A stretch of DNA of 47,895 nucleotides, from the IMG/VR virus record IMGVR_UViG_3300024346_000114, positions 1 to 47,895 of that record; one strand, written 5' to 3'. Under the pieces are notes generated by a model, which saw only the letters and a program-made list of their open reading frames with translations, was not told the DNA's origin and made no database searches. Numbering within the stretch: position 1 is the stretch's first letter; each line of letters begins with the position of its first letter. The position numbers were made by a program, and so were the translations under genes. The stretch comes from a virus. Below are positions 1 to 47,895 of the stretch, piece after piece.

Positions 1-674
1 AAAATTGATTCAAATTCAAGCGCTGAAATTATGTCATCCTTTAATTCAGAAATGTTATCAACCTTAATAATTGTATTTCTTGTTTCTACGTAATCAATCA
101 ATTCTTCTTTTTTAAGCTTAGAAATAAAATCAAAACTGTCAGGTGATAGGTTACCTCCCATTAGGGTTTCCAGTCCGTAAGACTTTGCTTTTTTCATTAT
201 CTCATGAGTTTTATCAAAGATAAAATCTGAATTAACAAATGATTTATCATGTCCGTATGATTTAACTAGATCGGATCTTCCAACCACTACGCCTGACAAC
301 ATTTTTGATGATGGAGAATCTAATATTTTATCTATGTTTTCATAGCCAGTCTTACTCTCAATGTTTATATAAAATTTAATATTGGCAATGTTTGATACGG
401 CTTCTGTGAATTTTTGTAATGCAAATTCTGTTTCAATCATAGGAGCAACAATTCCGTCGACACCCATTAGTTTACATTGATATATGTCAGATTTTGCCTC
501 GCAGCCACCTATTTTGACACTTAGTTTTAATTCATTTACCTGAGTTACTTTTCTGATTTCCCTTATATCTTCTAGGAGACCACCTTCATCTTCAAATGAT
601 TGTTTGATTCCAATTAGGTTTTTATGAAACAGACGTTTGATTGTGTCTTGTATATTAAATTTATTATCACTCAT
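1..674 (-). CDS. HpcH/HpaI-type aldolase / citrate lyase family protein (3' end cut by window edge)
   Basis: I translated this frame from the ATG at 672-674. It stays open for 224 codons and runs off the left edge, so the C-terminus is missing. The TIM-barrel motifs of the HpcH/HpaI aldolase family are visible: KIGGCEA followed by a GVDGIVAPMIET strand near residues 55-80, then INIESKTGYENID and GVVVGRSDL further on. Family members perform metal-dependent aldol cleavage or condensation on pyruvate- or acetyl-CoA-type substrates. The substrate here is unknown. The gene overlaps the upstream glycosyltransferase-like gene by 4 bp (ATGA), so the two are translationally coupled, and a role in making an unusual sugar acid or lipid precursor is an inference from that pairing. 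The start has no Shine-Dalgarno sequence. Confidence 0.75.
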   Translation of the reverse strand, partial: MSDNKFNIQDTIKRLFHKNLIGIKQSFEDEGGLLEDIREIRKVTQVNELKLSVKIGGCEAKSDIYQCKLMGVDGIVAPMIETEFALQKFTEAVSNIANIKFYINIESKTGYENIDKILDSPSSKMLSGVVVGRSDLVKSYGHDKSFVNSDFIFDKTHEIMKKAKSYGLETLMGGNLSPDSFDFISKLKKEELIDYVETRNTIIKVDNISELKDDIISALEFESI

Positions 675-1357
675 AAAGAAACTCTAGTTATAGATTCATG
701 CAAAAAACATTCTTTGCTTTCAACACAAGATAAATTAACTCCATTTAATAAAAAAAATGAATTTACTCTGCTGCTGTTGTTGATTGACTCTTCATTTTCT
801 CCCAGAAATAGAGGATTAGCTGGATTTAAAAAAGAATTACTATCAGAATTTTTATAAAAATGACTGTATTTACCATCTTTTTTGTGATAATCCCATCCTA
901 CTGTTAGTATCTCATTCACTCCAAGATTATAAACAAAAGGAAGTACTATTTCAAACATAATACCAGCCCCAAAAAATTTACCAATGTTATTCATTGAAAA
1001 ATATTCTTCTAAATTTTCAAAATGGCAGAGTCTTTTTTTAAGGTTATACTCTGACATTGGAAAGTACATATCTATGTTTTGATTTTTAAGATTGGATGAC
1101 ATAGATGGAGAGCAATAAATAAACTTTGCCTTATTTCTTTCGTATTTAATTATATTGTTGCAGTTAAAAAATTGGAAATCACTATAGTCGCCAAACTCTA
1201 TATAAGATTGTTTTATTGTTACTATAACGTGATCTTTAGATAGTTCTTTGACTTTTTCTTTTGTTATTCCATTTAAAGATGGACCACAACTCAAAATTAA
1301 GCATTTTGTTTTTGTGTTGTTTTTTTTGTAATCTGTAAACTGATCTAGCAGCGACAT
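671..1357 (-). CDS. DUF115 / GT42-like (sialyltransferase-like) glycosyltransferase
   Basis: This 228-residue protein starts with a Rossmann-like strand and loop, CLILSCGPSLNGI (residues about 19-31). It is the nucleotide-sugar binding signature shared by DUF115/MAF-type proteins and GT42 sialyltransferases. A second conserved block, FGAGIMFEIVLPFVYNLGV followed by ILTVGWDYH (about 129-156), matches the family pattern of an Ala/Gly-rich helix leading into a G-x-D loop. A nucleotide-sugar-dependent transfer to a glycan or protein is likely, with donor and acceptor unknown. Its stop overlaps the ATG of the downstream aldolase. An AT-only 14-bp palindrome lies just upstream (1363-1376), and the Hsp20 terminator separates it from that gene, so it needs its own promoter. 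A pterin pyrophosphokinase-like (MptE) fold is an alternative reading. Confidence 0.6.
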   Translation of the reverse strand: MSLLDQFTDYKKNNTKTKCLILSCGPSLNGITKEKVKELSKDHVIVTIKQSYIEFGDYSDFQFFNCNNIIKYERNKAKFIYCSPSMSSNLKNQNIDMYFPMSEYNLKKRLCHFENLEEYFSMNNIGKFFGAGIMFEIVLPFVYNLGVNEILTVGWDYHKKDGKYSHFYKNSDSNSFLNPANPLFLGENEESINNSSRVNSFFLLNGVNLSCVESKECFLHESITRVSL

Positions 1358-1393
1358 GTTGTATATTAATTAATATTCAAAGATATAAATACA

Positions 1394-1432
1394 TAATAAA
1401 AAACCCCTCTAAGAATAAAACTTAGAGAGGTT
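1394..1432 (-). terminator. Rho-independent terminator after the Hsp20 gene
   Basis: Read on the minus strand, AACCTCTCTAAG (1421-1432) pairs with CTTAGAGGGGTT (1402-1413) with one mismatch across a 7-nt loop. A run of T follows (1396-1403). It lies 19 bp past the Hsp20 stop and ends that transcript before the sugar genes. Confidence 0.85.
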
Positions 1433-1450
1433 AAATTTTCTCAAGAAAAG

Positions 1451-1888
1451 TTATTCTATGTGAACTACTATATCTCTAACTTCTTCTTTTTCAACTGGAA
1501 TTGTTATTTTTAACAAACCGTTTTTATAAAAAGAAGTTATTCCTTCTTTGTCAACTCTTTCATGAAGAGTATATATCTTCTTGAGTGTTCTCTGAGCAAT
1601 TTTCTTTTGGTAAAACTCGTTATCTTCTTCTCTCAAACTTTTTGGAGAAGCTTCTATTTTCAAGCTTTGACCAGAAATAGTAATGCTAATATCTTCTTTA
1701 TCTGCTCCGACAAGAGCAAATTCAAGGATGGTTTTACCTTCTTTTGTTGTATAAACATTGCAAGGATCAGAACTCCACGCATTGTGAATAGATCCATCGT
1801 CAATGAAGTCAAACATTCTGTTGAATATATCACCCTCAAATATATGAGGTCGGTTTTTAGGCCACTGTTTTTTTATTAATGTTGTCAT
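1451..1888 (-). CDS. hsp20: Small heat shock protein, Hsp20/alpha-crystallin family
   Basis: The protein has 145 residues, a normal length for a bacterial or phage sHSP. A short variable N-terminus (1-40) is followed by an alpha-crystallin domain: a strand containing ILEFALVGADKEDISITI, then the signature YKNGLLKITIPV near residues 120-131, which corresponds to the A-x-x-x-nGvL motif. The C-terminal I-x-I/V anchor may be IVVHIE. Such proteins are ATP-independent holdases. In T4-like and cyanophages Hsp20 is common and is thought to aid folding or scaffolding during virion assembly. The gene has its own promoter (1911-1939) and terminator, so it forms a single-gene transcription unit between nrdA and the sugar genes. 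Confidence 0.93.
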   Translation of the reverse strand: MTTLIKKQWPKNRPHIFEGDIFNRMFDFIDDGSIHNAWSSDPCNVYTTKEGKTILEFALVGADKEDISITISGQSLKIEASPKSLREEDNEFYQKKIAQRTLKKIYTLHERVDKEGITSFYKNGLLKITIPVEKEEVRDIVVHIE

Positions 1889-1910
1889 ATCTACTTTTTA
1901 GTTAGTTATT

Positions 1911-1939
1911 TTTATAATATGCATCCAATTGGATTGCAA
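1911..1939 (-). promoter_or_regulatory. Sigma70-type promoter of Hsp20 with a palindrome in the spacer
   Basis: On the minus strand there is TTGCAA (1934-1939), a 17-bp spacer and TATAAA (1911-1916), giving a leader of about 16 nt before the ATG. The spacer carries the 12-bp perfect palindrome ATCCAATTGGAT (1923-1934), which touches the -35 and could be an operator. An alternative -10 is TATTAT, 3 bp upstream. Confidence 0.55.
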
Positions 1940-1972
1940 AATTCTTATACACTGATTGATTTGTTTAGGGAA

Positions 1973-3643
1973 TCAACCCTCGCAGGACTGACATTCCATG
2001 ATGGATTGAGCGAGAGCCTGACTTGGATTTGTGCTTCTTTGATAATAAAACCCTTTAAGACCCATCTCCCAACCTAAAATCATAAGATCACTAACTTCCT
2101 TTGGAGAAGCTTTAGGGTGAACCATTAAGTTCAACGACTGTCCTTGATCAATATATTTCTGGCGTTGGGAGGCTTGTATTACAATCTCTTTCTGGGATAC
2201 TTCTGAAAATGTTTTAAATACATCTTTTTCGTGTTCGTCGAGAAAGCCCAAGTGTTGAACTGAACCGTCCTTAACAAGAATAGATTTCCATACAGCTTCC
2301 GTATTTTTACCTTTAGATTCAAGTAATCTCTCTAGGTGAGGACTTCTAATTGTAAATTTTCCTTTTGCAGAATTCTTTGTATAATAATTGACAGTAGGCT
2401 CAATCCCTTGAGATACTTGACCTAGTATAAGTGAACTTGTAGTTGTAGGAGCAACAGCCATTGTTGTTGTATTTCTGCGACCATAACCTTTCAATACTTC
2501 TGGTTCTCCAAAGACCTTGGCTAGTTCTTCGGTGGCTTTGTCCGCTCTTTCTCTGATTGTTCTAAAAATTTCAGCATTTTTCATCTTTGCTTCCATGCTT
2601 TCAAAAGAAACCATATTGTCTTGCAAATAAGAATGCCAACCAAGAACACCCATTCCCAAAGCCCTATGGCGTTTTGCAAAGTTGTGGTCAAATTCCATAT
2701 AAGGAATATCCTCAGTCTTATTGATATACTCCTCCATTACCGAATCAAGAAAGTAAACCATTGTTTCAATAGCATCGGTCTTAACAATCTCATCCCACCT
2801 CTCCAAATTAAGAGAAGATAAACAACAGACAAACGACTCTTCTGGTGAGGAAGGTAGCGCAATTTCGTTACAAAGATTAGAAGCATAAATCTTCATGTTT
2901 TTATCTTTATAGACTTGAGGAGCGTTCTTGTTCGCGGTATCTTGGAAAAATAAATAGGGGTAGCCTGATTCAAACTTCTTCTGAACAATCTTAGCCCAGA
3001 TCTTTCGCTTATCAATGTCTCCGCCTTTCATATCCTCCATCCATTCGTCTGTAATGGTGACAGCAAACGATAAATCCTGAATAGGATGTCCATCAGATCT
3101 AATACGGAGAAACTCTTCGATATCTGGGTGATCGACAGGGAGATAGGCAGCGAAAGAACCTCTTCGCACACTACTCTGAGATACCACTGAAGTCACCTTG
3201 TCAAACAACTCCATGAAGTGAACCGAGCCAGATGAGCTTCCTCCTGTGCTAATTGACTTACCCCTGCCTCTGAGATCACCAAAATAACCAGAAGTTCCAG
3301 CACCATGCTTAGTTTGCATACCGACTTCGGACTGCTTTGTCAAAATTCCCTCCATTGTATCAGGCACAAAAACGCCATTACAAGAAACAGGCAAACCCCT
3401 ATCTCTTCCATAATTAGCCCAAACAGGGCTAGATAAAGAAAAGAATCCAAGAGACATGTAATGCTCAAACTTTTCACACAGGTCGGAAAACTTACCTTTG
3501 TGTTCGGCGGGAGCTCTAGACTGGAAGTCTTTCTGAAATGATTCCCCGACGCTCAATACCCGACTAATTAAGCTTTCGCCGTCAAGATAACCTCTGTTTA
3601 AAATTTGTTGTGATGTTTTGTTGTTCCAATAATATTTTTTCAT
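1973..3643 (-). CDS. nrdA: Class I ribonucleotide reductase, alpha (catalytic) subunit
   Basis: NrdA reduces ribonucleotides to deoxyribonucleotides with the radical from NrdB. Key residues are visible: C88 and C274 (redox pair), the NLCNE loop with N256, C258 (thiyl radical) and E260, the YY pair in KGFYYQRST for radical transfer, the APTTTSS phosphate-binding loop, and a C-terminal ECQSCEG tail (C551, C554) for re-reduction. At 556 residues it is far shorter than E. coli NrdA (761). The N-terminal ATP-cone is absent, since the protein starts directly in the helical region before the catalytic barrel. Feedback inhibition by dATP at that site is therefore not expected. Its ATG overlaps the nrdB stop by 4 bp (ATGA), showing tight coupling. 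Confidence 0.96.
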   Translation of the reverse strand: MKKYYWNNKTSQQILNRGYLDGESLISRVLSVGESFQKDFQSRAPAEHKGKFSDLCEKFEHYMSLGFFSLSSPVWANYGRDRGLPVSCNGVFVPDTMEGILTKQSEVGMQTKHGAGTSGYFGDLRGRGKSISTGGSSSGSVHFMELFDKVTSVVSQSSVRRGSFAAYLPVDHPDIEEFLRIRSDGHPIQDLSFAVTITDEWMEDMKGGDIDKRKIWAKIVQKKFESGYPYLFFQDTANKNAPQVYKDKNMKIYASNLCNEIALPSSPEESFVCCLSSLNLERWDEIVKTDAIETMVYFLDSVMEEYINKTEDIPYMEFDHNFAKRHRALGMGVLGWHSYLQDNMVSFESMEAKMKNAEIFRTIRERADKATEELAKVFGEPEVLKGYGRRNTTTMAVAPTTTSSLILGQVSQGIEPTVNYYTKNSAKGKFTIRSPHLERLLESKGKNTEAVWKSILVKDGSVQHLGFLDEHEKDVFKTFSEVSQKEIVIQASQRQKYIDQGQSLNLMVHPKASPKEVSDLMILGWEMGLKGFYYQRSTNPSQALAQSIMECQSCEG

Positions 3644-4617
3644 GCAAATACGCTTTCTAGATCGAATGTTTGTGATTTCTTTGAATACTCTACAGGACGA
3701 GAGTGGAAAAAGTCTGTGGAATTGTTTCCCATTAACTCCTCTTCAAACCACATTGTATCTTTAATCACATTATTGTCAACATCAAAAGCCTTCTTAAATG
3801 AAATTTGTTCAAGTGAATCATTAATCCTAGATTTAATAAACTCTTTTAGTAGTGGAGCGCTTAATCCTTCTTCATTAATTCCGTTAACCATCCAATCAAT
3901 AATTTTAGCTTCTGCAACATAAGCTTGTTCAGCCTCTTGCATAATACGCTCTTCAAGCTCCTCGTCGAAAAGCTCTGGATGCTCTTCTCTTATGGTATTA
4001 ATGATCTTAATTCCTACTTGAGCATGAATGTTTTCTTCGTTTCTTGTATATCTTACCTGCTGTTCTGTATCCTTGAGTACGTTTTTGTTTCTGGAGAACC
4101 AATTAATAACGTAAAACTGGCTCATTAAAGAAACATTCTCCACGAACAACGTAAACAAAATAAGCGCATACAAATACTGCTTCTTAGAATCCTTGTAGAA
4201 CCTATGTGTATATTTACGCAAATAATTAACACGACCCTCAATAAAATCCAACTTTAAGTTTTCTTCGAAAACATCTTCCAAACCAAGAACCTTAAGCAGT
4301 CTTTCATAAGCATTGTTATGAATAACCTCCGTGTTAGCCATCACATAACCAAGGTCAGTAAGAGATGGGTGTGGTAAATTATCTCCCAGTTTAGCCCAGA
4401 ATTTTTTAACAGCAACTTCGATTTGACCAATAGCAGAAAGAGTTCTTATAATTATTTCCCTTTGTTGATCGTCCATTGTTATATGGAAGTCTTGAACATC
4501 AGAAGAAAAACTGAATTCTTTGTCAGTCCAGAAGCCATTATGCATAACTTCAATAAATTCTTCAGCCCACGGGTAATTATTAGGTTTTCTTGATACTTGC
4601 TCTTCGAATATGCTCAT
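3640..4617 (-). CDS. nrdB: Class I ribonucleotide reductase, beta (radical-generating) subunit
   Basis: This is a 325-residue ferritin-like protein with a full metal-ligand set. IEVAVKKFW supplies E67, NTEVIHNNAY gives E97, H100 and the radical tyrosine Y104, FVENVSL gives E160, and NEENIHAQ gives E195 and H198. The first ligand appears to be Glu rather than the Asp of E. coli NrdB (D84); IEV-x-VK-x-FW is typical of a subgroup of R2 proteins. The tyrosine is kept, so a Tyr radical is expected. The C-terminal peptide TFDLESVFA should dock to NrdA. The gene is first in a nrdB-nrdA operon and lies behind a long leader with possible RNA structure. Confidence 0.95.
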   Translation of the reverse strand: MSIFEEQVSRKPNNYPWAEEFIEVMHNGFWTDKEFSFSSDVQDFHITMDDQQREIIIRTLSAIGQIEVAVKKFWAKLGDNLPHPSLTDLGYVMANTEVIHNNAYERLLKVLGLEDVFEENLKLDFIEGRVNYLRKYTHRFYKDSKKQYLYALILFTLFVENVSLMSQFYVINWFSRNKNVLKDTEQQVRYTRNEENIHAQVGIKIINTIREEHPELFDEELEERIMQEAEQAYVAEAKIIDWMVNGINEEGLSAPLLKEFIKSRINDSLEQISFKKAFDVDNNVIKDTMWFEEELMGNNSTDFFHSRPVEYSKKSQTFDLESVFA

Positions 4618-4646
4618 GTTTTAATATTTAATTTGTAGGTTAATAA

Positions 4647-4705
4647 AGCGAATATAGCTAAAAATGCTCTCAAGGGTGTTCGCTGACTTAATTTACACTG
4701 AGCAT
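4647..4705 (-). promoter_or_regulatory. Possible pseudoknotted RNA leader upstream of nrdB
   Basis: In the minus-strand RNA, ATGCTC (4700-4705) pairs with GAGCAT (4664-4669) and inner GTGT (4695-4698) pairs with ACAC (4676-4679). The loop element AGCGAA (4679-4684) can pair with TTCGCT (4647-4652) further 3', giving an H-type pseudoknot that ends 30 nt before the nrdB ATG. This is hand-folded. It could be a riboswitch-like or translational control element, or chance. Confidence 0.35.
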
Positions 4706-4785
4706 ACGGAATTATTCTAATAAATCAAGAATAAAACGCATAAAAAATATCGAAATAAAACTTCCCCAAATTAATGTTTTTTTCT

Positions 4786-4828
4786 AAAAAAAACCATTAT
4801 TAATACGAACGTAGAGAGTATTAATAAT
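4786..4828 (-). terminator. Terminator or attenuator in the nrdB leader
   Basis: On the minus strand ATTATTAATAC (4818-4828) and GTATTAATAAT (4796-4806) form a perfect 11-bp stem with an 11-nt loop. GG and eight T (4786-4793) follow. The stem is AT-rich, so it may be leaky. It lies downstream of the strong promoter at 4900-4928 and could act as an attenuator for nrdBA or end a small RNA. Confidence 0.6.
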
Positions 4829-4836
4829 ACGTAACC

Positions 4837-4884
4837 TTCACTAAAGCGAAACCTTCAAGGGCGAAACTCTTGTGAGGCGGAACC
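4837..4884. repeat. Three contiguous imperfect 14-17-bp tandem repeats
   Basis: On the plus strand the units are TTCACTAAAGCGAAACC, TTCAAGGGCGAAAC and TCTTGTGAGGCGGAACC, each ending in GCGRAAC(C). A partial fourth copy ending in ACGTAACC lies just before (4829-4836). Spacings are 17, 14 and 17 bp. They could be protein binding sites (iteron- or operator-like) or parts of a structured RNA. Confidence 0.5.
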
Positions 4885-4899
4885 GTTTCGTTATGAATT

Positions 4900-4928
4900 A
4901 TTATAATAACTTTATACGGGCATGTCAA
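4900..4928 (-). promoter_or_regulatory. Perfect consensus sigma70 promoter toward nrdBA
   Basis: On the minus strand TTGACA (4923-4928), a 17-bp spacer and TATAAT (4900-4905) match the sigma70 consensus at all 12 positions. Transcription should start near 4893. It implies recognition by a host housekeeping sigma of the usual proteobacterial type and early, strong expression. Confidence 0.85.
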
Positions 4929-4942
4929 CAAAAAAATAAAGA

Positions 4943-4971
4943 TTGACTTTACTGCCTGTCTCTGGTATTTT
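4943..4971 (+). promoter_or_regulatory. Divergent sigma70-type promoter for the sigma-factor operon
   Basis: TTGACT (4943-4948), a 17-bp spacer and TATTTT (4966-4971) form a good sigma70-type promoter. Only 8 nt separate the -10 box from the ATG at 4980, so the transcript would start at or within 1-2 nt of the start codon. Its -35 is 14 bp from the -35 of the opposing promoter. Confidence 0.7.
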
Positions 4972-4979
4972 ATTAAATA

Positions 4980-5570
4980 ATGAACACTTTTAGCGATACT
5001 CAATTAACAGAAAAGGTTAAGGAATTCGGAGACGAGGTGGCTTTAATTGAATTGATAAGCAGACATTCTGGTATATATGTAAATATGGTCAGAAAGTTTG
5101 GATCTAAAAGCCTATCTTATACGCAAATGGGGCAAATTTTAGATGAAAAAGATTATAATATATATGAAGCCGCACTAGACTATGATGAATCAAGAGCAAA
5201 GTTTTCCACACACATAGCCAACAAAGCTAAGTATATTTGCTTAACTGAAAAGACAAAAAACAAAAAAAACTCTTCAATTAATTACGATTATGTTGATTTT
5301 TTCATTGAGACTCCTGATAATACTCCTGAAGAGACATGTATCTACGAAGAGACATTAAACAGAATACTAAATATGATATCAGATCACGAAGACGAAAGGG
5401 TCAGGCTGATATTCAATGAAAGATATTTTGGTGGTGAATCAAACAAACTAAAACCTTGGAACAAAGTTGCAGAGAAAACTAATCTTTCACACCAAGGATG
5501 TATAAATATACACAACAGAACAATAGAAAATTTTAGAAAAAAAGTAAGCAATGAAAGAATTAAACTTTGA
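4980..5570 (+). CDS. Sigma-70 family factor, gp55-like late sigma factor candidate
   Basis: The protein has 196 residues. A sigma region-2-like stretch runs from about residue 20 to 95. It includes IYEAALDYDESRAKFSTHIA (61-80), resembling the A-x-x-x-FD-x-x-x-x-KFSTY core-binding signature. The C-terminal part (about 125-190) resembles a region-4 helix-turn-helix: VRLIFNERYF, then KPWNKVAEKTNLSHQG, then an Arg-rich recognition-type helix. T4 gp55, the late sigma, is of similar size (185 residues) but lacks a normal region 4. The TATAAATA-type boxes before structural genes in this window fit a gp55-like role. It is first in a plus-strand operon behind a host-type promoter, consistent with expression before the late genes. 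It could instead be a general sigma-like regulator. Confidence 0.7.
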   Translation: MNTFSDTQLTEKVKEFGDEVALIELISRHSGIYVNMVRKFGSKSLSYTQMGQILDEKDYNIYEAALDYDESRAKFSTHIANKAKYICLTEKTKNKKNSSINYDYVDFFIETPDNTPEETCIYEETLNRILNMISDHEDERVRLIFNERYFGGESNKLKPWNKVAEKTNLSHQGCINIHNRTIENFRKKVSNERIKL

Positions 5571-6636
5571 CGGTCCATTAAACTCTTTGAGTTTTGGTAA
5601 CGTATCACTAAATATATTAAGGGAGCTTTATAAGCAAGGCGTAAAAGTAAACCTATTCCCTACAGGAAATTCTATTGAATTATCCGCATTTAATAATGTA
5701 GATGATGATTTTGTAGAATGGTTAAAAAATTCACAAAGGAATGCTCTTAAAAACCTTAACAAAAACACACCAACTTTAAAAGTTTGGCACATAAATGGTT
5801 CGGAAAGAAAAATTGGCGACAAACAATACCTTTATACTTTCTACGAGGTTGATTCACCCACAGAAGAAGAAATTAATATAGTTAAATCTCAAGAGCATGT
5901 TTTCTTTTCATCATCTGAATCTGCCAAGTTTTTCGCTGATAAAGGTTGCGAAAATGTATCTTACATACCATTGGGTTTTGATTCAGACTTTCATAGAACA
6001 GGTAAAAAATATATGGACGAAGATATAACTCATTTTGGTCTTATAGGAAAATTTGAAAAAAGAAAAAACACAGCAGCATTAATAAACCTTTGGGTAAGAA
6101 GGTTTGGGGATAATCCAAAATATCAGCTTACATGTCTAGTTCACAATCCATTTTTTGAAGAAAAACAACTCAATTCATTAATACAAGAATCTCTTGGAGG
6201 AAAGTCTTGGTCCAATGTTAATTTTCTGCCAAGATTAAAAACAAATGAAGAGGTTAATGAATTAATGAATGCTGTAGATATTGATTTATCTGGACTCTCT
6301 AATGGAGAAGGCTGGAATCTTCCCGCATTTAATGCAACCTCCTTGGGTAAGTGGTCAATTGTTACTAACTGTTCATCTCACAAAGACTGGGCAAATGAGA
6401 AAAACTCTGTAATTGTAAACCCTACGGGAAAACAACCATGCTATGATAATATGTTTTTTAAAGAAGGTCTTCCATTTAATCAGGGTCAATATTCCAAAAT
6501 TGATATAAATAGTGTAAATGATGGTATTGACAGAGCTTTGAAATTATCGAAAACAGAAAATAAAGAAGGACTAAAACTTCAGGATGAGTTTTTATATTCA
6601 AACACAGCCAATAAAATCCTAAACAAAATATTTTAA
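5551..6636 (+). CDS. GT-B fold glycosyltransferase (GT4-like)
   Basis: This is a 361-residue GT-B type enzyme. The N-terminal Rossmann half contains the opening GPLNSLSFGNVSLNILREL, in which a Gly-rich loop leads into a helix. The C-terminal half starts near residue 160 with THFGLIGKFEKRKN, the usual donor-domain entry strand. The segment SNGEGWNLPAFNATSLGKW (about 250-268) takes the place of the GT4 E-x7-E motif that binds the nucleotide sugar. Donor and acceptor are unknown. The start overlaps the sigma-factor gene by 20 bp, so the two are co-transcribed. Phage enzymes of this kind modify DNA bases, virion proteins or host glycans, and the sequence does not say which. Confidence 0.75.
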   Translation: MKELNFDGPLNSLSFGNVSLNILRELYKQGVKVNLFPTGNSIELSAFNNVDDDFVEWLKNSQRNALKNLNKNTPTLKVWHINGSERKIGDKQYLYTFYEVDSPTEEEINIVKSQEHVFFSSSESAKFFADKGCENVSYIPLGFDSDFHRTGKKYMDEDITHFGLIGKFEKRKNTAALINLWVRRFGDNPKYQLTCLVHNPFFEEKQLNSLIQESLGGKSWSNVNFLPRLKTNEEVNELMNAVDIDLSGLSNGEGWNLPAFNATSLGKWSIVTNCSSHKDWANEKNSVIVNPTGKQPCYDNMFFKEGLPFNQGQYSKIDINSVNDGIDRALKLSKTENKEGLKLQDEFLYSNTANKILNKIF

Positions 6637-6637
6637 T

Positions 6638-7021
6638 ATGCCTATTTACTTATACAAAAATCCTAAAACTGGAGTCTCTAAAGAAGTTATTCAAAAAATG
6701 AATGACGAACATATTTATGAAGAGGACGGATTAAAATGGGAAAGAGTCTTTACCAAGCCTAACGCATCAATTGATAGTAAGCTAGATGCAGACAACAGGG
6801 CTGGATTCATAGAAAAAACAGGTAATATGAAGGGTACAGTGGGCGATATGATGGACTATTCTGCAGAACTTTCTGAAGAAAGAGCTTCTAAATCATCAGA
6901 CGGAGAAGATCCTGTTAAGAAGAAGCTTTTTAAAGATTACAAAAAGAAAACGGGTAAAAAGCACCTCAGAGATCAAAAGAAAACCTTTGAGAACTCCAAC
7001 GTCAGAATAGACATAGATTAA
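6638..7021 (+). CDS. Small FmdB-like protein that has lost the zinc-ribbon cysteines
   Basis: The 127-residue protein begins MPIYLYKNPKTG, which follows the MPxYxYxCPxCG opening of FmdB-type zinc ribbons, but the cysteines are replaced and the protein has no Cys at all. Similar Cys-free versions beginning MP-x-Y-x-F/Y-x-N-x-x-TG are familiar in phages as proteins of unknown role. The rest is charged and probably flexible, with a Lys-rich tail (KKKLFKDYKKKTGKKH). Its ATG lies one base after the stop of the glycosyltransferase gene, so it belongs to that operon. Its function is unknown; a small nucleic-acid-binding or virion-associated role is possible. Confidence 0.55.
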   Translation: MPIYLYKNPKTGVSKEVIQKMNDEHIYEEDGLKWERVFTKPNASIDSKLDADNRAGFIEKTGNMKGTVGDMMDYSAELSEERASKSSDGEDPVKKKLFKDYKKKTGKKHLRDQKKTFENSNVRIDID

Positions 7022-7024
7022 TTT

Positions 7025-7048
7025 CTTATTGGTAAATATTCCAATAAG
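7025..7048. other. Hairpin at the convergent 7021/7026 junction
   Basis: CTTATTGG (7025-7032) and CCAATAAG (7041-7048) form a perfect 8-bp stem with an 8-nt loop exactly where a plus-strand and a minus-strand operon meet. There is no U-tract on either side, so it is at best a weak bidirectional terminator or 3'-end stabiliser. Confidence 0.3.
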
Positions 7049-9803
7049 GAATGCTTTGACCAGAGTTAGAGTAAGCATCTATCTCCGACTGACCCCAAGG
7101 TCTTGATGATATCACAGCATTTTGCACAGCCATGGCTTGTCTTGGGTTATTGTGTTCATTTATAAACATAACTTGATTATAGTTTGTGTCGGTTGTATCA
7201 ACCTCTTCATGAACTAAACCCCCATTCAGATATGTCTTATAAGTATAATAATTTTTAAATCCTTGCCCTATGTCTTGGTTTGCATAAAATTGCGACGTTC
7301 CAACTACAGTCACAAACTCTGGAAATTGTTCAAATTCCCAACCAATATCTAATGTGCTAGTAGATGATATTGTATTATCTACGCCCCAAAATCTAGGCTG
7401 GAAATGCCAACTACCACTTTCGTAAATAAAATAACAACCCTCCTCATAAGAAGGGGTTCCTCCATTTGATGGAGCAATAAGCTGAGAAAGACCAGAATTA
7501 GATAAGTTTGCATTTCTTCTTATATAAGAAGCGGCAACAGTACTGTTGTTATTAAAAACATCTTGTTCTGATGATGTAGAGTCTCTTAGGGAAAAGTATT
7601 CCGAAGAAGATGACGTATCACTTTCCCAAAATGCAATTTTATTATCATCCCAATGACCATTAATACTTTCGAAAGTAACTTTTTGGAAGCTGCTTGAACC
7701 TGTTATATCGCCATCGACAATACTATATTTGTTTGTATCGTAACCAAACTCATACCATTTTACTAGGTTATCCCTCAAAGAAGTGGCAAAGTCAACATTC
7801 TTTTCTTCTGATGCTCTATATTTGTTTTGTATGTTGGAAAACCTCAAACATCCTTTAGAAAGACCAACTGAAGAGGAATTTATATACTTAGAAGTATTAG
7901 AAGAAAGATCGTTTTTCAAAGATATCTCGACGTTAATGCTTTTATTATTTTGCTTTGGTATCATTGTGTTACGAGTTTTTCTCTGTATAACTTCCCTATT
8001 TGCAAATTGAGCAATCTCGCCTAAATTTTGATTTTCAAAAAGTTGATTCATAACACCACTATCAACTAATATGCCACTTAATTGTGAATCATCTATGTCT
8101 AATATAATGTTAGTCCCAAAAACCCAGTTTTTTTCTGAAGCTCCATTAATAAAACTTAAATTAATCTGATCAGCATTTTCAATTTGCAAATTATCACAAT
8201 AACCAATAAGATCAGAAAAGCTTCCATTACCGTAAGATATATTCCCATATGAATTGTTTATATCGACCCTCTTATTTGATTTTATTCTTGTCCTGTATTC
8301 TCCTGAACCAGCTCCAGTATCTATATATAGGTTTTCGACATCAAGACCATAACCTTCAATATTGACTCCACTAAAACAATCAATTTTATTGAAGTAAGAA
8401 TCACTAGAATTGAAGCCACCATTTAATCTGTTTTGATCAAAACCAGTCATTAAATTATTTTGAATCCAACTTTCTGTAGCTAAGTTCGACCCACCCAACT
8501 TAATAAAATTGGTAAAGTTTAGATCTTCAGCATTCACATTAAGTATGCTTGCATCAAGACTACTCAGGTTAACCGCGCCAACAACATCGAAACCAGTATT
8601 CGTCTGATCCAAAAAATTAACCGAACCTGTAAAATGAGAGTCACCTCCTACCTTTAAATCATTACTGTGAAAAGAACCCTCCTTGCAAGATAAATTATCT
8701 GAAAACATATCCCCAGAGTAGTGCAATATATTTTGTATACTGGAATCTTGCCCAGTAATTTCTCCCGTTATATAACTTTCTCCAAAAACCTGAACATAAG
8801 AATCACCTGTAATAATATAATTTAAATTAAAAATAGAAGCTCTATTTAAAATATCTGAGTTAGAAGTTTTTGCTATATCTCCAGTTATGGTTATTTTTTT
8901 AAAAAACCTATCCCCTACATCCAAGTTTTGGTCTATAATAAAATCTCCATCAACAAAAAAATCTTCGTTTAACAGCACTAACGATTGACCACTCATGATG
9001 GCATCACCAGATACATTGAAATCCAAAGATGAAAACCCATCAGATAATTCTGAATCCCCCGTTATTAATCCAGTTGTATAATTTTTAGATTCAACCCAAA
9101 GTTCATCCGCTACTTGACTCTCACCCTTATATAAGTCATAAAAAGAACTATTACCCATTATTCTTAAATCAGAATCAAAATCTACTTTACCGTTAAATTC
9201 GCTCCTGTAATCAGATATAAAAGCCCCACTAACATTCGCTTTTTGCAATTTCAAATCAGAACAAGACAAAGTTTCGTCAGCAAAAACTGTATCCCCGTTT
9301 ATATTATCAAAATACGATTCTCCATTGAAGAAATTATTACTAAATGAAAACAAAGAAACAAAAGATTTGTCTACAATACTCTTACTGCCAAGAAGATTAG
9401 AGACAGATATTATGTTATTACTTGTGGCATTTGCACTCATTGAACCTACAGAAAAGATATTGTCAGCACCTTTTTCCATTGTCATTGATTCACTTCCAAA
9501 TAAAAATACAGAATTTGAATTTACATTATTTGAATAGCCTTGTATAAAAACGTTCTCTCCATTAATAATATTTTTTTCCCCTTGGAAAACAAAGTAAGAG
9601 GAATTGTCGGTTTGTTGTTTTTCAACTACAACCTCTTTGTCATTTACAGATATGGAGCCGCTGACAGAAATGTCTCCCGATAAAAAACGATTTAAACTTA
9701 TATCTAATTCGGAATTGTTATTATTAGATAATAATAAATTTTGGCTGTTAGAACCTAAAATTATGTTTTCAAATTGATTTGATTTTATTTTTTGATAACT
9801 CAT
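7026..9803 (-). CDS. Tail fibre-like protein, copy 3 of a tandem family, with a lectin-like C-terminus
   Basis: This 925-residue protein shares its N-terminus with the next two genes: a KIKSNQFEN start, then GDISVSGSISVNDKEV. After it comes a YadA-head-like stretch of G-x-x-N-x-I repeats (about 70-150), then a long region of short TGDS/SGD strands typical of trimeric beta-fibres. An ATESWIQNNLMTG module lies near residue 450. The last 240 residues differ in character, being rich in aromatics and ending in NAVISSRPWGQSEIDAY and a terminal WNIYQ. This resembles the final strands of a concanavalin/LamG-type lectin. Receptor binding by this tip is inferred. It is last in the minus-strand fibre block. 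Confidence 0.7.
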   Translation of the reverse strand: MSYQKIKSNQFENIILGSNSQNLLLSNNNNSELDISLNRFLSGDISVSGSISVNDKEVVVEKQQTDNSSYFVFQGEKNIINGENVFIQGYSNNVNSNSVFLFGSESMTMEKGADNIFSVGSMSANATSNNIISVSNLLGSKSIVDKSFVSLFSFSNNFFNGESYFDNINGDTVFADETLSCSDLKLQKANVSGAFISDYRSEFNGKVDFDSDLRIMGNSSFYDLYKGESQVADELWVESKNYTTGLITGDSELSDGFSSLDFNVSGDAIMSGQSLVLLNEDFFVDGDFIIDQNLDVGDRFFKKITITGDIAKTSNSDILNRASIFNLNYIITGDSYVQVFGESYITGEITGQDSSIQNILHYSGDMFSDNLSCKEGSFHSNDLKVGGDSHFTGSVNFLDQTNTGFDVVGAVNLSSLDASILNVNAEDLNFTNFIKLGGSNLATESWIQNNLMTGFDQNRLNGGFNSSDSYFNKIDCFSGVNIEGYGLDVENLYIDTGAGSGEYRTRIKSNKRVDINNSYGNISYGNGSFSDLIGYCDNLQIENADQINLSFINGASEKNWVFGTNIILDIDDSQLSGILVDSGVMNQLFENQNLGEIAQFANREVIQRKTRNTMIPKQNNKSINVEISLKNDLSSNTSKYINSSSVGLSKGCLRFSNIQNKYRASEEKNVDFATSLRDNLVKWYEFGYDTNKYSIVDGDITGSSSFQKVTFESINGHWDDNKIAFWESDTSSSSEYFSLRDSTSSEQDVFNNNSTVAASYIRRNANLSNSGLSQLIAPSNGGTPSYEEGCYFIYESGSWHFQPRFWGVDNTISSTSTLDIGWEFEQFPEFVTVVGTSQFYANQDIGQGFKNYYTYKTYLNGGLVHEEVDTTDTNYNQVMFINEHNNPRQAMAVQNAVISSRPWGQSEIDAYSNSGQSIPYWNIYQ

Positions 9804-9804
9804 G

Positions 9805-12054
9805 TTATTTTATTCTTATTCTTGGATAGTAATTTCTTCCTCCAAAATTATTATTGATATTATTGGCTGATGGGTTGTTAAACCAATCCACTCTATATTC
9901 AACAACTTGCTTATTTTTAAGTTCTATATCGCAACCAGAAACAAGCCAGTCAGCCTGTTCTTGAACATCTTGATTTGACTCAAGTAAAACAAGATTTTCT
10001 AATTCCAAGCCAATTAAAGACAAACTCTCAAGCTCCTGATCTATAGCACATTTTACTTGGCTTTCTGTAGTCATATAGCCAGTAACATCATTATTTTTTA
10101 ATGGTTCATTTATTGCCAACCACTCGATCCAACCTTCGAGACAAGCTTCATCGTATTTGTACAAAGACGGGCTAATTTCTTTTATCTTGTTTTCAAACTT
10201 TTCAGTTTCATAGCCAGTCAATCCGTGATACATTGACTTCCACCAATCTCCAGAATCTTCTAAATAGTTAAATGTTTGATTATATGGTGAGTATGAGCTA
10301 GACCTTTCCCAAACTTTTTTTATTTCGTTTTTTCCAGTTAAATATAGATTAATATCTATGATATCATTCTGCTTGTAGTATGAATTAATTCCAGTATCCA
10401 CAAAACTTTCTTTAATGGTTACGTCTACAACCCCTTGCAAATCTGCGAGATTACATTGTTCTACATTGAAATTCAATTCTCCAAGAACATCTTCAACATG
10501 AAAATCTCCAGATATATTATTTAATTCTACTTGATCTGAACTAAACTCGCAGTGACCATTAAGATAAAAATCGCTGACCTTGGTATTACCATAAAAGTTT
10601 AAAACCCCAGAAATTAAACTTACCCCATTAAACTTGCAATTTTTAAAGTTTGAAATGCCTGAATATAAAAGATAGTTTTCTAACAAATAAGATTCTCTTA
10701 TAACCTCACTTCCAGTAACCATGAACGTAGAATCTTTTAAATCCATAGACTCACCAGTTAATGAAACGCCACTTATATTATATAATGAACTTTCATTATA
10801 TAAGCTTTGTCCACTTAAGCTACCAGTTATATAAATATTTTTAATATAAGAATCTCCAGATACATTTAAATTGCCACCAATAAAGCTTGCGCCGCTATTT
10901 GTATAATTTCCATGCAAATCAAACCCAGAATTAACATTTAATTGACCAGTTAAATACAAATCTTTAGATATATTTATATTACCTTCTGTATAAAAGCCAG
11001 CTGATATACCCTCATCTGAACTAGAGTAACCTTGACCAGATAACCAGTCAGCAGAAGCAATATTAATATATTCGCTTGAGTCTTTATCTAAAACATATCC
11101 AGATACACAAGAAAAATTATTTGCTGTTAGTGTCGAATCATTAAGCAAAAAAGTTTCTTCTCCAGTACTACCATAAGCTATAACGTCTCCCGTGACGTTT
11201 AAAACAGAATTGTATTCAATTAAGTTTCCATGATCCAAAACAAAATCTCCAGACACATCAACCTCGTCAAAACGCATTACAATGAGTCCAGTCGTAAAGT
11301 TTTTATCTTCAATCCACTGCTTTGTAGCTACGTTTTCGCCACTTATTTTTACTTCACTAAATTTATTAGATTGATTCTTTCTTGTAAGATCCCTTAGAGT
11401 ATATTCACCAAAAAAAGTTTCTCCATTAATTTGAGAGTTTGAAGTGAATTTTGATTTATCATAAAAAATAGACGAGTTTGATGATTTTATTGAACTAGCA
11501 ACTAAAGAATTTGAAACAACTAGCTTTGATAGTTCTGTCTTTTCATTAAAAGAAACACTTTTTTCAAAATGAGTATCTCCGTAAACATATATGTTTTCGT
11601 GGTAAAGGTATAGAGAACTACTCTCTTTTACTTCTTTAATCTCTTCATTGTTAGATGCTATAACAACACTTCCTTTTGAATTTGAAAAAGTTACATTAGA
11701 CCCAGCAATAACAGCGTTGAAATCAGAATAATAGAAAGAATTGTTATCCCCGTTTAAAATAATATTTTTTTCGCCAGATATTAAATTTTCATTACCTCTT
11801 ATTACAGAATTATTTCCGCCAGATATAATATTTTCATAACCACATAATACAGAGTTAACATATGGATCATAATACGATTTATTTCCATATATTTCAACAC
11901 CGTTGACTGTAAGTGATCCACTTATATTTATGTCATGATTTATGGGAAAACCAAGACCGAAATGATAACCAGAACTTGTTTCTGATACAGTTAGGTCGTT
12001 AGATATAACCTCTGGCATATCTATTTGATTTATTTTTATTTTATTGTAAGCCAT
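9805..12054 (-). CDS. Tail fibre-like protein, copy 2 of a tandem family
   Basis: This 749-residue paralogue of its neighbours begins MAYNKIKINQIDMP, with GDIxxSGSLxVNG rewritten as INISGSLTVNGVEIYG. The most regular YadA-like stretch in the family runs from about residue 70 to 140, with segments such as ENIISGGNNSVIRGNENLIS in which N-x-I-x-G recurs every 6-9 residues. Next come NVATKQWIEDKNFTTGL (about 235-252) and a long beta-rich shaft of SGD, TGS and SGV strands. The C-terminal 190 residues are different and partly helical, contain two Trp-rich segments, and end in GGRNYYPRIRIK. It is probably a homotrimeric adhesin or fibre. It lies 1 bp from its downstream neighbour and 6 bp from the upstream one, so the three are one operon. 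Confidence 0.68.
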   Translation of the reverse strand: MAYNKIKINQIDMPEVISNDLTVSETSSGYHFGLGFPINHDINISGSLTVNGVEIYGNKSYYDPYVNSVLCGYENIISGGNNSVIRGNENLISGEKNIILNGDNNSFYYSDFNAVIAGSNVTFSNSKGSVVIASNNEEIKEVKESSSLYLYHENIYVYGDTHFEKSVSFNEKTELSKLVVSNSLVASSIKSSNSSIFYDKSKFTSNSQINGETFFGEYTLRDLTRKNQSNKFSEVKISGENVATKQWIEDKNFTTGLIVMRFDEVDVSGDFVLDHGNLIEYNSVLNVTGDVIAYGSTGEETFLLNDSTLTANNFSCVSGYVLDKDSSEYINIASADWLSGQGYSSSDEGISAGFYTEGNINISKDLYLTGQLNVNSGFDLHGNYTNSGASFIGGNLNVSGDSYIKNIYITGSLSGQSLYNESSLYNISGVSLTGESMDLKDSTFMVTGSEVIRESYLLENYLLYSGISNFKNCKFNGVSLISGVLNFYGNTKVSDFYLNGHCEFSSDQVELNNISGDFHVEDVLGELNFNVEQCNLADLQGVVDVTIKESFVDTGINSYYKQNDIIDINLYLTGKNEIKKVWERSSSYSPYNQTFNYLEDSGDWWKSMYHGLTGYETEKFENKIKEISPSLYKYDEACLEGWIEWLAINEPLKNNDVTGYMTTESQVKCAIDQELESLSLIGLELENLVLLESNQDVQEQADWLVSGCDIELKNKQVVEYRVDWFNNPSANNINNNFGGRNYYPRIRIK

Positions 12055-12060
12055 TATATA

Positions 12061-15039
12061 TTATGAACTGTAAGTCATTTCTGACAAGTTACTTGGAATT
12101 AAATCTAAATCTGGAAAGACTCTATTATGAACAGAACCATTTTTCCATCCGCCTCCATCATATTGGTGCGAATCAGGTATTTGATCTTGCCAACTAGATC
12201 CGTTATCCAAAACGTTAGGAAATTTACTCATAAACATTTTAGATGATTTATACAATAATGAATCTACAGTATAAAAGTCGGACCAGCAATCAGTGTTTAT
12301 TGTTTCATATCTATTTAGAGGGTTGAATGTTTCATTGGGGTTGAAGGTTCTAAAATAAGGTCTTACGGTTTTTCTTGAATCATACCTGTAATCTGAGAAA
12401 TCATCTATTTTAGAAAGAACCAAATTATGTTTGAATTTGTTTTCTTTAGAAGAGTCTATATTAACATCAGAATCCGACTGAGGAATCCAAGCAGAAGGGA
12501 AGCTCATATAATATATTTCTTCGCCTTCAAATTTACCTTTTAATATATCAGATAAACCAAAATTATCATAAGTTGGAGTATCGTAAGCTGCATATTGGTT
12601 TTTGTAATTCAACAAATCGTCCCACATTGTTTTTTGATACACGGAATAAAAAAGATTACTGTAAACTTCTAAATCACTATCATCCCAATCTACTACATTA
12701 GTATCCTCATTAGCTAATAAACCCTGATTTTGTATATAATCTTGCCAAACTCCAACAATGCAATCTTGCCCAGATTGACCAGCTGCATTAGCCTTTGTTT
12801 TTGAATTATAAACAAGGTTCAGAAAGTTCTCGACATAAGGTTTTACATTTGGTTTGGTATTTTGAAGACCATTCACCCAACCATACCAATAAGTAAATAG
12901 TTTCCAAAATAAGTTTACATTTTTTGCTGTTGGCAATACCCTATTGAAAAAAGTCCAACTCAAATAAGGGTTATCTCTATTTAATATATCTAACCATATT
13001 TGCATGTACTTATCTCTATGGATAACTTCTGTAAACGGTGAATCAAAAGCCCAATTTGATAACTTTTCATTAAGATCAGAAACCCTCAAATAAGAAGGAT
13101 CATAATCATCTGTTTGTTTTGTCCCAGATATAATATTGAGCTTTACAGCTGTTGGGTCTGGGCTAACTTTGAAATTATCAACAGATATTTTTTCCAACCT
13201 AAAACCGCTAGGCTGATGCAAACTCTCAACATTCGTTTTGGGTATTGTTATATAGCCCTTATTAGATATCTTTGTCAGAGCCTGACCTGAGTCTATAGAA
13301 GTATTCCAAAGATTGCCACTACCTATATTAAGACTAGAAGATTTTTGTATTTTTATAAAATTATGTGGACTATATCCAGTAGATTTTATTTTTGGAAAGT
13401 TTTGATCAGGCGCTAAAACTTGGGTGTTTGTAGGGATTGCAACATTATTAAAATAAACAGAATTAGAATTTATATTTATAGAAGGATAATTATCTGGGTT
13501 TGGACCAGCTAAATAAGGAAGCGTTAAAGTTTCTATGATAGAGCTGTCAAAAAGACCGACATTTCCAGTTGATGTTAGGTCTACAATCTCCTTGTTGGAT
13601 GATAGTTCTGATGGATAAGTATCAAACCAAGATTCTGTAGCTAAATCAGATCCAGTTAACTGCGCCGAGTTTGATAGGTTTATATTGCTCGCACTTGAAG
13701 ATGTTAAATCTTTTACATAAAATCCCCCTCCAAAATCCAGATCACTTAAACTGCCTATATTTATGTTTTTAGTGACGTATAAGGACCCGCTAACCTCTAG
13801 ATTTTCGAAGCTGACCTCTTGGTTTGTTTCGATATCTACATCATTTGTTACTAAACTATTACTCCCTGTATTTAAGTTGTTATAATATCCGCTTACGAAT
13901 AAAGATTCAGATTTAATATCTGATTGTAATTCTAAAGAACTTAATATTAAATTTCTATTGTTTAACTCAAAAAGTCCAGTCAAAAAACCTTGACCCGTAA
14001 CCCAACTTTCAGTCGCTACATTAAAATCGCCTGATCTAATTTCTTCCCCCCCAAACCCAGAAACAAAAAAACCATCTTCTATGTAAACGATCGTATTACC
14101 AGAAAACAGACCCTCAATAAAAGTTTCCTTGTTTTGTGATTGATTAATTCTTGTTGACGGAACGTTAATATCACCAGTGTCAAAAAATAAATTTCCAACT
14201 TTTGATACAGGTGACTCAGAACCCTCTATCAAAATATAACCAGAAGATGTTAAGTCGTCAACTCCAGATAAAGAATGATTGGATGAAGACGCAAAGTTTT
14301 GCTCGTTAACCCATTTTTCTGTTACTATACTAGAATCTGTAAAATCATTACTGATTTTAGAGTTGCCATTTAATTCAATTAAGCCTCCCCAAGCGCCATT
14401 CTGGAAAGAAGCGGACTCTGACACTAGACTATCAGCTTCAAAATAACCGCTAACCACAAAAGAAGAGCAGCTTAAATCACCAATATTAGCAGATTTAAAC
14501 ACTGCATTATTTAAAGTTGTTTTGGATAAGAAAAAAGAATCTCCATCAAAGTAATTGCCGTTATCACAATCAATAACTATTGAGTTGCTGTGCAATCTAG
14601 ATGCTTCCGAACCATTCTCTTTAGCAAAAAACAATACAGAGTCATTAATATTTAAGTTGTAAAATGAATTTAACCCAATTATAGTGTTATTGCTCGAGTT
14701 TTCCCTAAAAGAAACGCTCGAAACGTTACAAAGCAGATTGTTATTTGTATTTTTCGATGGCAAAGAATGTTTGGTATCAAGAAAAACGTTTCCAGAAGAG
14801 TTTAATAAATCATTATCAAAATCTTCAAATAAGTAATAGTTGTCATTAATACCCAATGAAGACCCGTCGACAATATCTCCATTTAGGCTCAGGCTTCCCG
14901 TGATCTCAAAATCACCAGTAATCGACTCCACAAGTTCAATGTCCACATTTTTACCTTGCGAAATAGAAAAATCGCCACTACTACTCAAAAAAACAGGAAA
15001 TTCTACTTGATTGATTTGAATTTTTGTTAATTCCATCAT
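12061..15039 (-). CDS. Tail fibre-like protein, copy 1 of a tandem family
   Basis: This is the largest fibre paralogue (992 residues if the first of two adjacent ATG codons is used; the second gives MELTKIQINQ, closer to its paralogues). The anchor is KIQINQVEFP followed by GDFEITGSLSLNGDI. It carries four ESW-type modules: SSIVTEKWVNEQNFAS (about 235-250), NVATESWVTGQGFLTGL (about 340-357), LATESWFDTYP (about 475) and related strands. The C-terminal 360 residues are unrelated to the paralogues: they are Trp/Tyr-rich, partly helical, and end in a Gly/Ser segment. This looks like a distinct receptor-binding head. It is first in the fibre operon and starts 35 bp from the divergent SSB-like gene. 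Confidence 0.68.
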   Translation of the reverse strand: MMELTKIQINQVEFPVFLSSSGDFSISQGKNVDIELVESITGDFEITGSLSLNGDIVDGSSLGINDNYYLFEDFDNDLLNSSGNVFLDTKHSLPSKNTNNNLLCNVSSVSFRENSSNNTIIGLNSFYNLNINDSVLFFAKENGSEASRLHSNSIVIDCDNGNYFDGDSFFLSKTTLNNAVFKSANIGDLSCSSFVVSGYFEADSLVSESASFQNGAWGGLIELNGNSKISNDFTDSSIVTEKWVNEQNFASSSNHSLSGVDDLTSSGYILIEGSESPVSKVGNLFFDTGDINVPSTRINQSQNKETFIEGLFSGNTIVYIEDGFFVSGFGGEEIRSGDFNVATESWVTGQGFLTGLFELNNRNLILSSLELQSDIKSESLFVSGYYNNLNTGSNSLVTNDVDIETNQEVSFENLEVSGSLYVTKNINIGSLSDLDFGGGFYVKDLTSSSASNINLSNSAQLTGSDLATESWFDTYPSELSSNKEIVDLTSTGNVGLFDSSIIETLTLPYLAGPNPDNYPSININSNSVYFNNVAIPTNTQVLAPDQNFPKIKSTGYSPHNFIKIQKSSSLNIGSGNLWNTSIDSGQALTKISNKGYITIPKTNVESLHQPSGFRLEKISVDNFKVSPDPTAVKLNIISGTKQTDDYDPSYLRVSDLNEKLSNWAFDSPFTEVIHRDKYMQIWLDILNRDNPYLSWTFFNRVLPTAKNVNLFWKLFTYWYGWVNGLQNTKPNVKPYVENFLNLVYNSKTKANAAGQSGQDCIVGVWQDYIQNQGLLANEDTNVVDWDDSDLEVYSNLFYSVYQKTMWDDLLNYKNQYAAYDTPTYDNFGLSDILKGKFEGEEIYYMSFPSAWIPQSDSDVNIDSSKENKFKHNLVLSKIDDFSDYRYDSRKTVRPYFRTFNPNETFNPLNRYETINTDCWSDFYTVDSLLYKSSKMFMSKFPNVLDNGSSWQDQIPDSHQYDGGGWKNGSVHNRVFPDLDLIPSNLSEMTYSS

Positions 15040-15048
15040 ACAATATGT

Positions 15049-15056
15049 TATCTATA
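15049..15056 (-). promoter_or_regulatory. Possible late promoter of the fibre operon (TATAGATA)
   Basis: TATAGATA on the minus strand differs by one base from TATAAATA and sits 9 nt before the first ATG of the fibre operon, a spacing like that of other late-type boxes here. A single AT-rich octamer is weak evidence. Confidence 0.35.
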
Positions 15057-15074
15057 AGAGTTACACAGATAAAT

Positions 15075-15674
15075 ATGAAACATACATTATACAAACCAAA
15101 TTCTAAAAATACTGGTTCAGCCTTTAGTTTTGATTCAGTTAAAGACAAAGAAGGCAGAAATGTACTTTTTGTTTCCATGATACAACAACACAGCTGGGAT
15201 GACAAAAGAAAAAATGGGTCCTTCAAGGAAAATGCAAAAAACCAAGATAAGTCAGCAACCATCAAGTTGTCTTTTGTGGAGGCTGGAGAGTTCATATCTA
15301 GCTTTAGATCAAGAAAGCCTTTTGTAGCATTTCATAGAAACAAAGAAGAAACCACCATTATAAAATTAACCCCTTGGGATAAAAAGAGAAAAATTGTGGG
15401 GCAAGAAGGAGATGAGTGGCACGAAACCCCAGCTTGGGGTTTATCTGTAATCAGAAATTCAGCTCAAACATTCAAACTACCTATTGAAGCTGGAGAATCA
15501 GTTGTTATAGAAGAACTTTTAAAATCATATATACGTAAATGCTTGGAGGCAAATACGAACGAATATAATAAAAATTCTCCACAAAAAGAATATAAATCTC
15601 CACAAAAAGAATACAAAAAACCAGAGCAGGAAAACAAATCAAAAGATTCTTTTTCAGACGATGTCCCGTTCTAA
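15075..15674 (+). CDS. Candidate single-stranded DNA-binding protein with SSB-like acidic C-terminal tip
   Basis: I chose the ATG at 15075 (199 residues). The ATG at 15024 would overlap the divergent fibre gene and adds a segment unlike the rest. Residues 1-155 look like one compact beta-rich domain with many basic and aromatic residues (for example IQQHSWDDKRK and FHRNKEETTIIKLTPWDKK). The tail is flexible and hydrophilic, contains a tandem duplicated SPQKEYK, and ends in DSFSDDVPF. That ending closely matches the D-D-x-P-F tip of bacterial SSB proteins, which recruits replication and repair partners. I do not recognise the core fold as a canonical OB-fold SSB. Its stop overlaps the next gene by 14 bp, and the operon also carries the recombination candidate at 18511. 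Confidence 0.5.
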   Translation: MKHTLYKPNSKNTGSAFSFDSVKDKEGRNVLFVSMIQQHSWDDKRKNGSFKENAKNQDKSATIKLSFVEAGEFISSFRSRKPFVAFHRNKEETTIIKLTPWDKKRKIVGQEGDEWHETPAWGLSVIRNSAQTFKLPIEAGESVVIEELLKSYIRKCLEANTNEYNKNSPQKEYKSPQKEYKKPEQENKSKDSFSDDVPF

Positions 15675-17385
15675 AATAAAAGTTTTAATACACTCTAATT
15701 ATTCTAGATTAGTAACTGGCTTTGGAAAGAACATGAGAAATATTCTCATGGCTCTCCATGAAGATCCAGAAATGGAGGTTGTGGAAGCCGCAAATGGAGT
15801 TTCTTTTGGTTTAGATTTGCAAACACCTTGGGAAAGTTACGGTACTTATCCGTCAGATAGTGTCATATTGAACAAAATACATAATGACCCAGCAAAAAAA
15901 AGAGTAGCTCAATACGGGTATTATACAATAGACTCAATAATTGAAAAAGTAAAGCCAGACATTTACCTTGGAATAGAAGATATATGGGCTTTTAGAGAAT
16001 TTGAAAACAAAGAATGGTGGAAAAAAACCAAAACTATCCTGTGGACAACGCTAGACAGTTCTCCAATTTTGCATACAGCAAAAGACATGTATTCAAAATG
16101 CGACAAGATGCTTGTTTGGGCTTCTTTTGCGGAAAGAGAAATGAAAGACCTTGGTTGTAAAAATACAGAAACTATACACGGAGCTGTTAGTTACCAAAAC
16201 TTTAGACCACTGAAAAACAGAAAAGAAGTAAGAAATTCTCACAGAATAAACGATGAATTTATCATTGGGTTTGTTTTCAAAAACCAACTCAGGAAATCCG
16301 TACCCAACCTCTTGGAAGGATTCAAACTGTTTAAGCAAAAAAACCCAGAAATCAAAGCAAAGCTTTTGCTGCACACTGATTGGTCAGAAAACAAAAGCGG
16401 CTGGGACATACCCCGTTACTTGGATGAAAAACAAATCAATAAAGAGGATGTATTGTCTACTTATTTATGTCACGAATGCAGTTCATACTATCTTTCACCC
16501 TACCAAGGCGAAGACTTAAATTGCCCAAATTGTGTTTCAGAAAAATCCGTTAAAACAAAAACTAGCGCTAAGGGTGTAAGCGAAGAACAACTAAATGAAA
16601 TCTACAACATAATGGATGTTTACTGCCACCCATTTACAAGTGGTGGTCAAGAGTTACCTATACAAGAAGCTAAAGCCGCTGGATTAATTACCCTAGTCAC
16701 AAACTATTCATGTGGAGAAGATTCTTGTCACAATCACCAAGGAGGAATCCCCTTGTCTTGGCATGAGTATAGGGAGCCTTCTACACAATTTATCAAAGCG
16801 TCAACAGATCCTGAAAGCATATGCGAAGAACTGGACAACGTATTTAAAATGACTCAAACCGAGAAGAATGAACTAATAAGAAAGGGTCAAGAAAACATAA
16901 GAAAAGAGTTCTCTGTAGAAGAAACGGTATTCAAACTTAAAAAAACGATACTAGATATTCATTCTAAAAAATCTAAAAGAATTGAAAAAATACAAGAAGA
17001 TAAGAAGGAAGACGAAGAGCAAGTTGAAGAAAAGCATTTTTCAGATATGTTGGACGATGAAGGCGCAGAAAACAGAATACTTGTGGTGTCCCCAGCAACA
17101 GAATCTGGCACATTAATGATAAATAGCTTATTAAAAAACATACAAAAAAACTACATAGATAAAAAAATATATTTAGCTATAAACCCTAAACTAAAGCAGT
17201 TGGTAGAAGACAATGCAAATGTACATAAAATCTTACCTTATCACAATGGTTTTGATAATCCGTCTTTTCTTGAGGGTCAAGGAAAACATATTGGATATTT
17301 CGACATAGCATTTATGCCAAACTTGGAAGACGGCAGAGAAGGATATTATTGCCATAATGGAAAAGAAAAAATACAATTCTTTTAA
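15661..17385 (+). CDS. GT4 glycosyltransferase with inserted zinc ribbon, fused to half of a GT9-like domain
   Basis: This is a 574-residue two-domain protein. Residues 1-420 are a GT-B/GT4 enzyme: an N-terminal strand KVLIHSNYSRLVTGFGKN, a donor domain starting with EFIIGFVFKNQLRKSV, and GGQELPIQEAKAAGL near 330, which is the nucleotide-sugar-binding E-x7-E region. A four-cysteine zinc ribbon (C270, C273, C288, C291; CHEC and CPNC) is inserted in the donor domain. A charged linker (about 425-465) follows. From about 478, NRILVVSPATESGTLMIN begins a GT9 (heptosyltransferase-like) acceptor half that stops abruptly at residue 574. The matching half is in the next gene. Probable role: glycan synthesis or transfer, substrate unknown. 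Confidence 0.72.
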   Translation: MSRSKIKVLIHSNYSRLVTGFGKNMRNILMALHEDPEMEVVEAANGVSFGLDLQTPWESYGTYPSDSVILNKIHNDPAKKRVAQYGYYTIDSIIEKVKPDIYLGIEDIWAFREFENKEWWKKTKTILWTTLDSSPILHTAKDMYSKCDKMLVWASFAEREMKDLGCKNTETIHGAVSYQNFRPLKNRKEVRNSHRINDEFIIGFVFKNQLRKSVPNLLEGFKLFKQKNPEIKAKLLLHTDWSENKSGWDIPRYLDEKQINKEDVLSTYLCHECSSYYLSPYQGEDLNCPNCVSEKSVKTKTSAKGVSEEQLNEIYNIMDVYCHPFTSGGQELPIQEAKAAGLITLVTNYSCGEDSCHNHQGGIPLSWHEYREPSTQFIKASTDPESICEELDNVFKMTQTEKNELIRKGQENIRKEFSVEETVFKLKKTILDIHSKKSKRIEKIQEDKKEDEEQVEEKHFSDMLDDEGAENRILVVSPATESGTLMINSLLKNIQKNYIDKKIYLAINPKLKQLVEDNANVHKILPYHNGFDNPSFLEGQGKHIGYFDIAFMPNLEDGREGYYCHNGKEKIQFF

Positions 17386-17387
17386 AA

Positions 17388-18524
17388 ATGAGTCACATAT
17401 TAGAACAATACGCTAAATGTTGCGGTGTAAAAATAGGCAAACCAACCTTAAACAAACATTTTTATCCAATAAATTGTGATAAATTTATATCAATAGATAT
17501 AGATTCTGATAATTTTTCAGAAAATTATCCTCACTGGGATATAACACTACACATAATAAAACAAGAATTGCTGGATCAAGGCGTAAAAATATTGCAATTA
17601 GGAGGAGAGAAATCAAAAAAATTAAGATCATCAGATTTATTTTTAAATAAAATTTCTTATAAAAACAGAGCTTATATTATTAGCAAATCGATTCTTCATA
17701 TTGGTTTGAACAACCTATCTTCACACATAGCTTCCTGTTATAACAAAAAGACATTAACAATATCAGGCAACTCTTATCAAAACTGTACAAAACCCTACTG
17801 GTCTGACAAGGAGAACTTAAAATTGATTTCCCCGAACTTTTCCAAAGAAAAACCTATTCTGTCTAAAAGAAATAATTCGAATAGGATAAAAGAAATAAAA
17901 CCAGAAGAGATAGCCGACTCAGTATTTGAATTACTTAAATTAAAAAAGAAAAGCAACTTTAAGTCATTGTCATTCGGCGGCTCATACAATATGAGTGTTT
18001 TAGAGTTTGTTCCGAATTGCGATTTTTCTTACAATATACCATTTAACAATATAAATGTAAGAATGGATAAGTTTTATGATGCCGATAAACTTGCTTCTTT
18101 GATTGAAAACAAATCTGTGGAGATAACAACCTCAGACCCTATACCAGATCACCTCTTAATAAAAAACAAAATTAAATGTATAAATTACATTTCTGATGAT
18201 TTTGAATCGAATTTCTTAGAAAAAGTATCGAACATGGGAATAAAACTGGTACTATTGTGCTCGGCTAAAGACAAACTACAAAAACAAAGATTTAAGTTTT
18301 TTGATTATAAAATACATGACTTTTCGAAAGAAGAAATCATAGAGGAAAACAAAAAAGATATAGAAGATGTAAATTGGAGTAAATTGAAGACTTTTTCCTC
18401 AAGAAAGATTTTCTCTAAAAACAAAATATATAATTCATATTATGAGGAAAGTAAAAATAAAGACGATTTGTTCCTTGACTTGGATTGGTTAATGTGTTAT
18501 TATCACGAACATGAGCAACGATAA
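17388..18524 (+). CDS. C-terminal half of a GT9-like glycosyltransferase plus an unknown domain
   Basis: The first 150 of 378 residues read as the nucleotide-sugar half of a GT9 enzyme: QGVKILQLGGEKSKKL, then SKSILHIGLNNLSSHIASCY, the equivalent of the family motif D-x-G-x-x-H-x-A-A, then LTISGNSYQNCTKPYW. The acceptor half is at the end of the preceding protein, so one domain is spread over two reading frames. The ATG follows the upstream stop by 2 nt, and a -1 shift would join them, but I see no canonical slippery heptamer. Residues about 190-378 form an unrecognised domain. The usual catalytic Asp of GT9 is replaced in this motif (IGLNN), so activity is uncertain. Confidence 0.55.
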   Translation: MSHILEQYAKCCGVKIGKPTLNKHFYPINCDKFISIDIDSDNFSENYPHWDITLHIIKQELLDQGVKILQLGGEKSKKLRSSDLFLNKISYKNRAYIISKSILHIGLNNLSSHIASCYNKKTLTISGNSYQNCTKPYWSDKENLKLISPNFSKEKPILSKRNNSNRIKEIKPEEIADSVFELLKLKKKSNFKSLSFGGSYNMSVLEFVPNCDFSYNIPFNNINVRMDKFYDADKLASLIENKSVEITTSDPIPDHLLIKNKIKCINYISDDFESNFLEKVSNMGIKLVLLCSAKDKLQKQRFKFFDYKIHDFSKEEIIEENKKDIEDVNWSKLKTFSSRKIFSKNKIYNSYYEESKNKDDLFLDLDWLMCYYHEHEQR

Positions 18525-19290
18525 GATTTACGGTCCAGACATTTATAAGAGAAACAAGCATGGTTTACTTGAAAACATTGATTACACTTTTAACGAAGAC
18601 GGTTCTATTGATTGGAGATCTATGGTTAAGGATGAGTTTCTTTATCCAAATAAAGGTTGGTTTGATGCTAGAAAAAAGGATGTACCAAAAGACGTAGACG
18701 GACTCAAAGATAACCAGCTGTTGATAATGCTTGGCGGTATTAAAGATCTAGCTCGGCTGAGAGGTTTTGAAACCGTCTCTTTTGATACTAACACTGAATC
18801 TGGTTATGTCACCGCTAAGTGTCGTATTGCTTGGCTTCCAAACTATGAAGGAGATAACAATGTGGTGCATTACGAGGATGTGGCTAACGCCACTCTACAG
18901 AACACAGATAACTTTTGTGCTAAGTTTTTAGAAACTATCGCTTGCAATAGGGCTTTTGTACGTTGCGTCAGAAACTTTCTTAATATTAATATCGTCGGCG
19001 CTGACGAAATTGATAAATCAGACAAAACTCAGACTGGACCATCTGTTCAATACGACGCTCAAGGTTCTGAAAATATAGCTCTAACGCCCCAAACGACTCT
19101 CCAGAAGGCTCTTGGAGAGAAAACAGGTTCTGATACCTTTGATTCATTCAAAGGGCTTATGAGGAAGTTATGGGCTTCCGAGTCCTACAGGAATGAAGAT
19201 ATTAAGTCTTGGGAGGAGTTTTCCGACATTCCCGCGAAAGAATGTAGAAAACTTTTGAGCTTAATAAAAAAATCAGACGATCTGTTGTAG
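18511..19290 (+). CDS. Candidate ssDNA-annealing/recombination protein (Erf/Rad52-like)
   Basis: The protein has 259 residues. The N-terminal part (about 35-165) is a single domain with the plan of phage annealing proteins: a beta-strand segment (FETVSFDTNTESGYVTAKCR), then a helix with repeated small and Arg residues (FLETIACNRAFVRCVRNFLN) leading into INIVGADEI. This resembles the A-x-T-x-A-x-x-RA-x-x-RA end of Erf-type domains. A polar linker (170-205) and a helical C-terminal domain (210-255) follow. The assignment rests on pattern and operon context with the SSB-like gene, not a firm motif. The start overlaps the upstream gene by 14 bp. It ends in TAG, rare in this window, directly against the stop of the convergent gene. 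Confidence 0.42.
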   Translation: MSNDKIYGPDIYKRNKHGLLENIDYTFNEDGSIDWRSMVKDEFLYPNKGWFDARKKDVPKDVDGLKDNQLLIMLGGIKDLARLRGFETVSFDTNTESGYVTAKCRIAWLPNYEGDNNVVHYEDVANATLQNTDNFCAKFLETIACNRAFVRCVRNFLNINIVGADEIDKSDKTQTGPSVQYDAQGSENIALTPQTTLQKALGEKTGSDTFDSFKGLMRKLWASESYRNEDIKSWEEFSDIPAKECRKLLSLIKKSDDLL

Positions 19291-21696
19291 TCAAACTCTA
19301 AGTGCGTTTTTTCTAGAAGCAGAATCTCTAGAAAAAACTGGTCTACTTAAGGATACAATATTAAACCTATCTTTTATTATCTTCTCATCCATCGGCAATA
19401 ATTGTTTGGTGGAGTAAGAAACAGTAGTCTTGACCCCATCTGATCCAAAGTCATAACTTACTGAATTTAGCGTTGGGTCAGTAAAATCTGGTAAGAATAA
19501 GCTTAAATATGTAGCAGAAGAAGAATATGTACTTTTTGCTACAAGCGAATTTATTGTAGCATTTGATTTCAAGGCATCCATTTCGTCAATGGAGCCCTCG
19601 TTTAATACAAATGAATGAGGGTGGAAATCATTAGAAACTGCAGAATCTAAACTATAAGATTTGTAGTCTCTGTTGGTTGAAATATCTTCAATAGTAGTAC
19701 CACCGCCGCCGCCGCCGCCAGCACCAAAAACATCTGTGTCTTCATCTTCGTCCACGCCAATAGGTTTTTTACTCTTGACGTAATTCATGGAGATAAACGG
19801 TTGTTTATCAATACCTCCAGCTTCTTTGAATTTGTTTATAGTAAAGGTATAAAAACTTTCAAGCTGATCTTCATTTTTGACCACCATAGATTCACCGTTC
19901 AGGTTCGCAAAATCTATATTACCTATACCTACAACATCTAAAACCACTTTCTGTGGGGTCTGCCAAAGACTACCCTTGTATGGTTTAAGTCCTACAAAAT
20001 AATATTCACTTTTCCTACCTTTATTTCTTCCTGTCAATTGGTAAAGATCGTGTACAGTTTTTGGAATAGCTTGCCCATATTCGCCAGAAGTTAAAGCGTT
20101 AAAAAATGAAGCCAAAGGTGCTAACATTTCAATATCTTTCAAATCAGTTGAGCCTATAATCGGATCTGTCCCCACTGGACTTTTTACAATATCCATGCCC
20201 TCTCCGCTTATCTGGGTCCTGAATGCTCTATATTCAGTCATACCGTCTGTAACATAGATGCCGTTCATGGCTCTTTCGAGTATAAAATTAATCAATCCAC
20301 TAAAAACAGCGTTACCATAACCTCCTTCTCTTACCTTTCCGTCCGACTGGAGCATACTGTAAACCTTAGGCGCTACCCCCTTAACTTTGTCCAAGGTGTT
20401 TTTAATACTATTTGGAAGACCAGCTCGTTGGTCGGTTTTGTCCTTTGGATCTAGTTCAAGCCCTGATCCTGCTGGAATAAGATTACCATTTTTAAAAAGA
20501 TTCATTCCTGTATCACCAGCAGGTTTTTTTAGCCAAAGCCAAGTTAGCCAATTAAACATGGTCTCATCATTTAAAGCTTTTCTATCGTGCAGGACAAAAA
20601 GCATCCCAGCCATTCTACCTATAGCAGAATCGCCCTTACCATAAGCCTCTTTAACTAGGTAAAAAGGTTTTTTAAGGGTTCTTCCAGCTCCACCTCCATA
20701 ACTAGTCTGTATTACTGTTATGCTCTCACTTTTTATAAGCGAGTTATAGCTAACGGCTTTTGTTGGTATAAGTTTATTTTCTTGATAGGTTGCTGATAAA
20801 ATGCAATCATCAGTAGACAGCGTCAAATCTTCAACTACATAATCAGATGCTTCAGCAGGGCTAAATGCTATCACCTTATTATCAAAACCATTTATTCTTA
20901 CATAAAGACCTAGTTTAGCTGCTAAAGATGAAATAGCGGAAGAGGCAGAACCAGATTCTTCATTTAAAAAGTCTGAATTTGGTTCTATGCCTGATATCTC
21001 AATATTTATTAAATCCAAAGCCTCCTGCAACTCCTCACTTGTATAACCAAATTTTTGCTTTGAATCTTCCCACTTTACATCACCAAGAGGAATTACAGCT
21101 CCCTCATCGTCCACTTCGTCTGTAATCGGTCCTTGGGGATTTTGAGAAAATTCTGTTTTGTAAGCACCATTTTGAAAAACTTTTGTGAAAGGATCTCCAT
21201 TGTCGTCAGTTGATGATATTTCATTATATATTTGACCTAATATAAGACAATTGTTAACTTTAACGGCAGGTTGCGTACCAAAAGAAGGATTAGCCGCCGC
21301 TTGACCTTTTCTTTTTCTGTTTTCTGGCAATTCTGTCCAATTAGCTATCCAAGCTTCATACTCTGCCGCTCCATTTGGGGCTACATCTTTTCCTCTTATT
21401 AAAATCAAATGACTATCCAAGATTAGTGATGTCTTATCTTGAAGAGAATATTCAAAAAATTTTGAACCCTTGTCTTTTATAACTTTTTTTTCTGTTACAA
21501 GGAAATTACTTATCAATGAATTTAATGTAGGTTCAGTTAGAGCTAAAGATTCTCCTAAATCAGTAAATGTTAATTGACCCCCTATTTCATTACCTTTAAA
21601 ATCTTTACCGCCTACAGCAGATTTGACCGAAGCTGTTGATCCGCTTGGTCCATTAGTTAAATTTATATCAAAACTGACTATTGTTTCTGGTTCCAT
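19291..21696 (-). CDS. Large tail-tip / hub candidate protein with a polyglycine linker
   Basis: This 801-residue protein is last in the structural operon, where siphoviruses encode tail-tip or hub proteins. The N-terminal 480 residues mix beta segments and helices. At about residue 655 an acidic stretch (DEDEDTDVFGAG) leads into seven to eight consecutive glycines, encoded by a GGC-repeat that stands out in this AT-rich genome. The glycines link to a C-terminal beta domain of about 130 residues containing SVSYDFGSDGVKTTVSYS and a helix ending in KIIKDRFNIVSL, a pattern seen in tail hub proteins. No enzyme motif was found. Its stop codon directly abuts the stop of the convergent gene. The function is inferred mainly from position. 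Confidence 0.45.
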   Translation of the reverse strand: MEPETIVSFDINLTNGPSGSTASVKSAVGGKDFKGNEIGGQLTFTDLGESLALTEPTLNSLISNFLVTEKKVIKDKGSKFFEYSLQDKTSLILDSHLILIRGKDVAPNGAAEYEAWIANWTELPENRKRKGQAAANPSFGTQPAVKVNNCLILGQIYNEISSTDDNGDPFTKVFQNGAYKTEFSQNPQGPITDEVDDEGAVIPLGDVKWEDSKQKFGYTSEELQEALDLINIEISGIEPNSDFLNEESGSASSAISSLAAKLGLYVRINGFDNKVIAFSPAEASDYVVEDLTLSTDDCILSATYQENKLIPTKAVSYNSLIKSESITVIQTSYGGGAGRTLKKPFYLVKEAYGKGDSAIGRMAGMLFVLHDRKALNDETMFNWLTWLWLKKPAGDTGMNLFKNGNLIPAGSGLELDPKDKTDQRAGLPNSIKNTLDKVKGVAPKVYSMLQSDGKVREGGYGNAVFSGLINFILERAMNGIYVTDGMTEYRAFRTQISGEGMDIVKSPVGTDPIIGSTDLKDIEMLAPLASFFNALTSGEYGQAIPKTVHDLYQLTGRNKGRKSEYYFVGLKPYKGSLWQTPQKVVLDVVGIGNIDFANLNGESMVVKNEDQLESFYTFTINKFKEAGGIDKQPFISMNYVKSKKPIGVDEDEDTDVFGAGGGGGGGTTIEDISTNRDYKSYSLDSAVSNDFHPHSFVLNEGSIDEMDALKSNATINSLVAKSTYSSSATYLSLFLPDFTDPTLNSVSYDFGSDGVKTTVSYSTKQLLPMDEKIIKDRFNIVSLSRPVFSRDSASRKNALRV
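19306..19338. other. Perfect 12-bp inverted repeat at the convergent gene junction
   Basis: GTTTTTTCTAGA (19306-19317) and TCTAGAAAAAAC (19327-19338) pair perfectly around a 9-nt loop, 16 nt past the plus-strand stop and inside the last codons of the minus-strand gene. No U-tract follows on the plus strand. It may end or protect transcripts from either side where two genes meet with no spacer. Confidence 0.45.
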
Positions 21697-21700
21697 AATT

Positions 21701-22459
21701 TTAAAATATTACATTATTATAAGTACCATAAAGGTCTCTAGCAACATTATCTTCTCCAGTTTTTATCATTGATACTCCAGTGTACAACTGAAGCAAAATT
21801 TCTTTTTGTTGCTCCATTCCATTAACATAAAGGTTAATTTGGTCTTTAATGAAACTACTTCCATAAACATCCGCCGAACTCCCATGGATCTGGTATTCTT
21901 TGTATGGCTTTTTGTATGCAAAAGCTTTGCCAGTTACTTCATCAATAAAGGATGAGTCGTTCCTATTAACTTTTTGACCATTCATAAAAACAAACCAATT
22001 TTCAAACAAATCATCTATATCGGATGGTTGATCTTCGTTTATGCCAGATATTAAGTTGGGAATAGTATTAGATTCCCATGTACCAGTGCCAGAAAACTCC
22101 TGAAGATAAATATAACCAGAACCAAAATCTTTTTGGTCATAAATTATAATATCGTTTTTTGATTGGTTTATTTCATTAATATAAATATTATTTGAATTGT
22201 TTGTATTTATTGTTGTGTAAAAATCACCGCTTTCTATAGAAAATATATCTTTACCGTTGACATTTTGAATCTGAGGAGCCTCTTCGACAAGAGTTTGAGA
22301 ATTATTTGAAAGTAACACAGTGTAACTTCCAGTAAGAATACTCCTTTCCAAGGAATGAAAACCCCCATAAAAAGAAGATTTAAAGTTTTTCTTTTCGAAA
22401 AGCTCGTCGGAACCCGAAATAAAATCACTCCCAGATGATATGCTGTAATCAAAATTCAT
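21701..22459 (-). CDS. Tail-tip associated structural protein, unknown function
   Basis: This 252-residue, Ser/Asn/Gly-rich and mostly beta protein lies between the lectin-like gene and the large tail-tip gene. Two similar segments stand out: WFVFMNGQKVNRND near residue 153 and INLYVNGMEQQKEILL near 210. Both have the form of a hairpin around a V/M-N-G turn, common in phage tail proteins that present a functional value (FxxNGxxL). The start overlaps the stop of the upstream gene (TAATG). I do not recognise a named family, and the role is inferred from position between the tape measure and the end of the tail operon. Confidence 0.45.
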   Translation of the reverse strand: MNFDYSISSGSDFISGSDELFEKKNFKSSFYGGFHSLERSILTGSYTVLLSNNSQTLVEEAPQIQNVNGKDIFSIESGDFYTTINTNNSNNIYINEINQSKNDIIIYDQKDFGSGYIYLQEFSGTGTWESNTIPNLISGINEDQPSDIDDLFENWFVFMNGQKVNRNDSSFIDEVTGKAFAYKKPYKEYQIHGSSADVYGSSFIKDQINLYVNGMEQQKEILLQLYTGVSMIKTGEDNVARDLYGTYNNVIF

Positions 22460-23841
22460 TATCTTTGTCCCATGTAATAGATGTAATCATGCTTAAGGTT
22501 ATTGGCATTTATATTAAAAGTTACACCAGAAGAATCTGGTATGCTATAATATGTTGTGTTAATACCGTAAGAATATTCTACTCCGCTAACTTCGCCCAAT
22601 GTTCCCGTTATAGGTGATTCACCATAAAGTTCTACGCCCGTATACTGATAAAAAGTGCCTGTATTTAAATTGTATTCAGATACCGAAGACCCAGTATCGT
22701 TCAAACCTAATATTGAGTTCGCATCTTCTCCAGTTGGAGAATAAGATCCTCGTAAAGATGGATCTAAGTAACCAACCTCACTAATATATTTATTTCCAGT
22801 GTATAAATTTGATTCGTATTTTTGACCCTCTACGACATTTTTTGAACCAGTCACTGAGTATTGACCTGTAATATAAGGAACACCTGTAAGAACTTCGCCT
22901 GTCCCAGTGACAATAGTTTCATAACCAATTATGCCAGTTTTGTATGTAATTGTTTCGCCAGTAACCCTTTGCTCTGTATTTGATCCAGACCCACCACTAA
23001 CAAAAGTATAATCACCCACCATACCTTTTGTTGCCTCGAAAAGATCTTGGGTTGTTAAATATTCATTTAAACCTAAGATCCTATTTATGTATCCATTAAA
23101 TGTTGTTTGATGGGTGTTTTCGCTAGCATAATACTGCTCTGATCCCCCAAAATAGAAGTATTCTGGGCAAGAAATATATTCTTTACCTAGATTTATTGAT
23201 TTAACAAAGTGCTTATTTTCAAAAAAGTCAAAAATAGAAACGTTAATATTTCCTCTCGATATGCCAATTCCAATGTAGTTTTTCTTTGTTAGCTCTTTAT
23301 TTATTATCTCTGCAAATTGACCCTTTTTCGAATAACCTTGAACAAATAAATGACCCCTATCTGTCACCCCTAAGTTGAATCCCTTAGATCCTGTTTCGTA
23401 TGAATTATTAGGAAGTTGTATTTCCTCTTTTTCAAAAGATCCAAACAAAATTCCATTAGAAACCTCCCCACTGAACTCAAAACCCAAAATCATAGAAAAA
23501 CCATCAAAATTAGTTGTATTTTTTTCTATTTTTAAATTTGTAGACGATAGTTGCAATCCATTGCTATCAATGAAAGAAAGTGCTTTTTCTTTTGCTAATT
23601 GAGGAGTAAAAGGGAATCCAGTCGCGGAAAGAGCTATCGCAGGATAAGGAGCTATTGCAGGATAAGAGTAATCTTCAAACAATGGGTGCTGATTAGAAAA
23701 GTAACCAGTCCAATCGATATAACCTCCTGTAGCGTCAATTGCATCTTCTATTCCAGAATCTTGAAAATCATAATAAAATCCAGAAACATCTCCCTTATTA
23801 AGAGATTTTGACAAAATGTATTGAAGTGATTGATTACTCAT
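22459..23841 (-). CDS. Tail protein with a concanavalin A/LamG-like domain
   Basis: Residues about 95-265 of 460 have the strand order of a LamG/concanavalin-like jelly roll: FDGFSMILGFEF, then GFNLGVTDRGHLFVQGY, then YIGIGISRGNINVSIFD, then FYFGGSE, and a final TTFNGYINRILGLNEYLTT, the typical last strand plus helix. Such domains bind glycans, so a role in host surface recognition at the tail tip is likely. The C-terminal 180 residues are low-complexity, rich in TG and VSG repeats (for example VTGETITYKTG, YITGQYSVTG), like the fibre proteins. A late-type box, TATAAATA, lies 39 bp before the ATG. The start overlaps the upstream gene by 8 bp. Confidence 0.6.
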   Translation of the reverse strand: MSNQSLQYILSKSLNKGDVSGFYYDFQDSGIEDAIDATGGYIDWTGYFSNQHPLFEDYSYPAIAPYPAIALSATGFPFTPQLAKEKALSFIDSNGLQLSSTNLKIEKNTTNFDGFSMILGFEFSGEVSNGILFGSFEKEEIQLPNNSYETGSKGFNLGVTDRGHLFVQGYSKKGQFAEIINKELTKKNYIGIGISRGNINVSIFDFFENKHFVKSINLGKEYISCPEYFYFGGSEQYYASENTHQTTFNGYINRILGLNEYLTTQDLFEATKGMVGDYTFVSGGSGSNTEQRVTGETITYKTGIIGYETIVTGTGEVLTGVPYITGQYSVTGSKNVVEGQKYESNLYTGNKYISEVGYLDPSLRGSYSPTGEDANSILGLNDTGSSVSEYNLNTGTFYQYTGVELYGESPITGTLGEVSGVEYSYGINTTYYSIPDSSGVTFNINANNLKHDYIYYMGQR

Positions 23842-25411
23842 AATATTTACTTAATGAAATTGAAATGTCATTTTCGCCGCTATTTATAGATGAATCCTTC
23901 CAAAAGACTGCGTCTGGTTCCAGAGAGTCTAACAAGCCTTCTGCATAACTAATAATATCACCAAAACTCCCAGTTGTCGAAGATGTACTAACAGAAATTT
24001 TACCAGCTGTTGTATTTACACCCGTCTGAATGCAAAACCCGTTCATTGTTTCGAAAACAGAATCAACTAACACTGGAATATTTTTTGTAATTGTTGTAGA
24101 CCCATCAACAGCAGTTTCTACTTCACTGCTAAAAGTATAATTGTAGCTTATGACATTTTCGACTGGATCTTTTTCTTCACTAAAACTTGCTGGTGTTGAA
24201 TTTAGGAATTTTGTATTATCTGCTGGAAGGTAACCAGTAATTCCACTGTAGAAATTATCAAAGAAGGGGTAAGATAAAGCATATTGATCAATACCACCAT
24301 AAAAGGAGTCTACCGCCAAATAAACAGGATTATTTTCGTATAATCCTGTACCCGCTTGGAGAGATGTTCCTTGGTAAGAAACCTGACCATCAATAGAAGT
24401 TTCAATTATGCTCGAGCCTTCTTTGCTAATCGACGCAGTTACATTATATTCGTGTTTAATATCGCCCTCTGATTCTGAATCTGCTTCAGAAAAATTAAAA
24501 GAAAAAGATATAGCATTAGAATCCTGCTCAACATCGTAATTTAAAGATTCAATTCTCAAGTTAGATGATGAATAAATTTCACTTGTAGACTTTGAAGCTA
24601 AAACAAATTCATCTAATATAGATTTAGCCTGACCAGTTGTGAAATCACCAGTTGTTAAACCTGTACCGCCAAGATTTGAAAACATCGTACCATTTACCGA
24701 GCCATTAAAGCCATTATCTTTGCTGTTGTTGATTGATACATCAGTCTTTATTAAAGCTATGTCATCTGATTCATAAGCGTAAGAACCCTGATCCTTAAAG
24801 GAAAATTCCTGAGATACCTCATAAGAGAAATTATTTTCGTCTATGCTTTCTGTAGTTGATACTAAAAAACCACTATTATATGAGAAAAATGCAGAGCTGT
24901 TTATGCCTTGTATTCCTGTCCTGTCATTAACAAAATCTACGGCTTTTTGCAAAGGGTTTAAACTAGAAACTTTTTGAGCTTTAGCTGAAACTGTATGTGT
25001 GGCTGATATTATTTTTTGATCCTCCTCTTGAAAAGACCAAGAATCTACTGGATCTGAAATACCAAAAAACCCTCCAGTGTCAGCTCCAGTACTCAAAGCT
25101 GTAATCTGTACAGAGTATGGTGAAAATGTAGTTAAGTCACTTTCTTCGAAACCAATCGACGTAACTTTACAATATTGATAATCACCCTCTCCTAACGAAA
25201 ACTCTTCAAATTGTGACGCTAAACCTACGAGCATATCATTTTTCAAACCATTTAATTCAGCAATTCCTGAACCAGTTAAGATGCCATTAATGTTAAATTG
25301 TGTTTCAAAATGGTCTAGATAACCAGACACCAAAGAACTATTTTCATTAATAGAAATCTGTGGTTGAGGATCTGGAAAAAAATATGATCCGTATTTTATA
25401 GATATCGCCAT
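23834..25411 (-). CDS. Tail structural protein, second of two similar-sized neighbours
   Basis: This 525-residue beta-rich, Ser/Thr-rich protein with almost no Cys opens with MAISIKYGSYFFPDPQPQIS. It then shows long alternating strands (VSYEVSQEFSFKDQGSYAYE type) and, near the C-terminus, TTITKNIPVLVDSVFETMNG. The upstream gene encodes 526 residues with a similar rhythm (opening hairpin, ALxxTGAD-type strands, repeated Tyr/Ser sheets), so the two may be old paralogues. Position downstream of the tape measure gene suggests distal-tail or tail-tip components. No known motif was identified. The copy of TATAAATAAACA before its ATG suggests it can be transcribed separately late in infection. Confidence 0.5.
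   Translation of the reverse strand: MAISIKYGSYFFPDPQPQISINENSSLVSGYLDHFETQFNINGILTGSGIAELNGLKNDMLVGLASQFEEFSLGEGDYQYCKVTSIGFEESDLTTFSPYSVQITALSTGADTGGFFGISDPVDSWSFQEEDQKIISATHTVSAKAQKVSSLNPLQKAVDFVNDRTGIQGINSSAFFSYNSGFLVSTTESIDENNFSYEVSQEFSFKDQGSYAYESDDIALIKTDVSINNSKDNGFNGSVNGTMFSNLGGTGLTTGDFTTGQAKSILDEFVLASKSTSEIYSSSNLRIESLNYDVEQDSNAISFSFNFSEADSESEGDIKHEYNVTASISKEGSSIIETSIDGQVSYQGTSLQAGTGLYENNPVYLAVDSFYGGIDQYALSYPFFDNFYSGITGYLPADNTKFLNSTPASFSEEKDPVENVISYNYTFSSEVETAVDGSTTITKNIPVLVDSVFETMNGFCIQTGVNTTAGKISVSTSSTTGSFGDIISYAEGLLDSLEPDAVFWKDSSINSGENDISISLSKYYE
23881..23888 (-). promoter_or_regulatory. Late-type promoter box TATAAATA
   Basis: An exact TATAAATA on the minus strand, 39 bp before the ATG of the lectin-like tail gene and inside the 3' end of the preceding gene. 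The flanking bases do not match the extended TATAAATAAACA form, so this one is less certain. Confidence 0.4.
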
Positions 25412-25425
25412 TTTTTATATTTTTT

Positions 25426-25437
25426 TGTTTATTTATA
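25426..25437 (-). promoter_or_regulatory. Late promoter, extended box TATAAATAAACA
   Basis: TATAAATAAACA on the minus strand, ending 14 nt before the ATG at 25409-25411 and overlapping the stop codon of the upstream gene. The same 12-mer occurs twice more, before 34159. It extends the T4 late consensus TATAAATA. Confidence 0.65.
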
Positions 25438-27013
25438 TCGCTTTATATTCGTGCGTTCTTGTAGCCGTATTAGCATCTAAATTAATGACAATTGTATCGC
25501 TTTGCAAATAAAAGTCAGTTACACCCGCGCTAATGCCTGAAGCTCCACTTAAAAGGTCCGTTGCTCTTCCTGAATCCTCCATGAACGTCATAGCCTCACC
25601 AGCCGTTCCTTGAACTAACGAAACATCCAAAGAAGAGGTTACTGAGGTTATTTTTTTGTTTTCATTGCTGATATAAAATTCTTTTTTTCCTATTAAGTCG
25701 TAACCTATCTGACTTATAGCCTCAGATTCTACTTTTTTGATGTTGTCTGACGAGGTGCTCAATTGATATTTTAATGCCCCATCTAAGTCTTCAGTGTCAA
25801 ATGCATCACTATCAGAGAAAACCGTTTGTTCAGTTATTGATGCTGGTTTGTTTTTAGTTGAATTAACGGTTTTTGATTTTTCGTAAACATCTTCCGCTTC
25901 AAGGAACAGCCTCTGTACATACTGTAATGGCGTTGTAGTGTCATTTTCGTACAGCTGGTTTGTATTTTCCCACTCTGTAAATGTAGCATCAGCTTCAGCT
26001 TTGTATGTTACAGATAAAGAATAAGTTGTTTCCTTTTCTGAAAATTCTTTTGAACAAGAAAATACTTTTGATTCATTGTTACTTTCAGGATTGTTACTAA
26101 ATGTTGCAGTTAATGTAGCAGCTCTACCATCTACAGAAAAACCTTTTTCCGTGGATATTGGAGAGTCACCTGCCTGTTCTGTAATTAAGTCATCCAATTC
26201 TTGTTTTACAGCCAATTGCAATACGGAATTATTATTAGAACTTAAACAATTAAGATTTATTTCATATGTTTTATCTATATATCCTTTTTCGTTTACCGCA
26301 ATTGAATATTTTTTGGACCTACCAACCCCACCTGTATGTATTGTGTTTGAATTGAAACTTTCTGTTAGAGAGACAGATAAGTTTATAAGATCTATCTCCT
26401 CTGATAAATTGCCCTTGAATCCCTGATTGAATCTAGCATTTTCAGATATACCGTCGGTTTGATAACCTAAATCAGGTCTATTGTTAGAAAAATAATCAGA
26501 AAGAAATAATTTTATATTGCTTAGAAACGAATCCGATCCTTTGATGTATTTAATTGAAAGAGACCTATCGTAATTATACTCTCCTCCAGACCTGTCGAAA
26601 CTGTAAGTTTCAGAAAAAGATTCTAATAAATGCGGTTGCGGAATGTCAACTGCAGCTCCTTGGGGGTCATAAGGATCAGAGGGTTTGTATTCAGATAAAT
26701 TTTTATCTTCCTTTATGACTAATGTAGCTTTAAGAGAGCCAGCAAGAGTAGATTGGTCGAATGTTAAAGATGTAAGTGTTCCATTTGTAAAATCATCCCC
26801 ACCTATTCTTCCTACTACGCTTGGTTCGCTGAATACTTTCTTTAATGCTTCTACACCTGCAATCAATCCGATATCATCGTCTTCAAATTCAATATCGGAA
26901 ATATTTACAGTGTAAGTTCCTACAAAAGATAAACCAAAGGATTCCCTTTCGGTTAAATATTTATGATTTATTGTAGAAGAAGACGACTCTATATTATTAA
27001 TTATTAAACTCAT
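25433..27013 (-). CDS. Tail structural protein, first of two similar-sized neighbours
   Basis: This 526-residue protein is encoded directly after the tape measure gene (3-bp gap). It is rich in Ser, Asn, Asp and Glu, mostly predicted strands, with a helix near residue 55 (GVEALKKVFSE). Repeated sheet segments such as FSETYSFDRSGGEYNYDRSL and SKEFSEKETTYSLSVTYKA suggest stacked beta domains. Length and layout resemble the next gene, so a duplication is plausible. In siphoviruses this slot usually holds the distal tail protein, but these are larger than typical Dit proteins (about 250 residues) and I cannot confirm homology. Confidence 0.5.
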   Translation of the reverse strand: MSLIINNIESSSSTINHKYLTERESFGLSFVGTYTVNISDIEFEDDDIGLIAGVEALKKVFSEPSVVGRIGGDDFTNGTLTSLTFDQSTLAGSLKATLVIKEDKNLSEYKPSDPYDPQGAAVDIPQPHLLESFSETYSFDRSGGEYNYDRSLSIKYIKGSDSFLSNIKLFLSDYFSNNRPDLGYQTDGISENARFNQGFKGNLSEEIDLINLSVSLTESFNSNTIHTGGVGRSKKYSIAVNEKGYIDKTYEINLNCLSSNNNSVLQLAVKQELDDLITEQAGDSPISTEKGFSVDGRAATLTATFSNNPESNNESKVFSCSKEFSEKETTYSLSVTYKAEADATFTEWENTNQLYENDTTTPLQYVQRLFLEAEDVYEKSKTVNSTKNKPASITEQTVFSDSDAFDTEDLDGALKYQLSTSSDNIKKVESEAISQIGYDLIGKKEFYISNENKKITSVTSSLDVSLVQGTAGEAMTFMEDSGRATDLLSGASGISAGVTDFYLQSDTIVINLDANTATRTHEYKAI

Positions 27014-27016
27014 ATT

Positions 27017-30000
27017 TTAACCCTCTAATTTTGAAACTCTACCAACAAGACTATCCAAAACACCAGAAAGACTTTCTATATTTGAATCGTATTTTTGTAT
27101 AGTTTCTCTTAATTTGCTGTTAGCTGTTGCTAATTTTACTATATTTTGCTGTTGCACAGACACTGCTGTATTTGCGTCTGTAACAAACTTATTTATAACC
27201 TTGGTAGTCCCTACGAAAGGAGCAATGCTCCCCTTAGTTTGATCTAAAGCTTTTGCGAGCTCAGATGCGCTTGAAAGCATTTTCCCAAATGTCTCTGGAT
27301 ATTTTTGCTGAAAGCCTACCAAATTAGCAGCAGCCCCTTGGACAGCACCAAGTATTTTCTCCACTTCCTTCTGAACCTTACCACTCAAAGGATCACCTTC
27401 TGGACTAAGTTTATTTCCAATTGCATCAGGATCCGAAACTTTTGCACCATTCAGAATTGCTAGTCCTTCAGTTCTTTTTACTAATTGTTTTTCGTATTCC
27501 CGCTCTACTTTTACTAGATCAGAACCAGTAACATTCCCTTTTCTGCTATCTATCTTTACATCACCCAGACCTATTCCAGACTCCTTGAGTTTTAGCGCAC
27601 TCGCTTTTAATTGATCTGTTACGACATTTAATGCATCGAAAACGGAATTTTTAGTTCCACTATCCTGACTATTGAAGCCTGAACTTTCTGTCCTGCTTTT
27701 CAGCTTTTGAAATTGTTCTTGTAGTATTTTATTTCTTTTTATTTCATCAGGTAAACCTCGAATATTCTGTTTTACTTCATCTTTTCTTGCTTTTTTTGCT
27801 GCACCATCTTTTAGTATATTTGCAAGCCTATCTGTATTTACGGATTCTTGAAGTTTAAGAATTTTTGCTTGCAGTATATCCGCACCGACTCCAGCCGTCA
27901 ATAAGCTTTGTCTGTAGCTAGCTAAAGCACTTTTTGTTTTATCACCAGTTAATTCCACAAGGTCTTGTCCAAATGAATCAAAACCATCAAGAATTTTTTT
28001 TCCTCCATCAAATATAGTCTGATTTAAACTGTCTTCAGCTTCACCTCGTTTTTTTATTGCTTCTACAAAATCTTGATTTGCTTGGTCCAGTTCGTCAGCT
28101 GCTTTACCTATTTCTTCTGATAGATCCAATCCTGGGGTTTTTGCTTGCTTGTCTTTTAATTCTCTCAGTCTACCACCTGCAGAACTTTTACTTTTTCTTT
28201 TACTGAAAACATCATTTTCGCTTTGTCTCAAGTTATCTTGAGCTCCACCTACTCCACTTATGTCTTGCTGGCTTTTAGCTATGTCTGCTATAAATTGAGC
28301 GACTTTTCGTTCTCCCTCTGGAAGTAAGGAAACGATATTATCTAGGTTTCTTTTTAGATTTTCTCTGGATCTAGATATCTGATCTTGTAGAACTAGTTGT
28401 TTTTCTTCGTTTTGAAGAATTCTAGCTCTAACCCCTGAGATATTCAATCCATCTATTAATTCCTTTTGTCTTTGCTCTGATATTTTTTGTAGAGTTCCCT
28501 CTATCTGCTTGTTTATCTCAGCTATCTTAGTTTGGTTTGCCTTATTGTATACTTTCTTAATTCTTTCTAACTCCTTCGCAGCAGCTTTAGCTGCATCAGT
28601 TAATTCGGAACCAACAATAAATCCTTCTGAATCAAATACATCTTCCGACTTTAGTCCCTCCTCTCTGAACTCCCTTATTACTGAATCTATATCCGCCCTC
28701 TGATCTGCGGTTAAAAGACTAGTATCAATATTTTCAAAAGTTCTATCAGCGATATTCCCCGCTGATTTTCTCGCTTGAGTTGCAGCTCCAGCAGATTGCT
28801 CTTTTCCTTGCTTTAAAAGACGAGACCTATTAAAAGCTACTATCAGCTCCTTTCCACCTAAAACTATACCCGCGATAAGTCCAGCTTTGAGCAAGAAAGC
28901 TCCGCTTGCTAGATTGCTGGCAATAGTTCTTCCTAAAACTTTAGATCCATTAGCGAACGTCTTTTTTAAATTTGCTCCTCCAGCTTTAAAACCTACTCCT
29001 TTTATGGGACCTCCTTTAATGCCTTTAAAGGATCGTTGTGATGCAGTCCCAGCAAGACTTTTTAATTTGTCTCTTGGAATTAACTCACTTATTTGGGCAA
29101 CAGCAAAACCACCTGAGATTAAACTCTGACTAAAACTTGTTAGCGATTGAGTAAAAGTTTTGCTAGCTTCTAGTTGTTCAATTTGCTCTTTTGCATTTCT
29201 CTCAATAGCCTCAGAAAGAAGTTTTTTCTCTTTTGCTATATTGTCTGAAGCCTCTATTGATTCTAAGTTTGATTTTAATTCTCTATTTATAACGTCTACC
29301 TTATCTTGGGTCGCTGCGTTAGCAGAAGCTGTAGCTTTAGCATTTGCAATACCAATAGCCGCTTGTGACGCAATTGCAGCGCCAAATAGTCTCATAGAAC
29401 CACCTGCTCTGTCTGTGTCTTTTGAAAGTTTATCTACGCTTTTTGCAGATTTTCCTGTACTTTTTGCAGCTCTATCTATCTGTTGTTCTAACTTCTGGAT
29501 TTTTTGAGCAGAAACTGTCCTTTGATCAAATCCAGCAAAGCCTCCACCCAACTTGGCAAAGTTAGGAACATAGCCACTTGCGAAAACATCCTTTAAACCT
29601 CTTGGTTCGTCTCTTGTGTTTGTTACCGCTAAACCAGTAGGGTTTCTCCTATTAGCTAGTTTTTGGCTTTGATCTACCCTTATTTTTGATTCTGGTAAAC
29701 CAGCGGCTTTTTCTCTTTTTATAGCTTCACCTAAAGGTCCATTACCAACAAAGTTGGGGATATAACCAGAAGCAAAACCTTTCTTTCTTGCTTTTGTTGT
29801 TTTCTTTGGTACTCTTACTGTTGCCTTGCCTTTTTTATCTGGATTTCTCTCAAGTTTTAGTTCTTCATAAGAGCTTTTATATTTTCCTCTTAATTCGTTC
29901 AGAGATTTTTTTCTTAAGCTATCCGTATCTGGAGTAAACTTAAAATCACCTAACCCAGTAAAAGGTCCTTTTGAAGGAGTTGGACTTTGCCCGAAAAGAG

Positions 30001-32509
30001 CCTTTAGATTTGGGTTCTTACCCCTAACGTCAAAGTTCCCCCCTTTGTCCTTTGATGTATCTTTGCTTTTTACATTTAATGCGGTTGTAACAGAAGCGTC
30101 AAAGATAGCTCCCGCAGCAGACCTAATAGCTCCAGTAAAACCATCCGTCTCTTTTGTTCTCTTTATATCTTTTGGTTCACCTTTTGGCAACCCTAGAGAA
30201 TCTGTTATTTGCCTTGCAAATTTAAGTACTCTACCTTTAGCTAGTTTTTCAATTCTTTGCGGATCGAAATCTTTTTCGAACTTAGCTTCCAAGGCTTCTG
30301 TATTTTTACCGCTTATACCTTTAACAGGAAACTCATAATTTATAGGTTTTAAAATATCTGTTTTTTGAGAGTTCAATAGAGCGGTCGGCGAACTTGGTTT
30401 TCTTGGTATCAAAATTGAAGGCAAAGATCCACCAACTATCTTGTTTAGGTCAATAGTTTCTATTCTTTTTGAGTTTTCGGCTTTTTCCCATTCCTTATAC
30501 CTATTTCTAATAACCAAGCCGCCTTCCCCAACAATCTCGTCGTGAGTCGATTTAATTCCTTTAGCTTTAAATGGATAAAAGGGGGCGTCATTGTCTGATG
30601 TAAAAAGAGCTGAATCTGTAGCGTTTTTTGCTTTATTAACACTAACCCACTGGTTGTTTGTACCATACCTTGATTTTGGTAGTGGTGGTGGCTGTTTGTT
30701 GACAAAATTAGGAACAAACCCTTTTGAATAACGTGGTATAACAGCTGAGTCTCCGTTTCTACCAAAATTTGGTATTTCGGTTTCTTGGTTATTCATGACA
30801 AATCTTTTGCCTCCAATCTTACCTTTGCCCATCCTAGCCTTTACAGACGAGCTAGCCCCTAAAGATTTAGCCTCCGCTTCTTCTAACTTAAAATCATTCC
30901 GAGCAAAATTTGGTACATATCCTTGAGAAAATCTTTTTTTATTACCACCTGTGAACCCAGATCCAGATCCAAAACCAGTAACACCCCTAGACGCAGCTAA
31001 AGTAGCCAACCTTCTTAAAAGAGCCTCTTGTTGAGTAAGTAGTTGATTTTCTCTCTTTATAGCATCTATTACAGCTTGTTCTTTTTGTGCCTGAGATAAG
31101 GTTTGACTTGCTATGGACTTTCTAAGAGCATCATCTTGACTTAGCAAATTTACTATACCCTTTTCTATGCCTTTTATTTTTTCAGTTTCTGAACCTATCA
31201 AGGTTATAGACCTAAATCCCTCTATAGCGAACTTCCCAATAAGCTTTACGATTTTCAAAAAAGCGGTTGTAATTATAACAAGACCTGGGCCTGAAATGAA
31301 AGCACCTATACCTTGAAACAATCCTTTTATTACAACACTCCCGTTTTCACCACCTAGAGCACTACTTAGTGTCTCTGTTATCTTGCTTGCTACTGATATT
31401 AAATTAGTCAAAAGAGGAGCAAACGTAAGAGAACCTATTTTTTCAGCTAGATCAGTTAATCCCGCCACTAAAGAATTTATTTGAGCGGCTAAAGATTTGT
31501 TTAAAGTTTCATTTCTTTTGAAGGCTTGACCAGAAGCTGTTGCAGCCTCGTCAGCAGCTTTCCTAAATACAGATGTCTCGCTTGTCAAATCCTTTAATGC
31601 AGCACTAACCACGTTGATCTGGAAGACACCACCCGCGAGTTCTTTGATTTTGCTTACTACAGTAGGGTCTCCTATTCCTTCTATTGCATTAGATAAAGCT
31701 TGTAGTTTTTGCACTCCTGTTTGGGTAGCGTCTATTTCCACACCTAAAGACTGAAGATCAGCAATAGTAGTTCCTCTAGATAACCTTGTAAATATAGATT
31801 TAAATGCGTTACCTATAACTGCTCCACCCCTTGCTGTTCTTTGCTCAACAGCAGTTATCAAACCAAGTAGTTCGTTAAATGAAACACCAGCATCTTCAGC
31901 CGTCGAACCAGCTCGAGCTAATCCTTGAGCTAGGTCCTGCGCAGATACAGCGAAAGCGGTATCCACCGCAACAATTTTGTCTGTTACTTCATTGGCAGTT
32001 AATGCGGCTGAAGTAAAACCATTAATAGCTGCTGTTAAAGTTTTCACAGAATCCTCTGCTCCCAAACCAGATATTCTAGTTAATATTAATGCAGCTTGCA
32101 GTCTTTTCGTAGTTTCTTCTGCAGAAAGACCCTGTCTTGCTAATTCGGCTGCTGCATCAGCAACTGTCGAAAATGCTTGACCAGTGTTTTGAGCTACATC
32201 AAATATAGACTCCCTAAAATTCTGCAATACACTCTCAGACTGTTGAAATATAGCATTAATTTCTACCAATCTTTTTTGGACCTCTATTGTAGACTCAGCA
32301 AGTTTTCTAAAAGCTTGAGAGACGGTATTTAAAACGACTGTGGTAGCTCCAAACGCAAAGACCCTAGCTGTAGAAGCATCGAGAGATTTTTGGAACTCAG
32401 AGGCTTGACCTGTGATCCTTCCTAACGCTTGTTTTACCTGATTAGCAGATTGCTTTATGCTGTTAGGGTTCAGCCTTAAATCTGCGCTTAATTGTAATGA
32501 AGATGCCAT
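27017..32509 (-). CDS. Tail tape measure protein
   Basis: At 1830 residues it is by far the longest gene here. Residues 1-370 match the TMP core: long Ala/Gln/Ser-rich helices including GQAFSTVADAAAELARQGLS, NGFTSAALTAN and GGAVIGNAFKSIFTRLS. Hydrophobic segments at about 395-440 and 1210-1235 fit membrane-active parts. A middle region (530-985) holds four copies of G-Y/F-V/I-PNF (residues 530, 597, 915, 979) spaced 67 and 64 residues within each pair, flanked by Lys/Arg-rich low-order sequence. The last 700 residues are coiled-coil rich. At roughly 1.5 Angstrom per residue it would set a tail of very roughly 270 nm, an estimate only. The start codon overlaps TATAAATG. Confidence 0.95.
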   Translation of the reverse strand: MASSLQLSADLRLNPNSIKQSANQVKQALGRITGQASEFQKSLDASTARVFAFGATTVVLNTVSQAFRKLAESTIEVQKRLVEINAIFQQSESVLQNFRESIFDVAQNTGQAFSTVADAAAELARQGLSAEETTKRLQAALILTRISGLGAEDSVKTLTAAINGFTSAALTANEVTDKIVAVDTAFAVSAQDLAQGLARAGSTAEDAGVSFNELLGLITAVEQRTARGGAVIGNAFKSIFTRLSRGTTIADLQSLGVEIDATQTGVQKLQALSNAIEGIGDPTVVSKIKELAGGVFQINVVSAALKDLTSETSVFRKAADEAATASGQAFKRNETLNKSLAAQINSLVAGLTDLAEKIGSLTFAPLLTNLISVASKITETLSSALGGENGSVVIKGLFQGIGAFISGPGLVIITTAFLKIVKLIGKFAIEGFRSITLIGSETEKIKGIEKGIVNLLSQDDALRKSIASQTLSQAQKEQAVIDAIKRENQLLTQQEALLRRLATLAASRGVTGFGSGSGFTGGNKKRFSQGYVPNFARNDFKLEEAEAKSLGASSSVKARMGKGKIGGKRFVMNNQETEIPNFGRNGDSAVIPRYSKGFVPNFVNKQPPPLPKSRYGTNNQWVSVNKAKNATDSALFTSDNDAPFYPFKAKGIKSTHDEIVGEGGLVIRNRYKEWEKAENSKRIETIDLNKIVGGSLPSILIPRKPSSPTALLNSQKTDILKPINYEFPVKGISGKNTEALEAKFEKDFDPQRIEKLAKGRVLKFARQITDSLGLPKGEPKDIKRTKETDGFTGAIRSAAGAIFDASVTTALNVKSKDTSKDKGGNFDVRGKNPNLKALFGQSPTPSKGPFTGLGDFKFTPDTDSLRKKSLNELRGKYKSSYEELKLERNPDKKGKATVRVPKKTTKARKKGFASGYIPNFVGNGPLGEAIKREKAAGLPESKIRVDQSQKLANRRNPTGLAVTNTRDEPRGLKDVFASGYVPNFAKLGGGFAGFDQRTVSAQKIQKLEQQIDRAAKSTGKSAKSVDKLSKDTDRAGGSMRLFGAAIASQAAIGIANAKATASANAATQDKVDVINRELKSNLESIEASDNIAKEKKLLSEAIERNAKEQIEQLEASKTFTQSLTSFSQSLISGGFAVAQISELIPRDKLKSLAGTASQRSFKGIKGGPIKGVGFKAGGANLKKTFANGSKVLGRTIASNLASGAFLLKAGLIAGIVLGGKELIVAFNRSRLLKQGKEQSAGAATQARKSAGNIADRTFENIDTSLLTADQRADIDSVIREFREEGLKSEDVFDSEGFIVGSELTDAAKAAAKELERIKKVYNKANQTKIAEINKQIEGTLQKISEQRQKELIDGLNISGVRARILQNEEKQLVLQDQISRSRENLKRNLDNIVSLLPEGERKVAQFIADIAKSQQDISGVGGAQDNLRQSENDVFSKRKSKSSAGGRLRELKDKQAKTPGLDLSEEIGKAADELDQANQDFVEAIKKRGEAEDSLNQTIFDGGKKILDGFDSFGQDLVELTGDKTKSALASYRQSLLTAGVGADILQAKILKLQESVNTDRLANILKDGAAKKARKDEVKQNIRGLPDEIKRNKILQEQFQKLKSRTESSGFNSQDSGTKNSVFDALNVVTDQLKASALKLKESGIGLGDVKIDSRKGNVTGSDLVKVEREYEKQLVKRTEGLAILNGAKVSDPDAIGNKLSPEGDPLSGKVQKEVEKILGAVQGAAANLVGFQQKYPETFGKMLSSASELAKALDQTKGSIAPFVGTTKVINKFVTDANTAVSVQQQNIVKLATANSKLRETIQKYDSNIESLSGVLDSLVGRVSKLEG

Positions 32510-32527
32510 TTATAGCTATTACACATT

Positions 32528-33388
32528 TTAAGACAAAAGGTCTTCTGAGGTAAGCTTACCTTTTTTATTCATTTTTGCCTTCAGATCAGATACTCCCTCA
32601 GTAGTTTTCCCCTTGTTGTGTTTATTATCCGATTCTTCATATTTAAAAAGAGCTACAGCATCACTGGATACGTCTTCTGGTATATTGGTACAATTTTTAA
32701 ACTTACTAAGCAAAGTGTTAGCAATAACCATTAATCTTGATTGCAAATATGACAACTCCACAAGGCTTTTTCCAAAAATACAGAAAGGACTTTTGTTTTG
32801 CAATATGAAGGGCTCAAAAAAAGACGGCTCATAAGCCGCATTTATTAATGATTTTTCATCGAAGAAGACTCCAATCTTTTTAAAAAGCTGTTCATTATAT
32901 CTTTGCTTGATATCCTTTTTTATTTTTTTTGTAAAATTAGGATCTCTAAAAAAACACAATTCAGCATACCTTTTTGTTCTTGATGTAGAAGATAGGACTT
33001 CGGCACTAAAGGAAATTATTTTTTGTTTCTTTTCTTTGAGTATTTTTAATTCACTTCTTTCTTTCTGGAATGTATTTCTAAACATTTGCTTTTGATTTGC
33101 ATCAGCAATGTTGTTAGAAGCTTTCTCACTCTTATCTACAGTCCAAGTAAGGTCTTTTATTTGTTTTTCTTCTTCTTCTGACCAACCTCCATAACTTATA
33201 GCGTCGCTTAGAAGTGTTGACTCTGGCTTTATGCCAGATTTAACAAGATTATCGAAATCCTCTTTTTCAAACTCAGTTAAAGATAGTTGCTCTTCTATAG
33301 ATATATGTTTAAGGTAGATTTTTCCATCTGGAGTGTCTATATAACTATAACCCCTTAATATATCTAGCAATATTAAACTATAATCCAT
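32528..33388 (-). CDS. Tail assembly chaperone-like protein, downstream member
   Basis: This 286-residue, charged, largely helical protein sits immediately before the tape measure gene, the usual site of the gpG/gpT-type tail assembly chaperones. It opens MDYSLILLDILRGYSYIDTPDGKIYLKHIS, in which a small beta unit precedes a helical body, and ends in a Lys-rich tail (KAKMNKKGKLTSEDLLS). Its ATG follows the upstream TAG without any gap and in the same frame, so reading through one amber codon would fuse it to the upstream protein, as lambda gpGT does by frameshifting. The assignment is by position and organisation, not by motif. Confidence 0.55.
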   Translation of the reverse strand: MDYSLILLDILRGYSYIDTPDGKIYLKHISIEEQLSLTEFEKEDFDNLVKSGIKPESTLLSDAISYGGWSEEEEKQIKDLTWTVDKSEKASNNIADANQKQMFRNTFQKERSELKILKEKKQKIISFSAEVLSSTSRTKRYAELCFFRDPNFTKKIKKDIKQRYNEQLFKKIGVFFDEKSLINAAYEPSFFEPFILQNKSPFCIFGKSLVELSYLQSRLMVIANTLLSKFKNCTNIPEDVSSDAVALFKYEESDNKHNKGKTTEGVSDLKAKMNKKGKLTSEDLLS

Positions 33389-34159
33389 CTAACTAGAAAA
33401 GACCTCTTTCATACTCTTATCTATTTCTTTTTGGTTGTTGCCCATTTTATTATACCAAAGGTTAATAACCTTAGTTAGTTTATCAAAACTGCTATCAAAA
33501 ATATCTTTAATTAAGAGTATGTTTTCATCTTCAATATCTTCCTTATCTTCAGAAAGATAAAGAAATGATTGCCTTTTCTCATCAAAGCTTGCACCTTCAA
33601 ATACAGGGAAAACGTCAGTCTTTCCTTCTACCTCGTCCTCATAAAAAGAAAAGTTAAATATAAACCATTCTATCATTTTTGTTTCTGATTTAACGTCTGC
33701 AGTCTGACTATATTGATCTCTCAAGGAAGATTCGTATTTCATAATGATAGACTGAGCTTCCGCCATCTTCTCTTCAGCTTCTGCTAATTTGATTTTTTGT
33801 TCCTCATCAAGTTTTTTCGCAGCTCCGTAAAACTCTATAGTTCTAGAAGATTCGATGTTTAACAACAAAGCATCTTTTAGATCTTTCTCTAGCCCAACGG
33901 TATCCTCATTACTCGCAAACTTTCTTTCGAGCATAGCTCTAGTTAAGAAACCAGCATTAATATACTCGTTGTATTTTTGACCATAGAAAAACTCAGCCCT
34001 CTCAATGTCTGAAACAGTTGGTTTGTAAACAATAACCCTTTCTTTCTTTTTTTTCTTAGTCTTCTTAGTATACTCCTTTTCTCCGTTTTTCGTTTTTTTG
34101 GTATAAGGTGTTTCTACTACAATATCTCTTTCGATTTCAAATGAATAAAGTTCTTTCAT
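33389..34159 (-). CDS. Tail assembly chaperone-like protein, upstream member
   Basis: This 256-residue protein has a strongly basic N-terminal segment (KKTKNGEKEYTKKTKKKKK), a helical core, and a predicted coiled coil near 120-150 (KLAEAEEKMAEAQS). It lies between the tail tube gene with its small follower and the second chaperone-like gene, matching the lambda G position. It ends in TAG, one of only two TAG stops I count among 37 complete gene ends here, followed directly by an in-frame ATG. Two extended late-type promoter boxes lie before it, suggesting that a new late transcript for chaperones and tape measure begins here. Confidence 0.55.
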   Translation of the reverse strand: MKELYSFEIERDIVVETPYTKKTKNGEKEYTKKTKKKKKERVIVYKPTVSDIERAEFFYGQKYNEYINAGFLTRAMLERKFASNEDTVGLEKDLKDALLLNIESSRTIEFYGAAKKLDEEQKIKLAEAEEKMAEAQSIIMKYESSLRDQYSQTADVKSETKMIEWFIFNFSFYEDEVEGKTDVFPVFEGASFDEKRQSFLYLSEDKEDIEDENILLIKDIFDSSFDKLTKVINLWYNKMGNNQKEIDKSMKEVFSS

Positions 34160-34165
34160 AAAATG

Positions 34166-34195
34166 TGTTTATTTATATAATTATGTTTATTTATA
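34166..34195 (-). promoter_or_regulatory. Tandem late promoter boxes, two copies of TATAAATAAACA
   Basis: The minus strand carries the same 12-mer at 34184-34195 and 34166-34177, 18 bp apart, just before the ATG at 34157-34159. The nearer copy would start transcription only about 5 nt before the ATG if spacing follows T4 late promoters. Confidence 0.7.
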
Positions 34196-34198
34196 GTT

Positions 34199-34222
34199 AA
34201 AAATCAAATTTATTTTTTGATT
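34199..34222 (-). terminator. Weak terminator-like hairpin after the small tail gene
   Basis: AATCAAA (34216-34222) and TTTGATT (34202-34208) form a 7-bp stem overlapping the stop codon. Five T follow on the minus strand (34199-34203), directly before the tandem late promoter boxes. The low GC content makes it weak. Confidence 0.35.
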
Positions 34223-34599
34223 CCTAAAGAAAGAGAATCCCCGTCCTCTGATTCGAACTTAATTGCATTTATATAATCGCTCTCAATGTCCATATCATTT
34301 GAAATCAACAAACTATTAAAAAAATAAGAATATTTATATTCGTTTTTTATATGTACATCTAAGCCAAAGACCTTAGACGGATAGTAACCTCCAAAAAAGT
34401 TTCCAGAAGAATCAAAAATTTGACCATTTTCACCAGAAAAAGATATTCCAGTAGATTGCAGGTCATTGATATCTTCTCCGTCGAAAAACCCACTTCCTAA
34501 ATGTAATTTAAAAGAACTTTCTTTTTGCCGAATAGCAAAGGATAATTCAAATATGCCTTTGGAGAAAGATTCAGAATCTATTTTTTTTGTTTGCTGCAT
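34210..34599 (-). CDS. Small tail-region protein of unknown function
   Basis: I start this gene at the ATG at 34597-34599 (MQQTKK, 129 residues). A start 30 bp earlier would lie inside the terminator of the tail tube gene. The protein is mainly beta and Gly/Ser/Phe-rich (for example LHLGSGFFDGEDIND and SSGNFFGGYYPSKVFGLDV), without recognisable motifs. It is framed by a strong terminator upstream and a weak one with late promoter boxes downstream, so it may be expressed only by readthrough or from a promoter I did not identify. A minor tail protein is a guess from its place next to the tail tube gene. Confidence 0.55.
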   Translation of the reverse strand: MQQTKKIDSESFSKGIFELSFAIRQKESSFKLHLGSGFFDGEDINDLQSTGISFSGENGQIFDSSGNFFGGYYPSKVFGLDVHIKNEYKYSYFFNSLLISNDMDIESDYINAIKFESEDGDSLSLGIKK

Positions 34600-34612
34600 A
34601 CTCTTTTTTACA

Positions 34613-34646
34613 CAAAAAAACAAGCCCAACCTTTCGGAAGGGCTTG
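34613..34646 (-). terminator. Strong Rho-independent terminator after the tail tube gene
   Basis: On the minus strand CAAGCCC pairs with GGGCTTG (arms 34640-34646 and 34621-34627) around a 12-nt loop, followed by seven T (34614-34620). It ends 21 bp past the tail tube stop, as expected for a very highly expressed structural gene. Confidence 0.9.
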
Positions 34647-34667
34647 TTTAACACAACAATACAAAAC

Positions 34668-35765
34668 TTAAGCTTCTCTTCCGCTCCAGAAGACACCTTC
34701 TGTAGAGGTTGAAGCTCCAGCAATTTGAGCTGAGAAAGTTAAATCAACACTTTCGTTGTCGTCCAACGATGTGCTGAATGATTGGCTATCCAGAACAGCA
34801 TTTTTAAGCTGAAATACATGGACGGGAGATCCGAGTTTATCTTCGACTTTGATAACAACGTCAACCCTGTCGTCTCCAGCAGTTCCAGTGAGAACATACT
34901 CAAGTGAACCTTGTTTGAAGTCACTTACAAGAGCGCTCATGTTGACATTAACGTCAATTGGAAACTCAAGGTACTTTGTTCCGCGTTCTCTTCCGAGGCA
35001 CTCGACGTTTTCCCTTGCTAGTGGAATTTCCACGCTTGCGTTCTGAACACATATATTAGAAAGATCTACACCAATGTTGTCTCCAACTGAGATTTCATCG
35101 TTCTCGAATGTAACGCTTACATCTTGCGGTCTAAGTACAGCAAATGACATTGATCCAGTATCAGGAGCTGGCAAAGTGATAGTTCCAGCTTGTCTTGCGT
35201 AGGTGGAGTCAACAGAAGGGTTTTCTAAGGCGCTATGAGTTCCTGTAAAGAAAACAACGTTAGAAGCTTCTCCCTCGACATCAACTCTTGGAATTTCTCC
35301 TACAGCAAAGTTGGCTGTGTAAGATGTTAAGAATACGTTTCCGAATCCAATTGTATCGTGTTCAGCTTCGTCGCTAGCCCAAGAAGTGCTATTAAATGCG
35401 TCTTCTCCTTCTTTAACGGTAGCAACATAAAGGTTGCGCTCTCTTGCGTCTGGGTCTTCTGACAAAATTCCAGAAATAATCTGTGCGTTTAGGTTAGAAG
35501 TTGTGAGCCCGAGATACGTCTCGTTTTCTCCTCCTCCAAGGAAATAGCCTAGAGAAACTGTTGGCGTTACTTCTGAAGTAAGTTCTACTCCAATACGCGA
35601 TAGTTGACCGAACTCCCTAATGTCTTCTCTGGCTCCTGCCTGATCGACTTCAAAAGAGAAAGTATCTACCCTGTTTAATTGTGAAGCGGTGGTTAATCCG
35701 CCTCCCCAGCCAGTTGCAGAAGCAAAGACCGCTTTGTTTTGTGAAATGATTCTTGTTCTTGACAT
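34668..35765 (-). CDS. Major tail tube protein (probable)
   Basis: This is a 365-residue all-beta protein with no Cys-rich or enzymatic motif. Two halves of similar rhythm can be seen. Features such as RVDTFSFEVDQAGAREDIREFGQ, GVELTSEVTPTVSLGYFLGG and IGFGNVFLTSYTANFAVGEIPRVDVEGE match long-tailed phage tube or major tail proteins, in which short strands alternate with Gly/Glu loops. The C-terminal half (about 225-350) could be an Ig-like or second tube domain. Evidence of high expression is its own strong terminator and comparatively GC-rich, regular codon use, as for the major capsid gene. It precedes the chaperone and tape measure genes. No sheath gene lies next to it. Confidence 0.75.
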   Translation of the reverse strand: MSRTRIISQNKAVFASATGWGGGLTTASQLNRVDTFSFEVDQAGAREDIREFGQLSRIGVELTSEVTPTVSLGYFLGGGENETYLGLTTSNLNAQIISGILSEDPDARERNLYVATVKEGEDAFNSTSWASDEAEHDTIGFGNVFLTSYTANFAVGEIPRVDVEGEASNVVFFTGTHSALENPSVDSTYARQAGTITLPAPDTGSMSFAVLRPQDVSVTFENDEISVGDNIGVDLSNICVQNASVEIPLARENVECLGRERGTKYLEFPIDVNVNMSALVSDFKQGSLEYVLTGTAGDDRVDVVIKVEDKLGSPVHVFQLKNAVLDSQSFSTSLDDNESVDLTFSAQIAGASTSTEGVFWSGREA

Positions 35766-35797
35766 AATTGATTAGAATGTTTTTTATTTTTTACACC

Positions 35798-36676
35798 TTA
35801 TTGTAATCTTGGGAATCTATATGTTGATAAATCGAACTCCATCATGGCTACAGAAAAGTCCCTATTAATAAGTTCTCTCATTCTTTCAGAGTAAACTTTA
35901 GATACACTAACCTTATCCAAATGAGTAGTGACACCTCCTTCAAAGGTTTTTTGGAAAACCTCGTAATCATATGGAGCTTGCTTTATAGAATAAGAAAACC
36001 CATAAGGAAAGTTTTCGTAAGGTATGTGTGAAAACTCGTCTCTAGCAGAGTCTCTAAACTTAGAAATTATACTGTCTATTACAAAATTATCTCTAGTCAA
36101 AACCATAACTTGAACTCTGTTTTTAGTTTCTTCCATTCCACCAATACAATGCTCGTCATTTTTAGATGAAGCTAAAGAGATAAAACAAGCTGGCAAAAAA
36201 AATGTTTTTTCGTCTAGTTTTTCTGATTGGTTAAAAAAGTAAGGAGTGGTTTGACCATTTTCTAGAAAATCAGATTGAAGTATTGTGCTTACATCACTAT
36301 CGTTAGCTATGTAAGTGTTAACCTCTTTTACTGTAGAAGTTGCTGTTATATCCAAGTCTTTGCCAGAGGATAAAGGTAATACAACTCTGCCTTCTTGATA
36401 ATCCAAGAAAACACCTCCGTTACTGTCTGGATCGTCATTTATAAATTGTCCATTTATATAAACACCAGAATTTGGGCTTTCTACAGACTGATCCGCAACC
36501 AACTGCCTGAACTGACCTTGGTAACCTATAAAATCACTTGGTAAATCCGAATATTCCACATACTTAAAACTGTTTTCAAGACCTGTGACATATGCTTTTA
36601 TATCCTCTTTTAGTAGGGCATTTTCAAACCAAAGGTAAAAGCTAGATAATAGATTCTGATCGAACTGGGCTTTCAT
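35798..36676 (-). CDS. Neck/tail-completion region protein, unknown
   Basis: The 292-residue protein lies between the connector genes and the tail tube gene, where tail terminator or completion proteins are encoded. It begins with a helix (FDQNLLSSFYLWFENALLKED), has a beta core with VYINGQFINDD and GVFLDYQEGRVVLPL, and a conserved-looking RVQVMVLTRDNFVIDSIISKFRD segment. The order of helix, beta sheet and helix fits tail terminator folds only loosely, and the protein is longer than usual (130-200 residues). The identity is inferred from gene order. Confidence 0.5.
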   Translation of the reverse strand: MKAQFDQNLLSSFYLWFENALLKEDIKAYVTGLENSFKYVEYSDLPSDFIGYQGQFRQLVADQSVESPNSGVYINGQFINDDPDSNGGVFLDYQEGRVVLPLSSGKDLDITATSTVKEVNTYIANDSDVSTILQSDFLENGQTTPYFFNQSEKLDEKTFFLPACFISLASSKNDEHCIGGMEETKNRVQVMVLTRDNFVIDSIISKFRDSARDEFSHIPYENFPYGFSYSIKQAPYDYEVFQKTFEGGVTTHLDKVSVSKVYSERMRELINRDFSVAMMEFDLSTYRFPRLQ

Positions 36677-36678
36677 TT

Positions 36679-37281
36679 TTAAATTTTTCTTAAATTGTTT
36701 TTAAAATCTTCTATGATTTTAGATATATAAGGTGTTGTATCAAAGCTAGACCCTGTGCTTTTTGAAACCTGCAATCCAGAACCTGATCTCGAAGATGTCT
36801 TTGTATTACTACTATACACATAAGATCCAAGATTGCTTATACCTTTTTCTATTCCTTCAGCCCAACTCAAACCTCCAGCCCAAGGAATGGGTGTTGCAGA
36901 AAAAACCTCTTCTAAAGTTGGTATAGACATAGATACTTTGAACGAACCGCTTTGCTTTAAACTTCTTACGCTATAAGTGATTTTCCTATCGAATATTCTT
37001 TTGATATCTATTGTTGGCGTAGAGTTAGCTTCGAAACCTATGAAAGAAAACAAGTTTCCATATCCATTTGTAAGACCACTTATGTTGTTGGCATAAGGAC
37101 CTTGTTCTATCTCTCTTGTAACTGGATGAGATTCGAAGTCACCTTGAAGTTGCTTTTGTTTTTTTAGAATTTCTGGAGCTAATGATCTTCTTATTTGCAA
37201 AGCTAAAGATCTCTTGCTAGATGTCATTACATCTCTTAAAACAGCCCTTTTGTTTATGACTACTTTGACGTTTCTAGCCAT
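36679..37281 (-). CDS. Neck protein candidate (HK97 gp10-like position)
   Basis: This 200-residue basic protein has long N-terminal helices (KRAVLRDVMTSSKRSLALQIRRSLAPEILKKQKQL), a beta middle, and a PWAGGLSWAEGIEKGISN segment near 130-150. It ends with a helical tail, IIEDFKNNLRKI, after a Ser/Thr-rich linker. In siphoviruses the gene before the tail terminator usually encodes a gp10-type tail-completion protein with a similar helix-sheet-helix plan. The ATG overlaps the stop of the upstream gene by one base (TAATG), so the two are coupled. No diagnostic motif was seen. Confidence 0.5.
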   Translation of the reverse strand: MARNVKVVINKRAVLRDVMTSSKRSLALQIRRSLAPEILKKQKQLQGDFESHPVTREIEQGPYANNISGLTNGYGNLFSFIGFEANSTPTIDIKRIFDRKITYSVRSLKQSGSFKVSMSIPTLEEVFSATPIPWAGGLSWAEGIEKGISNLGSYVYSSNTKTSSRSGSGLQVSKSTGSSFDTTPYISKIIEDFKNNLRKI

Positions 37282-37736
37282 TAATTTTCTCTCTTCAAGT
37301 TTACCTGATAATACTGAGAGTCAAATGGACCTATATGTTTTGAATCTCCTTCTAAAGTAAACAGGTCTCCGTCTACTTCAACCCTAGATGAAATTTTCAA
37401 TTTTTCGTAACCCTCTTTTTTGACTTTTAGTCTAATCCTACCCTCTGAAGCGGATAAGTTCATTTGTGCTTTAGCATCAACGATTCTATCATCTTGGAAG
37501 TTTTCGTATTTTACAATGGCTTGTATTTTAACTTTTTCCATTGTATTCCTTGTGGTAGTGTGTCTAGTCGTTTGCTTTGGAGCACTATAAAGGGGGTTAT
37601 AGTCTTGAGGTAAGTCATTGGGAGAATCAGTATATTTCTTTATATACACATATATGTCCCTAAAAAAGGTATCCCTTACATTATCCAACTCAAGTTGAAT
37701 TTGCTTCTTTTCATCATCTGACAATAGAGAAGACAT
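37281..37736 (-). CDS. Head-tail connector (stopper-like) candidate
   Basis: The 151-residue protein has an N-terminal helix (DDEKKQIQLELDNVRDTFFR), then KQTTRHTTTRNTMEKVKIQAIVKY, then a small beta barrel: GRIRLKVKKEGYEKLKIS, SSRVEVDGDLFTLEGD and HIGPFDSQYYQVNL. The sequence V-D-G-x-x-F-x-L followed by a strand ending in a Y-x-V/L pattern is typical of head-tail joining or stopper proteins, which seal the portal exit after packaging. It is flanked by other connector genes. The identification is by fold pattern and order. Confidence 0.5.
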   Translation of the reverse strand: MSSLLSDDEKKQIQLELDNVRDTFFRDIYVYIKKYTDSPNDLPQDYNPLYSAPKQTTRHTTTRNTMEKVKIQAIVKYENFQDDRIVDAKAQMNLSASEGRIRLKVKKEGYEKLKISSRVEVDGDLFTLEGDSKHIGPFDSQYYQVNLKREN

Positions 37737-37737
37737 C

Positions 37738-38208
37738 TTATGCTATATTGTTTTTGTCTGAACCGTAAACCTGAATAGGTGATGATTTATAAACATTATA
37801 CTTAGAAACTAAGTCGTTAAGCTTGTCCATTGAATCATTTTTAAAAGAGTTCAAGGTTCTGGCTATAGAGTTTCTGTTTTGTTTTTGTATTGTTGTATCA
37901 CCTTCTTTTAACAACACCCAATCAGAGGAGCCAGCACAATTGCTCGTAATACCCCTCAGAACGTCCCTAGAGAGCTTCTCGTAATAATGTACAGAATATA
38001 GCTCAGTATAGATTGCCTCCTCTTCAGCGCAAAATGAGGGTAAAAAATTACCACTCACATCTATTTCAAAATCTTCATTGAGAAGAATGTTGACTTCGCC
38101 TATGTTAGCATCTAACCAACCAGACACATAAGATATCGGGAATCTATCTGTGTCTTCAGGAAATTCAGTATTTATTATTTGTTCTGCAAGCTCTCCAAGG
38201 TCATTCAT
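37738..38208 (-). CDS. Head-completion/adaptor candidate
   Basis: This 156-residue, mostly helical acidic protein is located between the capsid and connector genes, the usual adaptor position. It contains ISYVSGWLDANIGEVNILLNEDFEI near the N-terminus and a helix-rich second half (AEEEAIYTELYSVHYYEKLSRDVLRG) consistent with the helical bundle of gp6/gp15-type adaptor proteins that dock on the portal. Two cysteines are present but not as a motif. It ends one base before the ATG of the next gene. Confidence 0.48.
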   Translation of the reverse strand: MNDLGELAEQIINTEFPEDTDRFPISYVSGWLDANIGEVNILLNEDFEIDVSGNFLPSFCAEEEAIYTELYSVHYYEKLSRDVLRGITSNCAGSSDWVLLKEGDTTIQKQNRNSIARTLNSFKNDSMDKLNDLVSKYNVYKSSPIQVYGSDKNNIA

Positions 38209-38211
38209 ATT

Positions 38212-38718
38212 TTAAATATCGTTAAACAACCTTACAGTTTTTTTGTAGTTTGGGGAATTCTCGTCTATGATTGGTTGTATTGGGCTCGGCACATTCACAT
38301 TGTGCTTCCTAGCGTACATATTGAAAGATTCAATCAAATTTCTTTTTAATTCTCTGGTGCTCTGCTGTGGAGTAACTCCAACGTGCATGGCTAATGAAGT
38401 CATCTCAGAAACAGACATATCTTCTAACTTACTAGCAAAAATATCTTCATTTAATGTTCTGTATGGGTTCATTTCTTGAATGCCCAGAAGATCTTCCAAA
38501 TCTCTAGCTTGATCTATTTGCTTTTGTTTTTCACTTCTACTCTTTCCGTCAACCATCTCAAAGGCTTCTAATGATTCCTTTTGTTTTCCAGTGTCATCTT
38601 CTTGTATAGCGTGACCAATAGAACCCTCTACATCTAAAAGTTCTTTTAATTCCTTTTCCCTAGCTTCTTTGTTAGTTTTTTTGCTAAGTTTTTTGCCTTG
38701 TTTTTTATTATCGCTCAT
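38212..38718 (-). CDS. Structural-cluster protein with a C-terminal helical (SAP/Rho-N-like) segment
   Basis: This 168-residue protein has a very charged, probably disordered N-terminus (residues 1-75, many Lys and Glu). The C-terminal segment NPYRTLNEDIFASKLEDMSVSEMTSLAMHVGVTP continues with a basic stretch, REL-K-RNLIESFN. The pattern L-x-x-M-S-x-x-E-x-x-x-L-A-x-x-x-G followed by R-x-x-LK-x-x-LI resembles short helix-extended-loop-helix nucleic-acid binding motifs of SAP or Rho-N type. A role in the neck or DNA-end binding is possible. It follows the terminator of the major capsid gene, and I did not identify a separate promoter for it. Confidence 0.5.
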   Translation of the reverse strand: MSDNKKQGKKLSKKTNKEAREKELKELLDVEGSIGHAIQEDDTGKQKESLEAFEMVDGKSRSEKQKQIDQARDLEDLLGIQEMNPYRTLNEDIFASKLEDMSVSEMTSLAMHVGVTPQQSTRELKRNLIESFNMYARKHNVNVPSPIQPIIDENSPNYKKTVRLFNDI

Positions 38719-38749
38719 AACATATGATATGTATTACACCAAAAAAATC

Positions 38750-38786
38750 AAAAAAAAAGAACCGCCCCTCTAAAGGAACGGTTCTT
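38750..38786 (-). terminator. Strong Rho-independent terminator after the major capsid gene
   Basis: AAGAACCG (38779-38786) pairs with CGGTTCTT (38757-38764) on the minus strand around a 14-nt loop and runs into an uninterrupted T-tract (38751-38758). It lies 18 bp past the capsid gene stop and isolates the high-level capsid transcript. Confidence 0.9.
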
Positions 38787-38803
38787 GTAATTGTTTTAAG
38801 CGA

Positions 38804-39958
38804 TTAGGCGACGATTCCCACAAGGGCTTTATCGTCGATGCAGAGGCGACCCTCTTCAATCTTACCAAACCAACCAATCTTCTCTTGGCGTACGGAGAAC
38901 TGATCGTCAACTTGTACGTTGAACGCGTCAGATGCACCTTCGTCAAGAACGACTGGGCGGATTAGTGACTCTTTGCTACGGTCGATACCAATAAGAAGCT
39001 CGTCAGTTGAACTGAAGCCAGCGTCAGGACTTGATCCTTGTCCACCAGATGTAACTGTAGAGGCATCGCCAGCGTCGATTGCAAGGGCGATCTTATTGAA
39101 ACGTTGCTCGATACCCATTTCAAGGACTTCAATGATATTGATGCCGTAGAAGTTAGGGAGTCCAGCTCCGCTGTAAAGGGTCTCACGAAGGCTCTCAGGA
39201 GCGCTAACAGCACTTTCTGTAGAGGTGTTTGAGCTACCCGCTGTTCTTGCACCACCTTCAGTATTGATTGGGTTGTAAGACATTGAGCGAAGCTTCTCGA
39301 CCATCTCTGGTGAAACCATAAGGTCAGTTACGCCAACGTTAGCTCCACCAACAGGAGTACCACCAGCCCAAGAGCTATTAATGCGCTTGGATTTAGTGAT
39401 CAATCTGTTAAGGTCATCAAGAATGATGCGACCTTGGTTGTTGGAGGAAATAATGCGCTTGTTTGTGGTTCCGTTGCCCTTAATGAGAGCGGAAGCCAAA
39501 ACGTTGAACGCTGTGCGCTCTTGCTTAAGCATTACTTCTTGAGCCATTCTTGTGAATGTTTTGCTGACAACATCAACCCTAGCTTTTCTAGCATACTTGC
39601 GGTCAAACGCAAGAGCACTGTCAATAGTGTAGGTATTGAATTTAAGCTCATTGTGAGCTGGAAAGACTTGGTTATAAGGAAGTCCACCCGCAACTTGTTG
39701 AGAGTAAATTTGAATATAATCTTCGTCTGTAATGTCGTGGAAGAGGTCTAGAGGGAGTGACGGATTGTCGTCCCACTCATATGTCATTGTACTAAAGAGG
39801 TTGCCAATTGTGGTGGCGTTGTTAATAACCTCGTTAACTACAGGTCCAATAAGAGAAGCTACAGCTGCCTGTGCTTCGTAAGACTCTTCACGATTTGATG
39901 AAGCCATAGCGCGAACTAGGGCTAATTGATCTTCTGTTCTTTTAATTGTAATCTTCAT
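38804..39958 (-). CDS. Major capsid protein (HK97 fold)
   Basis: The protein has 384 residues. It fits HK97-fold capsid proteins in length, gene order (after protease-scaffold and decoration genes) and features: an N-terminal helical arm, an E-loop-like segment (DITDEDYIQIYSQQVAGGLPY), a spine helix region (RTAFNVLASALIKGNG), GVTDLMVSPEMVEKLRSM in the P domain, and a beta-rich A domain near INIIEVLEMGIEQRFNKIALAID. The GC-richer, regular codon use and strong terminator fit the most abundant virion protein. I did not see an obvious TATAAATA box directly before it, so transcription may come from upstream. Maturation by the upstream protease is expected. Confidence 0.88.
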   Translation of the reverse strand: MKITIKRTEDQLALVRAMASSNREESYEAQAAVASLIGPVVNEVINNATTIGNLFSTMTYEWDDNPSLPLDLFHDITDEDYIQIYSQQVAGGLPYNQVFPAHNELKFNTYTIDSALAFDRKYARKARVDVVSKTFTRMAQEVMLKQERTAFNVLASALIKGNGTTNKRIISSNNQGRIILDDLNRLITKSKRINSSWAGGTPVGGANVGVTDLMVSPEMVEKLRSMSYNPINTEGGARTAGSSNTSTESAVSAPESLRETLYSGAGLPNFYGINIIEVLEMGIEQRFNKIALAIDAGDASTVTSGGQGSSPDAGFSSTDELLIGIDRSKESLIRPVVLDEGASDAFNVQVDDQFSVRQEKIGWFGKIEEGRLCIDDKALVGIVA

Positions 39959-39972
39959 GTTCGTGATTTATT

Positions 39973-40560
39973 TTAGAGTTCGATTTTTACGATTGCGTAG
40001 TCACCTGCGAAAGGATCGGCAGAACCTTCTCCTTGGGTTTCTCTGCTTCCAGTTGCAAGAACGAGTCCTACAACAGCTTCACTAGCGCCAGCTGTACCAA
40101 GCTTACCACCATCGCGGACAGCAAGTTGAGACATTGGAGCAGGAATAGTACCGCCTTCAAAAGCTCCTTCAGTAAATGTGAAAGAACCCTTAGAAGCTAC
40201 AGGCACAGCCTCACCAGAGACTACACACTGAAGTTCAGCTTTTTTCTCTGGATAAAAACGAATTTTTTCTCCGTTTTCGTCCTCTTCGCGTACATCACGC
40301 AGAAGAATTCCCAATCCTACATCCCCAGAGTCAGCGAGCTGAACTTTGTGAGGAACGTTTGCATACATAGATGTAGCATTTCCAATAGCGTTAAGGAAAC
40401 CCCCTTCGCCGTATTCTACAAGATCTTGGTTAAGGTCAGCTTTAGTGATCTTAACAATGAGTCCTGCACCTACTTCGCCTCCGTCGAATGAAAACATGTT
40501 GATAACATCGGTTTCACTGTAATGACGGAATGGCAATAGTTTAGTTATATCGTTAGCCAT
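39973..40560 (-). CDS. Capsid decoration/stabilisation protein (probable)
   Basis: The protein has 195 residues and is mostly beta, with Gly/Ala-rich turns: MFSFDGGEVGAGLIVKI, YANVPHKVQLADSGDVGLGIL, VVSGEAVPVASKGSFTF and EAVVGLVLATG. This matches small decoration or head-stabilising proteins encoded directly before major capsid genes, and recalls DUF2190-type proteins with V-x-x-G-x-x-V-P-V-x-x-x-G. Codon use is GC-richer, like the capsid gene. A TATAAATA box lies only 5 nt before its ATG, so its late transcript would begin very near the start codon. Confidence 0.7.
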   Translation of the reverse strand: MANDITKLLPFRHYSETDVINMFSFDGGEVGAGLIVKITKADLNQDLVEYGEGGFLNAIGNATSMYANVPHKVQLADSGDVGLGILLRDVREEDENGEKIRFYPEKKAELQCVVSGEAVPVASKGSFTFTEGAFEGGTIPAPMSQLAVRDGGKLGTAGASEAVVGLVLATGSRETQGEGSADPFAGDYAIVKIEL

Positions 40561-40565
40561 AATTT

Positions 40566-40573
40566 TATTTATA
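40566..40573 (-). promoter_or_regulatory. Late-type promoter box TATAAATA before decoration and capsid genes
   Basis: TATAAATA on the minus strand followed by AAATTATGG, so it ends 5 nt before the decoration gene ATG. With T4-like spacing the transcript would start at about the A of the ATG. It is well placed to drive both decoration and capsid genes. Confidence 0.55.
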
Positions 40574-40590
40574 AGTTAGATTTTTTTTTA

Positions 40591-42129
40591 TTATTTGGTA
40601 ATTTGTACCTGAAAATTGTTTTTTAGTTTTTCTACAAGAGAGGTTTCGGTAGAAGCCTCTGCGGTATTATTTGGAATAGTTGATGTTTCTTCATCGGTAG
40701 TTTGAAGATCTTCATCTTCTACGGAAGCTTCGGAAACCTCAGATTCAACCTTTTTGGCAGACTCAAGAGTTGAGGCTACAAGTTCTTCAACTCTTTCCTG
40801 AACCTCTTGTTCAGCTTTAGCAATAGCTTCTTTGTTTCTGTGCGAGAATACAACAGCTAGCTTATCTTTAAGAGCTTCGAAAGATTCACTGGTATTATCG
40901 ATACCCTTCATTTCTGCAACTACATGCTCAAGCTCTTTCTCTTGGAGAGAGTAAGTTTGATCGATGAAGTTCATGCGGTCATTGAAAAGTTCTACAGAAG
41001 CCTTAGCTTCCATTTCGCTTTTAATTCCGTCCAATTCTTCCTTAACGCCTTTAAAAGAGGCTTGAAGGGATTCAAGGTCTGCGCGAGCTTTTTCTTTAGC
41101 CTCGGTTTCGAGTTGAATTTTAGATTTCCAGTTTTCTCCGTGTGCATTGAGAGCATCACGCATAATCTCACCAATAGAGTTGGCTTGATCGTCTTTCTTT
41201 ACTACGGAAGCTACATTTTCTGCAACGCCATCCATGAGCTTTTCGAATTCTTCTTTTGTCATATGATTTAAAATATTGAATTTTTCTTTGTTTACAGGGT
41301 TTACGTTGTTTAGGGAAATTTTTTCTTTTTGATAAATTGTGAGAGACTCTTTATTTTGCTTGTCTTCCATCTCTTCGTCCATCTCTTTCTTGTTCATATA
41401 TATGCCCTTAACTCTGGCGGCTGGGTTTGTTGTTAGGGCAGCTCCCAATGGGTAAGTTTTCCCTACAATCAACCTATTTACAGGGTTTCCTTCTGAATTT
41501 AATCCTTCTCCACCAAACCCTTTAACGTATTCTTTTTGCTTTTCTGCGTCAGATTCTGACAGAACTCGACACTCGGAAAGTTTATTTGAGCCTTCTGCTA
41601 TTTTATATTGAGAAAAAGCTAACTCCCAACTTGTGGAAATGCTCTGGTATGCGTCTTCACCCTTGTCGCTTGATTCCAAAATTGCTTCAGCTAGCTCTGG
41701 GTACACATGACTATAAATAAAGCCAGCAGCATTAATGTAAAATGGTTCAGTTTTCCCAGCGTAAGAATTTATGTCATTATCTTTAAAATCAAACTCCTCC
41801 TCAGAGAAGGACGCATTAATCATGTGACCAACTATTTTTTGTTTTTGGTGTTCGACATTTATGGGTTTGTTTACAAATCTTTTTACTGCAGCCATAGCTG
41901 TTTCAGTATCAATGCCATCTCCATTTTTATTAAATTCGTTAACTACAGCTAGATTGAAAACAACTGGGATAACATCAATATTGTCTTCTGGATTGAACTC
42001 GTTAGGCATAAGGCTTTTAGCCTTTTCATCTAAACTAGCTTGAGATATACCAAAACTAGAAAAATCATCTTTATCTAAAGCTTTGATTTTACCATTAAAT
42101 CGGCAAACTTCAAAATCATCTTTGTTCAT
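40591..42129 (-). CDS. Prohead protease fused to a scaffold domain
   Basis: This 512-residue protein joins two head-assembly functions. Residues 1-250 are an HK97-like (S78-type) prohead protease, with the likely catalytic His at 92 in KPINVEHQKQKIVGHM and the serine region at about 161-165 in DAYQSISTSWEL. Residues about 270-512 are a Glu/Lys-rich coiled-coil scaffold, KEEFEKLMDGVAENVASVV followed by long heptad stretches (LESLQASFKGVKEELDGIK type) and an acidic Ser/Thr-rich end. The scaffold fills the prohead and is removed by the protease during maturation. Such fusions are known in phages. The upstream gene is a sulfotransferase rather than the usual portal. Confidence 0.82.
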   Translation of the reverse strand: MNKDDFEVCRFNGKIKALDKDDFSSFGISQASLDEKAKSLMPNEFNPEDNIDVIPVVFNLAVVNEFNKNGDGIDTETAMAAVKRFVNKPINVEHQKQKIVGHMINASFSEEEFDFKDNDINSYAGKTEPFYINAAGFIYSHVYPELAEAILESSDKGEDAYQSISTSWELAFSQYKIAEGSNKLSECRVLSESDAEKQKEYVKGFGGEGLNSEGNPVNRLIVGKTYPLGAALTTNPAARVKGIYMNKKEMDEEMEDKQNKESLTIYQKEKISLNNVNPVNKEKFNILNHMTKEEFEKLMDGVAENVASVVKKDDQANSIGEIMRDALNAHGENWKSKIQLETEAKEKARADLESLQASFKGVKEELDGIKSEMEAKASVELFNDRMNFIDQTYSLQEKELEHVVAEMKGIDNTSESFEALKDKLAVVFSHRNKEAIAKAEQEVQERVEELVASTLESAKKVESEVSEASVEDEDLQTTDEETSTIPNNTAEASTETSLVEKLKNNFQVQITK

Positions 42130-42158
42130 GAAATAAATTTACACTAAAAATCTAATTA

Positions 42159-42695
42159 TTAAAATTTATATTCAAAACGATCAAGGTCATCCTTGTAATA
42201 GCTTTCGACAATCTTAACTAATTGAGTCATTGAATAATATTCCCTCCAATCTCCATAATCTGTTTCATTTATATGAACCATAGTAGTTATAGGATAGTTT
42301 ATAGCCTCGCACACATGATTAAAATCATTTTGTATGTTTTCATAACGACCAATAAAATCAACTTCCTTATCCAAGTAATAACACATGGGTTTTAAATGTA
42401 CGGACCTGTCTATATATTGTTTAAGATTAAACACAAATTTAGGAAACGTATCAGGAATTTCATTTCCAAGCCTTTTCTCTCCAAGGGTTCTCCCACCTCC
42501 TTTTAAATATTCATAAGCGCTTACCAATCTTTCGAATGGGTTCCTGACAAAAGCGAAAGTAAACCTACCTTTAAGTTTTGATTCTGCTACTCTCGAAAGC
42601 CGTTTATGACCCGTTGAATTTGGCAGGTGCATTCTAACACTAGTGCCTCCCGTCTTAGGAACATGGACAAAGCAATATGGTTTCTCTGGCTCCAT
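42159..42695 (-). CDS. Sulfotransferase family protein inside the head gene cluster
   Basis: The 178-residue protein has the two PAPS-binding signatures of the sulfotransferase superfamily. PKTGGTS (13-19) is the 5'-phosphosulfate loop. FAFVRNPFERLVSAYEY (48-64) is the 3'-phosphate-binding segment with R51 and S59. It also shows the FIGRYENIQNDF motif (about 114-125) common in the Sulfotransfer_2 group. It should transfer sulfate from PAPS to a hydroxyl of a sugar or protein. The ATG lies immediately before the portal stop (0-bp gap), placing it in the structural operon and suggesting that it acts late, perhaps on virion or host glycans. At 178 residues it is shorter than most family members (about 200-300), with no obvious missing core motif. 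Confidence 0.85.
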   Translation of the reverse strand: MEPEKPYCFVHVPKTGGTSVRMHLPNSTGHKRLSRVAESKLKGRFTFAFVRNPFERLVSAYEYLKGGGRTLGEKRLGNEIPDTFPKFVFNLKQYIDRSVHLKPMCYYLDKEVDFIGRYENIQNDFNHVCEAINYPITTMVHINETDYGDWREYYSMTQLVKIVESYYKDDLDRFEYKF

Positions 42696-44681
42696 TCAAT
42701 CAATTAGTTTAGTAGAGTGATATAAAATAGCTGCACTTAAATCATCTAATTGATGTTTTGCTCCGAAATCTAGCACTTCACTATTGATTTCTAAGTTGTT
42801 CATTTGTTCAAGGTCCCCCAATACATTTGATAGCTCCGAATCCCAAGATTCTGATTCTTTAGCTACGACTATCGAATCACAAACTCTAGAAACAAGATCT
42901 TTTTTGTCTTTATTTAATCTCTTTATATCAAACTTCTTAGAAAATTCTTTTACTGCTCTTTTTTCAAACTCTGTTACCATTTTAGTAACCTCGATGATAT
43001 TAGCTTTTGAATAGTGAGTGGAATTAGAAACCCCAACAGGTCTACCTCCACTTGGAGATGGATTTTTAACTACATTATCTCTGCCTTCGTCTGCTGTATT
43101 AGAATCTGTTGATTTGTCATTAATATCACCATCCTGTTGATACAAGTTTATTGAATTTACTAAAGGCAGGTAATGACCATCTTCCCTACTTTGCTTAAAT
43201 GTTTTTTGAGCTGCCTGAAGATCTTTCGATTTTGGAAAATCCCCAGTATCTATTAGATCCATACCTTGCTCTGGAGTCATAACCCCAAGCTCCATCATTC
43301 TTATCGCTATTTTTTTGGTTTCGTCATCTTTATTCTGACCGACCTCAATCATCTTTGCTTTAGGAAAGTTCTTCATTCCAATATCCTTACATAACCTTTT
43401 GATTTCTGGCTGTAGAAATTCCTTTAAAAATAAATCCCTAGCCAACTGAAGCTTTTCTAAGAAAACCTGCATTTTTAGTTCTCCCTGAGAATACTTGGAG
43501 TCTCCAATTAAGATGTTCTGGAGTCCGTCTTTTATATCTTGGTCTAGAACTTGATACTTCTCTGCTCCCATTACCTTCTTAAGATCGGGGATAACAAATT
43601 CTGCTTTTGTTGTATAATCCGACACAAGAACTCTACCAACACTTTGGTTTTGAAATATATTCTGCATAGCAGACAAAGCTTTGTGATTTACACCGCCCTT
43701 GTCAGGCTCTGCGCCCATAGTTACAAGTAATACAACATTTTCTATAGAGCGAGCAATTGCCTGATCTATTTTTTTAAGTTCCATTTTCTTATTTAGATCA
43801 TCTAGAACAGAAAAGCCGCTAGGTATAGCCATGGGCTCATAATCTTGTTTGCCAGCAAATACTACATGAAGTTTTTCAGTTTCTAGTGGTATAATCGGAG
43901 TTGAGTTAGATACAGCGGGGCTATTCTTTATAGAAACCCTAGCTTCTTCTGGCATGGAGTTATATAATTCTTTTTCATGCTCTGATGTAGGTTTTTTCAA
44001 TCTAGCAACCTCAAACGGAGTCAGAACCTTAAAGTATTGGTATTCTGAAAACGTAATTGACCCATTAGCAACAATATCTGCAGGATTAAGCATTATATAT
44101 TTTATGGGTATTTTGGCATTTTTTTTACTAGCACCATAAACCTCCATCATTTTAGTAACACTTGTGATATCTAAGGTTCCATCTAATCTAAGCATAAAGA
44201 CATTGCCAGATCTATAGAATTCTCTGAAAAACTGGTCCTGAATATCGTGAAGTCTTATTCTTTTAAACCAAGCTTCCACGAACTTTCTAGACTTCTGAGA
44301 ACCACCCTCCAAATATACCTCAGTATTCGAATATTGAGACATTAAATCAATGGTCGACCTAAATACAGGTATATTAAAGTAAGCTTTCTGGCAAAGTGTA
44401 ATAGCGTCTGTGACTCCCACATTATCTTCGGAGTATTCGAACGGTAGTAAGCCAGAGTCTATGTTTGCATACTTATTAGCCACTTTACTTGTAGCTATGC
44501 TGTTAGTTCTCGACTTAGATCTACTATCAGAACTTGAACTTTTTCTCGAAGAGCCTTGAGTTTCGTAGATCGATTCCCCCATCATTTTCGGCTGGAAATC
44601 TGAGGTCATTGTAGCCTGAGATTCCTCATTTTCAAATTTATTCCAGTAATCTGATTTTTTAGTATATTTCCTTTTCGCCAT
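42696..44681 (-). CDS. Portal protein
   Basis: This 661-residue protein follows the terminase and is the right length for a large portal. After a Ser/Lys-rich N-terminal extension (1-70), the portal core runs from about 75 to 500: FRSTIDLMSQYSNTEVYLEG, FFREFYRSGNVFMLRLDG (the conserved strand pair), IKYIMLNPADIVANG, then the stem and clip with NIFQNQSVGRVLV and the helix LKMQVFLEKLQLARDLFLKEFLQPEI. A C-terminal extension (about 500-661) contains NPSPSGGRPVGVSNS and a charged helical tail. It forms the dodecameric DNA gate at the capsid vertex. Palindromes and a sigma70-like -10 box lie upstream. Confidence 0.88.
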   Translation of the reverse strand: MAKRKYTKKSDYWNKFENEESQATMTSDFQPKMMGESIYETQGSSRKSSSSDSRSKSRTNSIATSKVANKYANIDSGLLPFEYSEDNVGVTDAITLCQKAYFNIPVFRSTIDLMSQYSNTEVYLEGGSQKSRKFVEAWFKRIRLHDIQDQFFREFYRSGNVFMLRLDGTLDITSVTKMMEVYGASKKNAKIPIKYIMLNPADIVANGSITFSEYQYFKVLTPFEVARLKKPTSEHEKELYNSMPEEARVSIKNSPAVSNSTPIIPLETEKLHVVFAGKQDYEPMAIPSGFSVLDDLNKKMELKKIDQAIARSIENVVLLVTMGAEPDKGGVNHKALSAMQNIFQNQSVGRVLVSDYTTKAEFVIPDLKKVMGAEKYQVLDQDIKDGLQNILIGDSKYSQGELKMQVFLEKLQLARDLFLKEFLQPEIKRLCKDIGMKNFPKAKMIEVGQNKDDETKKIAIRMMELGVMTPEQGMDLIDTGDFPKSKDLQAAQKTFKQSREDGHYLPLVNSINLYQQDGDINDKSTDSNTADEGRDNVVKNPSPSGGRPVGVSNSTHYSKANIIEVTKMVTEFEKRAVKEFSKKFDIKRLNKDKKDLVSRVCDSIVVAKESESWDSELSNVLGDLEQMNNLEINSEVLDFGAKHQLDDLSAAILYHSTKLID

Positions 44682-44686
44682 ACACT

Positions 44687-44747
44687 ATTATACACAAGAA
44701 AACCTAAAATTCAAAAGTTAACTTTTAACTTTGAAAAGTCGACTTTT
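44687..44747 (-). promoter_or_regulatory. Promoter-like region with two 14-bp palindromes before the portal gene
   Basis: AAAAGTTAACTTTT (44713-44726) and AAAAGTCGACTTTT (44734-44747) are both perfect palindromes, spaced 21 bp start to start (two helical turns), and differ only at the central four bases. A perfect -10 box TATAAT (44687-44692) lies 5 nt before the portal ATG. TTGAAT overlaps the inner palindrome edge at -35 distance with a 16-bp spacer. Operator-like control is plausible. A terminator for the upstream gene is the alternative. Confidence 0.5.
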
Positions 44748-45108
44748 ACTGTTTACTGTATTTAACCTTTATGATCATTTTTTGATCACCATCGGTTTGT
44801 GTTATGTAAGTTTCTCCTTTATCATGAAGCTCTTTCATTTTTGCTTCTGGAATAGTCATCTCATGATCATAGTCTACAGCTTTATTCTCTTCTTTTTTGT
44901 AATTGTAGTTGGATTCTGTGACTATTATTTCTTCTCCACCAAACTCGGCACTAGCTTTAGATTCTTTTTTTGCATCTTCAAACTGGCTATAACAAACAGC
45001 CAACATCTGCTTACTATCGTCAAAGTCCTTTTTTACTATGTCAGAGGACATACATCTTGAAATAAAGTCGCTTTTTTTCTCTTTGTCGTTTGGCTTAGGT
45101 AGAGGCAT
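44746..45108 (-). CDS. Small protein of the MPLPKPN-type N-terminal domain family
   Basis: I start at the ATG at 45106-45108 (120 residues). A start at 45249 would overlap the terminase gene by 92 bp and add unrelated residues. The protein opens MPLPKPNDKEKKSDFISRCM, then MLAVCYSQFEDAKKE. This conserved motif (F-I-S-R-C-M and A-V-C-Y-S-Q) is familiar to me as an N-terminal extension of prohead protease or other head proteins in phages. Here it is a separate gene. The rest is acidic with a final beta hairpin (YITQTDGDQKMIIKVKY). Function unknown; a head-assembly role is inferred from position between terminase and portal. Confidence 0.6.
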   Translation of the reverse strand: MPLPKPNDKEKKSDFISRCMSSDIVKKDFDDSKQMLAVCYSQFEDAKKESKASAEFGGEEIIVTESNYNYKKEENKAVDYDHEMTIPEAKMKELHDKGETYITQTDGDQKMIIKVKYSKQ

Positions 45109-45128
45109 AGTTTCTATTACACTGTAAA

Positions 45129-45147
45129 CTAATAAAAAACTTATTAG
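45129..45147. other. Hairpin between terminase and the next gene
   Basis: CTAATAA and TTATTAG (45129-45135, 45141-45147) form a 7-bp stem with a 5-nt loop in the 49-bp gap after the terminase. The only long T-tract (45150-45159) follows it on the plus strand, the wrong orientation for the minus-strand genes. It may be a processing site or chance. Confidence 0.25.
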
Positions 45148-45157
45148 AAATTTTTTT

Positions 45158-47071
45158 TTAAATGGTGAATGGGATAAACCCACCTTGGGGTTTGTTTTCA
45201 GCTTTAGCATGCTTAGAATCAAAGTAAATCTTTCCAAACCAGTTGCCAAGTAACAATGCAGAATAAGAGTCTTTTCGGGCTCTATTAGGACCAGTCTGTC
45301 TTCTTAGGTTTTGTGGTAGATTAAATTGTTGAGATCCTTGGGGATTTGATAGCACCTCAATATTAGCACATTCTGATTTAGTCAATTCTATTATACTTTT
45401 TTGGTGATCTATAAAGTCAATCATTTTAGCGCCCTTGGAAGATGCATTTATTTTCATGTCCCATTTGAGAGATTCAATCGGTAAGTTCTTTTTTCTTTGA
45501 TCGTCGAAATGCGAGTCAACCGCCCTAGAACCAAATAGTATTCTTTTGTGATCAATAGATGCCTGTAGTAGTTCGTTTGCATTACGTATCCAGTTGACTG
45601 TAGGCTTTCTTAAAACACAGTATTTTCTTGTTTTAACATTATATTCATTTTTAAATGCAAGGATATCAGAATGGTAGTTTTCGGACTTCTCTATATCAAT
45701 CTCTATGACACCTATGTCTATGTTCTTGTCTTTAAACAACTGGCTTTCATTACATGAGTTGATAAACTGCACTCCTCCGTTATAGTCTCCGCATATACCA
45801 ATAATGTTGAAGTGAGTTATCAAATATAAGAAATATGTCATATGCTCCCTTAAAGATACCCCAGCCACAGCGTAACTGTGAACTAAACAGATCTTCTGGT
45901 CTTCTTGTAGCACCTTAAAAACATGCATAGCAAAGTGGTCTGCACTTGTGTTACCAGCCCAGTTAGGGTCAAAAGCTAGTATGTATTCATCACTAGGGTT
46001 GCCAACCACCTCTACAGCTGGACTTTCCCCGTCAGGTATCGTACAAGCAGCCATTTTTGATAATCTGAAATAACCATCACTCTCATCTACGAACTGAGCA
46101 CCAAATTCTCTTTTGAACTGCATTTCACTCATAGTAGCCTTTGCTTGTTTAAGCAGGTTTTGATCATAAAGTCTCTTAGGAGCACAATCATAACTCAACT
46201 GCATTATTAACCTATAAGCCCCAGAACCTGCTCCATATTCATCATCATCATCATCATCTTCGACCCCATCTTGAGAGATAGTTTTCTCCATAATCAGTGA
46301 TTCATATTTCTTGAAAAGTTTATACATATATTCGAATTTAAAGCTTGGAGATGAAAGAATTATCAACTTGTTATTAGGCCAGACATACCTATCCTTGTCT
46401 TCCATCTCACCTTTTTCGATTATGCGTGTCTCAAGATTATATAGTTCCTCACGCTCTATAGGATTTTCTACAACCCCCAAAAACGGCATAATAACCTCAT
46501 TAAAAATCTTTTCTGGTATAGTAAGGAACTCGTCAAGAACTATCCTATTAAATCGAAAACCCCTTAATCTTTCTCCGTTAGCCAACGGTAATGCTACAGC
46601 TTTACTACCCCCTATTTTCATAGTCCACTGGTCAGTTCCTTTAGTTATCTTAACGCCACACTCTTTTGCTAACCTAGCTTCTGGTTTGCCTAGTATGTCT
46701 TCCATTTTTTGGAATATCATCTTTGACTGCCTGAAGGTTCCTGCAATTACTCCTATGTTTGAGTTTGGGTTCAATAGACACTCTAATAAAACATAAACCG
46801 CAGTAGAGAATGTTTTAGACATTCCTCGAGAGAAAACGAACATAGAATAGTCAGACACCATCATTCCCTTGACAGCCATAGCTTGAAAGGGGAATAGCTT
46901 GACTCCTAAAAACAATTCTGATGTAAATGCAATATTATTTCTTAAAAATTTATATAGATAATATCGCGCGTCCTCTTCCTTCATGGAACCATCTATACTT
47001 TTTAGGTATTCGTTAAGTGGTTCTGAGGCGTATCCCATCCTCACATCTTGTACTCCTTTTTCCCAAGCCAT
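45158..47071 (-). CDS. terL: Terminase large subunit
   Basis: The packaging motor subunit, 637 residues, has both active domains. The ATPase half has Walker A SRGMSKT (81-87, a variant with Ser in place of the second Gly of the P-loop), Walker B RIVLDE (176-181) and an LIILSSPS coupling segment (about 237-244). The nuclease half has an RNase H-type triad: D368 in LAFDPNWAG, D429 in ICGDYNGG and D601 in ARKDSYSALLLGNW. A run of six Asp (272-277) interrupts the linker. The 5' end adjoins the ERCC4-type nuclease gene by 1 bp. No small terminase subunit gene is visible in the window. Confidence 0.95.
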   Translation of the reverse strand: MAWEKGVQDVRMGYASEPLNEYLKSIDGSMKEEDARYYLYKFLRNNIAFTSELFLGVKLFPFQAMAVKGMMVSDYSMFVFSRGMSKTFSTAVYVLLECLLNPNSNIGVIAGTFRQSKMIFQKMEDILGKPEARLAKECGVKITKGTDQWTMKIGGSKAVALPLANGERLRGFRFNRIVLDEFLTIPEKIFNEVIMPFLGVVENPIEREELYNLETRIIEKGEMEDKDRYVWPNNKLIILSSPSFKFEYMYKLFKKYESLIMEKTISQDGVEDDDDDDEYGAGSGAYRLIMQLSYDCAPKRLYDQNLLKQAKATMSEMQFKREFGAQFVDESDGYFRLSKMAACTIPDGESPAVEVVGNPSDEYILAFDPNWAGNTSADHFAMHVFKVLQEDQKICLVHSYAVAGVSLREHMTYFLYLITHFNIIGICGDYNGGVQFINSCNESQLFKDKNIDIGVIEIDIEKSENYHSDILAFKNEYNVKTRKYCVLRKPTVNWIRNANELLQASIDHKRILFGSRAVDSHFDDQRKKNLPIESLKWDMKINASSKGAKMIDFIDHQKSIIELTKSECANIEVLSNPQGSQQFNLPQNLRRQTGPNRARKDSYSALLLGNWFGKIYFDSKHAKAENKPQGGFIPFTI

Positions 47072-47072
47072 T

Positions 47073-47895
47073 TTAATTTGATATTGCTGTTTTTCTTTGA
47101 CCTAATCCGTGTATTTTCTTGTCTATGTGGTATTGTAGATCTACACCCCATAACTTATCTCCTTGGCGAAGTATAAGTGGTATTATTTTTTTTGTACCAG
47201 CTCTGTTTTCTGCAAATATAAATTGTATGTTTTTGGGGTAGTCTAGCATAATTTGTCTGACGTTATGCCACACAAAACCTAAGTTAGATTTAAATTTAGA
47301 AAACTTATTCTCCTCTTCTAGTCTATCGACACTAGATTCTACGACTACGAACATGTAAGAGCCGAATTCGACGCAACGATCCATTTCCCTGCGGAATCTG
47401 TCCACACCTGAACCAAACGTCTGACGGAAATCATCCTGAGCTTTGCGGTCAACAAAGGTTTTTGTATAATATTCTCCAGCTGCTGTATAATCGCCAAAAT
47501 CCAACTTATTAGTTTCTCCTTTGTCGAACTGTAGAGGTTTTTTCTCCCTAGTGTCTACAAATATAGTCATGTTATCAACATCCGCATCCCAGAAGTCTTC
47601 AGGTAAATCTTTTTTGTAAATGTTTTCTATTTTAGCTTCTTTTGTGAAATTGTCATATGATCCCCATATCTGCCTGTATGTATATATATTAGCCATGAAA
47701 GACAAATCATAAAACAAGTTCGGGGGTGAAAGAGTTATGTTTTTTTGCTTAAATTTATGTATCGCTTTTTTAAATACGTAGTCTTTAACTTTAGACCTAG
47801 GTTCAACCCTCATCCAATTAACATAATTATCAAAATTATTAAAATCATTATCAAAATAAGAGTCATAAGACTTAAAATACAACAAATCACCAGTA
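47073..47895 (-). CDS. ERCC4-type nuclease with HNH-associated repeat-like N-terminus (5' end cut)
   Basis: The frame is open to the right edge, and no ATG occurs near it, so the start is outside the window. At least 274 residues are present. From about residue 110 of the visible part, the ERCC4 (XPF-type) nuclease core is clear: IFVDTREKKPLQFDKGE, KLDFGDYTAAG and FVDRKAQDDFRQTFG carry the acidic and Lys residues of the active site, followed by FVVVESS. Upstream, TYRQIWGSYDNFTKEAKI resembles the short helical repeats found with HNH homing endonucleases, a probable DNA-binding part. It lies upstream of the terminase by 1 bp, so a role in genome end processing, replication-fork resolution or packaging is possible. 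Confidence 0.75.
   Translation of the reverse strand, partial: TGDLLYFKSYDSYFDNDFNNFDNYVNWMRVEPRSKVKDYVFKKAIHKFKQKNITLSPPNLFYDLSFMANIYTYRQIWGSYDNFTKEAKIENIYKKDLPEDFWDADVDNMTIFVDTREKKPLQFDKGETNKLDFGDYTAAGEYYTKTFVDRKAQDDFRQTFGSGVDRFRREMDRCVEFGSYMFVVVESSVDRLEEENKFSKFKSNLGFVWHNVRQIMLDYPKNIQFIFAENRAGTKKIIPLILRQGDKLWGVDLQYHIDKKIHGLGQRKTAISN

Follow-up and report, generated by a model that had tools for sequence, protein, structure and literature searches.

A predicted sigma2-sigma4 factor and a candidate -35-less late promoter, GTGTA[AT], in a group of uncultured tailed phages

In the phage group examined here, a phage-encoded sigma factor probably reads -35-less late promoters of the form GTGTA[AT], a reading of the genomes that would make most late mRNAs leaderless and would add a second promoter class to one of the host sigma70 type. 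The window referred to throughout is the whole 47,895-nt stretch of DNA analysed (IMG/VR virus record IMGVR_UViG_3300024346_000114, positions 1 to 47,895). A sequence-only reading of this window had proposed a T4-like late switch in a phage with a non-contractile tail module; the outline of that proposal survives, in that a phage sigma factor is found beside putative -35-less promoters of virion genes and a siphovirus-like tail module, but both the motif and the factor are other than those it had named.

The window and its relatives

With the sigma factor and the putative major capsid protein (MCP) of the window as queries, dozens of viral contigs were recovered, the MCP (38804..39958, minus strand; named by gene order and lacking a PHROG match) returning 42 related viral contigs. 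Including the window, 17 genomes or large fragments were examined over their full length, and a sigma profile scan of IMG/VR gave 284 confirmed sigma-bearing relatives, with 80 loci kept. The group to which the window belongs is large, uncultured and mostly marine, and consists of tailed phages (bacterial viruses) with a sigma2-sigma4 factor of their own. In a search of 50,697 phage records, the window sigma factor, the window capsid protein, the capsid protein of the relative G016 and the sigma factor of the relative G003 found nothing at their cut-offs, the sigma factor of G021 gave one weak partial match (E 4e-3), and no cultured relative of the group was found by the queries tried. A capsid protein 68% identical to that of the window occurs in one MAG contig binned as Flavobacteriaceae; we did not adopt a Flavobacteriaceae host, since a bin assignment by itself is weak evidence and the promoters are of a different type. 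Promoters of the Bacteroidota type (TTGACA followed by TAnnTTTG) were ruled out, with 2 sites versus about 50 TATAAT-like sites at N16-17.

The names tape measure, terminase, RNR and Hsp20 come from profile matches, and other gene names from gene order and size. Gene calling simply took the longest ORF, a rule under which some start codons may be wrong and, with them, the motif distances. An Hsp20-type small heat shock protein gene (1451-1888) lies beside the RNR genes.

The phage sigma factor

The putative sigma factor of the window is a 196-aa protein (4980..5570, plus strand) with a predicted sigma2 domain (residues ~1-95), a linker and a sigma4-like helix-turn-helix domain (~118-191). Its AF2 model (mean pLDDT 80, pTM 0.47) contains a C-terminal four-helix domain with a helix-turn-helix, and the best 50 Foldseek matches in the PDB are sigma factors or complexes (sigma32, ECF sigmaE/L, sigB, WhiG), the best at E 1.2e-3. 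None of these matches lies below E 0.001 and the TM-scores are low, which probably reflects uncertainty in how the two sigma domains are placed relative to each other, as the pTM indicates. The predicted chain nevertheless joins sigma2 and sigma4 domains, the composition of the sigma70 superfamily; for most group members the Pfam Sigma70_r2 match is weak or missing. The protein is conserved in 14 of the 17 genomes, the exceptions being two short fragments (G005 and G017) and the 211-kb G016, in which the GTGTA[AT] motif is present and the sigma profile finds nothing. A weak sigma-like stretch matching phrog_351 (71517-71744 of G016, locus L049) falls within a 168-aa protein (71466-71972), a candidate reader of AGTGTAAAT.

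The description of this protein as gp55-like holds only insofar as a small sigma factor is indeed encoded and conserved. The gp55 profile phrog_234 matched neither the window protein nor five relatives at E 0.1, and found no match in 12 genomes, which rules out gp55 homology; T4 gp55, the positive control, matched it at E 2.9e-69. In the gp55 family the sigma factor is sigma2-like and has no sigma4, for which gp33, a short and divergent protein, serves as a mimic; this family trait is contradicted by the predicted sigma4 domain and by the Foldseek alignments of the chain with sigma2-sigma4 factors. Furthermore, the clamp-binding C-terminal end of gp55 is hydrophobic and acidic (PMC2988020), and the C-termini of the group's sigma factors are mostly basic (NERIKL, NEKIKF, KKNA), so that a gp55-type clamp-binding tail is absent. 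We regard the 4980-5570 product as a predicted sigma2-sigma4 factor, not gp55.

Searches of 12 genomes for T4-type and bacterial beta-type clamps (PF02916 and PF00712) returned no match, in records that are perhaps fragments (the window itself is 48 kb) and with no control genome passing the PF02916 cut-off. A multi-subunit RNA polymerase was not found with PF00623, for which the controls worked, nor a T7-type polymerase with PF00940, for which no control gave a signal.

The GTGTA[AT] motif upstream of virion genes

GTGTAA was the most enriched 6-mer upstream of genes in the first 12 genomes (103 versus 8.8 expected), and in all 17 genomes the number of GTGTA[AT] sites upstream of genes lay above every one of 100-400 shuffles. 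Over the window as a whole GTGTAA occurs at chance level (21 versus 21.3), which places the signal in the positioning of the motif. As controls, the same procedure applied to the late region of T4 yielded TATAAATA (12 versus 0.5), and applied to phage Staley it yielded the Shine-Dalgarno sequence GGAGGT; GTGTAA was absent from the top upstream words in T4, P-SSM2, HTVC008M and Staley. The motif is directional, with 138 sense versus 28 antisense sites in the first 12 genomes, and its spacing to the ATG is narrow: 34 sites lie at 8 nt, 30 at 9, 14 at 10 and 8 at 11, with one at less than 8 and a further class of sites 21-28 nt before the start. Among 77 non-redundant GTGTA sites there is no -35 signal, and A/T predominates in the ten bases 3' of the motif. 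The motif precedes 17-24% of the genes located after a gap or a divergent neighbor, compared with 2.8% of tightly packed genes. The pattern is that of a -35-less promoter class: a conserved -10-like element, lacking a -35 partner, enriched before virion genes at the starts of transcription units, and found across the group at the transcription-unit starts of the RNR genes too.

On the minus strand of the window, a 120-aa gene with its ATG at 45108 has GTGTAA 8 nt upstream (45117..45122; 2/2 distinct orthologous upstream regions). The portal-like gene 42696-44681 has GTGTAT(AAT) at the same distance upstream (44690..44695), with the motif in 9/9 distinct orthologous upstream regions; the portal site in the window also fits sigma70 (TTGAAT-N16-TATAAT). 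A distance of 9 nt separates GTGTAA from both the protease/scaffold-like gene 40591-42129 (42139..42144; 14/14 orthologs) and the tape measure gene 27017-32509 (32519..32524; 11/11 orthologs), the latter assigned by phrog_4211 at E 1.2e-40. Two further minus-strand sites sit 3' of terminator-like hairpins with T runs, one at 38734..38739, after a hairpin of the intrinsic-terminator type and 15 nt before gene 38212-38718 (3/3 orthologs), and one at 34608..34613, directly after its hairpin and T run and 8 nt before the ATG at 34599 of a 129-aa gene (7/11 orthologs). Greater distances separate the minus-strand sites at 35791..35796 and 15061..15066 from the tail-tube-like gene 34668-35765 (25 nt; 13/16 orthologs) and the fibre-like gene 12061-15039 (about 21 nt; 9/9 orthologs), respectively. 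Genes that are co-transcribed are almost free of the motif, as seen among orthologs of the MCP (0/17), the decoration gene (0/21) and gene g36676 (0/18), and GTGTAW precedes 0/12 orthologs of the chaperone-like gene. Upstream of the RNR small-subunit gene, GTGTA[AT] is present in 32/32 distinct orthologous upstream regions, and it is missing from the last 45 nt upstream of the window's own copy.

The motif might instead be a promoter for the host polymerase with another host sigma factor or some other phage-encoded factor, in which case the phage sigma factor would serve elsewhere, and both the occurrence of the motif in G016 and the resemblance of GTGTAAT-type sites to a weak -10 element (TGTAAT) speak for such an arrangement. 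We consider this unlikely, because 78 of the 80 sigma-bearing loci exceed the motif expectation (180 versus 26.9) and because the motif hardly varies among phages with sigma factors as little as 29% identical to that of the window. We also weighed a role in the mRNA, where GTGTA[AT] would act as a translation-initiation signal in place of the Shine-Dalgarno sequence. The sharp 8-11 nt spacing to the ATG is like that of a ribosome-binding site, and there is no Shine-Dalgarno excess in the group's genomes, in which Shine-Dalgarno-like sites are near background. Such a role is improbable, however, given that most genes, including 97% of the tightly packed ones, do without the motif, that the 21-28 nt spacing class exists, and that in places the motif directly follows a terminator, leaving little room for another promoter; nor does GTGTAA pair with the CCUCC anti-Shine-Dalgarno sequence of 16S rRNA.

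In the literature, which our searches covered in part, no phage-promoter paper was found for GTGTAA or its heptamers, the search for marine-metagenome promoter motifs gave only a Listeria phage paper, and the titles and abstracts retrieved for leaderless late phage transcription yielded nothing on the group.

Host-type sigma70 promoters

A host-type sigma70 class (TTGACA-N16/17-TATAAT) is also present upstream of genes in the group. In the window, a sigma70-like promoter lies upstream of the sigma gene on the plus strand (4943..4971), composed of TTGACT (4943-4948), N17 and TATTTT (4966-4971). Most relatives in the window's clade carry TTGATT or TTGACA, a spacer that is mostly N16 and a TATAnT-like element upstream of the sigma gene, and almost never GTGTA; in a more distant clade the region upstream of the sigma gene resembles the coding sequence of its neighbor, as within an operon. 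The RNR small-subunit genes are divergent from the sigma gene in the window (intergenic region 4617-4980) and in relatives, and their upstream regions contain a sigma70-like promoter in 19/32 cases beside the GTGTA[AT] found in all of them, as if RNR were transcribed from an early promoter and also from a late one.

The TATAAATAAACA and TATAAATA motifs

The promoter motif proposed from the window alone was TATAAATAAACA, with TATAAATA as its core. The counts behind that proposal were confirmed: TATAAATAAACA has exactly three copies in the window, all on the minus strand and where they had been placed, and TATAAATA is beyond chance both overall (16 versus 5.9 expected) and at most 70 nt upstream of genes (6 versus 0.62 in upstream-region shuffles, with 0/400 shuffles reaching 6). 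Its placing before genes stood up in part. Intergenic sites are limited to the minus-strand TATAAATA at 40566..40573, which precedes the decoration-like gene 39973-40560 by 5 nt, and to the two minus-strand copies of TATAAATAAACA at 34166-34177 and 34184-34195, which lie 18 bp apart and form one tandem repeat. The other upstream sites are in or overlap coding sequence: the minus-strand TATAAATAAACA at 25426..25437 lies over the stop codon of gene 25433-27013, and the core at 23881-23888 lies within the upstream coding sequence 23834-25411. A TATAAATA is also found within the sigma gene itself (5501-5508).

The motif did not extend beyond the window. Across orthologs, TATAAATA precedes the decoration gene in 1/21 distinct upstream regions, and the chaperone-like gene that follows the tandem 12-mers in 0/12; the gene downstream of the 25426-25437 site has no ortholog among the compared loci. 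Of the other genomes, 15 of 16 showed no clear excess, their upstream TATAAATA counts being matched by at least 16% of shuffles, and G016 displayed a modest one (6 versus 2.43, reached by 2/100 shuffles). None of the genes in these 16 genomes has TATAAATAAACA upstream, and the 12-mer, being also unconserved at orthologs, is ruled out as a group-wide motif; its copies are a local feature of the window, not common to relatives, and the TATAAATA at 40566-40573 is variable A/T filler. Both tandem copies of TATAAATAAACA overlap or adjoin a sigma70-like promoter on the minus strand (34180..34207; TTGATT at 34202-34207, N16, CATAAT at 34180-34185) before the chaperone-like gene 33389-34159, and 11/12 orthologs of this gene have such a promoter. 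The regions upstream of the decoration and capsid genes are A/T-rich (TCTAAC...ATT-ATG for the decoration gene in many relatives), and neither promoter class is present in them.

Despite the three exact 12-mers and the TATAAATA excess upstream of window genes, a T4-type late system in which a gp55-like sigma factor reads TATAAATA(AACA) before structural genes is very improbable, since TATAAATA is unconserved at orthologs, two upstream sites lie inside coding sequence, one over a stop codon, the tandem pair sits on a conserved sigma70-type promoter, and neither gp55 nor gp45 is matched.

Proposed mechanism

In the preferred reading, in which the phage sigma factor reads GTGTA[AT], host sigma70-type promoters would serve the early genes, among them the sigma gene, which would be expressed early from its own promoter of this type. 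Its product would redirect host RNA polymerase to GTGTA[AT], placed at the -10 position, and transcription would begin about 8 nt 3' of the hexamer. Such a start would leave most late mRNAs leaderless or nearly so, which fits the near-background level of Shine-Dalgarno-like sites. A single sigma factor with its own sigma4 domain would replace the split gp55 and gp33, in a geometry like that of a T4 late promoter.

We infer recognition of the motif by the sigma factor from their co-occurrence, and the start sites and timing likewise; since both motif and factor are near-universal in the group, this co-occurrence is inseparable from shared ancestry. Several observations weigh against the preferred reading. 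The GTGTA sites show no -35 element, the usual contact of a sigma4 domain. The RNR small-subunit gene bears the motif in relatives although it is not a virion gene, and often has a sigma70-like promoter as well. Some motif sites, such as the portal site of the window, fit sigma70 too, and G016 keeps the motif while the sigma profile fails there.

If the preferred reading is true, a -35-less late promoter is served by a sigma factor that retains sigma4, and late mRNAs are predicted to be leaderless genome-wide, which bears on translation initiation without Shine-Dalgarno sites. It would also allow late genes of unknown function to be marked in metagenomic contigs by sequence alone. For a group represented by 284 sigma-bearing IMG/VR stretches and with no close match among the cultured phages searched, it offers a promoter code that can be tested. 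The broader proposition, that a deep uncultured group couples a single-chain sigma2-sigma4 factor to -35-less GTGTA[AT] promoters and mostly leaderless late mRNAs, with T4-like logic and no recognizable clamp as searched, is in our assessment evenly poised between right and wrong.

Comparison with known systems

Phage SPO1 switches promoter classes during infection by means of phage sigma factors, and its middle and late promoter classes have both -35 and -10 elements. The group resembles this type of cascade in encoding its own sigma factor and differs from it in promoter sequence. The predicted fold of sigma2, linker and sigma4 is shared with ECF and group 3/4 bacterial sigma factors (sigmaE, sigma32, FliA/WhiG), whereas the presumed target lacks a conserved -35 element and most members have a weak Sigma70_r2 match or none.

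The T4 late promoter is -35-less, about 8 bp in length and approximately one helical turn upstream of the start, with A/T-rich sequence downstream (PMC2988020). Like the T4 late system (gp55, gp33 and gp45), the group has a -35-less element of ~8 bp before virion genes, about one helical turn from the predicted start and followed on its 3' side by an A/T-rich stretch. It departs from T4 in the sequence of the element, GTGTA[AT] rather than TATAAATA, in the single predicted sigma2 and sigma4 chain that stands in place of the split gp55/gp33, in lacking matches to gp55 and to both of the clamp types searched, and in spacing, which is mostly 8-11 nt before the start codon in the group and 14-28 nt for the T4 sites in the stretch tested. 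The T4-like pelagiphage HTVC008M (KC465899, 1-50000; locus L211) is enriched in TATAAATA (6 versus 0.3), and 4 of its 6 upstream sites lie 5 nt before a start codon, a near-leaderless geometry comparable to that of the group, which suggests that HTVC008M late mRNAs are near-leaderless too. HTVC008M, a contractile-tailed T4 relative, uses TATAAATA and not GTGTA[AT]; when the two are aligned on the start codon, the TGTAA of a GTGTAA at 8 nt occupies the positions of TATAA in an HTVC008M TATAAATA site at 5 nt.
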